DNA of 64,000 nt from Bdellovibrio sp. BCCA. GTDB taxonomy: Bacteria; Bdellovibrionota; Bdellovibrionia; Bdellovibrionales; Bdellovibrionaceae. The first letter of the stretch is position 1. Each line of letters opens with the position of its first letter. Positions 1 through 64,000 of this stretch are shown here, one piece after another. The DNA is taken from NCBI RefSeq assembly GCF_037996825.1, contig NZ_JBBNAC010000001.1, positions 2,976,001 through 3,040,000 on the forward strand, read 5' to 3'. Made by a program: the position numbers and the translations under genes. The notes beneath the pieces are model-generated. The model was not told the origin of the DNA and did no database searches. It was given only the letters and a program-made list of their open reading frames with translations.

Positions 1-446
1 CCGGAAATCTGGCTTGGTAGTTTGTTAAAATGTTTGGCCTCCAAACCGACTTGCAGAAGTTTTTCTTCCGCTATACGAAGGACCTGTGCCTCTTTCAAAT
101 CACGACGGTGCTCAAAAAGAGGAAAACAAACATTTTCAAGAACGGTCATATCGTCAAACAAAGCGGCCGATTGAAAAAGAACTCCGAAGTTGCAGCGGAA
201 TTTCGTCAATTCGTCTTCAGACAATTTACTGATGTCAGTTCCTAAAACTTCCACTGTGCCCGACGTCGGCTTGAAAAGACCGAGCAAGTGTTTCAGCATC
301 ACGCTTTTTCCGGTTCCGGAAAAACCGATGATCGCCGTCAAACTTCCCTTGGGAATTTCCAAGTTGATCCCTTTAAGGATGAACTCTTTTCCTCCATCGA
401 AAGATTTTTTTACGTCACGAAGTGAGACTGCGGATTCAACACTCAT
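1..446 (-). CDS. mlaF: MlaF-type ABC transporter ATPase, partial (3' end outside window)
   Basis: ATP-binding subunit of a phospholipid/toluene-tolerance (Mla) ABC importer at the inner membrane. About 148 N-terminal residues are present. Reading from the ATG at 446, the protein shows a beta-strand start (VSLRDVKKSF), a Walker A loop GFSGTGKS near residue 40, and a Q-loop LFQSAALFDDMTVLENV, which is typical of MlaF. The frame runs off the window at LPSQIS, just before the expected ABC signature. The ATG shares one base with the stop codon of the MlaE-type gene (TGATG), so the two are translationally coupled. An MlaD-type substrate-binding gene would be expected beyond position 1. The family assignment is strong; the transported lipid is not visible from sequence. 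Confidence 0.88.
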   Translation of the reverse strand, partial: MSVESAVSLRDVKKSFDGGKEFILKGINLEIPKGSLTAIIGFSGTGKSVMLKHLLGLFKPTSGTVEVLGTDISKLSEDELTKFRCNFGVLFQSAALFDDMTVLENVCFPLFEHRRDLKEAQVLRIAEEKLLQVGLEAKHFNKLPSQIS

Positions 447-1276
447 CACGAAATTCCCATCACGTTGTAGTAGAAACGAATCAAGTTGGTTACGAAGTAA
501 TCAAGAATAATGATACCGACCATGCTTTGCACGACGCCTTGGTTTGTGGCATCACCCACACCTTTTGCTCCGCCCGTCGTATTAAAACCACGGAAGGTGC
601 AAATCACTGCGAAGTAAATTCCAAAGACCATGCCTTTGAAAAGACCTTCGTTGATGTGTTTGACCTCGATAAAATCCGCGATCTTTTGCCAGAACACGGC
701 TTCGTCAAGTTGCACGAGTTTCACACAAAGAAAATAACTTCCCAGCATCGCAACGAAGTCAAAAACCGCAACGAGCAAAGGCATGCAAATCACAGCCGCG
801 ACAATACGTGGAGAGATCAAATACTGTTTTGTATTCACACCCATGACGTCAAGCGCATCGATTTGTTCATTTACGCGCATGGTTCCCAAACGTGCCGCCA
901 TCGCACCACCTGCGCGTGCAGCAACAATAAGACCTGTCAAAACCGGTCCCAATTCACGCGTGATACCCAGAGCCACTGTGGGGCCCACCATGTTCACGGC
1001 ATTGAAGAGTTTAAAGCCCAAATAAAGTTGGAACGACAAAGCCAACCCTGTGAAAATTCCCGTCAGACAAATAATACCGATGGATTGATTGCCGACGAAT
1101 TCCATATGACGAATGATTTCAGGAAAGCGTGACGGCTTTGCGAAAATCAAACGCACACTTTCGTTAAAAAATAAAACCACACGCCCCGTCTCAGTGATCA
1201 CACCGCGGGTCATTTTCAAGGCAAAGGCGCCGACTCCCGAAATAAAGCTGAATATATTGTGTGATGCAGTTTCCAC
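446..1276 (-). CDS. mlaE: MlaE-type ABC transporter permease
   Basis: Integral inner-membrane permease of the Mla lipid transport family (276 residues). The family block is clear: EFVGNQS, then ALGITRELGPVLTGLIVAAR, and AARLGTMRVNEQIDALDVMG followed by YLISPR. Several hydrophobic segments cover residues 50-270. The start is a GTG at 1276 whose G is the last base of the alr stop (TAGTG), with an AAGG a few bases upstream. The gene is therefore coupled to alr before it and to mlaF after it. It lies in an operon with a histidine kinase, a degenerate GGDEF protein and alanine racemase, which ties envelope lipid traffic to signalling and peptidoglycan precursor supply. That link is inference from order only. 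Confidence 0.9.
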   Translation of the reverse strand: METASHNIFSFISGVGAFALKMTRGVITETGRVVLFFNESVRLIFAKPSRFPEIIRHMEFVGNQSIGIICLTGIFTGLALSFQLYLGFKLFNAVNMVGPTVALGITRELGPVLTGLIVAARAGGAMAARLGTMRVNEQIDALDVMGVNTKQYLISPRIVAAVICMPLLVAVFDFVAMLGSYFLCVKLVQLDEAVFWQKIADFIEVKHINEGLFKGMVFGIYFAVICTFRGFNTTGGAKGVGDATNQGVVQSMVGIIILDYFVTNLIRFYYNVMGIS

Positions 1277-2445
1277 TACGCCTTCTCCCCGGTATAAATA
1301 CGCGGCACTCTTTCACCGACACTTGTGAGCATTTCCCAAGTGATGGTCTTTGCCTGTTGAGCGAGCTCTTCAGGTGAAAGAAAATTTCCATCGGACCCAA
1401 AACCAAATAGTGTGACTTCCTGGTCTTTAAAATCTTTGAGATCTTTTCCCTGCACCACATCTGTCACATCCAACATCAGATAGTCCATACAAATATTTCC
1501 AACCACTGGTACGCGTTGCCCTGCAAAGAGCACGTGTCCTTGATTGGAAAGAATGCGGTGGTAACCGTCTGCATAACCGATAGGCACAACAGCAATCACA
1601 GAGTCTCTTTGCGCTTTCCATGTGCCGCTGTAGGAAACAGTTTCTCCGGTTTTGATTTGACGGTAAGTTCCCACTTGCGATTTCAAACTCATCACAGGTT
1701 TTAAATCACAGATGTTTTTGTCTGCTAATGGATTATAGCCGTAAATCATCAGGCCCGGTCGCATTCCCCACTCTTGCAATACCAAAGGATGGTTCTCGGG
1801 AACGCTCTTTTTTTGCAAAGCAAGTAAACTCAGAATTCCGGCGCTATTGAGGGAATGACTGAAGATATCGAACGGTTTAAAAACTTCGCTTACGTGATGA
1901 AGCTTAAGAAGTTGTTCAGCACTGTGCCCTTTTTCAGAAACGGCGTCTTCGCCGTTAAACAAATGAGTCACAAGAGCTTTCAAACGGATTTTTTTATTCT
2001 GCCACAAACGCTCAAAAAGTTTTTGTGCTTCTTCCGGACGGAATCCCAAACGATTCATGCCCGTATCAAATTTTAAGTGAATGCCAACAGGTGAAGCCGC
2101 CACAGCTTCAAGGTGCTCGATATGTTCCCAAGTGCTCACCACCGGAGTCATACCGTATTGAATAATTTTTTCTGCACCCTCGCTATCAAAGCCGCGAAAG
2201 ATCAAAATCTCAGCCTTCACTCCAGAATCACGAAGCAAAAGACCTTCTTCGATCAAACACACGCCCAGGTGTTTGATTCCTTTTTTTTCCAGAAAAAGTG
2301 CCAATTGCGCGTCACCATGTCCGTAGGCATTGGCCTTGACCATGGGACAAAGGAATCTATTCGGAAATGCTTCCTGCAGCACACGAACATTGTGCGCTAA
2401 ATGATCTAAATTAATTTCCGCAAAAGTGCGACGGTACATTTCCAT
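1276..2445 (-). CDS. alr: Alanine racemase
   Basis: PLP-dependent cytoplasmic enzyme interconverting L- and D-alanine for peptidoglycan (389 residues, a normal length). The PLP lysine sits in the family motif MVKANAYGHGD (about K37). The second catalytic region VSYSGTW and the block VVPIGYADGY are present in the C-terminal half, with the usual late motif GNICMDYLMLDV. ATG at 2445 is taken as start; a second ATG two codons on (2439) is equally possible. The gene is 27 bases downstream of the GGDEF-like gene and overlaps the next gene by one base. Nothing appears to be missing from the active site. Confidence 0.95.
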   Translation of the reverse strand: MEMYRRTFAEINLDHLAHNVRVLQEAFPNRFLCPMVKANAYGHGDAQLALFLEKKGIKHLGVCLIEEGLLLRDSGVKAEILIFRGFDSEGAEKIIQYGMTPVVSTWEHIEHLEAVAASPVGIHLKFDTGMNRLGFRPEEAQKLFERLWQNKKIRLKALVTHLFNGEDAVSEKGHSAEQLLKLHHVSEVFKPFDIFSHSLNSAGILSLLALQKKSVPENHPLVLQEWGMRPGLMIYGYNPLADKNICDLKPVMSLKSQVGTYRQIKTGETVSYSGTWKAQRDSVIAVVPIGYADGYHRILSNQGHVLFAGQRVPVVGNICMDYLMLDVTDVVQGKDLKDFKDQEVTLFGFGSDGNFLSPEELAQQAKTITWEMLTSVGERVPRIYTGEKA

Positions 2446-2472
2446 TAAAATCTAATTTCCCGTTTATGCTGT

Positions 2473-3966
2473 CTACTCTGCAGGAACTTCAAACTCAGGT
2501 CGGTGAGTTTCAGGCGCCTTGTAGAGACAGATTTTATTTCCGCCTTTGTCAGTGATGTGCAACAACGCTTTGGTCGCTGACTCATCCAACGTCTTCGCTG
2601 AATCGCAAAGAGACGGATACTCACTGATTCCCAGGCTGATAGAAACTTTCATTCCATTATCCATAAACGACGTGCCTTCGATAATTCGGCGCAGGCGTTC
2701 TGCACGTAAGGCAGCGCCCTTCTTCGGACAGTGAGGCAAGATCATCGCCATTTCATTGGCCGCCGTTCGACAAGTCACATCGTTGGTTCTGCTAGTCTTA
2801 GTGATGATCGTTGCGACTGATTTTAGCAACTCATCTTTCACCGCTTCTCCTAAAGACGACTCAATCTCATAAATATCGTCCAGGGCCACTTTCACAACCG
2901 AGATCGGTTGCTTCAAGCGACGCGCACGCGACACTTCATCACCCAAGACTTTGTGATAGTAATTGCGATTGTAGAGTTCAGTGACGAAGTCTTGAACTTC
3001 CAACGAGTCTACTTTTTTCTCCAAAGCGAAATTCACGTAACAAAGAGACATCAAAGTGAATTCTTCATTGAGAGTGGCAATTTCACCCGAGGTTAAACTG
3101 CCCGAATAAACAAAGAGGCCTTCCAAAGCATTATGCGCATACAAAGGCAAAGCTTTCGGAGGATTGAATTTGAAAGCCTCAATAAGCATATCTGAAAAAC
3201 GCGCCGGCAAAAGACCCATCGCCATTTGCGCGCTGAGATCTTTCATGTCGTTTGATTCAAGCTGAACACCGACACCTTGAATATCAGATGCTGGAATTCC
3301 TTGCGCATGTGTCGCCACAAAGGAGCGCACGGAAGGAAGGAATTTAAAGAACACGCAAAGTGTACCTGCTTGAAGGTGATTCAAATATTTTTGAATCAGG
3401 TCTTCTTTGCTTTGAGCGGTACGATACTCCGTGATTCGCATCGCGATGGATGGAGTCACGACTTTTTCGGCTTCCACTTTCTTCATGCTCGTGACAGCTG
3501 CGGAATGAATCTCTTCCATTTTTTCTTTCGTGGCATTGAGATCGTCAAAAAGCTGCTCGTTTTGATAAGTCAGGTAAATTTTTTCACAGGCACGATCGAC
3601 AGACCAAACAATGCGCGACTCTAAAGCCGCTTTTTCATCGGAAATTACATCGACAAAACCGTGGCTGTTGTACTGAGCTAAAATATCAAACTGACCCACA
3701 GAAGAAATCGCGATGAAACGAATCTCATCATTGATTTCCTGAACCAGAGTTACAAAGTCGCTTAATGATCCGGCCAACGCCGCCGTTGAAAATACCAGAA
3801 GATGCGGAGGGTTTTCTCGCAGTCTTTGTTCTAAAGTTTCGGGATCTTGAAAGTAATAAGCATCATATCCGGCTTGCGAAAGATACACTTTCGCAGAGGC
3901 CCCCAGATCCACGTCTGTGGTGAATACATAAACTGTAAACTGAGAACTATAATCGCGAATATTCAA
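2473..3966 (-). CDS. Pseudo-receiver / degenerate GGDEF protein, likely c-di-GMP effector
   Basis: Cytoplasmic signalling protein of 497 residues. Residues 10-125 have a response-regulator-like fold, but the phospho-acceptor position reads HLLVFST (S60) instead of an Asp, so it is probably a pseudo-receiver. A central GAF-like or unknown region follows. The C-terminal GGDEF domain (about 335-485) has AANEM at 402-406 in place of GGDEF and VTELYNRNYY for the usual LTGLxNRRxF, so cyclase activity is unlikely. An RxxD inhibitory-site motif (R393-D396) is kept at exactly the canonical distance. The start is a TTG at 3966, immediately after the kinase stop, with AAAGAGG six bases upstream and no close ATG. 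Degenerate GGDEF receptors such as CdgA are known in Bdellovibrio; orthology is not claimed. Confidence 0.82.
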   Translation of the reverse strand: MNIRDYSSQFTVYVFTTDVDLGASAKVYLSQAGYDAYYFQDPETLEQRLRENPPHLLVFSTAALAGSLSDFVTLVQEINDEIRFIAISSVGQFDILAQYNSHGFVDVISDEKAALESRIVWSVDRACEKIYLTYQNEQLFDDLNATKEKMEEIHSAAVTSMKKVEAEKVVTPSIAMRITEYRTAQSKEDLIQKYLNHLQAGTLCVFFKFLPSVRSFVATHAQGIPASDIQGVGVQLESNDMKDLSAQMAMGLLPARFSDMLIEAFKFNPPKALPLYAHNALEGLFVYSGSLTSGEIATLNEEFTLMSLCYVNFALEKKVDSLEVQDFVTELYNRNYYHKVLGDEVSRARRLKQPISVVKVALDDIYEIESSLGEAVKDELLKSVATIITKTSRTNDVTCRTAANEMAMILPHCPKKGAALRAERLRRIIEGTSFMDNGMKVSISLGISEYPSLCDSAKTLDESATKALLHITDKGGNKICLYKAPETHRPEFEVPAE

Positions 3967-6240
3967 TTAAATCCTCTTTCCAGGTCGACGAATCTCAACG
4001 TGATAACCATCTAACTTCGAAGTTTTTTGTTTCGCGGGTCCTTTAGGTGGAGCAATGAAATTCACCGGAGTTAGTTCATCATCCATCGCGGCAAGTTCCG
4101 CACTCGTTGGAGTTCCCAAGCCTTCAGCCGCAGCAACCACTGGTGCCGCCGTCACTTCTTCAACAACAGGCGTTTCTACAACTTGAACGACAGGAGCCGG
4201 AGCCGCTTTGGCTTTTGGTGCCTCTCCTAAGAATCCATCAATGAACGTTAATTCATCATCGTTAAACAAACTCACAGGCTCTGATTTTTTCGGCGGTGGA
4301 GGAATATTTGGCTTCACTGGCTCCGCAGGCGCTTCTACGACAGGAGCTGCCGCAACAACCGTTGGCATTTCTGTTTCCGGTTCTGATGTTTCAACAGCGT
4401 CATGAACAGGTGTTGCTTCTGGAAGCTCTAAAAGATTGTCGATGTTCACATCCAATGGCGATGGAGGCGGTGTTTGTGCGCGCACTTCGGCAAACTGGAA
4501 TTCCGCCTCTTCGCGATGAACAGATTCTTCTTTCAACTGAGGCAACTCTGGAGAAATCATCACTACTTCTTCCTTTACTTCCGGCGCTTTTAATACAGCT
4601 TGAGTTTGAAGTTTTCTAAAGAGCACGATCATCTTCGTTCCCTGACCACGCTGCGACTCCACACGAACTTCGGCGTCGTGTTCTTTTAAAATTCCAAACG
4701 CCACTGAAAGACCTAAGCCCATGTGATTATGGAAAGAACGAGTCGTAAAGAAAGGATCAAAGATTTTTTCTACGTTCGCAGCCTCAATGCCTTCACCGGA
4801 ATCTTCAATCACCATGTGAATGCCTTCAGCATCTTCAAACAAGTCCACTTTCACTTCTTTTTTCGCCATTCGTTCCATGGCTTCCACAGAGTTTTGCAGA
4901 ATGTTTGTCATGGCACGAATGATCGCATCGACGTGAAGATCAATTGCTGAAGTGTCTTGAATGTTTTTCGTAAGCTTCACGCCTTTTTGAGCGAAGAGTG
5001 GCTCCAGACTTTTCAGCGCTTTCACCAACGGGCCTTCCACTTTCATGGAATTCTTTTCTTTCACTTCTTCGCCCGCGTATCCCAAAAGTTTGTCAAGAAT
5101 TCCACGGGCCGCTCTTGTTTCACGGATGATCGAATCCGTGCTTTGCGTGACATCTTCACCTGGTTCTTTGGCAAGAATCATTTGCGAATAACCAAGAATG
5201 GAAGCCAAAGGTCCGCGCATTTCATGGGCCAACGCTGAAGCCACACGCATGGACGCTTCCACTTTTTCTTTTTGCGCCACTTCAGGATCAAGAGCGACGA
5301 CTTTTTCTGGAATTGCCGGAGCTGCTGGCTTTGCTTTGGCTTCCGCAAGTTCCGTTTCAAGCTTGTCGATTTGCTTTTCCGTAGGAACGATGATGAGCAA
5401 AGAGCCCGCGATTCCAACAAGAGCCAAACCGCATCCCATGAGCAAGAACTGCCACCAAAGACCTGTGCGGCCTTTCATAGTTTCATTTAAAGGCGCTGAA
5501 CTTAGAACTAACAAATTACTTTGCGGAACCATTTCATACATTCCGTAAAGATCACCGCTTTTCAATTTGTAAGTGTTGCTTCCATGCGAAGAACCACTTT
5601 GTTGAGCATCTTTGAAAACAGGATCGTCACGCATCACCGTTCCCAAGTATTCAGGCACCGAGTGACCGACCGTCAGACCTGTGGATGTAACAATCGAAAA
5701 AGAACTCAAAGCACCTCTTTGTGCATCAATCAAAGATTGAAAAACTTCGCCAGAGCCAATAAGGGCGTAAGCTTTGTTTCCCTCTAAGAAAACCAAAGCC
5801 ACATAGCGACCGTGTTGAGAATCTTGAAAAGGTTTTACGTAAAAACGCAAATCAGAAGTGCGCCCCGCGATGGAACCCACTGCGGATTTTACAAACTCTT
5901 TTGTCCAATTTGCCGCTTTAGAATTTTCTTTTGTTAATAAAACTTGCGGCTCAAGATTTGAACCACTCACGGAAAAAGACGCCGCCGCATAGTAAGGCGC
6001 CAATGAATTCCAATTCAATTTTCCTTTTTGGAAATTATCCGCACTGAAAGTAGAAACAACTCTTTGCAAAGATTTAAGTTCTGTTGCTAAAGAGCGGTTC
6101 ATGGCACCAAGCTGAGTGCGCGTTTGCGCTTCCACCCAACTCATCCGGTCGCCATACACAAAGCTGTCTGTGCGCCATAAAACTGCGCCAATAAATACGG
6201 CTGCAACGGCAACTAAAACGGCGATGAGTTTTACTTTCAT
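3967..6240 (-). CDS. Membrane sensor histidine kinase with long Pro/Glu-rich tail
   Basis: 757-residue inner-membrane sensor. A transmembrane segment at about 4-22 is followed by a periplasmic sensor region (to about 258) and a second membrane segment (about 261-285). The HisKA domain has the H-box LAHEMRGPLAS (H339). The HATPase has N-box NILQNSVEAM (446-455), G1 DSGEGI (480-485) and G2 GLGLS (508-512). Residues 555-757 form a low-complexity tail rich in Pro, Glu, Ala and Val, unusual for a kinase and possibly a docking region. No response regulator is adjacent; the next gene carries only a pseudo-receiver. Start ATG 6240 has GGAGGG nine bases upstream. It is the first gene of the operon running to mlaF. 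The signal sensed is unknown. Confidence 0.85.
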   Translation of the reverse strand: MKVKLIAVLVAVAAVFIGAVLWRTDSFVYGDRMSWVEAQTRTQLGAMNRSLATELKSLQRVVSTFSADNFQKGKLNWNSLAPYYAAASFSVSGSNLEPQVLLTKENSKAANWTKEFVKSAVGSIAGRTSDLRFYVKPFQDSQHGRYVALVFLEGNKAYALIGSGEVFQSLIDAQRGALSSFSIVTSTGLTVGHSVPEYLGTVMRDDPVFKDAQQSGSSHGSNTYKLKSGDLYGMYEMVPQSNLLVLSSAPLNETMKGRTGLWWQFLLMGCGLALVGIAGSLLIIVPTEKQIDKLETELAEAKAKPAAPAIPEKVVALDPEVAQKEKVEASMRVASALAHEMRGPLASILGYSQMILAKEPGEDVTQSTDSIIRETRAARGILDKLLGYAGEEVKEKNSMKVEGPLVKALKSLEPLFAQKGVKLTKNIQDTSAIDLHVDAIIRAMTNILQNSVEAMERMAKKEVKVDLFEDAEGIHMVIEDSGEGIEAANVEKIFDPFFTTRSFHNHMGLGLSVAFGILKEHDAEVRVESQRGQGTKMIVLFRKLQTQAVLKAPEVKEEVVMISPELPQLKEESVHREEAEFQFAEVRAQTPPPSPLDVNIDNLLELPEATPVHDAVETSEPETEMPTVVAAAPVVEAPAEPVKPNIPPPPKKSEPVSLFNDDELTFIDGFLGEAPKAKAAPAPVVQVVETPVVEEVTAAPVVAAAEGLGTPTSAELAAMDDELTPVNFIAPPKGPAKQKTSKLDGYHVEIRRPGKRI

Positions 6241-6424
6241 TAAACGAGTCCCTCCGCGGCGGAGGCCGGCAGTGCCGTAGCGCCCATGCGCGTAGGCTGA
6301 AGCAGCTCTTCTTGATCTGCCTCAACAAACCGACCCCATTGATATTATTGTAGTTTTAGAAAGTGATAAGATGCAAGTAAGAGTCCTTTGCAAATGCCAT
6401 TAAAAGGAGTAGAAGATCGTCACT
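6241..6424. promoter_or_regulatory. Divergent promoter region between sensor kinase and nadB
   Basis: This 184-base gap separates two divergent transcription units and must hold promoters for both. On the + side an A/T-rich stretch at 6336-6372 precedes nadB, but no clear -35/-10 pair stands out. The kinase ribosome-binding site GGAGGG lies within the palindrome at 6251-6265. No small gene was found. Confidence 0.4.
6251..6265. repeat. Perfect 15-base palindrome covering the kinase ribosome-binding site
   Basis: CCTCCGC-G-GCGGAGG is a perfect inverted repeat with one central base. On the minus strand it contains the GGAGG that serves the kinase start at 6240. It could be an operator or could hide the ribosome-binding site by pairing. 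With only one central base the innermost pairs cannot form in RNA, so a DNA-binding site is at least as likely. Confidence 0.5.
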
Positions 6425-8038
6425 ATGAGTACTCATCGTTCCGATGTTTTGATTATTGGTTCCGGCACTGCCGGGCTGGCTTTGGCCCTCAAACTTTCCT
6501 CGCAAGGAAAAGTGATTATTCTTGCGAAAGAAACTGCGGGAGGAACGAACTCCGCGATGGCCCAAGGCGGGATCTCGGCGGTGATGTCGGAGGAAGACAG
6601 TTTTGAGTCTCACATTCAGGATACTTTGGTGGCCGGTGCTGGCCTCTGCAAAGAAACTGTCGTCAGGAACTACGTCGAGCAAGCCCCTGATCGCATTCAA
6701 GATTTGATAAACTGGGGCGTTCATTTTGACGTTCGCAAACGCGGATCTGAGGAAACTAACGAAATTGATTTGACGCGCGAAGGCGGACACAGCTTCCGTC
6801 GCATTCTTCACTTTGAAGACCAAACGGGCTTGGAAATTCATCGCACTCTTTTGGCTCGCGTTCGCGAAAATCCAAACATTGTTTTGATGGAGCGTTTCTA
6901 CGCAATCGACTTGATTGTGAACAAAGAAGTCGACGCTGAGGACATGGATCCTGTTCAATGCATCGGTTGTTATGCCCTCAACAAAAATGATAACGAGGTG
7001 CATACATTTTTAGCAAAGAACACCATTCTTGCGACCGGTGGTGCTGGCAAAGTTTATCTTTACACTTCCAATTGGAGTGGCGCGACCGGTGATGGAATAG
7101 CGATGGCCTACAGAGTGGGTGCACGCATTGCGAACTTGGAGTTCATGCAATTCCATCCTACTTGCCTTTTCCATCGTGAGTCTCGCAATTTCCTAATTTC
7201 AGAAGCTTTGCGCGGCGAAGGCGGCGTTCTTATCGACAGCAAAGGCAATGCTTTTATGTCGAAGTATCACAAGCTCGGCTCGCTAGCGCCTCGTGATGTC
7301 GTCGCTCGTTCAATCGATAACGAGATGAAAAAAACCGGTGCGGAGTGTGTCTACCTGGACATGACAAAACTTGATCGTGAGTTTTTAAAAAATCGTTTCC
7401 CGACCATCTTTAATAAATGTCTTGAGTACGGCATCGACATGAGTGTGCAACCTATTCCGGTGGTTCCCGCAGCTCATTACCTGTGCGGCGGAGTGATGAC
7501 CGATTTGAATGGACGCACCGATGTTCCAGGCTTGTGGGCTATTGGTGAAACGGCATGCACGGGTCTTCACGGCGCAAATCGTTTGGCCTCCAACTCACTT
7601 TTGGAATGTTTGACGATGGCGCACAACTGCTCTGAAGAAATCAAAACTCACTGGGCTAGTTACGAATTTTTCAAAAAAGAACCGAAGCCCTGGACTCATC
7701 CGCAAGAATCCAATGATGATGAGATGATCGTTATTAATCACATGTGGGACGAGATTCGCCGCTTGATGTGGAACTACATGGGAATTCTTCGCTCTAACAA
7801 ACGTCTGGAAAGAGCACAGCACCGTCTTAAAAATATTCTGTCTGAAACAAAAGAATATTACTCCAACATGAAAATCCATTCGGACATTTTGGAGTTGCGT
7901 AACATTGCCATTGTGGCCGATTTATCCGTGGAGTGCGCCTTGCGCCGCCATGAATCGCGAGGCATTCACTATAACATCGACTATCCAGAAAAGAGCCCGC
8001 AACCTCACGATACAATCGTGGTCCGGGGCCTGATTTGA
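6425..8038 (+). CDS. nadB: L-aspartate oxidase
   Basis: FAD enzyme oxidising L-aspartate to iminoaspartate, the first step of de novo NAD synthesis (537 residues, full length). The Rossmann motif GSGTAG is at 12-17. Further family blocks are GTNSAMAQGGISAV, EGGHSFRRILHFEDQTG, and VPAAHYLCGGVMTD with GLHGANRLASNSLLE near 350-400. The C-terminal RRHESRGIHY block is also typical. ATG 6425 is used; AAGGAG lies about 18 bases upstream, rather far, so initiation may be weak. nadA and nadC are not adjacent. A stem-loop follows the stop at 8039-8066. Confidence 0.95.
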   Translation: MSTHRSDVLIIGSGTAGLALALKLSSQGKVIILAKETAGGTNSAMAQGGISAVMSEEDSFESHIQDTLVAGAGLCKETVVRNYVEQAPDRIQDLINWGVHFDVRKRGSEETNEIDLTREGGHSFRRILHFEDQTGLEIHRTLLARVRENPNIVLMERFYAIDLIVNKEVDAEDMDPVQCIGCYALNKNDNEVHTFLAKNTILATGGAGKVYLYTSNWSGATGDGIAMAYRVGARIANLEFMQFHPTCLFHRESRNFLISEALRGEGGVLIDSKGNAFMSKYHKLGSLAPRDVVARSIDNEMKKTGAECVYLDMTKLDREFLKNRFPTIFNKCLEYGIDMSVQPIPVVPAAHYLCGGVMTDLNGRTDVPGLWAIGETACTGLHGANRLASNSLLECLTMAHNCSEEIKTHWASYEFFKKEPKPWTHPQESNDDEMIVINHMWDEIRRLMWNYMGILRSNKRLERAQHRLKNILSETKEYYSNMKIHSDILELRNIAIVADLSVECALRRHESRGIHYNIDYPEKSPQPHDTIVVRGLI

Positions 8039-8066
8039 CTTGCGCCGTGAGAGCACTCACGGCAAG
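8039..8066 (+). other. Intergenic stem-loop between nadB and hydrolase gene
   Basis: GCCGTGAG-AGCA-CTCACGGC (8044-8063) is a perfect 8-bp stem with a 4-base loop, extended by CTT/AAG outside a two-base bulge. No T-run follows, so it is a poor intrinsic terminator. It lies 12 bases before the next ATG and may act as an RNA-stabilising or attenuating hairpin. Confidence 0.55.
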
Positions 8067-8077
8067 CTAAACTCAGT

Positions 8078-8929
8078 ATGTACAAAAGATCAGAAGGTTT
8101 CTTTAAAGGTTATCAAGACATCAATTTGTTCTTTCAACTTTGGGAAAATCCCGAAGCGCAAGGAACGATCATCATCACTCACGGTCACGGTGAACATTCG
8201 GAATCTTACAGCCGCTTAGTGCAAGCATTTGAAAACGACAAATGGAGTTTTTACGCTTGGGATTTGCGCGGTCACGGTCGCTCTGAAGGACGTCGTGGTT
8301 ACGTGGCGGAGTTTGATGACTATTGCCGCGATTACAAAATCTTCTTAGACATGGTGATGAAAGAAGAAAAGGTTCGCAAAGGACCTGTGATTTTGTTCTG
8401 TCACTCGATGGGCGCCTTGATTGAATTAAAAACTTTATTGCGCAATTCAGATATCGATTACACAGGCATGATTGTCAGTTCCCCGCTTTTAGGACTTTCC
8501 GTTCCAGTTCCTCTGTACAAATCCAAAGCGGCAACGATCTTTAATAAAATTCTTCCACAAATCACAATGGGAAATGAGCTTAAAAACGAAATGCTCACTC
8601 GCGATCCTGATGTGATTCGTGAATTTGAACAAGATGCCCTTCGCCACACGCGTGTGTCGCCAGGAGCGTTCTTGGGTTTCTTGGATTCATTTGAGTTTGT
8701 TCGCCCTCGCGCGAGTCACATCACCAAACCGGCATTATTTATTATTGCTGAAAACGATGAAGTGGTGAGCTCTTCAGAAGCGAAAGCTTTCTATGATAAA
8801 CTAGGAAGCGCGCAAAAAGAGATTTACATCTATCCCAACGCAAAACACGAATTGATCAACGACATCATCCGCAACACCGTTTTTGCCGATATCAAAAAGT
8901 TCTTGGATGGTTTTTTGGAGTCTAAATAA
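8078..8929 (+). CDS. Alpha/beta hydrolase, monoacylglycerol-lipase-like
   Basis: Cytoplasmic serine hydrolase of the Hydrolase_4 / monoacylglycerol lipase family (283 residues). The oxyanion motif THGHGEHSESY is near 34-44 and the family block WDLRGHGRSEGRRGY near 61-75. The nucleophile elbow reads CHSMGA (S110), with Cys in place of the usual first Gly. The remaining triad members are D227 (AENDEVV) and H257 (NAKHELI). No membrane segment or signal peptide is seen, so the substrate is probably an internal or imported lipid ester. The stop overlaps the next ATG by one base (TAATG), pairing it with a lipoprotein gene. The physiological substrate cannot be read from sequence. Confidence 0.87.
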   Translation: MYKRSEGFFKGYQDINLFFQLWENPEAQGTIIITHGHGEHSESYSRLVQAFENDKWSFYAWDLRGHGRSEGRRGYVAEFDDYCRDYKIFLDMVMKEEKVRKGPVILFCHSMGALIELKTLLRNSDIDYTGMIVSSPLLGLSVPVPLYKSKAATIFNKILPQITMGNELKNEMLTRDPDVIREFEQDALRHTRVSPGAFLGFLDSFEFVRPRASHITKPALFIIAENDEVVSSSEAKAFYDKLGSAQKEIYIYPNAKHELINDIIRNTVFADIKKFLDGFLESK

Positions 8930-9510
8930 TGAAATATCTTTTGGGTCTTTTTTTAGTTCTAACAGCTTGTGCTTCTTATGAGGTGACTCCTGCCGGCCAT
9001 ACAATGCCGACGACAGGTGACTACATGAGTATCATCGAAAAGCATTCAGATAAAGTGCGCCGCTATTCTGGTTTTTACAATACTTTGGATATGGAAGCGA
9101 CGGTTATCAACTCAGAAGTGGCAGCGGCTCAATTGCAACAAGGCTCGATGCTTTATCAATGGGATGAAAAAAGATTCGCAGAAGAAAAAACGAATTACGA
9201 AAATCGCCTTAGCAAAGAGACAGAAGTTTTCTTGAGCTTTTATACTCCTGAAAGAAAAAACGACGACCTTTTCAAAGCCAATACGATGTGGAAAATTTTC
9301 TTGGATGTTGATGGCAAACGCTATGAAGGCAAAGCGAAGAAAATCAAATTGCAGTTGGCAGAGATCGAAGGGCTTTACCCTTATCACAACCGCTTCTACA
9401 CGCCTTATTCCGTGATCTTCCCCGTGCCTATGCGCTCTATCGAAGGCAAACCTTTGAAGATGACAATCACGGGCGCCGTAGGCTCCGGAGTTCTTGAATT
9501 TAAACCTTAG
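8929..9510 (+). CDS. Predicted lipoprotein of unknown function
   Basis: 193-residue exported protein. The N-terminus has a short type II signal with lipobox LTAC (Cys near 14), so it should be lipid-anchored at the periplasmic face. The mature part is mixed polar and charged with no domain that I recognise. The ATG overlaps the hydrolase stop (TAATG), so the two are co-translated. The 3' end overlaps the convergent solute-binding gene by four bases with no terminator between them. Confidence 0.75.
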   Translation: MKYLLGLFLVLTACASYEVTPAGHTMPTTGDYMSIIEKHSDKVRRYSGFYNTLDMEATVINSEVAAAQLQQGSMLYQWDEKRFAEEKTNYENRLSKETEVFLSFYTPERKNDDLFKANTMWKIFLDVDGKRYEGKAKKIKLQLAEIEGLYPYHNRFYTPYSVIFPVPMRSIEGKPLKMTITGAVGSGVLEFKP

Positions 9511-10322
9511 TTTTGTAAACGGTGAAGAGCTTCTTCTTCACTCATGTATTTTGAAAAGACGCGAAGGAAACTTCCGTCTTTTTTCATTTCATCCAAAGCC
9601 TTTTCAAAAGACTGCTTCTCAGCAGCACTTACACGGCGCTTAGAAAGATAAAGTCCAACTTGGACCTTTTTGGAAAGATCCACGACTTTTTCAACCTGAT
9701 CTTCCATCTTCTGTTTCTTTGTATGATAAGAAGTCACTAACGCTGAAAACAGTACGGCCTGCACCCGTCCTTCTTTTAAAAGTCGAAAAGCATTATCCGG
9801 AGTCGGAACACCCACCAAACGGGAGGCTTTCAAAAGACGAGTCTCTTCACTTTCTGAGATCACGGATCTATTGCCGATCATATAGGCAAATTTGATTTTT
9901 TCATCGTTCAAATAGTCTTCGATTTTTTTCCCACGAGCGAAAACTTTCTTTGCTACGGTCAATTCGCGCTGACTGTTATAAAATGGGATAAAATTTCCAC
10001 CCGTTTCATATTCGGACGATCTCACCATCAAAGCCAGAACGTCGACGCGGCCGTGATTGATTTGATCAACCGCAGAAGGTCTTGGCAGTTCCGACTCGAT
10101 AAACTGACAACCCATTTTGTCTTTAATGATCACGATAAGGTCGTGAGCCAGCCCCTGAAGGCGGCCGTTCTCTCTATAGGCAAAGGGCTCAAAATTATTC
10201 AGCCCTACTAAAAAACGTCTTTCGCAAGTGTTCTTTGTTCCTTTTTCTTGCAGCTGGGCCGGTACCTGCTGAGCAAGCACACCGAGAAATAAAAATAAGA
10301 TAAGAGAGCGAAAGAATAACAT
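9507..10322 (-). CDS. Periplasmic solute-binding protein, family 3-like
   Basis: 271-residue exported protein of the amino-acid-type solute-binding fold (SBP_bac_3). The signal peptide (about 1-22, ending near VPAQ) is followed by LVGLNNFEPFAYRENGRLQGLAHD in two parts, the classic start of lobe 1. Later come RVDVLALMVRSSE, the hinge-crossing GNRSVISESEE region and DEMKKDGSFLRVFSKY at the C-terminus. No ABC permease or ATPase lies nearby, so it may be an orphan receptor-like binding protein. The ligand is unknown. It lies 88 bases downstream of the SDR gene on the same strand. The two stop codons of this gene and the convergent lipoprotein overlap in TTAG. Confidence 0.8.
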   Translation of the reverse strand: MLFFRSLILFLFLGVLAQQVPAQLQEKGTKNTCERRFLVGLNNFEPFAYRENGRLQGLAHDLIVIIKDKMGCQFIESELPRPSAVDQINHGRVDVLALMVRSSEYETGGNFIPFYNSQRELTVAKKVFARGKKIEDYLNDEKIKFAYMIGNRSVISESEETRLLKASRLVGVPTPDNAFRLLKEGRVQAVLFSALVTSYHTKKQKMEDQVEKVVDLSKKVQVGLYLSKRRVSAAEKQSFEKALDEMKKDGSFLRVFSKYMSEEEALHRLQN

Positions 10323-10410
10323 CGTTGATCCTTGCCCTCTTTCTCGGAATATTGCTTAGTAGAATAAAGCACCCTTACCGGAAAGTAAGATTCACATTTT
10401 GCATGTTCGC

Positions 10411-11187
10411 CTAGGATCTTTTAAAGCGGCGAGCGACTTCTATCTCAAAAAGAGGCTTCGCAAATTTAGCGATTTTTAAGCCGACACCCGTTAGTCCCGA
10501 AGGCTCCATGTCGACTAAATCATGAAGAATCGCATCACGAATCATCTGCGCATATTTTGCCGGTGAAATAGCTTCATTCGGAATTTGGAAATTTTTAGAA
10601 TAAAGAGTTTCAATTTCGTCAAACATACGAGTTTTAATTCCGGGAGTTACAAGAAGCAGCGTTGTCACACCCGTGTCTTTCAACTCCATGCGAATGCAGT
10701 CTGTGAAAGCAGCGACAGCGGCTTTGGAGGCAGCGTATGTGGAAGCGCAAGGAAAATGCATGAAAGCGGAAACGCTGGAATTATTAATAATTTTCCCACG
10801 CTTTCGTTGCAACATTCCTGGCAAAACGCCGTGGGTAAGGTGAATGAGCGCATTCACATTTACTTGCAACATTTTATAAATATCATCCATGGGCTGATCT
10901 TCAATCAAACCGCCCGTGAGCATGCCGGCGTTATTAAACAAAATATCCACAGGCGTGTCTTTCAGACGTTGAACTAAATCTTCAACTCCTCCACGCGTAG
11001 AAAGATCGGCTTCCCACACCGTAACTGATTTCGCACCGGCGTTTTCCATTTCTTTGATAATGTCGCCATCGGATTTTCTTAAAACCAAATGCAAATGAGC
11101 TTTATCTTCCGCACACATTTTTGCGAAAGCTTTACCGATTCCACGACTGGCACCAGTTACTAAGACATGACGATTTACAATCTCCAT
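10411..11187 (-). CDS. Short-chain dehydrogenase/reductase (classical SDR)
   Basis: 258-residue NAD(P)-dependent oxidoreductase. The cofactor loop is TGASRGIG (near 11-18), the structural motif is NNAG (near 86), and the catalytic set is Ser (NSSVSAF) with YAASK. The C-terminal part has the lipid-metabolism SDR look (TPGIKTRMFDEI), but substrate cannot be assigned. The ATG at 11187 has AAGGA about ten bases upstream, inside the end of the RNase H gene, and only seven bases separate the genes. It is probably in one operon with the RNase H. Confidence 0.88.
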   Translation of the reverse strand: MEIVNRHVLVTGASRGIGKAFAKMCAEDKAHLHLVLRKSDGDIIKEMENAGAKSVTVWEADLSTRGGVEDLVQRLKDTPVDILFNNAGMLTGGLIEDQPMDDIYKMLQVNVNALIHLTHGVLPGMLQRKRGKIINNSSVSAFMHFPCASTYAASKAAVAAFTDCIRMELKDTGVTTLLLVTPGIKTRMFDEIETLYSKNFQIPNEAISPAKYAQMIRDAILHDLVDMEPSGLTGVGLKIAKFAKPLFEIEVARRFKRS

Positions 11188-11194
11188 GATGTGC

Positions 11195-11947
11195 TCATCC
11201 TTCCTTAATCACAGTTTGAGGACTGAGTCCCCAGGTCTTGAGGATTTCAATTTCATCGGAGGCCGACATTGCTTTTTTGAACTTAGCACCGGATTGACCG
11301 CTCACACGTTTTTGGCAAGACGGCCAATCTTTGTGTCGATAAACCAATCCGCCCAAGTTGCTTAAATAACTAAAGGCCTCTTTTTTTTCCCCGGGTTGAC
11401 GCATCTCCGGAAGAGACGTGTCTGCAGGGACTTCCAATAAATTCACAGAATAATTATCTAAAGATCCAGAGTACAAATTGACATAATCATCTTTGGAAAA
11501 CGCGACAGCAATACGGTCACAGCGTTCATTGCCGGGAATACCGATGTGGCCGCGAGAATATTTCCACTCAATTTTATTGCGAGCGCCGCGCTCTTGCACA
11601 AGCTGAGAAATCTCTTCCCACAAATCGCGATTGGAAACGTCTTGACCTTCGGCCGTTTGCCAGTTTCTTTTTTTCCAACCCCAAATCCACTGTGTGATTC
11701 CGCGAATCAGATACGTCGAATCCGTATAGAAATGAATTTGACCTGGTTGATTGCGCACAAATTTAAGAGCTTCTAACGCGGCCGTCATTTCCATTCGATT
11801 GTTTGTTGTGGAACGCTCACCGTCGCCGAGCTCTTGCACCTGATTGGTTGGAAAAAGGACAATGCTTCCCCAGCCACCTGGTCCAGGATTTCCGGAGCAA
11901 GCGCCGTCAGAAAAAATCATAATATAATCACGAGTTGTTTTTTGCAC
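11195..11947 (-). CDS. rnhA: Ribonuclease H with C-terminal hybrid-binding-like domain
   Basis: 250-residue nuclease that cuts RNA in RNA/DNA hybrids. The type I catalytic domain (about 8-160) has all key residues: D14 (FSDGACSGNPGPGGWG), E53 (NRMEMTAALEA), D76 (YTDSTYLI), H134 (SRGHIGIPGN) and D144. About 45 C-terminal residues (VYRHKDWPSCQKRVSG, then GAKFKKAMSASDEIE) resemble the viroplasmin-like RNase H hybrid-binding domain. That domain is normally N-terminal in RNase HI, so the order is reversed here. The start is a GTG at 11947 with GAGGA eight bases upstream. A TTGACA-like promoter may lie in the 60-base gap upstream. Confidence 0.9.
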   Translation of the reverse strand: MQKTTRDYIMIFSDGACSGNPGPGGWGSIVLFPTNQVQELGDGERSTTNNRMEMTAALEALKFVRNQPGQIHFYTDSTYLIRGITQWIWGWKKRNWQTAEGQDVSNRDLWEEISQLVQERGARNKIEWKYSRGHIGIPGNERCDRIAVAFSKDDYVNLYSGSLDNYSVNLLEVPADTSLPEMRQPGEKKEAFSYLSNLGGLVYRHKDWPSCQKRVSGQSGAKFKKAMSASDEIEILKTWGLSPQTVIKEG

Positions 11948-12007
11948 AGATCAATCCTCGCGAAGGCAGGAAGCCATGTCAATGCTCGTCGCTTCCTTAC
12001 GTGGGGA

Positions 12008-12700
12008 TTACAACATGACATCTACAAAACGTTTGAAGAAAGCACCGTCGCCACAACGTGCGGTCTCTTCATAAAACTTCGCTGCTTGTTTTGCGCGATA
12101 GTCCATAGGCTCCTTTTGTACAGGGGCCTTGGCCTCAGTTCTTGGCGGAGGTTCGGAGACTTGAGGTTTCTGTGGCGCAGGATCTACTTTGGGTTCCTTC
12201 GCAGCGCTGGTCGTTTCACGAGGAGCTTCGCGAGGTTCTTTCGGTGCTTCCTTGGGCTTCTCAGCTGTTTTTGGAGGTTCCTGCGTCGTTGGTTTTTCAC
12301 TTGTTCCAAAATCCGGAGGTGACCACTTTTTAGCAGTGCTTGTCGTCGATGTGGTTGATGCTCTGGTTGACGTTGCTTTTGGTGCGGTCTTTATGGTGGC
12401 ATCATATCTTCGTCGTGCTATCGGGTCCATCAGCGTGTCACGAGTGATATTGATCTTCTTCATCACTTCAGTGGCCACTTTCAATTTCTGTGGTTCATTT
12501 AAGTAACGATCCGGATGATAGGACTTCATCAGACGACGGTAAGCCGCGCGAATTTCATCATCCGTCGCATTTGGGCTGACGTTTAAAACTTCATACAAAC
12601 TGCTTTGCGGATTCATAATACGACGAACTTCGCCTGCCGTTTGCGCAAAAGCTTTTAAACTTAGCAATGTGACAAGAAGAATCAACCACTTCATTTGCAC
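12008..12700 (-). CDS. Exported J-domain protein with Pro/Lys-rich tail
   Basis: 230-residue protein with an N-terminal signal peptide or anchor (residues 1-20, ending AFAQ). A J-domain follows at about 33-105: SLYEVLNVSPNATDDEIRAA, HPD at 62-64, and a closing ARRRYD. The rest is a Pro/Lys/Glu/Thr-rich low-complexity stretch and a short C-terminal segment (KFYEETARCGDGAFFKRF). J-domains normally stimulate cytoplasmic Hsp70, so export is unusual; the segment could instead be a membrane anchor with a cytoplasmic J-domain. The gene overlaps the preceding one by ten bases and is co-transcribed with it. Confidence 0.8.
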   Translation of the reverse strand: MQMKWLILLVTLLSLKAFAQTAGEVRRIMNPQSSLYEVLNVSPNATDDEIRAAYRRLMKSYHPDRYLNEPQKLKVATEVMKKINITRDTLMDPIARRRYDATIKTAPKATSTRASTTSTTSTAKKWSPPDFGTSEKPTTQEPPKTAEKPKEAPKEPREAPRETTSAAKEPKVDPAPQKPQVSEPPPRTEAKAPVQKEPMDYRAKQAAKFYEETARCGDGAFFKRFVDVML

Positions 12701-14244
12701 ACTCCCGATTTCGAAGATTCACGAATGGCATCCGGAACTTTTTCAGGTTTCTTTTTGATAAGTTCTAAAACTTCTTTGCGCTCGTTTTGTGGAAGGTGCG
12801 AAAGATATCCTAAAAACATTCCCATTTCTTCCGAGTCGACATTTTTTTGACTGTTCTCTAAAACTTTAAGAACGCTCTTGTCTGACGAAATTTCCTTTAA
12901 AGAGGTCGCCAAAGATCTGACACTTTCAGCTTCGACCTTTGCACCTTCTTTGGCGACCTTGGCGTAAGAGCCAAGACGTGATGCCTGTGCCGCATTTTTC
13001 ATAACTTTAAGACCCGCACCAAAAGGAATGATGGAGGCTGCTGAAAAGCCTGCATCCGCAAGCTCTGAATAAGCTTGCTTCTTTGCTTCATCTGCTTTCG
13101 AGAAAGCTTCTTTTGACGATCCCTCCGCAAAAGCCGACGCTCTTAAGTTTTGTGCCTCTATGAACGATTCATGCGCTTTCGCTGAAGAGTAAATAGCCTC
13201 TCCACCGCCAGCAATGGTACCAGCTAGAGCAGCGCCAGCAGCGACTGTCGTCAAAGTTCCCGCTGCGGCTGTTCCCGAAAGAACGGCGGCACCGACTCCG
13301 GCACCAATTCCTGTTGCCAGAAGAACTCCTCCGATAACAAGTCCTCCCCAGAAGATCGCTTTATCTAAGGTTTCTCTATTCTGAGCTTTTTTGTCGTAAT
13401 CCTGCAAAATTTTGCAGACCATATCGAGCGCACCTGGATTTTCCATCAGAAACTGCGCCGTCGCCGCAGGATTGGTGACCAAAAGATTTTGCAAAGCTTC
13501 GTCGGCTTTCTTGTTTGAAACTTCCTGCAAATAAGTTTCGTGATTTTTTAGTTCTGTTTGCACTTCGCTAAAAGCGTTTTTGACATCGGACTGAACAATA
13601 ACGTCTTTGTTTTTTCTATCGCGAAGAGCTTTTGTATAAAGCAGCAGGTCCGCTCCCGACTGCGGAGGTTTTGTCGCAAGTTCACGCTCTCGGTCTGTCA
13701 ACTCAACAGCAAGATCCAGGGAATCTTTTTTTGCAATTTCTTTCCAATAATTTTGGGTTGAATGAAGCTGCTTAAAGGCATTGACAAGAATTTTCTTTTT
13801 GGCTTCTTCTTGCATTGAGGTTTCAAGTTCTTTGTTAAAACTTTGCAGTTTCTTTTCTGCTTCCATTGATTCAGCACAAACACCCGTGTTTAAAACTTGT
13901 GTATTCAGAGCCTTCGCTAAAGCTTGAGAAACTCCTTGAGCGGCGGCATGGGAAAGAAGGCACTTGCTGAGCCTCTCTTTCAGAGCCACGACACTTAAAA
14001 GATTTTTTCCTTGCTGAAGAAGCTTTTTTCCTTCAGGGGTTTGCAACTGTTTGATTTTCTCTTTATCTGCAAGAAGGTCTTGAAAAGATCTTTGGAAAGA
14101 GTTTACCACCTTGGGATCTTCCAAATTCGCTGCAGTCCAAGCGATTTGTTTTGTGTATAAAAGTTCAAGATCCGCAGATGCTGCCTGCAGAGGCAAAGAA
14201 CAGAAAATTATAAATAAAATCATCAAAGACGAACGAACGATCAT
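12691..14244 (-). CDS. Exported helical protein with Gly/Ala-rich hydrophobic hairpin, unknown function
   Basis: 517 residues. A signal peptide (about 1-21, ending LQAAS) is followed by a long Lys/Glu/Gln-rich helical region with coiled-coil character (25-290). A hydrophobic Gly/Ala-rich segment at about 300-355 looks like a membrane-inserting hairpin. A second helical region follows. I do not recognise a family. The hydrophobic hairpin within a long helical exported protein recalls pore-forming or phage-type membrane proteins, but this is only resemblance. ATG 14244 has no strong ribosome-binding site; an internal ATG at 14223 is possible. It is the first gene of the operon with the J-domain protein. 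Confidence 0.72.
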   Translation of the reverse strand: MIVRSSLMILFIIFCSLPLQAASADLELLYTKQIAWTAANLEDPKVVNSFQRSFQDLLADKEKIKQLQTPEGKKLLQQGKNLLSVVALKERLSKCLLSHAAAQGVSQALAKALNTQVLNTGVCAESMEAEKKLQSFNKELETSMQEEAKKKILVNAFKQLHSTQNYWKEIAKKDSLDLAVELTDRERELATKPPQSGADLLLYTKALRDRKNKDVIVQSDVKNAFSEVQTELKNHETYLQEVSNKKADEALQNLLVTNPAATAQFLMENPGALDMVCKILQDYDKKAQNRETLDKAIFWGGLVIGGVLLATGIGAGVGAAVLSGTAAAGTLTTVAAGAALAGTIAGGGEAIYSSAKAHESFIEAQNLRASAFAEGSSKEAFSKADEAKKQAYSELADAGFSAASIIPFGAGLKVMKNAAQASRLGSYAKVAKEGAKVEAESVRSLATSLKEISSDKSVLKVLENSQKNVDSEEMGMFLGYLSHLPQNERKEVLELIKKKPEKVPDAIRESSKSGVCK

Positions 14245-14372
14245 GCTTCGTTTTTATCGGCAGAACAGGTCTTTCATCACACGCGACTTTCGTGAAGATT
14301 GGCGTCGATTGTCCTCTGACTAATCCTTTGACAGGTCCGAAGTCTCTGGATGCATTCTGGCCCTGCTTATCG

Positions 14373-14388
14373 TGGCACCGTCCCTGCA
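14373..14388 (+). promoter_or_regulatory. Sigma-54-type promoter (-24/-12) upstream of outer-membrane barrel gene
   Basis: TGGCACCGTCCCTGCA matches the sigma-54 consensus TGGCAC-N5-TTGCA, with GG at 14374-14375 and GC at 14386-14387 (exact 10-base gap). Predicted start of transcription is near 14399, leaving a leader of about 16 bases that contains the ribosome-binding site GAGGAG before ATG 14415. A closely similar block (promoter plus a CTCCT..AGGAG element) precedes the protease gene at 16997. Confidence 0.78.
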
Positions 14389-14414
14389 ATTTGAACCTCC
14401 TTGAGGAGATCCTT

Positions 14415-15266
14415 ATGTCTTTTGCTATTCGTCCCCTTCTTGGAATTTTAGCGACCGTTTTATTGGCAGGCCCTGCTTTTGCGAATAATAACGCTTCCGT
14501 GACCTCCTCACTCGTAGTTCAACAGCCTAAAAAAGAAGGCCGTTTGTGGAGTGGTTATATCAACGTCGGCCGCTCAGCAAGCCTTTATGATTTTAAAGAT
14601 GGCAGCCGCAAAGACGGAATGGACTATGCGCTTCGTTTCAACTTAAAAGCCAGCGAAAACTACACGGTCCGTATTCAAGGCGGCTATTCTCAAGATCTTA
14701 AATATCCAGAGAGCGATGACTTTTCTGATACTTCTGTGAGCGTTATCAGATCTCCGTTTGAAATGGGTTCGACATTATTGCTTGGTTACCGCGTGGGTGC
14801 TGTTGTTCCAACATCAAAAGACTCTCACGTTCGTCAAAACTTGACGACGTCTCTTTCAACATCTTTAAGTGTGATCGTAAATCCTGACCGTCTCATTACG
14901 GGATTTGATGTTTCTGGCTCTATCAGTGCAGCTCGCAACATTCACCAATACGAAACGGCTCTTGATGGACGTGTGAACACACAATATTCCTCAAACCAAT
15001 CTCTTTCTTTAAGTTATAGCTGGGAATCCGGCGTTTCTTTATCGACAGACTTCCTTCACAGAAATACGTGGTCTTACCAAAATGTGATGAGAGATTCTTT
15101 CGAGATGTCTCAGGAGTTAGGTTATCAATTCAATCCGACATGGGCATTTGCTGTCGGTCATACAAACAGCGGGTCAACTCTCAAACCAAATGGTTCAGAC
15201 TCTAACGTGCAATTCATCGACGAAAACAACTCTTTGGTTTACGCTTCAATGACCGTTATTTTCTAG
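14415..15266 (+). CDS. Predicted outer-membrane beta-barrel protein
   Basis: 283 residues from ATG 14415, chosen over the in-frame ATG at 14292. This choice places GAGGAG seven bases upstream and leaves a proper signal peptide (MSFAIRPLLGILATVLLAG, cleaved after AFA). The mature part is a run of alternating beta-strand-like segments (YINVGRSASLYDF, NYTVRIQGGYS, LSLSYSWESGVSLSTDF) and ends VYASMTVIF, a C-terminal aromatic as in barrel proteins. No specific channel or enzyme family is recognised. It is transcribed from a sigma-54-type promoter and is followed eight bases later by a HAD-like exported protein. Confidence 0.8.
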   Translation: MSFAIRPLLGILATVLLAGPAFANNNASVTSSLVVQQPKKEGRLWSGYINVGRSASLYDFKDGSRKDGMDYALRFNLKASENYTVRIQGGYSQDLKYPESDDFSDTSVSVIRSPFEMGSTLLLGYRVGAVVPTSKDSHVRQNLTTSLSTSLSVIVNPDRLITGFDVSGSISAARNIHQYETALDGRVNTQYSSNQSLSLSYSWESGVSLSTDFLHRNTWSYQNVMRDSFEMSQELGYQFNPTWAFAVGHTNSGSTLKPNGSDSNVQFIDENNSLVYASMTVIF

Positions 15267-15274
15267 AGGAAAAT

Positions 15275-16072
15275 ATGCAAGCGTGGCTGGTAGCACTTTT
15301 AATCTTACTCTGCTTCCAGCCGGTGGCTCACGCCAACTCCCCGACACCTATTGACATTGTCTTTGATATTGATTGGACGACTTTTTATTCTGTTGATGCC
15401 AACGACTCGAACCAAAAAAACAATCAAACTTTAACTGCCAACGAAAAGCTCTATCGTCCAACGGATCACTTGGCCGATGTGATTGAAACATTGTTAATAA
15501 AACATCCCGAAGTGCGCATCAGTTTTTTCAGCGGCGGTGAAAGATCACGCAACGAAATTCTTTTGAAGAACGTATTTCTTTCTGACGGGCGTTCACTTTT
15601 AGAGGTTTCGCACCGCCTGCTTTCCAAGGAAAACCTCACCGTCATTTCTCAAGATGGGACACTGCCATTTTCAACGCGTTATAAAAAAGTTCTCGACCAA
15701 GGCATTCCTGACTGGAATCCACAACGGACGATTCTTATTGATGACCAGGTGGCGTTTGCAAAGCCACCGTTGGTCGCTGTGAACTCGCTGGGTGTTTACA
15801 ACTATCAGAATAGATTCGACGCTTCCCGCTCGCTGGAGCTGCATTTCCCGGTGAGCGAAGCCCAATGGAAGATGGAGCGTAATAAAGCTCTTCTGTGGCT
15901 GGCTATGATTGATTTAGCTTTTCAAAAATCTCAAAATGATTCTGTGTCTTTTTCGGAAGCTGCGCGCTCTGTCTGGGAAAAGCAGTCGACAAATTCTTTG
16001 TTGATCGCGCGCGGGCAGCAACTCGTGCAACGAATCGCCGCCCCTTCTTGCGGAAAAGTTTTCGCTTTTTAA
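15275..16072 (+). CDS. Exported HAD-superfamily-like phosphatase
   Basis: 265 residues with a signal peptide (about 1-20, cleaved near AHA). Haloacid-dehalogenase motifs are visible in order: motif I VFDIDWTTF (DxDxT), motif II SFFSGG, a lysine in TRYKK, and motif IV ILIDDQ (paired Asp). This suggests a periplasmic phosphatase using an Asp nucleophile. Substrate is unknown. It lies eight bases after the barrel gene with GAGGA upstream of its ATG, so it shares the sigma-54-type promoter at 14373. The stop overlaps that of the convergent gene (TTAA at 16069-16072). Confidence 0.75.
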   Translation: MQAWLVALLILLCFQPVAHANSPTPIDIVFDIDWTTFYSVDANDSNQKNNQTLTANEKLYRPTDHLADVIETLLIKHPEVRISFFSGGERSRNEILLKNVFLSDGRSLLEVSHRLLSKENLTVISQDGTLPFSTRYKKVLDQGIPDWNPQRTILIDDQVAFAKPPLVAVNSLGVYNYQNRFDASRSLELHFPVSEAQWKMERNKALLWLAMIDLAFQKSQNDSVSFSEAARSVWEKQSTNSLLIARGQQLVQRIAAPSCGKVFAF

Positions 16073-16803
16073 TTTTTTTTCACGAAATTTTTCAAAGTGA
16101 TAAAGTAAGCTTTTTTGCTTGCATCATGCTCGATGGAATATGTCTGAGGATAATATCCTTTGTTCGCGACGACCTCGGGAACTGGAACATTTTTCTGGAA
16201 GGGCTTTTTGCTTAACAAAAAGTCTCTTGTAACCATGGGCTCCACAAAACTGATGTTGCCATTATAAGCGCCATAGATATAGGTCGCTGTAAAAGTCTTT
16301 CCGTGAAATTCAGGCGAACGAGGATCTATCCAGTGCCATCCCATCGTTGGAACTCCGTCAGGAGTCGGAGCATAAAAAGGTGGAATTTCTTTTGGATCTA
16401 AAGCTGCCATACAAACCGCGTGATCAGCTCCGGCACAAGTGATCGCCTCTTGAATCTCTCGCGAAATAAAATAAAAATGCACGTCAAAGTGCGGGATCCC
16501 GTATATAGGATCAGGTTCATGTCCGTGAGGATTCCAATTCACCACAATGTGGTTATAAGGAGGAACATTTACAAGAGAAGGTAAACTCAAAGTAAAGTTC
16601 GACATCGGCATGTGTGGCGGAAGCCCCTGAAGAGCTTTATTCGAGAGGGCCACTCCCAGTGAAATCAGTTTTCCATTTCCATCAATATCAACAAACGTTC
16701 TTCCCGCACCATCTCCAATTTTGACGGCATCCCCATAGATTTTAAAAGCCTGGGCATTGAGGCCTGCAAATAAAAGACAGCAAAATATAACGAACTCTTT
16801 CAT
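16069..16803 (-). CDS. Exported protein with TTHB210-like (DUF5602) domain
   Basis: 244 residues with a signal peptide (about 1-18, cleaved after AQA). The block VNWNPHGHEPDPIYG followed directly by IPHFDVHFYFI is characteristic, in my memory, of the DUF5602/TTHB210-like family of secreted proteins. The clustered histidines suggest metal binding. The molecular role is not known. The ATG at 16803 has GGAGGGATC just upstream. Its promoter must lie in the 299-base gap shared with the divergent protease gene. Confidence 0.7.
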   Translation of the reverse strand: MKEFVIFCCLLFAGLNAQAFKIYGDAVKIGDGAGRTFVDIDGNGKLISLGVALSNKALQGLPPHMPMSNFTLSLPSLVNVPPYNHIVVNWNPHGHEPDPIYGIPHFDVHFYFISREIQEAITCAGADHAVCMAALDPKEIPPFYAPTPDGVPTMGWHWIDPRSPEFHGKTFTATYIYGAYNGNISFVEPMVTRDFLLSKKPFQKNVPVPEVVANKGYYPQTYSIEHDASKKAYFITLKNFVKKN

Positions 16804-16899
16804 GATCCCTCCTTTTGGGTGTCTCTAAGAATAGAGCCAGGTCCCCCTGCTTCGCCAAATTCGGAAGTGGTCCCATGCATGAAATCAGTAGCGTGTGAT

Positions 16900-16914
16900 G
16901 TCTCATTTTGAAAC
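16900..16914. promoter_or_regulatory. Palindromic box GTCTCA-TTT-TGAAAC, candidate activator site
   Basis: Imperfect dyad of form GTYTCA-N3-TGARAC. The identical 15 bases occur, inverted, at 54552-54566 upstream of the fibre lipoprotein gene. Its position upstream of a sigma-54-type promoter fits an enhancer-binding-protein site, but no binding protein is identified. Confidence 0.5.
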
Positions 16915-16996
16915 TTCCCCTAATTGTCCTCCGTTTAAACTTTTGACGGCTAGAAATCGTGTATTGCAATAAATTCATCGCGGGGACATTTTGCCG

Positions 16997-17012
16997 TGGC
17001 ACTGTCAGTGCA
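16997..17012 (+). promoter_or_regulatory. Sigma-54-type promoter (-24/-12) upstream of metalloprotease gene
   Basis: TGGCACTGTCAGTGCA has GG at 16998-16999 and GC at 17010-17011, exactly the sigma-54 spacing. Predicted start of transcription is near 17023, about 80 bases before ATG 17103. A near-identical 16-mer at 14373 supports both calls. Confidence 0.78.
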
Positions 17013-17102
17013 TTTGTATCTCCTAAGGAGAGAGTCTCTGCCCGTAAGCTCATATATTCGATGTGAGTTATGGGTAGTGACAAATTAGGAATGGAGAGAA
17101 CT

Positions 17103-20100
17103 ATGACTCACAAGTCGCAATTCGCAAAGGCTCTTACAGCGTTAGTTGCCTTAGCCCTCTTTGTTACGGGTTGTACAAAGACGCGAGATGCCTCACTGCC
17201 GGAAGATGCGCAAGAATCGAACTTTTCAATTTCAGAAGTAGATTCTTTGCAAAAAGACAGTCAGATGAAAGTTTCAACTGACGAACGTCTTTCAAACTTA
17301 AGCTTGGGTGAGTCTTCAAAAGCCACAGCCGAAAAAGGTGTTGTCGCGGTAACGGACGTCGAAGTTCCGAACCGTTTGAAATACATGTTCAAAGGCTTAG
17401 AAATGACAGGACAAGCGGGTCACTCCTACCCGATTGCTCTCTCTGTTGATAAGCAATTCGTGACTGCTTATAAAGTAGTAAACGACGCTTCTGAATTGTC
17501 GATCCTTGAGAAACAACTCGCTCAAGTGAAAGACGAAGTTCTTTTGCAAAAACAACTTCAAAAAACTAAGAACAATGCTGAAGTTAAAACTTTGATGGCG
17601 AAGCTTAAAGAGACTCGCGCTCAAAAAGCAACGGCTTTGGCTAAAAAAGGTTCTAATATCTTAGTTCCACTTTTCAAATTCAAAGTCACTGGTTACGGTG
17701 TTTTGCAAAGAACAAAGAACGAACTTAAAGAAGAAACTTCTACATTGCGTTTGAAGACAACAGACTGGAGCGAGGCGACTCACTTCACAATGTCGATCAA
17801 TCCTTCGGACCGTATCCCTGTAGGTCTTGACCCTGCGTCTCGTGGTGATATGGACCGCACTTTCGTTATGGATCGTATCAATAATAAGATCATGACGGCA
17901 GGTGTACTTAAGAATGAGTTCCAAATCCCTGTGAACACGAAAGATGATGCTCGCGTATTGACTCTTCTTGATGTTGACGCTCTTCATGTATTCGAAATCG
18001 GTCAGTTGGGTAAAACTGAGCTGACGGATTCTCAAGTTCAACAATTGAAATTGGGTTCTAATAAATCCAACGTTCGCCAATGCTCTGACGAAATCAAAAA
18101 AGCTCTTCCAGAGACAGAACAAGCGAATTGCATCCTTATCCTTCGTTACGACGTACCTGTAAAATACGTTCGTCCTGAATTGCCAGTAGTTGACTACGAC
18201 GGCAACCAAGATGCGAAAATCTCTTTCAAAGAAGTTCGCGCCGGTGAAAACGTAGGTTTGGTACAAATTGAACAAAACGTTCAACCTAAGAAAGTTGAAA
18301 ATAATAACGAAATGGATCCACGCACAACAATCCGCGTGGCTGACATCAAAGGCAAAGAATTCTTCTTCAAACGTACTCTTGAAGATGCTCCTGTAACGAC
18401 AATTTTCCCTCCAGGTATGGCGGGTAACTTGACGATCGTTAAATTCGAATTGGAAGAATCTCGCCTTGTTGTTCGTAAAGCTGACAAGCTTGTTAACTAC
18501 AAATCAGGTTCTAACGATGCAGACATTGAAGAGTTGATGTCGATCCCAGTGAAATACTTGAAGCACGACACAAAAGACGCTTCCGGTGCTGAATACTCTA
18601 TGGCTCGCTTGGTTCCTGCTTCTCGCGTCGATGCGGAATTCATCGAACTTGACTGGACAAAAAACACTTTGACGACAGCTTACTCACCGTACGCTTCGAT
18701 CAATGAGCCTTGCTTTGATTCTTTCGCTGACGTGAAAGTTTCTGATGTCGATATGCACCTTGATAAAGGTATCTTGAACTTCAGCTTCGGATACTCTACA
18801 GGTCTTCGTTTGCACTGTGTTGCTGAGTACAATGTAACTAACGATTATAACGGAACTGCGAACTTCCAGGTAACGGCTCGCTTGAAAGAACGCGTTTCTT
18901 TCAAATTGAATGACGGTACAACGGATAAGTCTTTCGTAGCGAAAATTCCGTTCCGCGCTCAAAACGAATTGGGTTACGGTGTATGGACTATCGGTCAAAT
19001 CAACCCAACAGAGACAGGCTTGATTGGTCGCGAAGGCCAAGAAATGAACTTCCCTGTTGTTCACGATTTCCGTAACGGTAAAACACTTGTTTATACAGTA
19101 ACTGGTCTTGAGCCTTCTGTAGACTTGCCAGCGGACATCCGCCAACTTTACAGAGACACGGCTACGGACGTTGTTAACGCATGGGATTTCGCTTACCACC
19201 AAGCTTTCAAGGGCACAGCTCTTGAGCGCAAAGGTCGTTACGTTGAGATCCAATTCTCTGGCGATGCTGGAGTAGAAGCTAAAGTCGGTGACCTTGATAA
19301 AAACATCGTTCACTTTGAAAACAAATTCAACGGCAACCACGGCGTTCTTGGGGTTTCTCAAGTTGGTTTCAATCCACGCTCGGGTATCGTTGTAGCGGAT
19401 TCTTTGATCATCTACGCTGGTAACTTGCAACAGTACGTAGCAGGTTCTCAACGCAACCTTAAGATCAGCCAAAAATGGGCTGATATGAAAAAAGAATTTA
19501 AGAAACAAGCTTTGGAAGAGTTGTCTAAACAACAACAAGCTGAAGCTGAGGCTCAAAAGAAAGCGGCAGAAGCTGCAAAACCAGGTGCTTCTGCTGAACA
19601 AAAAGCTGAAGTGGCTGCGCAATTCACAAAACAACTTGTGAATATGGCTCAAGGTAAAAAAGCGGATGCGAAAGTCTTCGTAAACGCGAAGAACATGAAC
19701 TTGACTTCAGGCGAAGTGAAGAAAGCTGTCGCACAAATGAAATCTTTGGGTGCTGGTAAATTCAACTACTCGGCTCCACAAATGGAAAGCGCATGGATTG
19801 ACCGTGTTCTTCGTAAATTTGCGGAAAACCGCCAAATGGATTCTGTTGAATTGGAAGGCCTTGTAGCAAAAGAAATGTTAGCATCTAGAGCTGCGAAACT
19901 TTCGCCTGCTCAAAAAGCAGAGCTTGAGGCTTCTGCTCGCAAAGGTGCAGTACGCACTCAATTGAATGCTCACTTTAAAAACTCTCCAGGTTGTTTGTTG
20001 ACTGAGCGTGATGGCTTGGCTCGTAACTTCACGGCGAGAACATTTAAAGAAGCTCTTCGTCAGACGTTGTTCTTCGATATGGGCCATGAAATGGGTCACT

Positions 20101-22007
20101 CTCAAGGTTTAACTCATAACTTCATCGGTTCATTCGATAAAGCAAACTTCTCGAACGAAGACGGTTCTGAAACAAAACGTAACTACTCTTCTATCATGGA
20201 CTACTTTGAGCCAAGCCAATTCAACTGGGATGGTATCGGTACTTACGATATCCACGCGTTGAGAGCTTCTCACTTGGGTCTTTTGGAAGTGACTCCGGAG
20301 TTTAAGGCAAAACTTGAAAAACAAGGTGCTGCGAAAATTCTGGTTAACGATAAGTTCATTACGGTTCAAGCTATCCAAGCAAACTTTGCGAAGAATGGTT
20401 GGAATAACTTTAACAAGTACCAAATCAATGGTCTTTTGAAGCCATACAAGTACTGCACAGACATCCATGTTGGTTACGAACCTACGTGCCAACGCTTTGA
20501 CTACGGTACTTCAGCTCAAGAAATCGTTGAGAACTTGGCTTTGGATTACGAAGAAAACTACGTGCAAAACTACCACAGCTGGGACCGCAACAACTTTGGC
20601 GTGGGCATGGCGGGTCGTGTGATCGGTGGTACAATCGGAACAATGTTCCAAATGCGTCAATACTTGGATGAATTGTTCTACAAACTTGTTTTGAGAAACG
20701 GTACACAAGAAGAAATCGGCGACTACGTTCAAGCATCATTGAAAGCGTACATCTTCTACAACCAAGTTATCAAAACTCCAGATGCTCACTCTTTGTTTGA
20801 AAGTGCTGACCGTTTCGTAGCAGTACCTTACCAATACAAAGAAAGAAACGAGCAAGGTGAAGAGACTGGCAAAGTAATCACAGACGTTGAAATCGTTGAA
20901 AAACGTGCGGTTCAAGATCTTGCGATCCGTGAAGACCGTATCGACACTGTGGGTGTAGAGTACGATAAAATCATGGCGATGAACTTCTTAACTATGAAGG
21001 GCTACCCTGATTACAAATACTACTCTCAAAGCATCCAGTTCTCGTTCTTGGATTTCGAGAAGTACATCCTTGGCATGGGCGCAGAGGAAAGCTTCTTCGT
21101 GAACACTCTAACTGGAATGATGTTGGATCAATTGCAACCAACGTTTACGAATGAACACGCAACGTTGTCTCCAGTTCGCGGTGAAAAAGCGACTGTGACT
21201 TCAGCGATGAGAGCTTACGCAGGTATCTATGGTATCTTGAATCTTGAAGCTTCAACTTTGAGAGACAAAGACAACTTCGCTAACTTCTTCAAAGTAGGAA
21301 GCAGCGTAGGTAAAGCTCCAAGTGACCGTGTTGTTCTTAGCCAGTTGGGTGTTTCTGACAAGTCTAAGACACGCTTGAGCTACTGGGCTTTGGATAATGC
21401 GATTGCATCGAACTTGATCTTGCAAGTGGCTGCTGAGAAAAACTTCTTCATCCAAAAAGAAAGCGACATCGCTCCTTTGATGGAAAAAGTTGTGATCGCT
21501 CAGTTCCAGGATATGTTGAGCCAAGGTAAGAAAGCGGAAGACGTGGCAAAAGCAAAAGCTGATTTGATTGCGAAATTGAATGAGCTTAACAAAAAAGGTG
21601 AAATCGTTTCTGAAGAAATGTTGAAAGCAAATCCACAAATGACTATCGAAGGACAAGTCGAAGGCATGGTTGGTTTCAACAAACAAGTGATCGGTGTGGC
21701 AGTGGCGTTGTTGACTCAACAACAAGGTGCTGATCAGATCGCGCAACAAGTGGCTGAACAAGCGGGCCAATTGGCTGAAGCTCTTCCATTGTTTGCTCTT
21801 GACCAAAAGGCGATCAAGTCAGGTCTTGATAAGATCGGTAAAGCCATGAGCCAAACTAAGGGCATGGAAGGTCTTGCACAACTTGGCGATGCTGCTAGTC
21901 AGTTGGTTGACGGAACTCAGATCGAGATCTCTTACGGTATCATCATGAAGAACGTTGAGTTCTTGAACATGCTCACTCTCATGACGAACCCAGAGTACAA
22001 CAGATAA
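17103..22007 (+). CDS. Giant lipoprotein zinc metalloprotease (metzincin, DUF4953-like)
   Basis: 1634 residues from ATG 17103, chosen over upstream in-frame codons because GGAGAG lies five bases before it and a lipobox FVTGC follows directly. The protein should be lipid-anchored in the envelope or surface. The zinc site HEMGHSQGLTH is at 995-1005 and the Met-turn YSSIMDY with M1032, the arrangement of the HExxHxxGxxH metzincins of the DUF4953/DUF5117 group. About 990 residues precede it, including a Gln/Ala/Glu-rich coiled linker near 790-850, and 600 follow. That makes it much longer than usual members (about 800-900). Codon use is strikingly biased (GGT, CGT, AAC, TTC, TTG), pointing to high expression. 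It has its own sigma-54-type promoter and terminator. Confidence 0.9.
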   Translation: MTHKSQFAKALTALVALALFVTGCTKTRDASLPEDAQESNFSISEVDSLQKDSQMKVSTDERLSNLSLGESSKATAEKGVVAVTDVEVPNRLKYMFKGLEMTGQAGHSYPIALSVDKQFVTAYKVVNDASELSILEKQLAQVKDEVLLQKQLQKTKNNAEVKTLMAKLKETRAQKATALAKKGSNILVPLFKFKVTGYGVLQRTKNELKEETSTLRLKTTDWSEATHFTMSINPSDRIPVGLDPASRGDMDRTFVMDRINNKIMTAGVLKNEFQIPVNTKDDARVLTLLDVDALHVFEIGQLGKTELTDSQVQQLKLGSNKSNVRQCSDEIKKALPETEQANCILILRYDVPVKYVRPELPVVDYDGNQDAKISFKEVRAGENVGLVQIEQNVQPKKVENNNEMDPRTTIRVADIKGKEFFFKRTLEDAPVTTIFPPGMAGNLTIVKFELEESRLVVRKADKLVNYKSGSNDADIEELMSIPVKYLKHDTKDASGAEYSMARLVPASRVDAEFIELDWTKNTLTTAYSPYASINEPCFDSFADVKVSDVDMHLDKGILNFSFGYSTGLRLHCVAEYNVTNDYNGTANFQVTARLKERVSFKLNDGTTDKSFVAKIPFRAQNELGYGVWTIGQINPTETGLIGREGQEMNFPVVHDFRNGKTLVYTVTGLEPSVDLPADIRQLYRDTATDVVNAWDFAYHQAFKGTALERKGRYVEIQFSGDAGVEAKVGDLDKNIVHFENKFNGNHGVLGVSQVGFNPRSGIVVADSLIIYAGNLQQYVAGSQRNLKISQKWADMKKEFKKQALEELSKQQQAEAEAQKKAAEAAKPGASAEQKAEVAAQFTKQLVNMAQGKKADAKVFVNAKNMNLTSGEVKKAVAQMKSLGAGKFNYSAPQMESAWIDRVLRKFAENRQMDSVELEGLVAKEMLASRAAKLSPAQKAELEASARKGAVRTQLNAHFKNSPGCLLTERDGLARNFTARTFKEALRQTLFFDMGHEMGHSQGLTHNFIGSFDKANFSNEDGSETKRNYSSIMDYFEPSQFNWDGIGTYDIHALRASHLGLLEVTPEFKAKLEKQGAAKILVNDKFITVQAIQANFAKNGWNNFNKYQINGLLKPYKYCTDIHVGYEPTCQRFDYGTSAQEIVENLALDYEENYVQNYHSWDRNNFGVGMAGRVIGGTIGTMFQMRQYLDELFYKLVLRNGTQEEIGDYVQASLKAYIFYNQVIKTPDAHSLFESADRFVAVPYQYKERNEQGEETGKVITDVEIVEKRAVQDLAIREDRIDTVGVEYDKIMAMNFLTMKGYPDYKYYSQSIQFSFLDFEKYILGMGAEESFFVNTLTGMMLDQLQPTFTNEHATLSPVRGEKATVTSAMRAYAGIYGILNLEASTLRDKDNFANFFKVGSSVGKAPSDRVVLSQLGVSDKSKTRLSYWALDNAIASNLILQVAAEKNFFIQKESDIAPLMEKVVIAQFQDMLSQGKKAEDVAKAKADLIAKLNELNKKGEIVSEEMLKANPQMTIEGQVEGMVGFNKQVIGVAVALLTQQQGADQIAQQVAEQAGQLAEALPLFALDQKAIKSGLDKIGKAMSQTKGMEGLAQLGDAASQLVDGTQIEISYGIIMKNVEFLNMLTLMTNPEYNR

Positions 22008-22022
22008 CCTTTAAGTTTCTCC

Positions 22023-22061
22023 TGCGCGGGTCCACTCTCTCCGGACCTGCGCATTTTTTTT
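22023..22061 (+). terminator. Intrinsic terminator of the metalloprotease gene
   Basis: TGCGCGGGTCC pairs with GGACCTGCGCA (one G-U pair) around a short loop and is followed by eight T. It begins 15 bases after the stop codon. Confidence 0.9.
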
Positions 22062-22088
22062 GTTTTATTTAAATAATTAGGAGTGTTT

Positions 22089-22583
22089 ATGAAAAAGACG
22101 ATTTTGTTAGGTATGATTTTGCTCGGCACGTCTTCAGCTTTTGCTGGAGCTAAAGATTTTATTGGTTCTTATCGCTTGCTTAAAGATCAAGTAGAAGGTG
22201 AAACATTCTGCTATAAAGGCCTTGATGTTGTTGAAGAAAACGGTCTTCTCAATCTTTACCGCTCTGACATAACTGAATACGGCCCGATTATCAGTGCTGA
22301 ACTCAACGGTAAAAGCCGCGACGTCAAATATTCCCACGGTGAAGCGCTTTCAACAACAAAGGGTGAGGACACTGTGACGTTAAAAGATGACACTTTAACT
22401 TTTGCATTTAACGGTCGTGAAAGCTTGATCGGCATTCCTGCAATGCGCGTGAGCGACAGCGTAGCCATTAAACTTTCTGCGGATAAAAAGACAGCTTATG
22501 TTCTTCGCAAGACATTCGAAGGCCCAGTGATTGGGCTTGGCAAAAAGGGCAAAGCTCTTTGCGAGTATCAAGTTCTTAAATAA
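22089..22583 (+). CDS. Small exported protein of unknown function
   Basis: 164 residues. Start ATG 22089 is preferred to a GTG at 22083 because AGGAG lies about six bases before it. The signal peptide (MKKTILLGMILLGTSSAFAG) is cleaved near AFAG. The mature part (KDFIGSYRLLKDQ, FCYKGLDV, KKGKALCEYQV) is beta-rich with two cysteines that could pair, like small lipocalin-like or copper-resistance-like proteins. No family is recognised. It stands alone between two terminators. Confidence 0.78.
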   Translation: MKKTILLGMILLGTSSAFAGAKDFIGSYRLLKDQVEGETFCYKGLDVVEENGLLNLYRSDITEYGPIISAELNGKSRDVKYSHGEALSTTKGEDTVTLKDDTLTFAFNGRESLIGIPAMRVSDSVAIKLSADKKTAYVLRKTFEGPVIGLGKKGKALCEYQVLK

Positions 22584-22601
22584 AAATCGATTTCTAAAAA
22601 T

Positions 22602-22630
22602 AAAAGGGAGTGTTCAACACTCCCTTTTTT
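22602..22630. terminator. Bidirectional terminator between convergent genes
   Basis: AAAAGGGAGTGTT and AACACTCCCTTTT form a long stem with a C at the centre, flanked by A-run and T-run. It serves the small exported gene (+) and the operon ending in the PilZ gene (-). Confidence 0.92.
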
Positions 22631-22634
22631 ATTT

Positions 22635-23423
22635 CTAAATTCTTGTTTTTGGGAAAAGGCCTTCGCCTTTGGTGAAAAGCTTTTTCAGCCAAACTCCGAA
22701 ACTGTCTTCAGGTCCCGGCAAACGTTCCACCACAATGAGTTTTTTCGCGTGAAGACTGTCGATAACGTCTTTCACGGCTCTTTGGGATTCCGGGGTATGT
22801 TGAAAACGAACTCCACAGCTTAAACCATCTGGAGATTTGTACAGCACTTTACCCAGAACTTTTGTTTCCTGTCCCTCGTAATTCCAAGAAATTTCCAACG
22901 AGTCATTGGCTTGCAAGGAAGGACCCGAGGTCATAAACATTCCACCTTGAGAAAGATTTTTGATGAAAGCCTTAGAACCGTTCACCACGGCTTCGTGATT
23001 GAAGTTGTAACGTGGTGCCGCTTCCCACCAACGCATACGCGGATCGAAATAAATTTTCTGAACGGAAGGCACCACGAAGTAAGCGACAATCAAAAGATCC
23101 ACGAGCAGAACCACGATCAAGGCAATCAGTGTGCTCCAGTTCATGCTTGTCCAGTAGCTATACAAATTCGAAGCAAAGATGATAGCAAGACACACTAGAT
23201 ACGCCCAGTAGCTCCAACGTTTGCAAATGTAGATAAAAACTCCAGCAAGGATTGGAACGCCAACATAAACGAACAACAAAGGCTTCGGCAAAACTTCAAA
23301 CCAGTAGTGCAATTGTGCCGGAAACGTCCTCCCCGCTCGAACTGCATTCAAAAGAAGATTACCTAAAGGAGCCAACACATGAAGCAAAGCAAGAACGATC
23401 AGGGACCATGGTTTTGTTTTCAT
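22635..23423 (-). CDS. Membrane protein with C-terminal PilZ domain
   Basis: 262 residues. Three to four membrane segments (about 7-25, 45-68, 70-88, 95-118) are followed by a PilZ domain at about 130-230. The NxSxxG block reads NLSQGGMFM, and the entry block RWWEAAPRYNF is seen, but the second Arg of the usual RxxxR motif is not obvious and Asp is replaced by Asn. Cyclic-di-GMP binding is therefore possible but uncertain. It is last in the long minus operon that includes addA, 27 bases downstream of it, and it ends at the terminator 22602-22630. Confidence 0.82.
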   Translation of the reverse strand: MKTKPWSLIVLALLHVLAPLGNLLLNAVRAGRTFPAQLHYWFEVLPKPLLFVYVGVPILAGVFIYICKRWSYWAYLVCLAIIFASNLYSYWTSMNWSTLIALIVVLLVDLLIVAYFVVPSVQKIYFDPRMRWWEAAPRYNFNHEAVVNGSKAFIKNLSQGGMFMTSGPSLQANDSLEISWNYEGQETKVLGKVLYKSPDGLSCGVRFQHTPESQRAVKDVIDSLHAKKLIVVERLPGPEDSFGVWLKKLFTKGEGLFPKTRI

Positions 23424-23450
23424 ATAAAAATGATAAGGAACGCGCAGAAT

Positions 23451-26400
23451 CTAGACAACTAAAAAATCTTGCAGGCGTTTTTCCATTCTTATGTTCATCT
23501 CTTCCTGGCTGCGGACATTTTCAATCTTCACCACTTCATCCATTGGATAGACGACGGCAAGCTTAATGTCTTTCACTCCACCCAAATACTTCATACGGTA
23601 TAAAGCCCAGGCATAGGCTTCCAATTGTTTGAAAGCGGTGTCGGAATATCGTTGCGAACCGGTTTTATAATCCACCATCCAAAGCGTTTCACCCACGATG
23701 CCCCACAAATCGATCTGCCCTTGCATCAGGGAATCCTGATATTTTAGAGCAAAACCCCACTCGACATGGCCTTTTTCAATGATTTCCAAAAGTGGAATTT
23801 GTTGAGTGTTCGCCAAGAACTGAAGTGGTTTCTTCAAGTCCTCATCAGAAATTCGCAAAAGCTCCTCATAAGAGGTATATTTAAGAGCTTCAAAAAGACG
23901 ATGAGCATTGGTCCCTTGTTGAGCCCGAGCTAGACCTGTTCCCAATTGTCCCGCTTTAGGAGTGTATGTTTCTGCAGTCAAGGTTTCAGGAGCCACTAAT
24001 TCTGTAACAGAAATGTATTTTCTTTTTTCTTCGTTCTGCGGAGCTTGCCACAACGACCGTAAATCCTTTTGCGCAAGATCTTGTTCCGCCATTTTTTGTG
24101 GCTGACCATTCTCAACACGCACGACATAGGCGAAATCTTTTTCCTGGTGCAGACCCTCTTCCAAATTGAGAGGACAATGAGCCGCCCAAGATTTTTTCCC
24201 GATTTTTTTATCCCATAGTAAAGTCACACCGGATTTTGCACGTGTCAAAGCCACATACAAAACACGATTGAACTCTTCACTTTCACGGTGACGAAGTTCT
24301 TCGGTGATTTGTTCCGCCAAAATACTTCCGGCCATAGACTGAGTTTCTTCGTTGCGAATCTTCAAAGACCACAGACCATCTTTTTCACGAATACTCAAAA
24401 CAGGCGCATGACTGTTCCGTGGATCTTGTCCCATTCCCGGCAAAATCACCTGCTCAAATTGCAAACCTTTAGATGCGTGCACCGTCATAAAGTTCACACG
24501 CTTAGGTTCAATCACCGGAGTTGCATCAGCGTCCTCGCCACCTTCGTCAGCCGAAAGCGTTTCCAGGCTTGAATCGAGGAAATCTAAAAAATTAAATCCA
24601 GGTCGACGCTCTTCCTGGCTTAATAAAGAAACCACTTTCCACAAGTTCGCTTCACGTCGTCCTGTGGAATCAATCTTTGCGGAGTAATCAAAAAGCCCCA
24701 GATCAATCAAGGATTTTTTAAGCGTCCAAGAAAGTCCCTTGATCTCACTTTGCGCTAAGAGATTTTTTAAAATTCTTAACGGATGATTTTCTTCTTTTTG
24801 TTCCAGGGTCTTTAGGGCTTCTTTCCAAAAAGAATGTTTATAACTATGGCAGTAACTTGCAATTTCACTGTCACTCATTATCAGCCACGGTGATCTTAAA
24901 AGAGCGACAAAGTTGGCATTGTCGTGAGGATTTACTAAGAACTTTAGCATCGCCAAAGCGTCTAAAACTTCACGGCGTTCATAAAATCCACTGCCACTAT
25001 GAAGCTGCAACGGAACGCCGTACTCTTGCGCCACTTTGGCAATGTCTTCCAATGTTTTATGAGTTCTTCCCAAAACACAGATCTGCTCTGGACTCACACC
25101 GGAATTCAAAAGCTCTTGAATTCTAGCCACCGTCGTTAAAACTTCCGCCGATGTTTCGTCATCTTCTCCGGTCTCCGTTAAAAGAACTTGCACGACGGGT
25201 TCGTCATTTCCTTTTTTAACTTTATCAGGGGCCGGAGTCATAGCTGCAAACTGAGGACTGAGCTTCGTAAAGTAGTGATTGAAAAACTCAAGAACCTCCG
25301 GAGACGAACGGTAGTTCACGAGTTTGATTTGTACTTCCCCCGCTTGATCTTGAATCTCCTGTACTTTTTCCTGGAACACTTCAGAACGGGCCCCACGGAA
25401 AAGATAAATACTTTGCTGAGGGTCTCCGACGACAAACAACGGTTTTTCGCCAATCAAATGACGAAGAAGTTCCACTTGAACGGGACTGGTATCCTGATAC
25501 TCATCGACCATCCAGAAATCCCATTCATGCGAAAACTTACTCGCAGCTTCAGGTGACCCCTGGATTATTTTAAAGGCCAAAGTTTCAAGATCGCTCATCG
25601 AAAGCAAACCGTTTTCCAGTTTGGTTTGCATAAAGTCCCTGCAGAAATTGTGCGCGAGTTCTTCAAAAAGCTCGCAGTTCTTTTGATGCTTTTCCCAGAA
25701 CGCCGGACGATAACGAGGCTCACTTAAAAGAACGTCAATGCGATCACGCAAAGTTTCCAGTTCTTCGTTGAGACTTAATGAAAACGGCGGAGTCGCTTTA
25801 CGGAAAACAGGCTTTGAAGTGAACTCCCAGAAGCTATCCAGTCTTTCAAAAAAGCCATCCCAGTTTTGGTCTGAGACTGTCCAATCAAAACCGGCAAGAG
25901 ACTGTGCGTATTCCTGCCATTTCTCATTGGAAGCCTCTTGCATGATCTCCGTGCAAACACGCTTTAACTTTCCAGAAATATCTTGAACGATTTTCGCGGC
26001 TTCTTTTTGAAGTTCGTCTTTAGCGATAAACTTCATCTGCGGGAAAATCACGTTTTCGCCAAAATACTTTAGCAAAGCACCTTCTAAAGTTTGAAAATCA
26101 TATTCTTCAAGAAGTTCCTGCAATTGCGGACTTTCTAAAAGATATTTGCGCATGATTTTACGCGCGCCTTTACGAATCTCCGAATCACTCATGATTTTAT
26201 AATCCGGAGTTAATCCAATCGCAGAACCATAGCGAGATAAGAAAAGACTTAACACCCCGTGAATTGTCGAAATCTGAACTTGGGATTTAGAACTGACGTA
26301 TTGAAACAAATCATCACGACCGTCGTCCAAGGCTTTGCTCAGAAGTCTTTCTTTAAGCTCTTGTGTGGCTTTTCTTGTAAATGTCGTTACAACAATGCGT

Positions 26401-26531
26401 GGGAACTTTCCGTTATTGTTTTTAAAATCACTCGCAAACTTTAAAAAAGTTTGTGTCAAAGTCGTCGTTTTCCCCGCCCCTGCGCCTGCGCGCAGGATGG
26501 TGTTCTTTAATTCAGATGTGGTGCTCGACAT
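23451..26531 (-). CDS. addA: AddA-type helicase-nuclease (RecB-like)
   Basis: 1026-residue UvrD/RecB-family helicase with a C-terminal nuclease, part of double-strand-break processing for recombination. Helicase motifs in order: Walker A RAGAGAGKTTTL (about 14-25), WMVDEYQDTSPVQ (motif II), VGDPQQSIYLFRGA (III), LVNYRSSPEV (IV), FMTVHASKGLQF (V), LYVALTRAK (VI). The PD-(D/E)XK site is GQIDLWG with MVDYKTG near the C-terminus. Start ATG 26531 has GGAGG five bases upstream; a GTG four codons earlier is less likely. It overlaps the end of addB by 25 bases. It is shorter than Bacillus AddA (about 1230). Confidence 0.85.
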   Translation of the reverse strand: MSSTTSELKNTILRAGAGAGKTTTLTQTFLKFASDFKNNNGKFPRIVVTTFTRKATQELKERLLSKALDDGRDDLFQYVSSKSQVQISTIHGVLSLFLSRYGSAIGLTPDYKIMSDSEIRKGARKIMRKYLLESPQLQELLEEYDFQTLEGALLKYFGENVIFPQMKFIAKDELQKEAAKIVQDISGKLKRVCTEIMQEASNEKWQEYAQSLAGFDWTVSDQNWDGFFERLDSFWEFTSKPVFRKATPPFSLSLNEELETLRDRIDVLLSEPRYRPAFWEKHQKNCELFEELAHNFCRDFMQTKLENGLLSMSDLETLAFKIIQGSPEAASKFSHEWDFWMVDEYQDTSPVQVELLRHLIGEKPLFVVGDPQQSIYLFRGARSEVFQEKVQEIQDQAGEVQIKLVNYRSSPEVLEFFNHYFTKLSPQFAAMTPAPDKVKKGNDEPVVQVLLTETGEDDETSAEVLTTVARIQELLNSGVSPEQICVLGRTHKTLEDIAKVAQEYGVPLQLHSGSGFYERREVLDALAMLKFLVNPHDNANFVALLRSPWLIMSDSEIASYCHSYKHSFWKEALKTLEQKEENHPLRILKNLLAQSEIKGLSWTLKKSLIDLGLFDYSAKIDSTGRREANLWKVVSLLSQEERRPGFNFLDFLDSSLETLSADEGGEDADATPVIEPKRVNFMTVHASKGLQFEQVILPGMGQDPRNSHAPVLSIREKDGLWSLKIRNEETQSMAGSILAEQITEELRHRESEEFNRVLYVALTRAKSGVTLLWDKKIGKKSWAAHCPLNLEEGLHQEKDFAYVVRVENGQPQKMAEQDLAQKDLRSLWQAPQNEEKRKYISVTELVAPETLTAETYTPKAGQLGTGLARAQQGTNAHRLFEALKYTSYEELLRISDEDLKKPLQFLANTQQIPLLEIIEKGHVEWGFALKYQDSLMQGQIDLWGIVGETLWMVDYKTGSQRYSDTAFKQLEAYAWALYRMKYLGGVKDIKLAVVYPMDEVVKIENVRSQEEMNIRMEKRLQDFLVV

Positions 26532-29230
26532 TGTCGCCTCCACTCGCAGTTCACACAGGTTTTATATTCAGCGGGTTCCGCCTGGCATTCGCCTTTTTTA
26601 ATTCGATCCAATGTCGACATCAAAACCGTGCTAAATTCCGACATATAACGTTCTTTAGCCTCAAACGTGGCATTTTTATCTTTACGCTTGGAGGCCGGAT
26701 AAAGCATTCCCGCTAAATCTTCGATTTTAAAACCTTTGCGTTCAAAATTTCTAAAGACATAGTAGAAAAGACCAATAACCTCGCCGCCAATATCTTCAAG
26801 AAGACCTTTTTCGATCACCCACATATAAAATAACAACTGAAGTTCCCGGTTTTTAAACCATGAACCGTGGGCGGAAATTCCACCGGCGGAGCTTTTGTAA
26901 TCCACGACAACCAGGTGATTGCTATCGTCACCGTCAATACGGTCAATCTGCCCTGAGATACGGAAGCAATTGTCTTTCGGTTCTCGTGAGATCTCTTCCG
27001 TTTTTGGATCAAAATAAAACTCAAAACGCTTTTCTCGTGCAAGCGTGCGAGTCTTTTTAAATTCTTCACGCCAGCGTTTTTCAAAATCCAGGAATCTTAG
27101 ACCTAATTGGATGTGTTTCTTTTTTAAAGGAATCCACAATCGCTCATCAGCAAAAAGAAGTTTCTTTTCAACCCGAACAGTTTCCAAGATCTGGTCTAGC
27201 TCCTCTGCCTTCCAGTCAAAGCGCATAGGTTCGACCGTGAGCTTTTCAAAAAGAGCATGAGCTAACTGTCCACGTGTGCGGTGGTCCACATCTAAATCAA
27301 CATCAGGAAGATCTTTGAGTTTAAAATATCTTTGCGCCGCAAACATAAAAGGACACTCAAGGAAACTTTCTACTGCGGAAGCGGAAATGCGCGGAAGCTC
27401 GGAAGACGAAATCAATTCAGGCTCTAACTTTCCTAGATCCTGAGCAATGCGCTTTTGAATATTTTCTTTGCGCGAGACAATCCACGGGCGACCGCCACGC
27501 TCTTCAGAATGCTGAAGCTCATCCCAGCGAGTTTCTTTTGGGAGAGTAATTTTTTCGTGATCACCCTTAAGACTCATCCAAAATGTCGCCGGAGAACAAA
27601 GAGAGCCACTTAAATCCGTAGCACCAAAGCAGTAAATATCTTCCGTACTTTCAGCTTCTGCTAAAAGACGAAGTTCAAACTCAAGATCACTTTGATCAGG
27701 ATTGTCTAAGTAAAAACCAATATCTTTTGCAAGTTCGAAGTAATCCTGACCAGAAAGCTGTGTTTTGTTTCGACCGCGCAGGGACTCGTCCGTCAAGCCA
27801 ATGAAAATACGATACTGAGCTTTTTCACTGTGCGCAGACATAAGCTTGGTCACCATCACACCGCGAGGATTTCCTTTTTCTAAAGTGTATTCTTTAGCGG
27901 CGACAATACTTTCAAGATAACTCAGCCATTCTTTCCAAATCAGTTTTGTAGAGCTGGTGGCGTTTTGTAGAAGTTCACGCAAAACCACTTGTACAATATC
28001 TGTTTCTGAAGAATTCCAATAAAGCAGGGCCTTAGCAACAAACTCGTCACGTCCCAAAAGACCTGTAAGATCTAACTGTTCGTGGAAAACTTTATAGACG
28101 ATATCATTGCGTGCAAGATCTTCATTCACATACAGACTTTTAAACAAAGATCTAAATTCTTCATAGCGAAGCTGCTGCGACTCTTCTTTATCAAAAAAAG
28201 AAATTTCCAAATCTGAACTTGAAAGACGGCCGCTCTTAGAACGAAGCAATGCCAGCCAACGAGTGACCGAAGGCAAGCTTTGTGCTTTGTGAGTGATATC
28301 CTTTTGCGCCGGGATTCCTTCTTCTTCCAAATAGGCTTGCAAGACAGGCCAATAAATTTCGATATCAGGAGCAATTACGGCAATAGACTCTGCCGTGATT
28401 CCTGCGTTCAACCATTCACGAACTTGTCCGACGCTGTGTTTGATTTCTGCAAGCATTCCTGAAAAGCGCAGAACTTCGATGCGCTTCTCTTTTTTGGTGA
28501 CAGAAGGTAAAGTTTCAATTGTCTGGCTTTGCGCTCGCAAATCTTCATACGGCTTTAAAAGAAAATGAAAATCCGACTTCCAAGAAGGATTGGGTTCTAA
28601 AACGACCACGTCTACAGAACGAGAAAGCACACGCAAGATCTCAGCTTCTACGCGAGAGATCTCACCACTGAGGTCGACAATCAATGGAATATTCCACACT
28701 CTTTCAAGTTCGTTGAAGTTTTGCAGATAAGCCGTGATCCAGTCGGCCGTGATAATGCGATGATCCTGCAAAAGTTTAAGGGCACAAAAACGCGCTCTTA
28801 AATACCACTCTTTCCAACGGTTCATGGATTCAGGATGTGTCGCAAACCACTCCTCCAAACGAGTGGTCCCTTCTGGATGGAAAATGATCGCCGCCATTTG
28901 ATCGATATAAGAGAAGACCGTGTCTTCGGCAGAGGAGTTCACGCCCAATACTTCGGCATGTTCATCCATGATTGTTCTAAGAAGAGATCTTGCAAATGGA
29001 TCGCTCACCAAACGCAGACCTGGATCTAAACGCTTTAAAAGAATTTTCCAAAGGTCGCTCGCACGTAAAACAGATTCGTCGACGTACTGACCTTCGCGTC
29101 CTAGAATTTTTTGTTGAAGTTCGAACTTTGTGCGCAAATCCGAAACAAGCCACGACTGTTCCCGTGGATTGTATTTCGCAAAGATCTCTGTGATTTGAGA
29201 TCGACTTTCTATCGGAATAATTTGCAGCAT
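26507..29230 (-). CDS. addB: AddB-type nuclease subunit with iron-sulphur staple
   Basis: 907 residues, partner of AddA. The N-terminal half is a degenerate helicase with no intact Walker A. The C-terminal nuclease has SGQIDRIDG and VVVDYKSS as the PD-(D/E)XK site. Four cysteines fit the AddB iron-sulphur cluster: one in FLECPFMF before the nuclease and three in CVNCEWRRQC at the very C-terminus (CxxC-x5-C). ATG 29230 follows the barrel gene stop by seven bases with no ribosome-binding site, so it is probably translated by coupling. The addB-addA order is the usual one. Placement at the end of an outer-membrane-protein operon is odd. Confidence 0.83.
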   Translation of the reverse strand: MLQIIPIESRSQITEIFAKYNPREQSWLVSDLRTKFELQQKILGREGQYVDESVLRASDLWKILLKRLDPGLRLVSDPFARSLLRTIMDEHAEVLGVNSSAEDTVFSYIDQMAAIIFHPEGTTRLEEWFATHPESMNRWKEWYLRARFCALKLLQDHRIITADWITAYLQNFNELERVWNIPLIVDLSGEISRVEAEILRVLSRSVDVVVLEPNPSWKSDFHFLLKPYEDLRAQSQTIETLPSVTKKEKRIEVLRFSGMLAEIKHSVGQVREWLNAGITAESIAVIAPDIEIYWPVLQAYLEEEGIPAQKDITHKAQSLPSVTRWLALLRSKSGRLSSSDLEISFFDKEESQQLRYEEFRSLFKSLYVNEDLARNDIVYKVFHEQLDLTGLLGRDEFVAKALLYWNSSETDIVQVVLRELLQNATSSTKLIWKEWLSYLESIVAAKEYTLEKGNPRGVMVTKLMSAHSEKAQYRIFIGLTDESLRGRNKTQLSGQDYFELAKDIGFYLDNPDQSDLEFELRLLAEAESTEDIYCFGATDLSGSLCSPATFWMSLKGDHEKITLPKETRWDELQHSEERGGRPWIVSRKENIQKRIAQDLGKLEPELISSSELPRISASAVESFLECPFMFAAQRYFKLKDLPDVDLDVDHRTRGQLAHALFEKLTVEPMRFDWKAEELDQILETVRVEKKLLFADERLWIPLKKKHIQLGLRFLDFEKRWREEFKKTRTLAREKRFEFYFDPKTEEISREPKDNCFRISGQIDRIDGDDSNHLVVVDYKSSAGGISAHGSWFKNRELQLLFYMWVIEKGLLEDIGGEVIGLFYYVFRNFERKGFKIEDLAGMLYPASKRKDKNATFEAKERYMSEFSTVLMSTLDRIKKGECQAEPAEYKTCVNCEWRRQCRAPHLN

Positions 29231-29237
29231 TTCTGGA

Positions 29238-30353
29238 TTACCGGCGTTGTTTTAGTTTTCTCTTCTTGCCGTTATTATCCGTGAATTTGAAGTTAGCATC
29301 AAAGCTTAAATCAAAACTGAGACTCACCATATAACGAGCGTCCCCAGCTTGACCAGGGTAGAACCCCGTCTCTTCTGTGTAACTAACTGCATCTAACTGA
29401 AATATTAGTAAATTAATTCCCGCGCCATAGCTGAGATATCCTTGATTATAACCCGCGCGTAAATCGATCATTGGCAAAGAAATCTCAGCACCCACATGGA
29501 TTTTCTTTCCCAATTCAATATCAGGCTCCATCAAATGTCTTGCTTCGAGTCCCAACGCCAAATCCAGACCTGGCAAATCCACACCCAGTCCTGCGCCAAA
29601 AGTAAGATTCTGCTCGATATGAGGAGGAGCATCGCTTCCCGCTGTTTGTTTAAATGCGGTACTACCAACATCTTGCCAAACCAGGGCTAAGGTTGGTTTT
29701 AAAACAGGCGCCTGCAATTCCGTTGAAATTGCTATATCCAATCCGTAACCAGTTCCTTTATTTTGGAAATTAGTTCCGATGTCCTGAAGACTCGAAGCAT
29801 CCGCTACGTCAGAAACAGCCAACTCCTGAGTGTTTCCTCCCCAGCGATTGACTCTTTTTAAACTCATCCCCACGTAAGTTGCGGGACCAATCGGAAATGC
29901 CGAACCTAAATAAACTGCTTCGTCATTTCTAAAGTAAGTTTCAAACTGAGGAAATGCGGGATTGTGCAATTCAACGGACACTTCGCTGTCGTTTAAATAC
30001 CCCAGAGCAATGAACGGCAGGGCAACGGCAGCTTTACCAGTCGCTTGTGCCCACATTTTTTTTCCGTAAAACTGATTGAACGTCGTCGGATCATTCGCAT
30101 CAATGTTTTGAAACGCAGAGAGATTTTCAATGAGTTCTGTATTTGTTCCTACCGTCAACTCCATCAACTTGATATCAAGAACGGAACCTTTTCCAAGAGC
30201 CGCAGGATTCACGAAAAGAGCATCGGCTCCCCCCACAAACGGGATATAAACGCCACCCATTCCGCGAGCACGGATAGAGCGTGCGGTATCTCCCAGAGAC
30301 TGCGCCCAGGAGTGACTTGAAAATAGCATAAAAACAAGAAACAAAATTCTCAT
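29238..30353 (-). CDS. Outer-membrane barrel protein, PorV/FadL-like family (paralogue A)
   Basis: 371 residues from ATG 30353, which overlaps the stop of the upstream lipoprotein gene as ATGA and gives a clean signal peptide (cleaved near SWAQS). The start of the mature part, RARGMGGVYIPF followed by ADALFVNPAALGK, is the hallmark of the PorV/TraF/UPF0164-like barrels. It is shared with the paralogues at 31396 and 33482. Many alternating strands follow (LDLALGLEARHL, VGAEISLPMIDLRAGYNQGY). The C-terminus is unusual for a barrel, ending in a basic tail (NGKKRKLKQRR) rather than a terminal aromatic. Role unknown; family members bind lipids or assist secretion. Confidence 0.82.
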   Translation of the reverse strand: MRILFLVFMLFSSHSWAQSLGDTARSIRARGMGGVYIPFVGGADALFVNPAALGKGSVLDIKLMELTVGTNTELIENLSAFQNIDANDPTTFNQFYGKKMWAQATGKAAVALPFIALGYLNDSEVSVELHNPAFPQFETYFRNDEAVYLGSAFPIGPATYVGMSLKRVNRWGGNTQELAVSDVADASSLQDIGTNFQNKGTGYGLDIAISTELQAPVLKPTLALVWQDVGSTAFKQTAGSDAPPHIEQNLTFGAGLGVDLPGLDLALGLEARHLMEPDIELGKKIHVGAEISLPMIDLRAGYNQGYLSYGAGINLLIFQLDAVSYTEETGFYPGQAGDARYMVSLSFDLSFDANFKFTDNNGKKRKLKQRR

Positions 30354-31387
30354 GGTTTCGCAAGCCCCGGACAACAGTTGATTGTAACGTCCACTTTCGG
30401 TGGCGATTGAGCATTCAAATCAAAAGTCATATTCGTAATGTCACAAGAAGCCGCCATTCCTACACCGAGATTGGCATCCTTAATCATTCTTCTAAAAATA
30501 CGACGCATTTTATCTGTCACTGCTGATTCGTCAGTATTTAAACAATTGATGGGATCTGCAATATCCGCAGGCAATCCCAAGTCAGGCCACGTCGGCGGAT
30601 TTGTATGGCCTAAGTCCGTCCAACTAATACCAGCGGGAACACCCGGATCTAAAGATTGTGGTGTCGTCTTATCCAAAGTCGGCACCGCTGTTTCGCAAAG
30701 AGTTTTAGCCGCGTCAAATGAAGAACCCGCAGTTCCGCCTGTGAGCTGATCCCCAAGGGCCGAAAGATTTTCAAACACAAGTCCTAAGCCAGCAATGATT
30801 CTATTCATGTCAGCATCGGAAAGCTGTCCGACACCATTTCCGATCACGCACGAATCCGCACCGGCGTCCACAATGCCGTTTCCTAAGCCCGAAGACTCCG
30901 TATCAAACTTTGCATGGATTGTAGTCGCCATGCGAGTGAGCCCAAGAATCGCCGCAAAAGCATTTTGTTGATTTGTTCTTTCAGCAGCTGTCGCCCCAAT
31001 GCTTTTAAGAACTGTGATAGCGTGGTCGCACGCCGTCACATCCACGACTTTATTTGCATAAAGTTGCAGAACGAACTCAAACATTTTTGTTGAACTGACA
31101 TTGCTTAAGCTGTGAATGAGATCAAAAAAAGAAATTCCGCATTTACCGCCATACGCATGCATCAGACTTGTTTTCACGTCGTTTCGAGCCTGGTAACCAG
31201 CAGAAAGCTGATTGGTCATGATATCAATGGCACCATCCCAATCGAAATCATCCATTTTGTTTTTTGCATCCAAATACAAAGCTTCATCCGAGTCCGTGTT
31301 GGAATACTCAGTTAATACATTAGGCTGCCCACACGAGGTGGTCAGAAGAAGGCATAAGAGAATGATCATTAAGTTTCTGCACTTCAT
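30350..31387 (-). CDS. Predicted lipoprotein, unknown function
   Basis: 345 residues from ATG 31387, preferred over 31393 because AAGGA is then five bases upstream. The signal ends in lipobox TTSC (Cys near 19). The N-terminal region (DSDEALYLDAKNKMDDFDWD) looks like a single tetratricopeptide helix pair. The rest is rich in Asp, Gly and scattered Cys, with SCD, CCPG and ACDH elements. No known domain. It lies between two paralogous barrels, both joined by tight spacing (two bases, then a four-base overlap), so it may be their lipoprotein partner. A similar Cys-bearing lipoprotein is at 32683. Confidence 0.78.
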   Translation of the reverse strand: MKCRNLMIILLCLLLTTSCGQPNVLTEYSNTDSDEALYLDAKNKMDDFDWDGAIDIMTNQLSAGYQARNDVKTSLMHAYGGKCGISFFDLIHSLSNVSSTKMFEFVLQLYANKVVDVTACDHAITVLKSIGATAAERTNQQNAFAAILGLTRMATTIHAKFDTESSGLGNGIVDAGADSCVIGNGVGQLSDADMNRIIAGLGLVFENLSALGDQLTGGTAGSSFDAAKTLCETAVPTLDKTTPQSLDPGVPAGISWTDLGHTNPPTWPDLGLPADIADPINCLNTDESAVTDKMRRIFRRMIKDANLGVGMAASCDITNMTFDLNAQSPPKVDVTINCCPGLAKP

Positions 31388-31395
31388 ATTCATCC

Positions 31396-32481
31396 TTAAA
31401 AGCGGTACGCGAACTTAAATGTGTAACGTCTGTCTTCTTTAGGTGTGTCAACTGTGCCGACTTCTTCGCCGTAACTCGCGATCTGCCACTGAAAACGTTC
31501 TGATGACAATTCCATACCAGCGGTCCAATACCTTTGATTATATCCGGCACGAAGAAAGAACACATCTCCGAAGTTGAACTCCATCCCAGCATGAAGCAGC
31601 TTCGCTTTATCGGGTTCATCACCTGATGTTAATAAGCCACGGTACTCCACCGTCCAAGAGGAACGGAGATAATTCGTGTGTATAGGAAAGATTGCGGCAG
31701 CGACATCTACGTCTTGTTTTACCAGATTGGGACGAGTCGCTGTGTCTAATCGGACACCATGTGCCTGATCGAAACTCGTACCGCCGACATCACGAACAAC
31801 GGCAGTGATTGTTGGAAGATACTGCCATGGAGCTGAAAGAATCAAACCCACATCCGTTGAAAGACCCACACCTTCACTGGCAATGGAGCTGTAAGAAAGA
31901 GGGCCCGTCGAACTGAGAGAGGGATTATCGACCTCAACACGACTGATGAGTTTTGTATTAAAACCCAGTTTGATTCGGCCATCAAAAAAACGAAAGTTGA
32001 ATCCTAAAACAAACGCCAAGTCGTTGCGGTAGTAAGCATCAATTGTCGAACCATCATTCGACATCTCCGCATCTAATAAATAGTTACCGTAAAGACCAAT
32101 GCCGAAATTTCTTCCAACGAAGGAAGGAAAAACTTGAGCCTTGGCATGATAGTAGGCACTTCGTTTTTTATCTAAAGCTGAAGCGACGTCTTCAAGGCTG
32201 TAAGGATTTGCAAATGTCTTTTCACCATAGAAGCCTTGTGTTTGATAACCGAACTCCACCTCGGGGTCGATGATCGTACCATAAAAATCACGAAGCTTTC
32301 CAAGAGCGGCGGGATTGACCAGCAAAGCCGTCTCATCATTCGTAACCGCAATACAAGCGCCGCCCATTCCAAGGCAACGAACACCTGAATAAAAACTGTG
32401 ACGCTCACGCGCATTCGCATCGTAGGCAAATGCCATCACAAAGAAAATCTGTATGAGCGCGATCCACAAAATCCTTTTCAT
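31396..32481 (-). CDS. Outer-membrane barrel protein, PorV/FadL-like family (paralogue B)
   Basis: 361 residues. The signal peptide (about 1-24, cleaved near ANARE) is followed by RCLGMGGACIAVTND and ALLVNPAALGK, the same family block as its neighbours. Strand-like repeats continue to a C-terminal KFAYRF, a typical barrel end with terminal Phe. Start ATG 32481 has GAGG six bases upstream. It is the first gene of the minus operon through the PilZ gene. A sigma-28-like -10 element GCCGATAA is at 32521-32528. Function unknown. Confidence 0.83.
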   Translation of the reverse strand: MKRILWIALIQIFFVMAFAYDANARERHSFYSGVRCLGMGGACIAVTNDETALLVNPAALGKLRDFYGTIIDPEVEFGYQTQGFYGEKTFANPYSLEDVASALDKKRSAYYHAKAQVFPSFVGRNFGIGLYGNYLLDAEMSNDGSTIDAYYRNDLAFVLGFNFRFFDGRIKLGFNTKLISRVEVDNPSLSSTGPLSYSSIASEGVGLSTDVGLILSAPWQYLPTITAVVRDVGGTSFDQAHGVRLDTATRPNLVKQDVDVAAAIFPIHTNYLRSSWTVEYRGLLTSGDEPDKAKLLHAGMEFNFGDVFFLRAGYNQRYWTAGMELSSERFQWQIASYGEEVGTVDTPKEDRRYTFKFAYRF

Positions 32482-32520
32482 AGATACCTCGCTAAAGGTT
32501 TTCGAACTATATCGAAAAAC

Positions 32521-32547
32521 TTATCGGCAGATCCCGGACTCATATTG
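32521..32547 (-). promoter_or_regulatory. Sigma-28 (FliA)-like promoter for barrel B operon
   Basis: On the minus strand an exact GCCGATAA (32521-32528) gives a predicted start about 33 bases before the ATG. The -35 is weak (CAAT at 15 bases, or TCAA at 16). A TGAGAC element overlaps the -35 region at 32546-32551. Confidence 0.45.
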
Positions 32548-32617
32548 AGACATTTTGAGAAAATACCGTCGAAAGTCCAGCCATCTCAAAGGCAACGCAT
32601 TCCTATGCATTTATGAG

Positions 32618-32644
32618 TTAAGACCTACGTAGTAATTCCGATAA
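32618..32644 (+). promoter_or_regulatory. Sigma-28 (FliA)-like promoter for lipoprotein gene
   Basis: TTAA-N15-TCCGATAA matches the sigma-28 layout TAAA-N15-GCCGATAA with the right spacing. The predicted start lies about 30 bases before ATG 32683, leaving room for GAAGGAG. It is divergent from the similar element at 32521. Confidence 0.5.
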
Positions 32645-32682
32645 GGATTTATATCTATCGGACTCTCTGAAGGAGAAAGACA

Positions 32683-33414
32683 ATGCAGTTCAATAAGGCA
32701 ACAGCGACGATTCTAGCTATGGGCTTGGCAGCTTTACTTACAGGATGCGAAGCTGAGCAAACAGAAAAAGACATGTTGGCAGAAGCGCAGTTCTGCCTCG
32801 ACAAAGCGACAGACTCTTCTTCAGCAACAGCCTGCATGAGCAAAATCGACGGACTGACTTCCGAAAAAGCCTATGCCCTTCGTTGTGCTGCTGGATTTAT
32901 CGGCGCGGAAGTCACAAGCCCGGAAAATCTTTCTAACGCTTTAAATGCAATTAACGGAAATGCAGGTGCGGCGGGAATGCTGTCTGCTCTTTCATTCCCA
33001 AGTATGACTGCCGTCAACTCAACATTCAGCGACTGCAATAAATCAGGAAGTGCCGGAATGAAGTTGATTGCAGCCATGGCAAAAAGTGCGACGACACTGG
33101 CAAGCATTGCACCGATGGGTTCTTGTGGTGCAGACCTTTCAGGTTGTGACACAGCTGAAATTACACAATCTATTAATGATTTAATCACGGGCCTTAATGC
33201 TAACGATCCTGATGCTGAGGCCACAGTTACATCTATCGTAACCTCAATTCAAACTGTCTACACATCGACTTGCGGTTCCGGTACTAGCACAAACGATGAG
33301 ATTTGCGGCCAGATTACTTCCGCAGTCTCTAACTCCGGTTACGATATTGCGACAACAGATCCAAATCAGCTTGTTGCCATCGGTAAAGAGTTACTACAAA
33401 ACTGGAAAAACTAA
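32683..33414 (+). CDS. Predicted lipoprotein, unknown function
   Basis: 243 residues. Type II signal with lipobox LLTGC (Cys near 22). The mature protein is Ala/Ser/Thr/Asn-rich with several cysteines in pairs (FCLDKATD, ACMSKID, SGCDTAEI), suggesting a disulphide-held helical domain. The C-terminal ELLQNWKN is helical. No family is recognised. ATG 32683 has GAAGGAG about eight bases upstream. It is monocistronic: a promoter-like element lies before it and a strong terminator after it. Its small size and Cys pattern resemble the lipoprotein at 30350, so the two may have related roles. Confidence 0.8.
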   Translation: MQFNKATATILAMGLAALLTGCEAEQTEKDMLAEAQFCLDKATDSSSATACMSKIDGLTSEKAYALRCAAGFIGAEVTSPENLSNALNAINGNAGAAGMLSALSFPSMTAVNSTFSDCNKSGSAGMKLIAAMAKSATTLASIAPMGSCGADLSGCDTAEITQSINDLITGLNANDPDAEATVTSIVTSIQTVYTSTCGSGTSTNDEICGQITSAVSNSGYDIATTDPNQLVAIGKELLQNWKN

Positions 33415-33440
33415 ATAAGCCATCTTCCAAAAAATAAAAA

Positions 33441-33466
33441 AGCCCGCCTAAGCGGGCTTTTTTTTT
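33441..33466. terminator. Bidirectional intrinsic terminator
   Basis: AAAAAGCCCGC-CTAA-GCGGGCTTTTTTTTT is a strong stem with A-run and T-run. It separates the lipoprotein (+) from the convergent barrel gene (-). Confidence 0.95.
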
Positions 33467-33481
33467 AATTTAATCTATTCT

Positions 33482-34663
33482 TTAGAAATCCAAGTTCAAG
33501 CGCGTCGCATACACGCGGCTTTCAATCGGTGTATTCTTCGTACCCACATCATCCGCATAACTGACAAGATCCAAATTGAAGATCCCAAGCTCTGCTGACA
33601 ACCCTGCAGTCCAGAAGCCTTGGCTTAAACCCACACGGTACTGCCCTTTCCACCATGTGCTCACGGTCCAATCAAATTCAAAACCCAAGTGAACACCTTT
33701 TCTCCAATTGAAATCAGGATGTCCCAGGTCACGCACATCCAGAACGCCACGACCACCGAAAATCCACATGGATGGATATTCCCAACGAGAACCTAAATCC
33801 ACCACACGATAAAGTTTTTCGGGAGTGCCATCCTGTTTTTCTTTATTAAGGAGCTTCATAGTTTGTCCAAAGCCCACTTCGCCGACGTTACGAACGACGG
33901 CGCCAAATGTAGGACGCGCTAAACGAAGTACTGACCAAATCCCCGAATCAGGAAGTTCAGGTGTCCACAACAAGCCAATGTCTGCGTCGACGGTGTAGCC
34001 CTCAAGCAAATCTTCTTTCTTTACAATCTCGCTACTCTTCGCAAGATCAATCGCCGCGATAGGCTGACTAAAGAATCCGCGATTCACAAACTTGCCAGTA
34101 ATACCCCAAGAAAGACGACCATAGTCAAACCAGTGAAGATCGTCTCCGTATCCCATAGCTAAAGTTGTATCCGCATAGACAGTCGTATTAAGTGTCGGAC
34201 CAATTTGTTTGTGCATGGCGGTCTCAACACTCAGATCCAAAGGAATAAAGGCCATTCCCCAATTGGGTCTTACCCACACGCCCTCAAGTGGAGCTGCGCG
34301 AATTGAGTAGACATCACCATAATGTTTTTCAATAAGCTGTAGATACGCCGTTTGCTTTTCAGACTCCGTCTTATTGGATTCTTCAATGTCTTTGTATTCA
34401 TTGTAAAAATCCATCGCCCCCGGAGTTCCCGCAAAGCTCATGGAAAGATTGATCTGCCCGTCTTCTCTTCTCGCCAAACCCGCCGGGTTGTAAAACAGCG
34501 CGGTGTAATCATTCGCAACAGCAACAAAAGCATCTCCCATCCCCAATGCACGCGGCGCTTGATAGTGATGATGAATGGTCGTGCTAATGCTCTCTGCGGA
34601 TGCGACAGGTCCAGTTAACAGTGCAATAAGGCCTGTGAGGAACAACGATCCTCGCTTCGACAT
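33482..34663 (-). CDS. Outer-membrane barrel protein, PorV/FadL-like family (paralogue C)
   Basis: 393 residues from ATG 34663, chosen because GGAGG lies seven bases upstream and a signal peptide follows (cleaved near VASAES). The longer in-frame reading adds a basic stretch that is not signal-like. The family block RALGMGDAFVAVANDY with ALFYNPAGLAR is the best-conserved copy of the three barrels in this region. Strands continue to the C-terminal VYATRLNLDF, ending in Phe. It is monocistronic and divergent from the small exported protein at 34722. FadL/PorV-type transport is the nearest guess; the ligand is unknown. Confidence 0.85.
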   Translation of the reverse strand: MSKRGSLFLTGLIALLTGPVASAESISTTIHHHYQAPRALGMGDAFVAVANDYTALFYNPAGLARREDGQINLSMSFAGTPGAMDFYNEYKDIEESNKTESEKQTAYLQLIEKHYGDVYSIRAAPLEGVWVRPNWGMAFIPLDLSVETAMHKQIGPTLNTTVYADTTLAMGYGDDLHWFDYGRLSWGITGKFVNRGFFSQPIAAIDLAKSSEIVKKEDLLEGYTVDADIGLLWTPELPDSGIWSVLRLARPTFGAVVRNVGEVGFGQTMKLLNKEKQDGTPEKLYRVVDLGSRWEYPSMWIFGGRGVLDVRDLGHPDFNWRKGVHLGFEFDWTVSTWWKGQYRVGLSQGFWTAGLSAELGIFNLDLVSYADDVGTKNTPIESRVYATRLNLDF

Positions 34664-34721
34664 ATTTTTGCCTCCAAATTTTTCGTTAACTTGATTGTAG
34701 ACATAATTTATACTTTGTCTT

Positions 34722-35285
34722 ATGCGAGTTTTTCTTCCTCTCTTTTTTTTGACCTTGGTCTTGAGCGGTTTTGCCACATTGGCAGCGCCTCAAACAACGA
34801 CCACTTTAGAAACGACACCGCTTTCCGCGGAAGATGATCCTTTGCTCGCAACCGTGACCCCGTCCATGATCAAGGACCGCCCTACTTTTTACTTAAACAC
34901 TTCCGTGGGATTTGCGGGAGGAAACTACATTGAGAGCGACGAATATCATCAGGGACCGTTTTTAGCCTTACGCTATATTCCGATGAACGAATCGCTCCCT
35001 GTGTGGGATTATCAAGTTGAAGTGAACAACGCGAATTTCGTCGGCATCTCGGTGGGACGGCGTTGGTATTGCTGTCCTGAAGAAACTTACATGCCCTATG
35101 TGCGAGCTTCGGCAAATATGTTTTTAGAAGGATCTGGAGAGTTGGGCGGATTGGTAGAAATCCGCCGTCTGCGACTGCGCGGTTCGATTGGATTTGGAGA
35201 AATTTTTATCTCTGAATTTGGTGTCGGATACGCGATCACGGGACCCGATATTTTTGCGCAATTCGGTTATAATTTTTCTTTTTAA
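34722..35285 (+). CDS. Small exported beta-rich protein
   Basis: 187 residues with a signal peptide (about 1-21, cleaved near LAAPQ). A Thr/Asp-rich linker is followed by strand-like segments (TFYLNTSVGFAGGNY, LRYIPMNE, ISVGRRWYCC, ASANMFLEGSGELGG) and a C-terminal FAQFGYNFSF, so a small eight-strand-type outer-membrane barrel is likely. A CC pair sits near 117. No family is recognised. The ATG is only about eight bases downstream of a TATACT box, so the leader may be very short. The stop overlaps coaE by four bases (TTAA). Confidence 0.72.
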   Translation: MRVFLPLFFLTLVLSGFATLAAPQTTTTLETTPLSAEDDPLLATVTPSMIKDRPTFYLNTSVGFAGGNYIESDEYHQGPFLALRYIPMNESLPVWDYQVEVNNANFVGISVGRRWYCCPEETYMPYVRASANMFLEGSGELGGLVEIRRLRLRGSIGFGEIFISEFGVGYAITGPDIFAQFGYNFSF

Positions 35286-35890
35286 GTTTCTTTTTTCTGA
35301 TTCTCAAGCCACGCCAGCAAACGATCGACTTCTTTTAAAAGATGTTGCTCATCGCGATTGTTGTGCAAAACAAAATCAGCTTCTTGCTCTTTAAATTGAA
35401 TGGGAATTTGCGAGGCAATTCGCATCTCGATTTCATCGTCGGTCCATTTGTTACGACGTTGCAGACGTTCCCGTTGTTGCCCTTTTGTACAACTCACAAC
35501 AATGATTCCATCAAACTGATCTTGAGCTTTGGTTTCAAAAAGCAGAGGCACATCGTAAACAGCCAAAGCCTCATTCATGCCCTCAAGCAGACGACGGCGA
35601 CGGCGCGTTTCTTCGCGCACCAACGGATGAAGAATCCCTTCCAAGCGATGCAAAAGTTCCGGATGACCGAAAACATGTTGTCCTAATTTGCGACGATCCA
35701 ACGATCCATCTTCCAAAAGGAAGTCGCTTCCGAAAGCGTTGATGACAGACTTAAGTCCAGGAGATCCTGATTTCACGACTTCTTTGGCAATTTCATCGGC
35801 ATCAATGACAGGAATGGAATGTTCTCTAAGCATACGGCTCACGGTGCTCTTGCCACAAGCTATACCTCCGGTCAGTCCTATCCATTTCAT
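35282..35890 (-). CDS. coaE: Dephospho-CoA kinase
   Basis: 202 residues. It phosphorylates the ribose 3'-OH of dephospho-CoA, the last step of CoA synthesis. P-loop GLTGGIACGKSTVS is near 5-18, followed by VIDADEIAKEVV, the family GSLDRRKLGQHVF block, LHPLVREE and a VYDVPLLFE strand. ATG 35890 has AAGGAG seven bases upstream. It is convergent with the small exported gene, with stops overlapping, and divergent from the PEGA kinase gene. Confidence 0.95.
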   Translation of the reverse strand: MKWIGLTGGIACGKSTVSRMLREHSIPVIDADEIAKEVVKSGSPGLKSVINAFGSDFLLEDGSLDRRKLGQHVFGHPELLHRLEGILHPLVREETRRRRRLLEGMNEALAVYDVPLLFETKAQDQFDGIIVVSCTKGQQRERLQRRNKWTDDEIEMRIASQIPIQFKEQEADFVLHNNRDEQHLLKEVDRLLAWLENQKKET

Positions 35891-35903
35891 AGACAAATCT
35901 CCT

Positions 35904-35930
35904 TAAGGATTAATTTTATTTTACCGATAG
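35904..35930 (+). promoter_or_regulatory. Sigma-28 (FliA)-like promoter for Ser/Thr kinase gene
   Basis: TAAG-N15-ACCGATAG has the sigma-28 spacing and six of eight bases of the GCCGATAA box. The predicted start is about 18-20 bases before ATG 35956. It resembles the element at 32618. Confidence 0.4.
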
Positions 35931-35955
35931 ACTTCTCAAAGGGGAACAGGAATTC

Positions 35956-37926
35956 ATGTCTCAGCCCGTAGAGCAGTTTGGTAAGTACATTCTTCTAGAG
36001 CGTCTCGCTGCAGGCGGCATGGCCGAAGTGTACCTGTCTAAGTCAACGGGAGCGGTTGGCGTCAATAAGTTTGTCGCTATCAAACGCATCCTCCCCCAAT
36101 ATTCCGATCATCAAGAATTTATTGAGATGTTTAAAGAAGAGGCAAAGATCGCCGTGAACCTGAATCACGGAAACGTTGTCTCAATTTACGATTTCGGTGT
36201 GGAAAGAAGCCAGTTCTTCCTTGTCATGGAATACGTGGAAGGAAGAAATCTTCGCCAAATTCTCAATGAGCTTAAAAAGTCCAACACACAATTCATCATC
36301 GAACAGATCGTTTACATGATGAAAGAAGTGGCTGCCGGACTTGATCACGCTCACCGCTGCATCGACGGCACAACGGGAAAACCTTTGAACATCGTTCACC
36401 GTGACATGAGTCCACAAAACATCATGGTCAGTTTTGAAGGTGAAGTAAAAATCATCGACTTCGGTATCGCTAAAGCAGAAACACAGCTCGAAGCTACAAA
36501 AGCCGGAACTCTTAAAGGAAAATACGGCTACATGAGTCCCGAGCAAGCAGACGGGCAAGCCATTGACCCACGCACGGATATTTTCTCTTTAGGTATCGTT
36601 CTTTGGGAGCTTTTGGCCAATGACCGTCTTTTCACTTCCAATAGTGAAGCGGCGATCTTAAGAAAAATTCGTGAGTGCCAAGTTCCTTCCATCCGTAAGA
36701 TCAATCCTTCCGTTCCTCCGGAATTGGAAAGAATTGTTAATAAAGCTTTGGCAAAAGATAAGAGCCTTCGCTACCAAACAGCGGCGGCCTTGCACCGTGA
36801 TTTGAATCGTTTCTTGAATACGCAATACCCTGAATTTTCTCCTCACGATTTCAGCGTTTTCATGAAGAACGCATTTTCTGCGGCCTTCCTTGAACAACGC
36901 CGCAAGCTTGTTGAGTTCGCGAAAATCCAAGGAAACAATCCGGAAGATAAAACCGTTGTGACACAGACGGATCTTCGCGGCAACTCGGCACCTCGTCCTC
37001 CAGCAGCAGCCCCCACAGCCGCAGAAGCCAGTGATGATGATAAATTAAATCTAGATACTTCCACAGATATTCGTGTGAACTTGGATAATTTAAAGCCACC
37101 TCCACGTCCAACGGGAGCGGCTCCAGCCAACACTCATACGAATACCAATATCACGCAAACTCGCACGCAAGCTACGGGAACATTTGCCTCTGGCAACAAC
37201 ACGATGACTCGCACTCCTTCTGGGGGATATGCGGGAACTCGCCCGGCTATTCCGAAGTCAGCGTCCTCAGCATCGTCGATAGAAAATATCACGGGCATGG
37301 CGATGAAAGCTGTGATCGGCTTGATCCTTATGATCGGAGGCTGGTGGGTATTTAATAATTTTGTTTCGAAAAAATCTCCTAACAAAGCACCGACCGCTGT
37401 CGGTATGGCGCCAGTGACTTCCGGTGGAGAAAACCAAGCCAGCAACAACAACGGTATTCAACAAACGGATTTGTCTGCGACATCTCCTGAATACACCGTC
37501 ACGCTTTACAGTAATCCAGACCGTGCCCGCGTTGTTATTGATGGCGTAGATACAGGTGAATTTACTCCCGCGCGTAAAACTGTGAAAGCAAACACACCAT
37601 TTAGCCTTCGTCTTGTTAAAGAAGGTTACACGGATTTAGTGACAACAATCACTCCGACTTATGAAGCTTACTCATTCACAGGAACGATGCAAAGACTTCC
37701 TCGTGTGGCTTCCGTCATCATCAATATTGTGAATGGTGGAGCTAATCCTGAACTTCGCATCGCCGGAGTTCCTGTTAACATCAAACCTTCCGGAGATGCT
37801 TATCTCATCCAAGCGGAAGTCGGTGTTAAGATTCAAGCACGCAATAAAACCACAGGACTTTCAGCAGAAACCACTGTCACAGTTCCTGCGGATCAACGAA
37901 AAATTTTAGACTTGTATTTGAAGTAA
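35956..37926 (+). CDS. Ser/Thr protein kinase with membrane segment and PEGA domain
   Basis: 656 residues. The N-terminal kinase domain (about 10-285) has the Gly-rich loop ERLAAGGMAEVY, VAIKRI (catalytic Lys), IVHRDMSPQN (catalytic Asp), KIIDFGIAK (DFG) and GYMSPEQADG. A Pro/Thr/Asn-rich linker (330-440) leads to one membrane segment (about 450-470). The C-terminal part holds a PEGA domain (near 510-570: RVVIDGVDTGEFTPAR, LRLVKEGYTDL). The kinase is cytoplasmic and the PEGA domain should be periplasmic. The type is common in Myxococcus and Bdellovibrio. AGGA precedes the ATG by five bases. The acyl-CoA ligase starts 39 bases after its stop. Confidence 0.92.
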   Translation: MSQPVEQFGKYILLERLAAGGMAEVYLSKSTGAVGVNKFVAIKRILPQYSDHQEFIEMFKEEAKIAVNLNHGNVVSIYDFGVERSQFFLVMEYVEGRNLRQILNELKKSNTQFIIEQIVYMMKEVAAGLDHAHRCIDGTTGKPLNIVHRDMSPQNIMVSFEGEVKIIDFGIAKAETQLEATKAGTLKGKYGYMSPEQADGQAIDPRTDIFSLGIVLWELLANDRLFTSNSEAAILRKIRECQVPSIRKINPSVPPELERIVNKALAKDKSLRYQTAAALHRDLNRFLNTQYPEFSPHDFSVFMKNAFSAAFLEQRRKLVEFAKIQGNNPEDKTVVTQTDLRGNSAPRPPAAAPTAAEASDDDKLNLDTSTDIRVNLDNLKPPPRPTGAAPANTHTNTNITQTRTQATGTFASGNNTMTRTPSGGYAGTRPAIPKSASSASSIENITGMAMKAVIGLILMIGGWWVFNNFVSKKSPNKAPTAVGMAPVTSGGENQASNNNGIQQTDLSATSPEYTVTLYSNPDRARVVIDGVDTGEFTPARKTVKANTPFSLRLVKEGYTDLVTTITPTYEAYSFTGTMQRLPRVASVIINIVNGGANPELRIAGVPVNIKPSGDAYLIQAEVGVKIQARNKTTGLSAETTVTVPADQRKILDLYLK

Positions 37927-37965
37927 TCCCCTTCGTTATACATTTGCAACTTGGGAGTTATCATC

Positions 37966-39744
37966 ATGACGAAGCCCACCACTTTGGGACATTCTATTCT
38001 CAGCATGCGCGGTCGCAATCCCAATCACACCGCTGTGAAATTTAAAACCAATGGTTCGTGGACTTCAAAAACTTGGCCCGAGTATTACCAAGATGTAGAA
38101 AATGTCGGGTCTGCCCTTCTGTCCATGGGGATCAAAGAAGGCGATAGAGTTGCGATCATGGCGAATACACGTTACGAGTGGTCAGTCATGGATCTTGCGA
38201 TCTTCGGTATCAAAGCGATCACCGTTCCTATTTATCAGAACAACACGGCCGAAGATGTTGAATATATTTTAAATAACTGTCAGGCACGCGTTTTGGTTTG
38301 TGAAACTCGCGGCCCTTTGAAAATTTTCGAAACTGTTAAAGACAAATGCCCGACGATTGAAAAGTTGGTGGTCTTCGAAAACACTTGCCCTAATCCTGAC
38401 GCAATCACTTGGGATCGTGTGCACAAGATGGGACAAGACTATTTGGTCAAACATCCCGATCAATATCGTAGAACTTGCGAAACCATCGTAGCTTCCGACA
38501 CGGCAACGATTCTTTATACATCCGGAACAACCGGAAGGCCGAAGGGCGTGGTTCTTACTCACCTTCAGGCTTTCAGTGAAGTTTCAGAGGCCTTTCCCTT
38601 CTGTGGTGCCAAAGAAGAAGACGTTTCACTGAGCTTCCTTCCCTATGCTCATATTTTGGGCCGTATCGAACACTGGGGTCATTTGTATATCGGCTTTACA
38701 ATGGCGTATGCTGAAAGCTTAGAAAAGATTCGGGGCAATCTTACTGAAATTCGTCCAACTATCATGGTTTCCGTTCCGCGTATTTTTGAAAAAATCTATG
38801 CGGCTATTTGGGCGCAAGTACAAACACAGCCATTGAAGATGAAAGTCTTTAATTGGGCTCTTTCCATTGGTAAAAAAGTCGGCGAATACAAAATGAGCGG
38901 ACAGATTCTGCCTTTGGATCTTTTGGTAAAATACGAAATGGCTCGCAAGCTGGTTTTAGGAAAAATCACGGAAGCTTTTGGTGGTCGTTTGCGTTTTGCT
39001 ATTAGCGGTGGTGCTCCGATTTCAAAAGACATCGCTTTGTTCTTTCACTCTGCAGGAATTTTAATTCTGGAAGGTTATGGCCTGACAGAAACAACCGCGG
39101 CGATCACCGTGAATACACCTTTTAACTATCGCTTTGGCAGCGTCGGTCGTCCGATTGGCGAAGTGCAATTAAAAATTGCCGAAGACGGAGAAATCTTAGT
39201 TAAAAGCGACAAGGTGATGAAGGAATACTATCAAAACCCGGAAGCCACGAAAGAAGCTTTCACAGACGGTTGGTTTCATACCGGCGATATCGGTGAAATT
39301 CTTCCCAGTGGTGATTTAAAAATCACGGATCGTAAAAAGGATTTGATTAAAACGGCCGGTGGTAAATACGTAGCACCTCAGCGCCTTGAAGGCTTGTTAA
39401 AACTTTCTCCATATATCGCGCATGTGCATATCCATGGCGATCAGAAGAAATACATCGTGGCCTTGCTGACGATGGACCGCCCTTCCGTTGAACAATTGGC
39501 GAAAGAAAAAAATGTCAGCTACAGCGATTGGAATTCTTTGGTGAATTCTTCTTTTGTGCAAGATATTGCCCGCAAAGCCGTCGCTGATGCCAATGCGCAA
39601 CTGGCAAGTTACGAAAGCATTAAAAAGTATTTGGTTCTTCCCAATGAATTCACGATTGAAGGCGGGGAACTTACTCCTTCTTTGAAAGTGAAGCGCAAAG
39701 TGTTGGATCAAAAATTTAAGGATAAAATCGAAGAATTGTATGTT
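37966..39744 (+). CDS. Long-chain acyl-CoA synthetase (FadD/FadD15-like)
   Basis: 593 residues counting from ATG 37966 (GGGAG eight bases upstream; the in-frame TTG at 37951 is less likely). The stop codon follows at 39745-39747. It activates a fatty acid through an acyl-AMP to acyl-CoA. The AMP-binding signature is LYTSGTTGRPKGVVLTH (near 182-198). Other blocks are FLPYAHILGRIEHWG, GYGLTETTAAI, WFHTGDIGE and the hinge KDLIKTAGGKYVAPQ. It is a typical bacterial long-chain enzyme of the AMP-forming type. It is the first gene of the seven-gene + strand operon, with the next ATG 17 bases after its stop. The chain length used cannot be told. Confidence 0.9.
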
Positions 39745-39764
39745 TAACACGACTTAGGGACACC

Positions 39765-41177
39765 ATGAATTGTGTCGAGCTCTTCACGCAAAAGGCAAAA
39801 GAACATCCCGAGCGGACGGCCATTTGGCTTTCTCCGACGGAGCAGATTTCTTTTGCCGAGCTTCTGCACCACGGCGGTAAAGCCCAAGTCACTTTGCGAA
39901 AAATGAATCTCAAAGCCGGAGATTCACTGCTGCTTCTGGAAACTTTGACTCCCCAACTTTATGCGATCATTTGTGCTGCCTTAGGCATGGGAGTTTCGGT
40001 CATCCTGGTCGAGCCGTGGATGCCAGTCACAGATATTGAACACGTTATTAATCTGGTAAAACCAAAACTTTTTGTGACTCGTTGGTGGGGATATCCCTGG
40101 GGCCTTCGCGTTTCTTCCATTCGCCATATTCCCCGCTGGATGCACGTAACAAGTCTTTTTAAAGAGCCGACTTCTGATTTCAAAGCGGAATCCGTCGATC
40201 CGCAGATTCCTGGGATTATCACTTTCACAACGGGAACTACGGGAAAACCCAAAGGCGTGCGCCGCAATCAAGGCTACCTCATTGACCAATATCATGCTCT
40301 CGATCATTCCCTTGGACTTTCAAAACATGAAGGACCCGATATGACTTTATTTGCTAACTTTGCTTTAGCGAATCTGGCAGCGGGCCGCACCTCGGTGATT
40401 GTAAATCCGAAGTGGAAGAAGAGCCAGCTTGAACACATCTTTGCCCTTCCCAAAGAGCAGCAACCTGTGACCCTGACAACGGGCCCTGCATTTTTGTTAG
40501 AGCTTTTCAAATATCAAAATGTTTTACCAGAGCTTAAATCCATTCATGTCGGTGGAGCACTGACGGACACATGGATTTTTAAAGAGGCTTTCAAACGTTG
40601 GCCCGAGTCTCAGTTTCAGCATCTTTACGGAAGCAGTGAAGCTGAACCCGTCGCTCACGCAGATGCACGTAAAGCTGTTTCTTTTTCTGAAGGGAAAGGA
40701 TATTTCCAAACGCTTTTCGTCGGTCATCCGGCATCTGATATTCAATCAAAATTTGAAGACACAGGCCTTTGGGTGACAGGCCCTCATGTTTGCCCTGAAT
40801 ACATTGGCAATGCGGAAGAAAACAAAAAGAACAAGCGTAGAGACTCAGAAGGACATGTTTGGCATTCAATGGGTGACCGTATTGTCTCTGATGAAAAAGG
40901 CTGGTGGTACTCCGGCCGAAGTCAGCAATCTTTGGAAGATTTTGAACTTGAGCAACAAGTCTACGCATTTTTAAAATCCAGCAAAGCGTTTCTTCATAAA
41001 ACTCGAACCGGTCTTTGCTTAGTCGGAGAAAATTTGATTGGCAAAGAATTGGATATTAAAAAAACATTCCCGGTCATTCAAGCCGTGCACGAAGCTAAAA
41101 TTATTCGCGACAGAAGACACCGTGCCCGTATTGACCGTTTACAAAGTTTAAAAAAGGCAGGTCTTCATGACCTTTAA
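39765..41177 (+). CDS. AMP-dependent acyl-ligase, OleC-like
   Basis: 470 residues, short for the family. The signature reads FTTGTTGKPKGVRRNQ (near 154-169). Later blocks are HLYGSSEAEPVAH and WHSMGDRIVSDEKGWWYSGR in place of the usual TGDxxxxxxxGxxxxxGR. The sequence pattern recalls OleC-type beta-lactone synthetases and small acyl-AMP ligases more than acyl-CoA synthetases; this is from memory of the motifs only. The stop lies eleven bases inside the following gene, so the two are translationally coupled. In this operon it may act on a product of the acyl-CoA ligase. Confidence 0.78.
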   Translation: MNCVELFTQKAKEHPERTAIWLSPTEQISFAELLHHGGKAQVTLRKMNLKAGDSLLLLETLTPQLYAIICAALGMGVSVILVEPWMPVTDIEHVINLVKPKLFVTRWWGYPWGLRVSSIRHIPRWMHVTSLFKEPTSDFKAESVDPQIPGIITFTTGTTGKPKGVRRNQGYLIDQYHALDHSLGLSKHEGPDMTLFANFALANLAAGRTSVIVNPKWKKSQLEHIFALPKEQQPVTLTTGPAFLLELFKYQNVLPELKSIHVGGALTDTWIFKEAFKRWPESQFQHLYGSSEAEPVAHADARKAVSFSEGKGYFQTLFVGHPASDIQSKFEDTGLWVTGPHVCPEYIGNAEENKKNKRRDSEGHVWHSMGDRIVSDEKGWWYSGRSQQSLEDFELEQQVYAFLKSSKAFLHKTRTGLCLVGENLIGKELDIKKTFPVIQAVHEAKIIRDRRHRARIDRLQSLKKAGLHDL

Positions 41178-42183
41178 AATTTTAGCTCGCTCTGAAACAT
41201 CAGATAAATCGGCGTTTGACTCTTTGTTCGCGAAAGCACCTTCTCTCTTGCGCACAACAGAAGAGGCCTTCGGTATGGCGCCAGAAGTTTGGACTCAAGC
41301 TCTGCTCGGTCGACCATTACCATTCCCTTGCGAATTCTGGATTGCCACAGAGAATGACAACGTCATTGGACGTATTGGTGCGAACTTATCGCCATTCTAT
41401 AAAGATCACGGTTATCTTGGTTTCTTTGAAGCAAAAGATAAATCAACGGCGCACTCTCTTTTAGAGAAAGCCAGTTCCTGGTTGCGTTCAAAAGGTGTTA
41501 AAGCGGCGGTAGGACCTGTGAATTTAAACACGTGGCTTCCCTACCGATTCCGCACGGATTGGAAAGATCCACAAGTTTTTTCTTGGGAGCCAAACCATCC
41601 TCGTGCTTATTCTGAATATTTTGAATCGTTTGGTTTTCAAAACTATGCTTCTTATCACTCCAATGGATACACAGGTCTGAAAGATCTTTTCGAGAGTACA
41701 AAGGCGGACTACGAAAAAGCTTTGCAAAAAGGTTTTTCGTTCAGACCCTTGATCGCAGAACAAATGCTGCAAAAAGATATTCCTTCTCTTCACCGTATTA
41801 CGATGGCGGCTTTTCAAAAGAATTTTCTCTTTGAGCCTGTGCCCCTAGACTATTTCAAAGAATTCTATGTTCCTCTGGCTAAGAAAGAAAATTTAGAGCA
41901 TGCTGTTTTTGCAGTCTCACCGAGTGGAGAAGATGTTGGTTACTTTTTCAATGTCATCGAAAAAGATTATTTCGTCCTTAAAACAGTCGGCATTGATCCT
42001 GTTGCAAGAGGAAATGGTCTTTCAAACGCCATGCTTCACCACTGTCTTATCACCGCTGTACCAAAGGGGTTGGAAAAAACTATTTCCGCCCTGGTGAAGG
42101 CCGGAAATCAAAGCGAGTCCTACGGTAAAAAACAGAAACACCTGTGGACGCATGAATACACACTTTACAAAAAGGACTTGTAA
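41167..42183 (+). CDS. GNAT-family acyltransferase-like protein
   Basis: 338 residues. The C-terminal part has a GNAT acyl-CoA site, TVGIDPVARGNGLSNAML (motif A), preceded by GYFFNVIEKDYF strands. The N-terminal half (RIGANLSPFYKDHGYLG, AAVGPVNLNTWL) looks like a second, degenerate GNAT lobe, as in two-domain members. The substrate is unknown; an acyl donor from the neighbouring ligases is plausible. It starts inside the OleC-like gene and ends eight bases before the P450 gene. Confidence 0.75.
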   Translation: MTFKILARSETSDKSAFDSLFAKAPSLLRTTEEAFGMAPEVWTQALLGRPLPFPCEFWIATENDNVIGRIGANLSPFYKDHGYLGFFEAKDKSTAHSLLEKASSWLRSKGVKAAVGPVNLNTWLPYRFRTDWKDPQVFSWEPNHPRAYSEYFESFGFQNYASYHSNGYTGLKDLFESTKADYEKALQKGFSFRPLIAEQMLQKDIPSLHRITMAAFQKNFLFEPVPLDYFKEFYVPLAKKENLEHAVFAVSPSGEDVGYFFNVIEKDYFVLKTVGIDPVARGNGLSNAMLHHCLITAVPKGLEKTISALVKAGNQSESYGKKQKHLWTHEYTLYKKDL

Positions 42184-42191
42184 GGAACGTT

Positions 42192-43535
42192 ATGAGCAAA
42201 GTACCAGGACCTTCATTTTTAGAATTTGCGGCGAACACTCACAAACTTATCTGGAATCGCCTGGAGTATCTTGAAGAAACTCACCGCAAGTACGGCGAGA
42301 TCGTCAAGCTTCCCTTTGGTGTGCGCACGAGCTACATCATTTTTCACCCTGATTTGTTTCAGCAGGTTTTGGTAAGCCACCACAAAAAGTACTGGAAAGG
42401 TCGCACCTTTGAAAAAGCCAGCGGCTATCTTGGAAAAGGTCTTGCTACCAGTGAAGGCGAAGAATGGCTGACACAACGTCGTAAAATGAATCCGCATTTA
42501 CATCGCGAAGCCTTAAGCGGACTTTCGGAACTGATGGTTCACAACGTCGATAAAATGCTGGATCGTTGGGATGAAAAAAGAAAAAAAGGCGAACTGATTG
42601 AAGCCACCACAGAATTCCAACGACTTGCGATGGAAATCGTGGCTCGCGCTCTTTTAGGTTCTCAAGTTCCTGAAAAAGAAATCAATGACATCATTGAGGC
42701 TTTCAAATACGCACTTCAATTCACTGTCGATCGTACTCTGAATCCCTTGGATATTTCCGAATCTTTGCCTTTGCCTTCCAATATTAAATTTAAAAAGGCC
42801 ATGGAATTCTTAGACAGCGTCGTTTACCGCATGATTCGCGAAGAACGACAAAGAGAAAATCCCTCAGGCACTTTGCTTTCAATGCTTGTCTATGCTGAAG
42901 ATCCTGAAACAGGCGCAAGAATGACCGACAAACAACTTCGCGATGAAGTTTTGACGATGTTCTTGGGCGGTACAGATACCAGCGGCAACACAATGAGCTG
43001 GACTCTTTATAATCTTTTTGCCCATCAGGATATTTATCAAAAGGCCGTAGCCGAAGTCGATACGGCTTTGCAAGGTCGCTCACCTGGTTTTATGGATTTG
43101 CAAAATCTTAATTACATCAAACGTGTGATTGAGGAGACTTTACGCCTTTATCCTCAAAACTACATCATGTCTCGCGACAACCTTGAAGAAGACGTGATTG
43201 GCGGTTACACCATTCCAAAAGATTCTACGGTATTTTTAGGAGTATGGGTGGCGCACCGTCGAGGTGATTTCTGGGAAAATGCAATGACATTTAATCCCGA
43301 TCGCTTTTTACCGGAGAACCTTAAAGGACGCCATCAACAAGTTTACATTCCGTTCGGTGGTGGTCCCCGTAAATGCATCGGTTTTCAGTTTGCATTTATG
43401 GAAATGACTTTTGCGATGAGTCGCATTGTACAAAGATATAAATTTGAGATCACGAATTTTTCGCAAATCAAACCAAAACCGACTTGGTCTTTATGGCCAG
43501 GCCCGACGATGGACATTAAAATCACACCGCGATGA
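42192..43535 (+). CDS. Cytochrome P450
   Basis: 447-residue haem monooxygenase. The I-helix motif is GGTDTSGNTMSW, the K-helix is ETLRLYPQ (ExxR), and the haem loop FGGGPRKCIG carries the thiolate Cys395. The PxRF-type block NPDRFLPEN is present. There is no N-terminal membrane anchor, so it is soluble, as usual in bacteria. It resembles fatty-acid- and alkane-type P450s (CYP102/CYP4/CYP110-like pattern), a loose guess. No ferredoxin or reductase gene is adjacent, so redox partners must come from elsewhere. Its stop overlaps the MFS start as ATGA. Confidence 0.93.
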   Translation: MSKVPGPSFLEFAANTHKLIWNRLEYLEETHRKYGEIVKLPFGVRTSYIIFHPDLFQQVLVSHHKKYWKGRTFEKASGYLGKGLATSEGEEWLTQRRKMNPHLHREALSGLSELMVHNVDKMLDRWDEKRKKGELIEATTEFQRLAMEIVARALLGSQVPEKEINDIIEAFKYALQFTVDRTLNPLDISESLPLPSNIKFKKAMEFLDSVVYRMIREERQRENPSGTLLSMLVYAEDPETGARMTDKQLRDEVLTMFLGGTDTSGNTMSWTLYNLFAHQDIYQKAVAEVDTALQGRSPGFMDLQNLNYIKRVIEETLRLYPQNYIMSRDNLEEDVIGGYTIPKDSTVFLGVWVAHRRGDFWENAMTFNPDRFLPENLKGRHQQVYIPFGGGPRKCIGFQFAFMEMTFAMSRIVQRYKFEITNFSQIKPKPTWSLWPGPTMDIKITPR

Positions 43536-44698
43536 ATTGGAAAAGTCTGACTCCCCTTCTTTTGATTGTCTTTGTCGACATCCTCGGAATGATGATGATC
43601 ATTCCGCTTTTGCCGTTCTTTGCGATCAAATTGGGAGCCAGCGTCTTTGAAACCGGAGTCATCACCGCTTCCTATGCAGCGATGCAAATCATTTTCAGTC
43701 CTGTATTAGGCCGTCTTTCAGACCGTTTTGGTCGAAAGACTTTGTTACTTTTAAGTCAGTTCTTTTTGGCGAGCGGATTTTTCTTTCTCGCTTCAGCGCA
43801 AACTGTTGGGTTTGTTTTCTTTGCACGCATTCTTTCGGGCATTGGCGCTGGAAATTTATCCTTGGTACAGGCCATGATTTCGGATTCCACAGCGGATGAA
43901 AACAGAACCAAAGCTTTCGGTCTTTTCGGTGCGGTTTTTGGTCTCGCTTTAACCATAGGCCCTGCTATTTCAGGAGCTTTGGCGAAAATCAATTGGTCTG
44001 TGCCGATTTATTCTAGCTTCGCGCTTTCTTGCGTCAGTATTTTGCTAACAACCGTCCTGCTTCCCAAAGGTCTTCCATCAAAAGGAAAAGGTCCGGCGTT
44101 AGGAAGCGTTGTCAAAAAGTTTATTCTTCAACCACGTCCTCGCCAGTGTTTTTTACAGTTTATTTTCTTTTTCTGTTCGTTTGCTTTTCTGATTTCGGGC
44201 TTGGGCCTCATCATGGAAATGCGCTTTACCAACAGTCATGGAGAAAAATACGGCCCGTCTGAAATCGGTTATCTTTTCGGAGCTCTCGGGGTCATCGGCA
44301 TCGTTATTCAAGGTTTTATGCTTCCGAAACTGGAAAAACGTTTTGGCGATAAAAATCTAAGTTCTACAGGTTTCATTCTTACATTGCTGGGCTACGTCGG
44401 TGTTGGTCTTTCCCAAAATGTTTTTATATTTTTTGTGGCTTGCGGAGTTTTTGGAATTGGCAACTCTTTGATTCGTCCGACGGTGACCAGCCGACTCACC
44501 AAAAGCTTGCACAAATCAGAAGAAGGGTTGGCGTTGGGGTTTTCTAATTCTCTTCAATCCTTGGCCCAAGTTTTATGCCCCCCTTTAGGTGCTTATTTTA
44601 TTCAACAACAATGGATTCCTCAGTTGGGTCTTCTGATGGCGGGACTTTCTTTATTAGGATATTTTGCGGGAGTAAAACAGTATGACAGCGTGGCTTAG
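43532..44698 (+). CDS. Major facilitator superfamily transporter
   Basis: 388 residues, about twelve membrane segments. The loop 2-3 motif is GRLSDRFGRKTLLL, and motif GRLxDRxGRK marks the MFS drug-H+ antiporter type; a second degenerate copy follows near 290. It is likely an exporter for the product of this operon, since it sits between the P450 and the prenyltransferase. It overlaps the P450 by four bases and the next gene by 17. The substrate is not visible. Confidence 0.88.
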   Translation: MNWKSLTPLLLIVFVDILGMMMIIPLLPFFAIKLGASVFETGVITASYAAMQIIFSPVLGRLSDRFGRKTLLLLSQFFLASGFFFLASAQTVGFVFFARILSGIGAGNLSLVQAMISDSTADENRTKAFGLFGAVFGLALTIGPAISGALAKINWSVPIYSSFALSCVSILLTTVLLPKGLPSKGKGPALGSVVKKFILQPRPRQCFLQFIFFFCSFAFLISGLGLIMEMRFTNSHGEKYGPSEIGYLFGALGVIGIVIQGFMLPKLEKRFGDKNLSSTGFILTLLGYVGVGLSQNVFIFFVACGVFGIGNSLIRPTVTSRLTKSLHKSEEGLALGFSNSLQSLAQVLCPPLGAYFIQQQWIPQLGLLMAGLSLLGYFAGVKQYDSVA

Positions 44699-45539
44699 TT
44701 TTATAAAAGAACGTTTGCCTTTGGCCTCTTATGCGCTGATTGTTGGCGGCTTTGTCATGACAGCAAAAGCGGTGATGCAAACGCCGTGGACGTGGAAACT
44801 TCTCATTCCTTTTGTCGGTTTGCTTTTTTTCTTTATTGAACTTCGTTTGATGGACGAACTGAAAGATTATTCAAAGGATGTGGTGGCTCATCCGCAGCGC
44901 CCTTTACCTCGCGGACTTGTCAGTGTTGCTGCGATGAAAAAAGTCGTTAATGCTGGGCTTATAGTGATGTGGGCCTTTGCCGGACTTTCTTTTTTGTTAA
45001 ATGGTGCTTCGGCCATTACTTACGCCTTGATCGTTCTGTATCTTTATTTGATGTATAAAGAGTTCTTCGTCGGTGAAAGTCTTGCGAATAAACCGTTTCT
45101 TTATGCGTGCACTCATCAGATTATTATCGTTTTGCTTTTAGTCTATGCCGCAGCTTCTTTAAATCCTGAAGCCATTCACTCGGATTTGGCTTACCTTGCG
45201 GGCTTTGTGATCTTGGGATGCTTCTTTACTTACGAAGTCGCACGTAAAATGGATCCAAAGGCGCATCCTATTCTAAAAACTTATTTGTCTGTCTATGGCA
45301 GAAAAGGTGTCGCGGTTATTCTTATCTTCCTGCAGCTTGTAAGCTGGATCGCGGCGATTTTGATGAAAGAACAAGTTGTTTTATTTGGTCTTATCGCGGG
45401 CTCCGCTTTGTTGCTTCTATCTTGGTTTGCCTTTATGACAAACGAAGCAAAGTTCAAACTTGTCGAAACTGCAGGAACTCTGTGTCTGCTTATTAGTTTA
45501 TATGTCATTCCACTCAGCCTTTGGCTAACAAGAGGTTAA
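44682..45539 (+). CDS. UbiA-like membrane prenyltransferase
   Basis: 285 residues with about eight membrane segments. The first aspartate-rich motif is MDELKDYSKD (DxxxDxxxD), followed by HPQRPLPRGLVS, a block typical of UbiA-family prenyltransferases. The second metal motif is atypical: EVARKMDPKAHP in place of DxxxD with Gly. A prenyl or polyprenyl diphosphate would be joined to an acceptor made by the other enzymes. It overlaps the MFS gene and is one base from the next start. Alternative: an atypical UbiA-fold phosphatase or CDP-alcohol-type enzyme. Confidence 0.78.
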   Translation: MTAWLSFIKERLPLASYALIVGGFVMTAKAVMQTPWTWKLLIPFVGLLFFFIELRLMDELKDYSKDVVAHPQRPLPRGLVSVAAMKKVVNAGLIVMWAFAGLSFLLNGASAITYALIVLYLYLMYKEFFVGESLANKPFLYACTHQIIIVLLLVYAAASLNPEAIHSDLAYLAGFVILGCFFTYEVARKMDPKAHPILKTYLSVYGRKGVAVILIFLQLVSWIAAILMKEQVVLFGLIAGSALLLLSWFAFMTNEAKFKLVETAGTLCLLISLYVIPLSLWLTRG

Positions 45540-45540
45540 T

Positions 45541-48267
45541 ATGAAACGAATTTTTACTTCTGAAGACACTCTTGATGTATTCAAAAAATCCGGTGGAGGA
45601 AAAGCCTATAATATGGCTCGCCTCACTCAAAAAGGAGTTCCGGTTCCGGAATGGTTCTGCGTCAGTGCAGAAGCTTATGAAGAATTTATCTCTTCAAACT
45701 CTTTAAATCCCGACAGTCTGATTGATCCGACTCAGTTAGGAAAAAGTGCCGAGAATATCGAAGCCGCTTTTTTGAAGGCGCAGATTCCCTTGGCCTTAAT
45801 TAAAGAAATTGAATCCAATCTTACAAGAACGCAGCTCACTACTCAGTTCGTAGCTGTGCGATCCAGTGGCCTTGATGAAGACTCGGCACAGAACTCTTTT
45901 GCCGGGCAATTTTCGTCCTATCTTTTTCAAAAAGGAATGGATGCGATTTCATTGTCTTTAAAAAAATGCTGGGCTTCCGCTTTTTCAGAGAGAGCTCTTG
46001 CCTACCGTATTGAGCGAAACATCGGAATCAAAGGAATTTCGATGGGCGTTATCATTCAAAAAATGGTGAATGCTGACGCAGCGGGTGTGGCATTCTCTAG
46101 AAATCCAATCAAAGCTTTGGACCGCGATCATCTTTTGGTGAGTTCCGTCTGGGGACTTGGAGAAGGTCTCGTGAGCGGTGAGCTTGATGCCGACCACTAT
46201 GAAGTTCATCGTAATGATCTTACTTTTAAACCTCATATCGTAGATAAACCCGAGGCCCTTCGCCAAGCCCCTGAAGGTGGATTGGTGAAAACACACGTCG
46301 AAGCAAACTTAGTCAAAGCTTCATCATTGACAGACACTCAGGTAAAAGAAGTTTCTAAGCTTACATTGGAATTAGAAAAGAAATTCGAAGCGCCTCAAGA
46401 TTGTGAATGGGCTTTTGAAAACGGCAAGCTTTACTGCGTGCAAACCCGCCCTATCACTTCATTGCCGCCTGAAGAATTCTTCGATGCGCACATCAATGGC
46501 AGCGAAGCCACTCTTTGGGATAACTCAAACATTATTGAAAGTTATTCGGGTGTAACGTCCCCACTGACGTTCAGCTTTGCGAGCCAAGCTTATCGTCAAG
46601 TGTATATTCAATTCTGCGAAGTGATCGGTGTTCCGCAATCTTTGATTGATAAAAATGAAAAGATGTTCCGCAATATGCTGGGTCTGATTCGCGGGAATAT
46701 CTATTATAACTTGATCAATTGGTACAAGCTGATCTTGATGCTTCCAGGATCTAGTGACAATAAGGCTTTCATGGAAACAATGATGGGGGTTAAACAAGGA
46801 TTAAAACCTGAGTTTGCCCATCTGTTTGATTTTATGAAAACACCGGTGCGTTATTCGCCTCCTCATAAGGCATGGCTTTTGACGATGACGTTGTGGCGCT
46901 TTTTACGTATCAACAGCATTGTGACTGAATTCCAAACTCATTTCACAGCGACCTACAATGACGCCCGCAAAAAGAACTTCCGCAGTATGTCTTTGAATGA
47001 ACTGCGTGAGTTCTATGAATATTTAGATGGCGAAGTTTTGCGAAACTGGAAGGCGCCCATCATCAATGACTACCTTTGCATGGTCTTCTTTGGTCTTCTT
47101 AAAAAACTCACAGAAAAATGGGTGGCTGAAGGCAATGACGGAGCTTCTTTGCAAAACGACCTTCTTTGCGGTCAAGGTGATCTGGAATCCACAGAGCCGA
47201 CAAAAACTTTGATGAGAATCGCAGCTTGGGTTGATAAAGGAAATCCCGCTTTACGCGAATGGATTTTGGCAACACCGATTGATGTCGCTTGGAAAACACT
47301 CACTGAAGGAAATCATCCCGAGTTTAAAGCCAAGGTCGACGACTTCCTGGACAAATATGGCTTCCGCTGTATCAATGAACTAAAACTTGAAGCGCAAGAT
47401 CTTCACGACGATCCGACTTTTGCGATTGGTGCCATTCAAAGCTACGTGCGCATGAAATCTTACGACATCGAAGAGATGGAAAAGCGCGAGCTTGAAATCC
47501 GCCATAAAGCTGAAGCTCTTGTAAATCAAAAGCTTTCGGGATTTAAACGCTGGTTCTATTTTAGAATCCTAAATCAAGCCCGCAAAGCGGTTCGCAACCG
47601 TGAGAACCTGCGCTTTGCCCGTACCAAGATTTTCGGTATCGCCCGCCATCTATTCAGAGGCATCGGCTACCAACTCACTCGCTTGGGTCAGCTAGAAAAT
47701 GAACGCGATATCTTCCTCCTCACTGTTGAAGAAATCATGGCCTTCATTGAAGGTCGTGCCGTTTCCTTAGAGCTTCGTAAAATCATTGAACTTCGTAAAG
47801 AAGAGTTCAAAGGTTATGAAGAATCTCTTCCACCACCGGATCGCTTTATGAGTTTCGGTGCGGCCGGTGTGGCGTGCAAATTCCCGCAAGTTCTTACCGA
47901 CGGCGATTTGCTCCGCGGAGAAATTCCGCAATCTGACGATCCCAACGTGCTTTACGGAGTTCCGTGCTGCCCAGGTGTGATTGAAGGTGTCGTTCGTGTT
48001 GTAAACAACATGAAGGATGCAGAAGGATTGAACGGAGAAATTCTCGTTACAGGCAGAACCGATCCAGGATGGGTTCCACTTTACCCTTCTTGTTCAGGAC
48101 TTCTCATTGAGCGCGGAAGTCTGCTTTCTCACTCGGCCGTTGTAGCCCGCGAATTGGGACTTCCGACGATTGTTGGGGTCTCCGGAGGACTAATGACAAA
48201 ACTAAAAACCGGACAACGCGTGCGAATCGACGCCGGAAAGGGCGAAATCCGCATTTTGACAGAATAA
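45541..48267 (+). CDS. PEP synthase / rifampin-phosphotransferase-like dikinase
   Basis: 908 residues. The N-terminal PPDK-type ATP-grasp domain starts GGGKAYNMARL and has VAVRSSGLDEDSAQNSFAGQ and the late strand EWAFENGKLYCVQTRPI (near 290-310). A large central region (315-790) matches no domain I know. The C-terminal swivelling His domain (about 800-908) has LIERGSLLSHSAVVAREL, where His is the phosphorylated residue. The layout (ATP-grasp, insert, His domain) is that of PEP synthase and rifampin phosphotransferase, not complete PEP synthase, since no PEP-binding barrel is seen. It probably phosphorylates an organic alcohol in this pathway. Last gene of the operon. Confidence 0.85.
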   Translation: MKRIFTSEDTLDVFKKSGGGKAYNMARLTQKGVPVPEWFCVSAEAYEEFISSNSLNPDSLIDPTQLGKSAENIEAAFLKAQIPLALIKEIESNLTRTQLTTQFVAVRSSGLDEDSAQNSFAGQFSSYLFQKGMDAISLSLKKCWASAFSERALAYRIERNIGIKGISMGVIIQKMVNADAAGVAFSRNPIKALDRDHLLVSSVWGLGEGLVSGELDADHYEVHRNDLTFKPHIVDKPEALRQAPEGGLVKTHVEANLVKASSLTDTQVKEVSKLTLELEKKFEAPQDCEWAFENGKLYCVQTRPITSLPPEEFFDAHINGSEATLWDNSNIIESYSGVTSPLTFSFASQAYRQVYIQFCEVIGVPQSLIDKNEKMFRNMLGLIRGNIYYNLINWYKLILMLPGSSDNKAFMETMMGVKQGLKPEFAHLFDFMKTPVRYSPPHKAWLLTMTLWRFLRINSIVTEFQTHFTATYNDARKKNFRSMSLNELREFYEYLDGEVLRNWKAPIINDYLCMVFFGLLKKLTEKWVAEGNDGASLQNDLLCGQGDLESTEPTKTLMRIAAWVDKGNPALREWILATPIDVAWKTLTEGNHPEFKAKVDDFLDKYGFRCINELKLEAQDLHDDPTFAIGAIQSYVRMKSYDIEEMEKRELEIRHKAEALVNQKLSGFKRWFYFRILNQARKAVRNRENLRFARTKIFGIARHLFRGIGYQLTRLGQLENERDIFLLTVEEIMAFIEGRAVSLELRKIIELRKEEFKGYEESLPPPDRFMSFGAAGVACKFPQVLTDGDLLRGEIPQSDDPNVLYGVPCCPGVIEGVVRVVNNMKDAEGLNGEILVTGRTDPGWVPLYPSCSGLLIERGSLLSHSAVVARELGLPTIVGVSGGLMTKLKTGQRVRIDAGKGEIRILTE

Positions 48268-48272
48268 AAAAT

Positions 48273-48294
48273 GGGAGCTCAAAGCTCCCTTTTT
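48273..48294. terminator. Bidirectional terminator ending the lipid/P450 operon
   Basis: GGGAGCT-CAA-AGCTCCC followed by TTTTT on the + strand and preceded by an A-run. It starts six bases after the stop and also serves the convergent gene. Confidence 0.92.
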
Positions 48295-48315
48295 CATTTC
48301 ATCTTTAATTACAAA

Positions 48316-49527
48316 CTAAAGTGACAATTGGCCTTTTTCGAACTGATCAAGACCCTTCATGATCTGCTTCATCTGATCACTGAAAACTGTTGAAGGCTGA
48401 TCATCCAACTCTTTGGTCTTACATGGAACAGCACCAACAATCGCTTTAAAGGCGTTGCATTTTATCGTCGTGAAGCACGTCGTATTTGTACAAGCTACGG
48501 CATCGCCTTGGAAGAAATTAAGCGTGCGGTTGGATTCAAATGTTTTATTATCAATAGCCTGCGCACATGCATTTCTTCTGTTCCCGCTCTTATCACCTGG
48601 GCACATCCAGTCTTTTACAACGGAAAGAACTTCTTCACGTGAAGATTGCAAAGAAAGTGGTGTGATAGAAGGAACTAAAAGTGTGTAATGAATCAAAGCT
48701 TGAGGAATCAAGCTGTCCACTGTTGAAAACACCTTATAGAAACCCAAACCTTTGCTGAATTTACCGAAGCTATCTTGATAAGCGGCGTTCACAGGTTTTA
48801 AACGCATGCATTTAAGACTTGTGCACTCAATGCTACCACGAGTGATACGCGTCGTATTTCCAATACGGCTATAGCCTTCTGGATATTGGCCGACATCATG
48901 ATAATACCACTTGCCATCTGTCATCATTTCTTGGAAATCGGCGGCATTGAAACTTCCAAACACCGGACGACGCCACATTTTTGCAGCCGCGGGAGCCAAA
49001 AGCCATCCTGAGTTGCAAGAATGGAAAACAACGAAGGCATTCGGAGCTAGTACGCTTCCGATCTGTGGAAACTCTGCATCTTCTTGATCTAAGCGGTCCG
49101 TCTTAGATTGCAAACGGAAACCGTTGTAAGTGTTGGCGTGACCAAAGAACTGTAACGATGTCACAGGTGAATTCAAATACTGGAGAGCTAAAACCAAACG
49201 CCCTTTTTCAAGGTCGTCTTTGTCGGCTTTGCGGAAACCAAAACCTGCTGACGCCAGCATGTTTTTCTCATTTTCAAACGACTCGTTCACCGCACTGATA
49301 ATGACTCTTTGTCTTTGTGGGAAACGATCGCGAGACACCTTTGCGGCTAAGATCGCGGCTTTCAAAAACTGCGTGCCTTGATCGTTACCGAAGCCTGCGA
49401 CGAAGACATCCGTAGGAACACCTGCGCGAATCTGCGCCGGCTCTGAAGCGATAAAATAGGCTTTACTGTGTTGAGACCAAGCCCCCGCTACGATAAGGAA
49501 GGCTCCTGCTAAAAGCTTTAGGTTCAT
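48316..49527 (-). CDS. Secreted caspase-fold (clan CD-like) protein, putative cysteine protease
   Basis: 403 residues from ATG 49527, chosen because a signal peptide follows (MNLKLLAGAFLIVAGAWS, cleaved near SKA). Residues 120-175 hold TSLQFFGHANTYNGF (H130) and NAFVVFHSCNSGWL (C171). A His followed about 40 residues later by Cys after hydrophobic strands is the dyad layout of clan CD proteases (gingipain, legumain, caspase). A Cys-rich C-terminal part (CPGDKSGNRRNACAQ, ACTNTTCFTTIKC) suggests disulphides. Family placement is by motif only. A hairpin sits just upstream of the ATG. Confidence 0.65.
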   Translation of the reverse strand: MNLKLLAGAFLIVAGAWSQHSKAYFIASEPAQIRAGVPTDVFVAGFGNDQGTQFLKAAILAAKVSRDRFPQRQRVIISAVNESFENEKNMLASAGFGFRKADKDDLEKGRLVLALQYLNSPVTSLQFFGHANTYNGFRLQSKTDRLDQEDAEFPQIGSVLAPNAFVVFHSCNSGWLLAPAAAKMWRRPVFGSFNAADFQEMMTDGKWYYHDVGQYPEGYSRIGNTTRITRGSIECTSLKCMRLKPVNAAYQDSFGKFSKGLGFYKVFSTVDSLIPQALIHYTLLVPSITPLSLQSSREEVLSVVKDWMCPGDKSGNRRNACAQAIDNKTFESNRTLNFFQGDAVACTNTTCFTTIKCNAFKAIVGAVPCKTKELDDQPSTVFSDQMKQIMKGLDQFEKGQLSL

Positions 49528-49531
49528 ACAA

Positions 49532-49555
49532 CCCCACTTGTAAATTAAAGTGGGG
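49532..49555 (-). other. Hairpin just upstream of the caspase-like gene start
   Basis: CCCCACTT-GTAAATTA-AAGTGGGG is a perfect 8-bp inverted repeat ending four bases before ATG 49527. It includes the GTGGGG that would be the ribosome-binding region, so folding could limit translation. It may equally be a protein-binding site. Confidence 0.55.
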
Positions 49556-49633
49556 GCATTCATATCACAGCCGCAATAAGACCTAAAGAATCAGCGACAT
49601 TTTTGGGCTTCGCTTGTGAAAAGACTTCAATGA

Positions 49634-49672
49634 CGTCTCAGAAGTGTCAAAACTGTGTACACTTCTGAGACG
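49634..49672. repeat. Perfect 14-base inverted repeat with GTCTCA/TGAGAC ends
   Basis: CGTCTCAGAAGTGT (49634-49647) and ACACTTCTGAGACG (49659-49672) are perfect complements with an 11-base loop. It lies 16 bases after the stop of the PA14 gene and about 110 bases upstream of the caspase-like start. No T-run follows on either strand. On the minus strand it contains TTGACA. It could be an operator or a terminator lacking a U-tract. Confidence 0.7.
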
Positions 49673-49687
49673 GAATTAGTGAAAAAT

Positions 49688-50869
49688 CTATGGCAGCAAA
49701 TTGATAAATGCGGTCATAGCCTCATTGCCTTTTGCATCTTTCGAAATCGCACGCACTTGATAATAGATACCGTGAACAAGTCCGGAAATTTCCACTGTGT
49801 GATCTGTGAGAAGATTATTATCCACCTGAGTGAAGATCTCTTCTCCTGTGTAGATATTCACGATATGCAGCTGACTACTTGCGGGAACTGTGGTTTTCCA
49901 CGTGATTGTGGCATTCGGCGCCACGGCGGAAGTCACTTGGAAATCGCTGATAGCCAATTTTTCTTCAACGCAAGGATTCTGCTGTCTTTCAGGCATTTTG
50001 AAATTGCCCGGAGCTACAACGTTCCAACCACTCTTCTCAAGAATAGTCATAGCCGGCATTCTTTTGCCATTGCTAGAGTTAAAGAAAAAGTTATTGGTCG
50101 AAATACCACAAAGCGAGTGATGCGAAGGTTCTTTCCATGAGTGCGCTTTTTTATGAAGTTTCCAAATAAGAACGTTGGCGATGTGATAGCGAGGTCCCTG
50201 ATAGTAAAGAATTTTTAAGGGCACTTCAGAATCTTTTTTTAAATTGATCGTACGATAAGGGCAGCCCATGCGAGTCGAATGGTTGCCGTCGTTGTTGATC
50301 AACTCATTCCACTTATCACCTTCTTTAATAAAAACGCGGGAGCCATCATCCGACAACGTCGCGATTTCATAATCACCTTCTTTATCAGCGTCTGTGAGTT
50401 TTAAGACGGAAGTATATTCTATCGCAAAGTTTTCGATCAGCTTGTTGCCCTGAGAATCCGTGAGCACATCGCCATTTTGCGCAGAAAATCCCTCTGTAAA
50501 CGGACGCGTAGGAACGTTGACGTCAGCGAAATACAAATTCTGATCCAGCTTCTGGCCTTTGTTGTAGTAATCCAAAACGCTGTTCACCTTCGCACCCATT
50601 TCAGGCGTACGCAGAATAAGCTTACCTAAAAGACCCATTTCAGGAGAGGAACTGGAATTATTTGAAAGAGGATCACACACGGTATTTGCCGGATCTGCAG
50701 GAAAATCTATCGAACCTATAGAGGAACCCGTATTCGTGCGGCTAATTCCGGAGAAAGAACAGGAAATCTTTTTTAACATTCCTTTTCTATAACGAATGTC
50801 ATCTTGTTGATTCTTTGCCTGCACAGACAAAGAAAATAGAAGTGCCGCGATAAATAGTGATTTTCCCAT
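49688..50869 (-). CDS. Secreted PA14 plus fibronectin-III-like protein
   Basis: 393 residues with a signal peptide (about 1-18, cleaved after VQA). A PA14-like domain at about 145-260 shows EGDYEIATLSDDGSRVFI, then INNDGNHSTRMG, and KILYYQGPRYHIANVLIWKL, the pattern of carbohydrate-binding PA14 beta-barrels. The C-terminal 90 residues (ITWKTTVPASSQLHIV, HTVEISGLVHGIYYQVRAIS) are a fibronectin type III or phosphatase-N-like fold. It may bind glycans on a surface, perhaps prey. It sits between the S74 fibre and the caspase-like gene, each separated by TGAGAC-type dyads, so separate units are likely. Confidence 0.75.
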   Translation of the reverse strand: MGKSLFIAALLFSLSVQAKNQQDDIRYRKGMLKKISCSFSGISRTNTGSSIGSIDFPADPANTVCDPLSNNSSSSPEMGLLGKLILRTPEMGAKVNSVLDYYNKGQKLDQNLYFADVNVPTRPFTEGFSAQNGDVLTDSQGNKLIENFAIEYTSVLKLTDADKEGDYEIATLSDDGSRVFIKEGDKWNELINNDGNHSTRMGCPYRTINLKKDSEVPLKILYYQGPRYHIANVLIWKLHKKAHSWKEPSHHSLCGISTNNFFFNSSNGKRMPAMTILEKSGWNVVAPGNFKMPERQQNPCVEEKLAISDFQVTSAVAPNATITWKTTVPASSQLHIVNIYTGEEIFTQVDNNLLTDHTVEISGLVHGIYYQVRAISKDAKGNEAMTAFINLLP

Positions 50870-50961
50870 ACAACGTCCCTCTTAATCTCTACTTATAATT
50901 TTAACAAAACTGTAAAAATTATTAAAGAAACCTGGGAGCAACGTTCGAGTATGAGATGAGA

Positions 50962-50980
50962 GAGTCTCAGAGCGAGATTC
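50962..50980. repeat. Imperfect dyad with GTCTCA just after the fibre gene
   Basis: GAGTCTC-AGAGC-GAGATTC pairs six of seven bases and contains GTCTCA at 50964-50969. It lies four bases beyond the fibre-gene stop and about 95 bases upstream of the PA14 gene start. No T-run follows. It belongs to the group of GTCTCA/TGAGAC elements described under findings. Confidence 0.45.
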
Positions 50981-50983
50981 TAA

Positions 50984-53950
50984 TTATTGAAGACCTAACT
51001 TTTCTTTGATCATCTTGAGATCTTTTTTCAATTCTTCATTTTCATTCTCAAGAGTCCGGATGCGATTTTCTTTTTTGCTGTCCGCTTCTTCCAAAGACGC
51101 AATTTTTCTTTCAAGCATTTTAACTTGTTCTTCATTGGCTTTGCACATGCCATAAAGTTCTTTAGTTGATTCGATCAGCGGTGCAACGAGCTTACTATAG
51201 CCAACCGTTTTATAACCGTTAGTTCCTGTTGTCACTGCTTCTGGATAAACAGCTTCTACTTCCTGAGCAATAACACCGATGTCATTACCATCCATGAATT
51301 TCATAGATGGAAAATCTTCTTGTCTCCATTGGAACGAAACACCTCTGAGTCGAAGAATTTTCGCCAAGGCTCCTGGCAATACCTCAATGTTCTTTTTATA
51401 TCGTCTATCGGACGTTGTTTGCCATGCCGATGTTCCCGCAGCAGGACCATTCACATGAAGCGTATAACCCGGACTCGTTATACCGATTCCCACATTACCA
51501 TTTGAATCAATACGCATTCTTTCTGCCTGGTTTGTGCTACCAATCGGCGTCGTACTAAATGTCATATAAGTCGGAGTACTCGATCCCCCCCAACTCCCAG
51601 CGGCTTTAAACTTGATGGTGGCTTTTTGACTTGGCCAATTGGCGCCATCGTATCCGTCTCCCGAAAGAATCAAGAGGGTGTTGTCCGGGGCAAGAGCATT
51701 CGGCGCGGCTCGCGTCCCGCCAGAGCCAGCACCATAAATAACAGAGGCGCCACCGTAGGTTCGTAAATCGATATTTGCACCATAACCGCCTGTAGTGCCG
51801 GTAAATTCATTCCAAATCGCAAGGGGTTGTCCCGGAGTGTTCGTGCCAAGGCCCAAGTTACCAGCCGGATCAATGACAAGTCTTGGATTAGGTCCATTCA
51901 CGATGGCAAACGACCCAGAAGCCGGAGAGGAACTTCCCGTGCTGTAAGATCTCAAAGAGTAAACAGATGTTCCTGCGCTATCGACGATATTCATTCCGGA
52001 AAACAGCGTTGAGGAACTTTTCACGCTTAACGCAACAGGCGTCGTGCCTGTCACATCTAAAGGAACTGCGGGATTATTTGTTCCGATTCCCACATTGCCA
52101 CCGGTATAAGACACATTAGCACCCGACGTGACCCACTGAGAACTCACAGGCATAGCCGTGTTACAAATAACAGAGCCCGTTCCGTCTGATGTACACATTG
52201 AGTTATTCGTAATGCCGCTTACACCAATCACAGGCACACTGCCCGAAACTGAACCTATGTTTTTAACTGCGGCGCTTCCCAAACCCAAATTTACTTGAGC
52301 GGCCGTCGGCGTTGTCGCTCCTGTACCACCGTTTGAAACGGCCAATGTTCCTGTAATGTCAGAAGCTAAATTTAAAACTGTGGGAGACCAGTTCGTTCCA
52401 TTATATCGCAAAACCTGCCCCGCGGTCGGCGCGGTTGCATTCACATCCTTGCCTTGAATTTTAACCACGGAAGGATTTGGATATGATCCTGAAAGATCTC
52501 CACCGGCTGTTCCACCTGGAGAGACTCCACCGAGTGTTATTTGCGAAGCCGCCGTCAAGCGACCTTGAGCATCCACAGTGAATGTAGGAATTTGCGTAGC
52601 AGAACCGTAGCTTCCTGGTGTCACCGCAGTATTTGTAAGAGAGATAACTCCAGTAGAAGTGATTGTTCCGCCCGTTAATCCCGTCCCAGTGCCGACGCTC
52701 GTTACACCACTGGCTGCGCCGGAACTTAGAAGATCCCAAGTAGAACCGTTATCTCGATAGATTTTTTGCGTGTCCGTTGCAACATACAATCGACCCGCCG
52801 TGCCCGCCGCACCTTTTGACGTGTCGGTTCCAGATTTAATTCCCGGAGTGCCACCGTAATTTTCAATTCCATCCGTAATTCCGTAACCCGCCAACGTCGT
52901 AGGTTTTCCACTCGTGATTTTTGACCAATCCAAATTTGGAATGTCACTTACTGCAAGAGCATTCACCCCCGCAGTCACCCGACCTTTTGCATCGGTTGTC
53001 ACTTTATAGTAACTGCCGGGCGTTCCCACATTCGTGAGCGACAGCGCACCTGAAGATGTCAGAGTGGCATCACCAGAGACAGGCACTTCAGTGGCCACTC
53101 CTCCAGGGCTACCCACCCAAACATTTCCGGTAGACAGAGCCGTACCTAATTTCAAATTAAATAAGTTCCAATCGCCTGCACTGAGATAACCATCAGCTCC
53201 AGCACCTGCTTTGGGAAGATTCAATGCCGGGGTCGTAGCTCCGTTCGTAACAGTCAAAGGAGCGTTGGCTGTCACATTCGTCACTGTGCCACCACCTCCG
53301 CTACCTGTCGCAGCGATCGTAATAGATCCTGCACCACTAGTCACTGCGATACCGGAACCCGCGATGATATTACCAGGTTGGTAAGTGGCTCCGTTGGCAA
53401 TGAGAATTTGTCCATTCGTTGAAGGCGTCGAGAAAATATTTAAAACAGATTCGATTCCCGTTTGCGTGACCGTGCCATTTATCTGAACAAAATCAGAAGG
53501 CCCCTTATCCGCTAGCTTTTGAGAGTTGATGGCAAACGGAATATTACCAATCACAACATCCGGCGTGAGATCCGTCGAGCCCACTTTGATGTGCAAGGAT
53601 CTTGTCGCAAAACCACTCACACTGACGGGGCTTGCCCCGCTACACTCGATACTTCCAGAAGAAGCGAAAATACGAGCAGCCGTATTTGTTGTTGTGTCTG
53701 TCCTTGATCCTGATCCGACAACTACACTGAACTCGCCTTGTGATCCTGGAGGGACTGTTTGTGTTTCTTCATACACAATACAAGAAGAGCCATAGATCAC
53801 TTGGAAGGTCACAGTTTGTGCCGTCGTAATCGGCGTACCGCTGGAGTCTGTCAACACACCTTCATAAGTAAAAAGAGAACCTGGTGACGGTGCTACCGCT
53901 TGTGCTTGAGAAACTAAGATCATGGTGAACAAAGAAAGAATTAACTTCAT
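50984..53950 (-). CDS. Trimeric fibre protein with S74 intramolecular chaperone domain (MAT-like)
   Basis: 988 residues with a signal peptide (cleaved near QAVA). The long central part is Ser/Thr/Gly-rich strand repeats of tail-fibre type, with SYYKVTTDAKGRVTAG, AGRLYVATDTQKIYRDNG, and three copies of a NVGIG-xx-PxxxLxV motif near 640-840. The C-terminal S74 domain (about 842-930) has TTSDRRYKKNI (Ser847 with Lys853) and IGVIAQEVEAVYPEAV. S74 domains cut themselves off after trimer folding. A coiled coil (930-988) ends the protein. Secreted proteins of this kind in Bdellovibrio (mosaic adhesive trimers) contact prey. It overlaps its lipoprotein partner by four bases. Confidence 0.88.
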   Translation of the reverse strand: MKLILSLFTMILVSQAQAVAPSPGSLFTYEGVLTDSSGTPITTAQTVTFQVIYGSSCIVYEETQTVPPGSQGEFSVVVGSGSRTDTTTNTAARIFASSGSIECSGASPVSVSGFATRSLHIKVGSTDLTPDVVIGNIPFAINSQKLADKGPSDFVQINGTVTQTGIESVLNIFSTPSTNGQILIANGATYQPGNIIAGSGIAVTSGAGSITIAATGSGGGGTVTNVTANAPLTVTNGATTPALNLPKAGAGADGYLSAGDWNLFNLKLGTALSTGNVWVGSPGGVATEVPVSGDATLTSSGALSLTNVGTPGSYYKVTTDAKGRVTAGVNALAVSDIPNLDWSKITSGKPTTLAGYGITDGIENYGGTPGIKSGTDTSKGAAGTAGRLYVATDTQKIYRDNGSTWDLLSSGAASGVTSVGTGTGLTGGTITSTGVISLTNTAVTPGSYGSATQIPTFTVDAQGRLTAASQITLGGVSPGGTAGGDLSGSYPNPSVVKIQGKDVNATAPTAGQVLRYNGTNWSPTVLNLASDITGTLAVSNGGTGATTPTAAQVNLGLGSAAVKNIGSVSGSVPVIGVSGITNNSMCTSDGTGSVICNTAMPVSSQWVTSGANVSYTGGNVGIGTNNPAVPLDVTGTTPVALSVKSSSTLFSGMNIVDSAGTSVYSLRSYSTGSSSPASGSFAIVNGPNPRLVIDPAGNLGLGTNTPGQPLAIWNEFTGTTGGYGANIDLRTYGGASVIYGAGSGGTRAAPNALAPDNTLLILSGDGYDGANWPSQKATIKFKAAGSWGGSSTPTYMTFSTTPIGSTNQAERMRIDSNGNVGIGITSPGYTLHVNGPAAGTSAWQTTSDRRYKKNIEVLPGALAKILRLRGVSFQWRQEDFPSMKFMDGNDIGVIAQEVEAVYPEAVTTGTNGYKTVGYSKLVAPLIESTKELYGMCKANEEQVKMLERKIASLEEADSKKENRIRTLENENEELKKDLKMIKEKLGLQ

Positions 53951-54513
53951 TGAGTAATCCTTCCTTTAAGAGTAAAGCCACCGCCATTAGCTATGTGTTG
54001 ATCTTGCGAACGCACGCGTCCGTGCAAAATCAATCCTGTTCCCGTTTGCGTTTGTGAGCCTGCGAGAACTTCTTGGCTGATCGGTGTCGAAGGTGAATAC
54101 TTCACATTCACCGTGCGGTAAATCCAACTGCCAATACGTGGAAGCGCACGAAACTTTACAGAGACCACTTGGCCATTCGTAAAACTCATTCCACTCCACG
54201 GAGATTTCGTATTTGAAAGTGTCACGGTAAACGCGCCGTTTTCACATTTCGATTTTGCCGAAGGATCATAAGCTGTGGGTTGCAACCATGTGGCTCCGCC
54301 ATCAAAACTCATTTCCACTTGTCCAACAAACGCAGAGCAATTCGCCTGCAAAGGAACGGAGTGCATGCTTGCTGTCACCACATTCGTGGTCACAAAATCA
54401 AAGCCATCAATCGAACGAAGGATAGAAACCGAGGGAGTCGTGTCAGAACATCCGACAAGAAATAGTAAAAGTGGCGCTAAAATGTTGATTTTACGAACGT
54501 CCCATTTGTTCAT
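53947..54513 (-). CDS. Lipoprotein paired with the S74 fibre
   Basis: 188 residues. Lipobox LVGC near 20-23 after a short hydrophobic signal. The mature part has strand-rich immunoglobulin-like character (VEMSFDGGATWLQP, VSVKFRALPRIGSW, VNVKYSPST). The C-terminus (SQTQTGTGLILHGRV, GGFTLKGRITQ) looks like an extended binding segment. Its stop overlaps the fibre ATG (ATGA), so the two are co-expressed; a role in anchoring or exporting the fibre is inferred. AAAGGG precedes the ATG closely. Confidence 0.75.
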   Translation of the reverse strand: MNKWDVRKINILAPLLLFLVGCSDTTPSVSILRSIDGFDFVTTNVVTASMHSVPLQANCSAFVGQVEMSFDGGATWLQPTAYDPSAKSKCENGAFTVTLSNTKSPWSGMSFTNGQVVSVKFRALPRIGSWIYRTVNVKYSPSTPISQEVLAGSQTQTGTGLILHGRVRSQDQHIANGGGFTLKGRITQ

Positions 54514-54551
54514 GACCCTTTAAATATCGGTATTTTTTAAAGGGCCCTTGA

Positions 54552-54566
54552 GTTTCAAAATGAGAC
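54552..54566. promoter_or_regulatory. Second copy of the GTCTCA-TTT-TGAAAC box (inverted)
   Basis: GTTTCAAAATGAGAC is the exact reverse complement of the 15 bases at 16900-16914. Here it extends to GAGTTTCA-AAA-TGAGACTC (54550-54568). It lies about 40-55 bases upstream of the fibre lipoprotein start. Confidence 0.5.
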
Positions 54567-54585
54567 TCTTAAATAGTACTAAGGA

Positions 54586-54604
54586 TGAGACGAACTCTGT
54601 CTCA
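54586..54604. repeat. Inverted repeat TGAGAC-N7-GTCTCA
   Basis: A perfect six-base dyad with a seven-base spacer, 20 bases upstream of the previous box and 14 bases after the barrel-gene stop at 54619. No T-run follows. It is probably part of the fibre-operon control region. Confidence 0.5.
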
Positions 54605-54618
54605 ATTATGTTACAACT

Positions 54619-55497
54619 CTAGAATACAAAGCGACCTGCGAGGCCAAAACCATAATCTTCGTAAGTATCGATTTGTAGGTCTTGCTTGTTCATAAGACGG
54701 TTGTATTGGGCTTCCGGGAGCAACTCAAAACCAGGAACTATTTCAAAACGACCGGAGACATTTAAAGAAGCCATCTTGATGTCAGAATATCTTCGTGTTG
54801 TGGTACCAAATTTATAAGTCGTAGAATCTGTGGAGTTGTAACTCAGTTCAATATTAGGATGAGCGATATTGTTAAATTCCACGAAAGTCGCTAATTTAAC
54901 TTTGCTTCCGCCTGACGATTTACCCGCCGTCGTCATTCCACTTTCTGTATTTTCAGCATCACCTTCAAAAGGAAAGTCCAAAGCCACAAGCGCTCCGAAA
55001 GACACATTTTCTTTAGCATTCACCAAGCCCGCTTCGACATGAGGAGTGATACGTCCTGTTGAAACATTATCCTCATTTTTGTCCTCGTTAAATTTTCTTT
55101 TTTCTGTTGGTAGAGATAAAGCCATATTGGTGAAAAATGTGATGTTATCACGACCATAAGTTCCCTTATAGCCTACTCTTATATCCGTAAGACCCTTTGA
55201 TTTTGTGGTAATATCTGTCGCCGAGACGTAGTCCATTTTCGTCTCTGACGAAGCGTAGCCCAGCGTGACACCAAAGGCATGTTCATCCGTTGTGCCGTAG
55301 TAATAGCTACCGATTACGGCGTAACCATTTAACTTTGCTTCTCCAATGGTATCAACACCCGCTTTTTGATAAAGGTACGCCACACCTAAAAGTATTTCGC
55401 TCTCTCCTCCATTGGGAGAAAGATTTTGCGACACTTTCGTGGCAGCTACCGAAAAAGATGAAATGAAAAAGACAAAAGACACAACGGCAAGTTTCAT
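54619..55497 (-). CDS. Predicted outer-membrane beta-barrel protein
   Basis: 292 residues with a signal peptide (about 1-18, cleaved near SVAA). Many alternating segments (ILLGVAYLYQKAG, YAVIGSYYYGTTD, AFGVTLGYASSE, NIELSYNSTDS) and a C-terminal GFGLAGRFVF with terminal Phe mark a barrel of roughly twelve strands. Long polar loops (NEDKNEDNVS, NTESGMTTAGKSSGG) suit surface exposure. No specific family is recognised. It is monocistronic, isolated from the upstream lipid operon by the terminator at 55537-55566. Confidence 0.8.
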   Translation of the reverse strand: MKLAVVSFVFFISSFSVAATKVSQNLSPNGGESEILLGVAYLYQKAGVDTIGEAKLNGYAVIGSYYYGTTDEHAFGVTLGYASSETKMDYVSATDITTKSKGLTDIRVGYKGTYGRDNITFFTNMALSLPTEKRKFNEDKNEDNVSTGRITPHVEAGLVNAKENVSFGALVALDFPFEGDAENTESGMTTAGKSSGGSKVKLATFVEFNNIAHPNIELSYNSTDSTTYKFGTTTRRYSDIKMASLNVSGRFEIVPGFELLPEAQYNRLMNKQDLQIDTYEDYGFGLAGRFVF

Positions 55498-55536
55498 AAA
55501 GCTCCCTGTACACTCGTCATTGTTTACTACGTTTGC

Positions 55537-55566
55537 AAAAAAGTGGACTGCTTTTTAAGGCAGCCC
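55537..55566 (-). terminator. Intrinsic terminator of the BtaA-containing lipid operon
   Basis: On the minus strand GGGCTGC-N8-GCAGTCC (one G-U pair) is followed by ACTTTTTT. It begins ten bases after the BtaA-like stop. Confidence 0.82.
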
Positions 55567-55575
55567 TCTGTTCGG

Positions 55576-56673
55576 CTAGCTCTTCATGAAGATATGAAAT
55601 TGATAAACACCGGTGCCGTCTTTGTTTTGCGCCCACTGATCTTTGTCAGCAAGGGCTTTCCACCCCGTCACATCAATAGCAGTCGGGGCGCGCATGAAAG
55701 AACGAATCACCATTTGGCTTCCGGATTTGGTTTCTTTCGAAAGTTTCTGCAAAATCTGATTGGCATCTTTGCCATCCAGATAAGAAATCGTGTCTGACAA
55801 AGAGATGAAATCGTACGGATGTTGCGGCAAATGCTCTAAAAGATTTCCGTTTAAATAACGTATTTCGGTTTTCGATTTTTTAACGGCCTCAACGACATGT
55901 TGATGTGCTTCCAGCGGAAGGCCTTCTTCGTAAGCAATTCTTCCTAAAAACAAAATCTGCATGAAATAGTTTTTGCGCACCAATTGCGTTTTAAAGATGC
56001 GACTAAATTCTTCCATAATAAATTGCGATGGAGAACGCTGCTCGGTCTTATGCTCGGACTTTCCAGAGAAATGTCCTTTATATAAAAACTTATTAAAAAC
56101 GTACTCGCTGGCCGCGACACGAATAAAACTGTTCCAGCGAATTTTTGGCCAGTATTTTTCATAAAGCTCAACTTGTTCGTTAAGTGATTGAGCCTCAAAG
56201 ACTTTGCTGAAATCGCATTGCAGAACTTCTCTAAATAAGTATCCCAATTTTTGAAAGTGAGATTCCCAACGGCCGAGCAGAATAAAACCGTGTGGTTTCC
56301 AGCCTTCTTTACGCTCAACCCAGTAGGACTTCGCCTCTGCAGACAATGTCAGCTTATTAAATAAAACCTCTCTGTCATCGCCGGAATCACTGCCACCTTG
56401 AAGAGCTCCCCGATATCCCATCAAAAAAAGATATTCTTCGTAAGTGAGCGTCTTCATCGCCTGCAAACGCAGTTCACATAAATAAAGCTGACTCACCGAC
56501 ATATCGATGACGTCTAAGTATTTGGGATTTTTCGCAATCAAAGGCAAACAGCGTGCGCCCGAACCCGCAATACTGAAAACTCGTTCCGCGCCTTCGGGTA
56601 AAAGGTCAAACTCGATGCGTGTGTCTTCGTTCGACAAAGTGTAATTCAAATCTGAAAAGTATTCTTTTGCCAC
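55576..56673 (-). CDS. BtaA-like (DUF3419) aminocarboxypropyl transferase
   Basis: 365 residues. Blocks LNYTLSNEDTRIEFDLLP and VFSIAGSGARCLPLIA (AdoMet loop), then VIDMSVSQLYLCELRLQAM, are characteristic of DUF3419/BtaA. That family moves the 3-amino-3-carboxypropyl group of S-adenosylmethionine onto diacylglycerol, the first step of betaine-lipid synthesis. A BtaB-type N-methyltransferase is not adjacent, so the end product here may be unmethylated or different. Last gene of the lipid operon, nine bases after the porin-like gene. Cytoplasmic or membrane-associated. Confidence 0.83.
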   Translation of the reverse strand: MAKEYFSDLNYTLSNEDTRIEFDLLPEGAERVFSIAGSGARCLPLIAKNPKYLDVIDMSVSQLYLCELRLQAMKTLTYEEYLFLMGYRGALQGGSDSGDDREVLFNKLTLSAEAKSYWVERKEGWKPHGFILLGRWESHFQKLGYLFREVLQCDFSKVFEAQSLNEQVELYEKYWPKIRWNSFIRVAASEYVFNKFLYKGHFSGKSEHKTEQRSPSQFIMEEFSRIFKTQLVRKNYFMQILFLGRIAYEEGLPLEAHQHVVEAVKKSKTEIRYLNGNLLEHLPQHPYDFISLSDTISYLDGKDANQILQKLSKETKSGSQMVIRSFMRAPTAIDVTGWKALADKDQWAQNKDGTGVYQFHIFMKS

Positions 56674-56682
56674 ACGTACTCC

Positions 56683-57747
56683 TTAAAATGCTAGATTGCC
56701 GGTTAATTCAAAACGCACACCCATCACAAGTCCCCCGGTGATGTCTTCGTAGATTTTGTAAAGGCCTTGTTTGCCTTCATAATTTTGCACAAAAGCCGAT
56801 GCCGTAAAATAATCTGTGAGATTGTATCCATAGCTGGCGCTCACAAAAGCGTCCTCACTCTTAGGATTTTGATAAACCTGCATTTGGATATCATGACGAT
56901 TGGGATTCCACTGCGCCGTCATATAAAACGCCGTTTGCGCTTCGTTTTCAGTAAGCCCGTTGACTTCAAAATAACTGATCTGCGGCAAGATGATCCAATT
57001 TCCTAAAAATAAATCACAGCCAATATTTGCAAACATTTGATCGCGTTTGACTGGCAAATTCGGAGTGGTGTCATTCATATAACCCACTTCAAACTTCGGC
57101 ACGGCGGTATCAAAAGCGTAGTTTCCTGAAAGACCATAATAATATTTCTTAAGGACTTGAGCGCTCATGGCCGAAAAGCCAAAGCCCCCCATATTCCATT
57201 TCACACGGCCTCCGAAGCTTGTGTTCTTTTCATTTTCCGTTTCAGGAATGGGAACCGGATAGAAATTTTCTGCAAGCTCTCCAATGCCAACTAATTCCAC
57301 CGAGAAGTTTTCTTTCGCATAAGAAAAAGAGGCTCCCGTAGAATGTGTTAACTGATCTGAAAGAGGATCAAAAAACAAACGATTAAAACGACGGCCCGTC
57401 CACACATCTAATGACGGCAAGGTCCAACTTTCGCTCCAACGCAATGCTTGCCTTCCGACACGAACAAAAAACGATTCTAATTTAAATTCGAAATAAGCTT
57501 CTTGCAGATATCCGCGCGAAGGAGATCTGCGAATGAAAGCCTGATCTTCATTGCCCTCGAACTCGCCAAAACCCTCCACGAAAATTCCAAAAGGTCCGAC
57601 ATTGGAGTTTAGTTTGGATTTCACCACCAAACGATTGGCAAGCTCCTCTTCTTTTCCTTGTATATAGTCATAGCGTGCAGCACCCGTGAGGTCTGCGCGC
57701 GCAATGACCGTATTCAATAAAAGAAAAAGAAGAACGCCGAAACGCAC
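56683..57747 (-). CDS. Porin-like outer-membrane protein (DUF1302-type pattern)
   Basis: 354 residues. Start is a GTG at 57747 overlapping the LolA-like stop (TAGTG). The signal peptide is cleaved near ARAD. Strand-rich repeats include FFVRVGRQALRWSESWTLPS and LDVWTGRRFNRLFFDP, which recall the DUF1302-type barrels often found beside LolA-like proteins and RND transporters. The C-terminus FELTGNLAF ends in Phe. It probably forms the outer-membrane end of lipid handling with the preceding gene. No RND gene is nearby. Confidence 0.78.
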   Translation of the reverse strand: MRFGVLLFLLLNTVIARADLTGAARYDYIQGKEEELANRLVVKSKLNSNVGPFGIFVEGFGEFEGNEDQAFIRRSPSRGYLQEAYFEFKLESFFVRVGRQALRWSESWTLPSLDVWTGRRFNRLFFDPLSDQLTHSTGASFSYAKENFSVELVGIGELAENFYPVPIPETENEKNTSFGGRVKWNMGGFGFSAMSAQVLKKYYYGLSGNYAFDTAVPKFEVGYMNDTTPNLPVKRDQMFANIGCDLFLGNWIILPQISYFEVNGLTENEAQTAFYMTAQWNPNRHDIQMQVYQNPKSEDAFVSASYGYNLTDYFTASAFVQNYEGKQGLYKIYEDITGGLVMGVRFELTGNLAF

Positions 57748-58445
57748 TACTTCATGCTTTCCATATTACGAACTGTAAAGAAGGAATCCGGGTAGTCTTT
57801 TTTATTCATCCCCAGGATACGGATGTAACTGACTTGTTTATTGGTATCTTCGATTTTCAAAGTGCCCGGGCGCATAGCACCTGCAATATTTTTATAATCT
57901 TCAAAACTAGCACGCTTTAGAACCGTCTTACCATTCAGACCCAAATACTCTGCACGCAAGGGTTCAAATGAGCCTTTTTTAAGCCACAAACGAATCCAGG
58001 CATAAGTGAGATTGTCTTTATTGCCTTTTAAAAGAAGCTGCACTTCACTTGCCGTTTCACCTTCTTTTGTGACGGTATAATCCCCGTACCAGCGAGTTCT
58101 TGAAATATCCCCGTTAGCCACTTGGCCCGAAAGTTTTTGCGCCAAAGACAAACGCATCGAACGCTTTAAGTTCGGCACATAGGCATGAAAATCACGATCG
58201 AGCATCAACATATTGCGGCCTTTATCGCGCGCAGGCTCTTTGGTCACAATCAAGGTTTTATCTTGTCCTTTTAAATACACTTGAAACACAGAGGTATTTT
58301 CAGAAGTTTCAACTTTGATTTTCATTTCATAAGACGCGGAAGGATTGCGAATATTGTCGGCCTTCTTTAGCCACTCTTCCGGATTTTCCTGAGCCCCTGC
58401 TTGGACGGAGAACGCAAACGCGCACAAAAGTAAAAACGTCTTCAT
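57747..58445 (-). CDS. LolA-like periplasmic lipid carrier (TP0789-type)
   Basis: 232 residues with a signal peptide (about 1-18, cleaved near AGAQE). The middle block NMLMLDRDFHAYVPNLKRSM and LSLAQKLSGQVANGDISR match the outer-membrane lipoprotein-sorting-like family (LolA fold, TP0789 type). The fold is a half-barrel that shields acyl chains between membranes. It is followed by a porin-like barrel with a one-base overlap, and the pair sits in an operon of lipid enzymes. Transport of the operon's lipid product is inferred, not shown. Confidence 0.82.
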   Translation of the reverse strand: MKTFLLLCAFAFSVQAGAQENPEEWLKKADNIRNPSASYEMKIKVETSENTSVFQVYLKGQDKTLIVTKEPARDKGRNMLMLDRDFHAYVPNLKRSMRLSLAQKLSGQVANGDISRTRWYGDYTVTKEGETASEVQLLLKGNKDNLTYAWIRLWLKKGSFEPLRAEYLGLNGKTVLKRASFEDYKNIAGAMRPGTLKIEDTNKQVSYIRILGMNKKDYPDSFFTVRNMESMK

Positions 58446-58454
58446 GACATCTCC

Positions 58455-60584
58455 CTATTTTTTTCTTTTTGATAATGCCAGCTGTCTTGTGAGTTCAATT
58501 TCTTTATCGGTAATAATACCTGTGTGTCCTTGGATCTCCGCCAATTGAACCCCATGACGTTGAGCCATTTTATAAATCTGCTTCACCTTGTCCCACTCTA
58601 TATCGCGTCCCATAGTGAAAGCTTCGTATCGTTTTTCCAAAGTTAAAAGAGCTGTCTCTGCCAAACAAGCATAGACCGTGTTCCCCGGAAGACCAATATC
58701 ACACGTGAGCTGAACGGGACCCGGCAAAACAAGTTCGCCGGATTCAATGATTAAAACATCGGGACGTTTTTTTGCATCATCAATGTCAAAATCCAAAGGA
58801 CGAGAGCAGTCACAAACCACGGCTCCCGGTTTTAATTTCATCACATCAACAATTTTGTGATCTATCGCCGAAGTCGCTGTCACAAGAACGTCCGCTTCAC
58901 CGGCCAGTTCGTTGGCGTCTGTCGTAACGATGATTTCACACTTTGGAGACATTTTCTCGATAGCTGCTTTGAGTTCCAACAGACGCTCCATACGAGGAGC
59001 AACAAGGCAGACTTTTTTAAAGACAAGGCCTAAAAGTTTTGCTGACACTTGACCAATGGAGCCCGTGGCGCCAATGACCATGGCCATTCCATCAACCAAA
59101 CCTGTCTCTGGATCATTCTTAAGAAGACCCATTTTTTTAACGACGTCGTTTAATCCCCACAAAGTGGCCGAAGCACTTAAGCTGTTTCCTGTAGTGACCG
59201 GAATGGGACTGTTTTGATTGATGGTAATTCCCTGATCGCCCACAATTTTTGTATAGGCGCCAAGACCGATCATTTTTGCACCGCGATTGGCGGCGTCGTA
59301 ACAAATGCTTTCGATCTTTTTATAAATCACTTCAGGGTCCGTGGTTTTTAGAACCTTCGGAGTCGCCGGTAAAGCATAAATAATACCGTTGATCTGTTGT
59401 CCGGTTTCTTCGCTGATAATATTTTTAATATGACCGTAAACGAAACTCGGCGTTTTTGCGAACATGCGATCAAATGGATCATTCCACTCTTTAGGCATGT
59501 GCTTAAACATCGATAAGCCCGGCGCACGCAGAATATCTCGATGTGAAAGAGCGTGAACGACGAAAGCAAAGTCAGGTTCTTCACGACGCAGAACTTTACT
59601 TTTAACGTTGTTCATCCCTTGAGAAATCTTCATCTGCGTGGAAGTTTTCTTCGTCATCACGTATTTGCGTGCTGTTTGGCGAATCTCGGTGTCTTCAGTG
59701 ATGAGTTGTTCCCACTCTTCAATAGAAAGTGGTGCCGTTCTTCCATGGGACAAACGCAAAGTCGCATCCAAAACCGAATAATTCATGTACGGATGAATAC
59801 GATAGCTTTCAGGGAACAGATTTATGATGCTTCTTGGAGAAAATTTGCGCGCTTCCTCTTCCATCAACGGATGCGAAGACCAAATCACCAAGTCTTTTCC
59901 GCGCACAAACTCTGTTGCGGTATCAAAAAGCAAAAGGAAAGGAAGATCGCAGAAAACATACTGAATGTTTTCAACTTGCGCCGCCAAAGTTGAGCGACTC
60001 ATTTTTTGGAGCTTTGTTTCAGCCAGCGGTGTGTTCTTACGAAGATCTTTAAAGTTGGCGACATTAAGGACCAATTTCGAAAGAGTCATCAGTCCCGGAA
60101 AAGGTTGAATCAACCAAGGCACACCCAAAAGAGAATACGCATCGCCAATGTAAACCGACTTGCGGTAACGATCGCGGATGTATTCTTCAAGCTCCGTAGA
60201 AAAAACCGCCGATGGGAAAAACACGCCGCGCTCAGGCTGAATACTCCCTGCTTCAATATGTTTCACCAATGAATTGATATTGGCGATTTCACGCAAGCCC
60301 GTTCCATCACACAAAGGCACTGGAGAAGGAATGCCCATGATTTCCAAATATTGCCGATGCACGTAGCTTTTCTGATCAAGTTTAATCACGGGTGGCAAAC
60401 TTGTTAATGCAAAAGCATCGACTTGGTTGCGAAGGGTTTCAATCAAACGACGAACGGTCTCAACGGAAAAATTCGCACTGAATCTTTGAACTTCGAAGTG
60501 TTTTCCTTCGAAATCAAATTCATAAGCCGTATCCCAATGAGGACGACCAAAACTAATCTCAGCGATCCGATACGAATTTTTCAT
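58455..60584 (-). CDS. Fusion protein with C-terminal acyl-ACP-reductase-like domain
   Basis: 709 residues. Residues about 400-690 match cyanobacterial long-chain acyl-ACP reductase (AAR) in order: KMIGLGAYTKIV, VTTGNSLSASATLWG, the NADPH loop VIGATGSIGQVSAK, DVLVTATSA, and ACLAETALLTLEKRYEAFT. The last block is close to the AAR C-terminus. AAR reduces acyl-ACP/CoA to aldehyde. The first 390 residues are not part of AAR (about 340 residues) and match nothing I know; they include QPFPGLMTLSKLVLN and a B12-like strand start. It overlaps the upstream SDR gene by 26 bases. Confidence 0.8.
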   Translation of the reverse strand: MKNSYRIAEISFGRPHWDTAYEFDFEGKHFEVQRFSANFSVETVRRLIETLRNQVDAFALTSLPPVIKLDQKSYVHRQYLEIMGIPSPVPLCDGTGLREIANINSLVKHIEAGSIQPERGVFFPSAVFSTELEEYIRDRYRKSVYIGDAYSLLGVPWLIQPFPGLMTLSKLVLNVANFKDLRKNTPLAETKLQKMSRSTLAAQVENIQYVFCDLPFLLLFDTATEFVRGKDLVIWSSHPLMEEEARKFSPRSIINLFPESYRIHPYMNYSVLDATLRLSHGRTAPLSIEEWEQLITEDTEIRQTARKYVMTKKTSTQMKISQGMNNVKSKVLRREEPDFAFVVHALSHRDILRAPGLSMFKHMPKEWNDPFDRMFAKTPSFVYGHIKNIISEETGQQINGIIYALPATPKVLKTTDPEVIYKKIESICYDAANRGAKMIGLGAYTKIVGDQGITINQNSPIPVTTGNSLSASATLWGLNDVVKKMGLLKNDPETGLVDGMAMVIGATGSIGQVSAKLLGLVFKKVCLVAPRMERLLELKAAIEKMSPKCEIIVTTDANELAGEADVLVTATSAIDHKIVDVMKLKPGAVVCDCSRPLDFDIDDAKKRPDVLIIESGELVLPGPVQLTCDIGLPGNTVYACLAETALLTLEKRYEAFTMGRDIEWDKVKQIYKMAQRHGVQLAEIQGHTGIITDKEIELTRQLALSKRKK

Positions 60585-61578
60585 AACCGCTCCAGAAAGT
60601 TTGTTCGTATTCTTTAAACTCAGGACACCAGTTCTCCCCTAGGATTTCACGCGTCGTTTGCGTGTCATAGATTGGGAAGTTCATCAGATAATACAATTCT
60701 TCTTCAGGAAACTTTGCGAGGAATTTCGAAACTTTTAAAATCAATGCCTCAGAAATCTGATCAACCAAGACGACACCCTTGTGGGGAATAGCTTGGTTTT
60801 TCAGTGCCGAAATATAAAAATCTTTTGCACCAAGTCCGTAAGTCGGTGTGACGTGATAGCTCAGATACCCTTGTGGCTTGTCTGCCAATGTCCACTCGCA
60901 GAATTTCACAATCGCCGCCGCCGCTTTATCCACAGGAACTAATGGCAAACGCACATTGGGATTTCCTGGAAGAGGCACAGCTGTAGGGAAAGATTCAATC
61001 ACCGTTCTAATTTTCTTAAAAGCTTCAGCGGCATAATAAGGCCCATCGATACGTTCGATGCTTCCTGTTTTCGTGTCGCCAACCAAAACTCCCAAGCGAA
61101 GATTGATACGGCCTTTGACGTTTTGTACGGGCCAGTTGTGCAGAACCTGCTCTCCTAACGCTTTGGATTCAGAATACGCATCAGGAAATGGTTTTGAAAA
61201 ATTCAAATCAAATGGTTTTACAGAAGTGAGACTTGAGTTCACTCCGGCAGCGACCGTGCTTGTATTTAAGAAAAAAGGAATGTTCAAAGCTTCAGCGACT
61301 TTCAGTGCTGTGCCCATGGTCGAGATATTGTGTTGGTAACAATCGACCTTCGAAGCTGTCAGGTCATAAAGACCCGCCATATGCAGAAACAAAGAATATT
61401 TTTTATTTTTGAGGAAATCGAAATCGAGTCCCGCATTCCACTGAGTTAGATCGCCCTGGACTTCTGTCTTGCCCGATCGGGAAAGCACGTCCACTTCGAA
61501 TTTTTCACGAAGAAGAGGAATGACTTTTTTCCCGAGAAAACCTGTGCCTCCGGTTACAAGGATGCGCGGTCTGGTCAA
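60559..61578 (-). CDS. Extended SDR, acyl-reductase/epimerase-like
   Basis: 339 residues. NAD(P) loop VTGGTGFLGKKV is near 8-19. The active site is NTSTVAAG with YSESK. The late block FPIYDTQTTREIL recalls NAD_binding_4/WcaG-type enzymes that act on acyl or sterol substrates. It could reduce the aldehyde made by the AAR-like protein or modify a head group. No signal peptide. It overlaps the AAR fusion and starts 13 bases after the lipid kinase stop. Confidence 0.82.
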   Translation of the reverse strand: MTRPRILVTGGTGFLGKKVIPLLREKFEVDVLSRSGKTEVQGDLTQWNAGLDFDFLKNKKYSLFLHMAGLYDLTASKVDCYQHNISTMGTALKVAEALNIPFFLNTSTVAAGVNSSLTSVKPFDLNFSKPFPDAYSESKALGEQVLHNWPVQNVKGRINLRLGVLVGDTKTGSIERIDGPYYAAEAFKKIRTVIESFPTAVPLPGNPNVRLPLVPVDKAAAAIVKFCEWTLADKPQGYLSYHVTPTYGLGAKDFYISALKNQAIPHKGVVLVDQISEALILKVSKFLAKFPEEELYYLMNFPIYDTQTTREILGENWCPEFKEYEQTFWSGYEKFVSDR

Positions 61579-61591
61579 CGAAGACCTCCAG

Positions 61592-62590
61592 TTATTGTCT
61601 TACCATGACAGGAAGTCCGCGGTGTATGCAGCGAACAGAAATCTCCTGAACATCTCTGAGCAGGATCTCGCCATCCCCAAAAAAAGTCAAAGAACGACCT
61701 GGGTTCTGGCTCTTTAGTCTGAACTCTTTAAGTTCAAATGATTTGAAAATCGGCGATTTTTCTACACTGCCACGACGAATGTGCAAAGCTGCCAATGTGT
61801 GTTCAGGAGCGTTTCGTGATTCCGAAAGAAGCAGATTCACAGTTCCATCGGTATTTGAAGTGTATGGCGCCGGCAAAAAGCTCGCACCAATGCTCTGTTG
61901 ATTGTTGATCAATACGATGGGAGAGGATGTTTCTACGTTCACTTTACCGGGGATGGAAATTTCTAGACCCCACCCGTCTGGATTCCAAGTACGAATCGCT
62001 TCTGCGGTCATCATGGAATACACACTTGGTCCCATTTTTTTAACGGCGTAATAACTTTTCTCTGCAAGGAAGCGGAAGGCTTTAGCCGTTTTCGGACAGC
62101 TCGCCAGATTTTGCAGATTGGATCTGAATTTATTAGCGAGTTCCGCCGCCATCGCCGGAAGTCCAAGACCTCCGTTTGTCAGCATGTACTTCTTAAGATC
62201 TCCAGAACCGATTTCGATGACATCGATGTTTTTAACAACACCTTCAAAGATATTGCGAACGGCGTGATCAATACGGTGAGACACGCCAATTTCATGAGCC
62301 AAGTCATTAGCAGTTCCCGAACGAACAATAGTGATCGGCGGAATTTGAGTGAGATCCTGACATTTCATCAGACATTGCAAGGCCACATTGATCGTGCCAT
62401 CACCACCACAAATAATGATTGCATCCGTTTTTTGTTCTCTTTCCTCATGCAGGAAGTCACACATCTCCGTCAGCGTCTGCGGACGGCAGAAACGAAGGTC
62501 ACAGCGGAATAAAGATTCACGCACCTTCGCTTCAATGAGTTCTGCATTCACAGAACCTGCTTTTGAGTTAATAAGAACGGACACTCTCAT
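61592..62590 (-). CDS. Diacylglycerol/lipid kinase (DAGK catalytic family)
   Basis: 332 residues from ATG 62590 (residue 12 of the longer reading, where MRVSVLINSKAGSV begins the family fold; GGAG lies eleven bases upstream). ATP-site motifs are ICGGDGTINVALQ (GGDGT) and VRSGTANDLAHEI. A beta-sandwich C-terminal half with NQQSIGASFLPAPYTS follows, as in YegS/DgkB lipid kinases. It would phosphorylate diacylglycerol or a long-chain base. It is the first gene of the lipid operon. Confidence 0.87.
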   Translation of the reverse strand: MRVSVLINSKAGSVNAELIEAKVRESLFRCDLRFCRPQTLTEMCDFLHEEREQKTDAIIICGGDGTINVALQCLMKCQDLTQIPPITIVRSGTANDLAHEIGVSHRIDHAVRNIFEGVVKNIDVIEIGSGDLKKYMLTNGGLGLPAMAAELANKFRSNLQNLASCPKTAKAFRFLAEKSYYAVKKMGPSVYSMMTAEAIRTWNPDGWGLEISIPGKVNVETSSPIVLINNQQSIGASFLPAPYTSNTDGTVNLLLSESRNAPEHTLAALHIRRGSVEKSPIFKSFELKEFRLKSQNPGRSLTFFGDGEILLRDVQEISVRCIHRGLPVMVRQ

Positions 62591-62677
62591 AAATTTTTTG
62601 ACTCCGATAGTTCGGAAGAGCAAGTACCGTACCTACCACGACTCAGGATGAAACATGAACAAATTAGAACTGGCGCT

Positions 62678-62793
62678 CTAGAATGCTGCGTAAATCGTCA
62701 CTTTGGCACCGCTGTCTAGGGAGTTGACGATTTGCAGTGACACCACACTCAGATCTTTTTCGAAGTCATTTACCAGGAAATATTGCGAAGTTT
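62678..62793 (-). pseudogene. Possible 3' remnant of a coding region, unknown
   Basis: A reading frame on the minus strand runs from inside the end of the AraC gene (different frame) to a TAG at 62678. It translates as LKTSQYFLVNDFEKDL and VVSLQIVNSLDSGAKVT, then IYAAF. Composition and third-position bias look protein-like, and the C-terminal aromatic recalls barrel proteins. No ATG, GTG or TTG with a ribosome-binding site precedes it. It may be a decayed gene end or a chance open frame. Confidence 0.3.
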
Positions 62794-63669
62794 TTAAGTT
62801 ACTTTCTTTGCGTATTGCCGAAACGCAGCGGGAGTTTTCTGCGTTTTCATTCGGAAAAACCGCGAAAAATAATTGGCGTCTTGATAACCCAATGCATCTG
62901 CAATTTCGGTGATAGACAAATCCGAATAGGCTAAGAGCCGTTTGCTTTCCAAAATCAAACGCTCTTGAATCAAAGCACGCGCCGAACGCCCTGTCATTCG
63001 CGTTATCTTCATCGTTAAAGCTTTCGCAGTCATCCCCAGTTTCTTCGCATAGAATTCCACTTCATGCTCCACGCGATAGTTGTCTTCAACGAGATTTAAA
63101 TATTTTGTCGCGAATCCTTCCACTTGTGACATCGCAGATTCTTTTAATTCACTCCATCGCGAAAATTCGATCAGCAGCAAAAACAAAGATAGAGAAAGCG
63201 CCATTTCATAGTCGCGTTGTTTTTCTTCATATTCCTTAAGTAAGGACTCACAGTGATTTTGCAAGTTCAACAAATCCGTTTTGGATTTTACCAAAAAACT
63301 ATCCGACAGGTTTTTAAGCAGATGTTTTATCTTCGGTGCATAGACCGGTAACGAACTTAAAATATCCTCCTCAAATTCAATCACAAATCCCTTGGAGTTT
63401 TTATCTACGACCCACGAATGCACCTGAGCCGGTTTCATCAAAAATACGCGGCCTTTCTCGATGGGATATCTTTGAAAGTCGATCTCATGCCATCCGCGCC
63501 CTGCTGTCACGATGACCAAATGATAAAAACTGTGTTTGTGCGGAAATGGCACAAGAGGTTCAAAACGATCTTCAAATCTTTGAATTCGAAGTGGCGTTTG
63601 CAGATTTCCAACGACGCCAAAGGCGTGCATAGGGTGGAGTTTTAATTTGTTTGGATTCTGAACAGGCAT
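62794..63669 (-). CDS. AraC-family transcriptional regulator with cupin sensor
   Basis: 291 residues from ATG 63669 (AGGAG seven bases upstream). The in-frame extension upstream is read through the divergent gene and is discarded. The N-terminal half is a cupin-like ligand domain (HKHSFYHLVIVTAGRGWHE, RVFLMKPAQVHSWVV). The C-terminal 100 residues hold two helix-turn-helix motifs, LGMTAKALTMKITRMTG and LSITEIADALGYQDANYFSR, followed by FFRMKTQKTPAAFR, the AraC signature. It lies upstream of the lipid operon, 203 bases before its first gene, and could regulate it or the divergent small gene; neither is shown. Confidence 0.92.
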   Translation of the reverse strand: MPVQNPNKLKLHPMHAFGVVGNLQTPLRIQRFEDRFEPLVPFPHKHSFYHLVIVTAGRGWHEIDFQRYPIEKGRVFLMKPAQVHSWVVDKNSKGFVIEFEEDILSSLPVYAPKIKHLLKNLSDSFLVKSKTDLLNLQNHCESLLKEYEEKQRDYEMALSLSLFLLLIEFSRWSELKESAMSQVEGFATKYLNLVEDNYRVEHEVEFYAKKLGMTAKALTMKITRMTGRSARALIQERLILESKRLLAYSDLSITEIADALGYQDANYFSRFFRMKTQKTPAAFRQYAKKVT

Positions 63670-63779
63670 GACTTTTCTCCTGCCCGATTCTAGCAATAAT
63701 TCTTCGTTTTGGAAATAAAATGGGAAGTTTGTGCTATCCTTCAAGAAGTGAGTCTCTACCCCTTTCACTATCTTCGCCT

Positions 63780-63785
63780 TATAAT
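63780..63785 (+). promoter_or_regulatory. Perfect sigma-70 -10 box for the small membrane protein gene
   Basis: TATAAT at 63780-63785, about 24 bases upstream of ATG 63809. No good -35 is seen, so an activator (perhaps the divergent AraC protein) may be needed. Confidence 0.55.
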
Positions 63786-63808
63786 GAGCAGTGAAAGGCA
63801 GGTGACCT

Positions 63809-63964
63809 ATGGAAAGCTGGATCATCCTTGGTATTGGTGCCGTGTCGATTTTTTCTGTGATCGTGTATCTCTTCTTTATGTTTTTTCTTCCTGAATGGGT
63901 CGGTATTACGGGTACCGTGGCAAAGAAGGCCATTGAAAGCCACGTCGAAAAGTCTGACGAATAG
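63809..63964 (+). CDS. Small single-pass membrane protein (51 residues)
   Basis: ATG 63809 to TAG 63962-63964. The product has one strong membrane segment (MESWIILGIGAVSIFSVIVY, continuing LFFMFFL) and a short charged C-terminal tail (TVAKKAIESHVEKSDE). AGG lies about seven bases upstream and a perfect TATAAT box precedes it, with no competing start. No family is recognised. It is divergent from the AraC regulator gene. The layout of regulator and small membrane protein suggests the latter may be a regulated target. Confidence 0.65.
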   Translation: MESWIILGIGAVSIFSVIVYLFFMFFLPEWVGITGTVAKKAIESHVEKSDE

Positions 63965-64000
63965 TTCATATATTCATCTCAGCTTGAGAAGTTAACGCGC

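Follow-up and report, generated by a model that had tools for sequence, protein, structure and literature searches.

Two convergent operons and an ABC transporter form a block of 28 kb that is present or absent in its entirety, and the set most likely would build a modified membrane lipid and carry it to the outer membrane. We put the probability that it represents an undescribed pathway of modified-lipid biosynthesis and outer-membrane export at about 0.6; that the block encodes one lipid pathway is quite probable. The block lies in Bdellovibrio sp. BCCA and runs from ∼39765 to 3.8 kb past the end of the window (the whole stretch of 64,000 nucleotides that was analysed). An earlier note had treated seven packed genes of the plus strand as a complete unit. 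It had overlooked a partner operon on the opposite strand of the same window (55576-62623) and an ABC transporter (with FtsX) just beyond the window end, and the operon that it reported is one half of the gene set.

Organization of the two operons

The seven open reading frames of the plus strand were all found where the earlier note had placed them, with overlaps or gaps of at most 17 bases, and profile searches upheld its family assignments (AMP-binding twice, GNAT, P450, MFS_1, and PPDK_N with PEP-utilizers). They encode (i) a long-chain acyl-CoA ligase (FACL; 37966-39747), (ii) an OleC-like acyl-AMP ligase of 470 aa (39765-41177; PF00501, E 2e-24; NF006754, 5e-46), (iii) a tandem-GNAT N-acyltransferase of 338 aa (41167-42183; PF00583, 2e-7), (iv) a cytochrome P450 of 447 aa (42192-43535; PF00067, 3e-91), (v) an MFS exporter of 388 aa (43532-44698; PF07690, 7e-55), (vi) a UbiA-fold membrane transferase of 285 aa, assigned to a DExKDxxxD/ExxRK subfamily by profile, AlphaFold model and motifs (44682-45539), and (vii) PEPS, a PEP-synthase-like ATP-grasp/His phosphotransferase of 908 aa without a PEP barrel (45541-48267; PF01326, 1e-74; PF00391, 7e-19). 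The successive spacings are +17, -11, +8, -4, -17 and +1 bp. The single terminator claimed for the end of this operon was located at 48273-48289, between the convergent genes, as a bidirectional structure with a perfect 7-bp stem and T-runs on both strands; since terminator-like matches in the region were no more frequent than by chance (14 found, 14.2 expected), the call relies on position and quality. An STK gene (35956-37926) lies only ∼25-40 bp upstream of the operon, which leaves the first gene of the transcript unsettled.

The partner operon, on the minus strand, encodes a BtaA-like DUF3419 SAM-dependent transferase of 365 aa (55576-56673), a predicted outer-membrane protein (OMP) of 354 aa that is a conserved neighbour (cluster 22) with no Pfam match (56683-57747), a LolA-like periplasmic carrier of 232 aa (57747-58445; PF17131, 5e-32), a PigE/AAR-type acyl-thioester reductase of 709 aa (58455-60584; PigE 4ppm, 8e-25; AAR 6jzq, 2e-6; NCBIfam PigE model NF053554, 171 bits), a thioester-reductase-like extended SDR of 339 aa (60559-61578; PF07993, 3e-15; TIGR01746, 1e-9) and a DAG-kinase/YegS-type lipid kinase of 343 aa (61592-62623; PF00781, 4e-20). 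Cargo genes at 48316-54513 gave no matches to defence families and were excluded from the pathway, since they were also found at this site in species without the module.

Distribution of the gene set

PEPS, counted at a threshold of at least 37% identity, was found in 92 of 291 Bdellovibrionota genomes. All 92 also carry the UbiA-like gene, 91 the DUF3419 gene and 82 the reductase gene (Fisher p of 3e-76, 3e-58 and 2e-55, respectively, which are not true probabilities as the genomes are related). The single PEPS genome lacking DUF3419 is a 78% complete assembly, and seven of the ten lacking the reductase belong to one genus. Within the genus of the analysed strain, all four genes are present in 14 of 21 genomes and none of the four in the other 7.

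In two genomes (G145 and G259) the site is empty: FACL is followed after 16-41 bp by the gene that here sits 3.9 kb past the window. In some sister species without the module, then, the flanking genes adjoin; in species lacking it the site also carries unrelated cargo genes. The closest relative, G083, has a compact island that follows FACL and comprises the OleC-like ligase, GNAT, UbiA and PEPS, and then, reversed, BtaA, OMP, LolA, reductase, SDR, DAGK, FtsX and ABC. The two-operon set is gained and lost as one block.

Of the loci retrieved from outside Bdellovibrionota, 32, in nine groups, carry UbiA, PEPS, DUF3419 and a ligase together; of these 32, GNAT is present in 30, a CTP-kinase-like membrane protein in 27 and an HMG-CoA-reductase homologue in 25. 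The core enzymes recur jointly in about ten bacterial phyla. A plasmid search returned distant PEPS alone. A second version of the core (type B) has an alpha/beta hydrolase-ligase fusion, and a formyltransferase where type A has GNAT. Within one genus, type A and type B cores are swapped in place before the same partner operon. These observations of linkage, co-occurrence, empty site and version swap stand beside those of the protein folds given below.

Core, accessory and flanking genes

The core of the reported operon, of type A, consists of the OleC-like ligase, the tandem GNAT, the UbiA-fold protein and PEPS. Co-conservation in relatives, which the earlier note had set beforehand as its check, proved strong for these four genes: the ligase adjoins UbiA-PEPS in nearly all Bdellovibrionota loci, and GNAT is conserved together with the module. 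The seven-gene unit as described did not hold. FACL is not a pathway gene, because it occurs in 24/24 genomes of the genus, module present or absent, and its linkage is not constant (it is unlinked in G174, G209 and G061). The membership of P450 and MFS was weakened; they are regarded as accessories because both are missing from G083. Of the 24 genomes, only G000 has the P450 at this site, and a relative of the MFS gene (68%) sits alone at the site in G061. The P450 itself contains the heme-binding cysteine motif FGGGPRKCIGF and the ExxR motif as EETLR, and P450 genes occur near 17 of 29 type A loci.

Features of the encoded proteins

Profile searches of PEPS revealed PPDK_N and the PEP-utilizers mobile domain and no C-terminal PEP/pyruvate-binding barrel, in agreement with the earlier description of a kinase without this barrel. 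Its missing barrel rules out a PEP synthase, despite the name phosphoenolpyruvate synthase given by NCBIfam NF004881. The protein aligns at both ends to RPH 5hv2 (2e-81), in the order ATP-grasp, middle, swivelling His domain, and its invariant residues are G19-K21, R107 and H864. It shares with RPH and PigC/RedH the ATP-grasp N-domain, a middle domain of its own, the C-terminal swivelling His domain and the lack of a barrel; unlike them, it falls into clades of its own and is linked to lipid-type rather than antibiotic or pyrrole genes. The scores of 358-362 bits on PigC/RedH models and 348 on rifampin phosphotransferase, against cut-offs of 999-1350, would argue against rifampin or a prodigiosin precursor as substrate.

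The UbiA-like protein had no Pfam match and weak NCBIfam matches. The UbiA helical fold proposed for it is supported by a profile match to DGGGP synthase 6m31 (E 6e-6) and by an AlphaFold model (pLDDT 95.9) whose best PDB matches are 6m31 (Foldseek E 5.8e-6, TM ∼0.65) and UbiA homologues. As in DGGGP synthase, a first acidic motif region is followed by RPLP.G; the acidic residues of the first Asp-rich motif (NDxxDxxxD) are kept as DExKDxxxD, with D58, D62 and D66 invariant. The second Asp-rich motif of UbiA prenyltransferases binds diphosphate via magnesium. DGGGP synthase has this motif, whereas in the present family it is replaced by an ExxRK (E185, R188-K189) invariant in all phyla compared. 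With this loss, prenyl transfer as such and a plain prenyltransferase were not accepted.

The ligase is an AMP-binding enzyme of the PRK09274 kind (157 bits) and only distantly OleC-like: olefin beta-lactone synthetase models gave 59 and 53 bits against curated cut-offs of 850 and 900. The GNAT model (pLDDT 92.5) has two GNAT domains, and its best matches include the tandem GNATs 7q3a and 2wpw. A ceramide synthase was considered as a candidate reading of this protein. A paper on the ceramide-synthase question (PMC11334938) supplies no sequence test.

The PF11899 match of the DUF3419 protein is full-length (residues 3-364 of 365, model 3-385/385, E 3e-60), like that of BtaA, the SAM:diacylglycerol 3-amino-3-carboxypropyltransferase of betaine lipids. 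Unlike BtaA, it belongs to a divergent subfamily linked to PEPS and the UbiA-like gene. As its score of 204 bits is about half that of the probable true BtaA of PEPS-free genomes (380-393 bits), its reaction may differ. No further methyltransferase (BtaB-type partner) was seen in either operon, and a canonical betaine lipid was not accepted, given this divergence. The C-terminal half of the reductase aligns with AAR and with the thioester-reductase domain of PigE over the whole domain length. It differs from these in ∼330 extra N-terminal residues, which match no known family, and in scoring under equivalog cut-offs (51 bits on TIGR04058 for AAR, cut-off 450); the homology to AAR is limited to the domain. 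The LolA-like protein and the FtsX/ABC pair resemble LolA/LolCDE lipoprotein sorting, from which they differ in the PF17131 family and in the location of the copies within a lipid module.

PEPS and the reductase are also related to the prodigiosin enzymes PigC/RedH and PigE, whose product is a small molecule rather than a membrane lipid; this relationship counts against a lipid.

Alternative explanations

A secreted small-molecule product of prodigiosin-like logic, in which a PigE-type reductase gives an aldehyde, a PigC-type PEPS condenses the halves, P450 tailors and MFS exports, would account for the PigC/RedH and rifampin phosphotransferase matches of PEPS, the nearness of the reductase domain to PigE, and the P450 and MFS genes within the operon and P450 genes near other type A loci. 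We nevertheless consider it unlikely, as G083 does without P450 and MFS, the PigC/RedH scores are far under the cut-offs of 1300-1350, and the lipid kinase, DUF3419, LolA-like and FtsX/ABC partners indicate lipids. An olefin/beta-lactone pathway akin to OleABCD, with beta-lactone formation by the ligase and decarboxylation by OleB-like domains, is very improbable. The ligase matches to PRK09274 and the olefin models, the OleBC-like fusion of type B and a weak similarity of the SDR to OleD-type reductase (2e-6) recall it, but the olefin scores reach 6-7% of the curated cut-offs, no OleA thiolase was found among the annotated conserved neighbour families, and that pathway offers no function for UbiA, PEPS or DUF3419.

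Least probable is that unrelated genes merely share a variable insertion site behind FACL, their packing being an accident of this strain. The unrelated cargo at the site in species without the module and the patchiness of P450 and MFS agree with such sharing, which may apply to the cargo as well as to P450 and MFS; for the core genes it is already refuted by their co-occurrence (92/92 and 91/92) and their recurrence across many phyla, where gene order and location differ.

Proposed pathway

Substrates, step order and product of the lipid pathway were inferred from the protein families. The AAR/PigE-type reductase and the thioester-reductase-like SDR would convert a long-chain acyl thioester to an aldehyde or alcohol, and the DAG-kinase-type lipid kinase and PEPS would place phosphate onto lipid hydroxyls. 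The UbiA-fold membrane enzyme could join an activated chain and an acceptor, plausibly as an ether; the BtaA-like enzyme may add a 3-amino-3-carboxypropyl head group from SAM, and the acyl-AMP ligase with the tandem GNAT (formyltransferase in type B) would acylate an amine. The FtsX/ABC, LolA-like and OMP proteins would move the product to the outer membrane, a role suggested by the LolA-like and FtsX neighbours only, and P450 and MFS would be accessories in this strain. The best reading of the product is a long-chain amino/ether-type lipid; this specific ether/aminolipid chemistry is doubtful. Tentatively, the core (UbiA-like, PEPS, DUF3419, lipid kinase, N-acyltransferase, acyl-AMP ligase and thioester reductase) might make a whole membrane-lipid class that has gone unrecognised and that occurs in about ten phyla; its transferase, of UbiA type, would use a non-prenyl donor activated by PEPS.

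Of the joint acyl-product pathway first suggested, the conserved biosynthetic set has stood, most likely for a lipid, and FACL, a core role of P450 and MFS, and prenyl transfer have not. As the earlier note had supposed, no description of a pathway with this set was found in the literature; subscription papers and preprints were outside the scope, and novelty is thus not proven.

If the lipid pathway is real, predatory bacteria make an undescribed lipid class, also made by scattered Bacteroidota, Planctomycetota, Verrucomicrobiota, Acidobacteriota, Pseudomonadota and others, by a pathway masked by the annotated names phosphoenolpyruvate synthase, prenyltransferase and DUF3419. From the gene set, lipidomics groups can tell which cultured strains should be compared. 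Species of one genus that differ in having a type A or a type B core offer a natural experiment, in which a product difference between them would reveal the genes that determine the head group or acyl cap.

Results

The seven open reading frames at 37966-48267 (plus strand), their close packing and the terminator were all found as given in the earlier note. Domain searches bore out the family calls (two AMP-binding enzymes, GNAT, P450 and MFS), and the PEP-synthase-like protein (PEPS) proved to comprise PPDK_N and PEP-utilizers domains without a PEP barrel, as had been read from the sequence. Pfam gave no match for the UbiA-like protein; its assignment was upheld by a profile match to digeranylgeranylglyceryl phosphate (DGGGP) synthase (E 6e-6), which was also the best PDB match of a confident structure model.

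The neighbourhoods of PEPS homologues were compared in 40 Bdellovibrionota genomes. The OleC-like ligase, UbiA-like and PEPS genes form an almost constant core, of which two versions were seen. Type A (the window and loci L032-L060) contains GNAT in most cases, with a P450 nearby in 17 of 29 loci, while most type B loci (L061-L071) carry a formyltransferase, and their ligase is usually fused to an alpha/beta-hydrolase. The PEPS tree splits A (SH-aLRT 100) from B (SH-aLRT 99). More distant PEPS homologues (29-33% identity; G138, G144, G242, G258, G266 and other genomes) likewise adjoin UbiA-like genes, so this pair has more versions than A and B.

The acyl-CoA ligase gene (FACL), formerly counted as a pathway member, occurs in each of the 24 genomes of the genus, whether or not they carry the module (core plus partner operon), and is sited elsewhere in G174, G209 and G061; it is therefore not a pathway gene. 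Neither P450 nor MFS occurs in G083, the closest relative at the operon locus. In G061 an MFS gene 68% identical to that of the window stands alone behind FACL (L201, 4471-5622), with the core on a different contig; this MFS gene is apparently what remains of a type A operon that was lost.

A search for two families accompanying the core, DUF3419 (BtaA-like) and an acyl-thioester reductase, placed both inside the window on the minus strand (55576-56673 and 58455-60584, respectively), in a tightly packed partner operon that the earlier note missed. Its gene order is DAG-kinase-like, SDR, reductase, LolA-like, OMP and DUF3419, with successive gaps of +13, -26, +9, -1 and +9. FtsX permease and ABC ATPase genes lie 1.9-3.8 kb beyond the window end. 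Upstream of the partner operon, on the same strand, is an AraC-type regulator (62794-63969), pieces of which are present at the empty site of G277.

Among 291 Bdellovibrionota genomes, 92 carry PEPS (at least 37% identity), accompanied by UbiA-like in 92, DUF3419 in 91 and the reductase in 82. Within the genus, PEPS, UbiA-like, DUF3419 and reductase are all present in 14 of 21 genomes and all absent from the other 7. DUF3419 proteins scoring 380-393 bits in PEPS-free genomes (G060:C319:7217-8347, G197:C5:112791-113924) are probably true BtaA betaine-lipid enzymes of Bdellovibrionota.

In module-free G145 and G259, FACL is followed, after 16 and 41 bp respectively, by the gene that lies behind the ABC ATPase in the window genome, which means that a block of ∼28 kb is missing as a whole. 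Several genes of 48316-54513 were found at the same site without the module and were therefore treated as cargo. At 50984-54513, a 988-aa protein that ends in a Peptidase_S74 (endosialidase chaperone) domain stands beside a 188-aa protein with a lipoprotein-like start (LLFLVGC); both occur at this site in module-free G277. The conserved flank at 33482-39747 (the 33482 gene, coaE, STK with a PEGA domain, and FACL) marks a variable insertion site within the genus.

The window genome is closer to G069 than to G083 by FACL (80% vs 68%), reductase (83% vs 77%) and DUF3419 (85% vs 70%). For PEPS (43% vs 72%), UbiA-like (32% vs 61%) and ligase (26% vs 57%), G083 is the closer of the two. G069 has a type B core, with STK, FACL and core at the same place as in the window genome. 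This is most simply read as replacement of one core by the other ahead of a conserved partner operon, and it suggests equivalent functions for types A and B.

Outside Bdellovibrionota, named genomes were scanned and neighbour searches added, giving minimum counts and not frequencies; UbiA-like, PEPS, DUF3419 and ligase were identified together in at least 32 loci: Bacteroidota (at least 14), Pseudomonadota (7), Verrucomicrobiota (3), Planctomycetota and Melainabacteria (2 each), and Acidobacteriota, Myxococcota, Methylomirabilota and Balneolota (1 each), all as lower bounds. The usual order there is HMG-CoA-reductase (HMGR) homologue, UbiA, PEPS, DUF3419, membrane protein X, GNAT and ligase. 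Protein X bears the signature DAxAAxxG...KSxEGS, which resembles that of phytol/dolichol kinases, and one member matches CTP_transf_1 slightly under the cut-off. In L107 (Kosakonia sacchari) and L115 (Agitococcus), HMGR homologue, UbiA, PEPS and ligase were found with no DUF3419 nearby. In Streptomyces (L105, L126), related PEPS genes lie beside P450 and SDR matches, with neither UbiA nor DUF3419; they may represent a natural-product relative.

Discussion

In the UbiA-like family the first acidic motif is retained in the form DExKDxxxD, and ExxRK takes the place of the second in all phyla compared. The second acidic motif of prenyltransferases binds diphosphate through magnesium; judging from the motifs, the UbiA-like enzyme may use a non-diphosphate donor. 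In PEPS, the swivelling His (H864) and conserved residues of the ATP-grasp domain are retained, one half of the reductase is homologous to long-chain acyl-ACP reductase (AAR) and PigE, and the GNAT is a tandem one. The substrates of the pathway and the order of its steps are inferred from the enzyme families.

Across phyla, thioester reduction seems to be filled by unrelated enzymes (HMGR-type, or AAR plus SDR), as does lipid phosphorylation (X, or DAG kinase), and such replacement at two steps would point to a lipid. The gene set is a real, conserved pathway; no description of it was found in the openly accessible literature and, as far as that literature shows, it is undescribed. Its product is probably a lipid.
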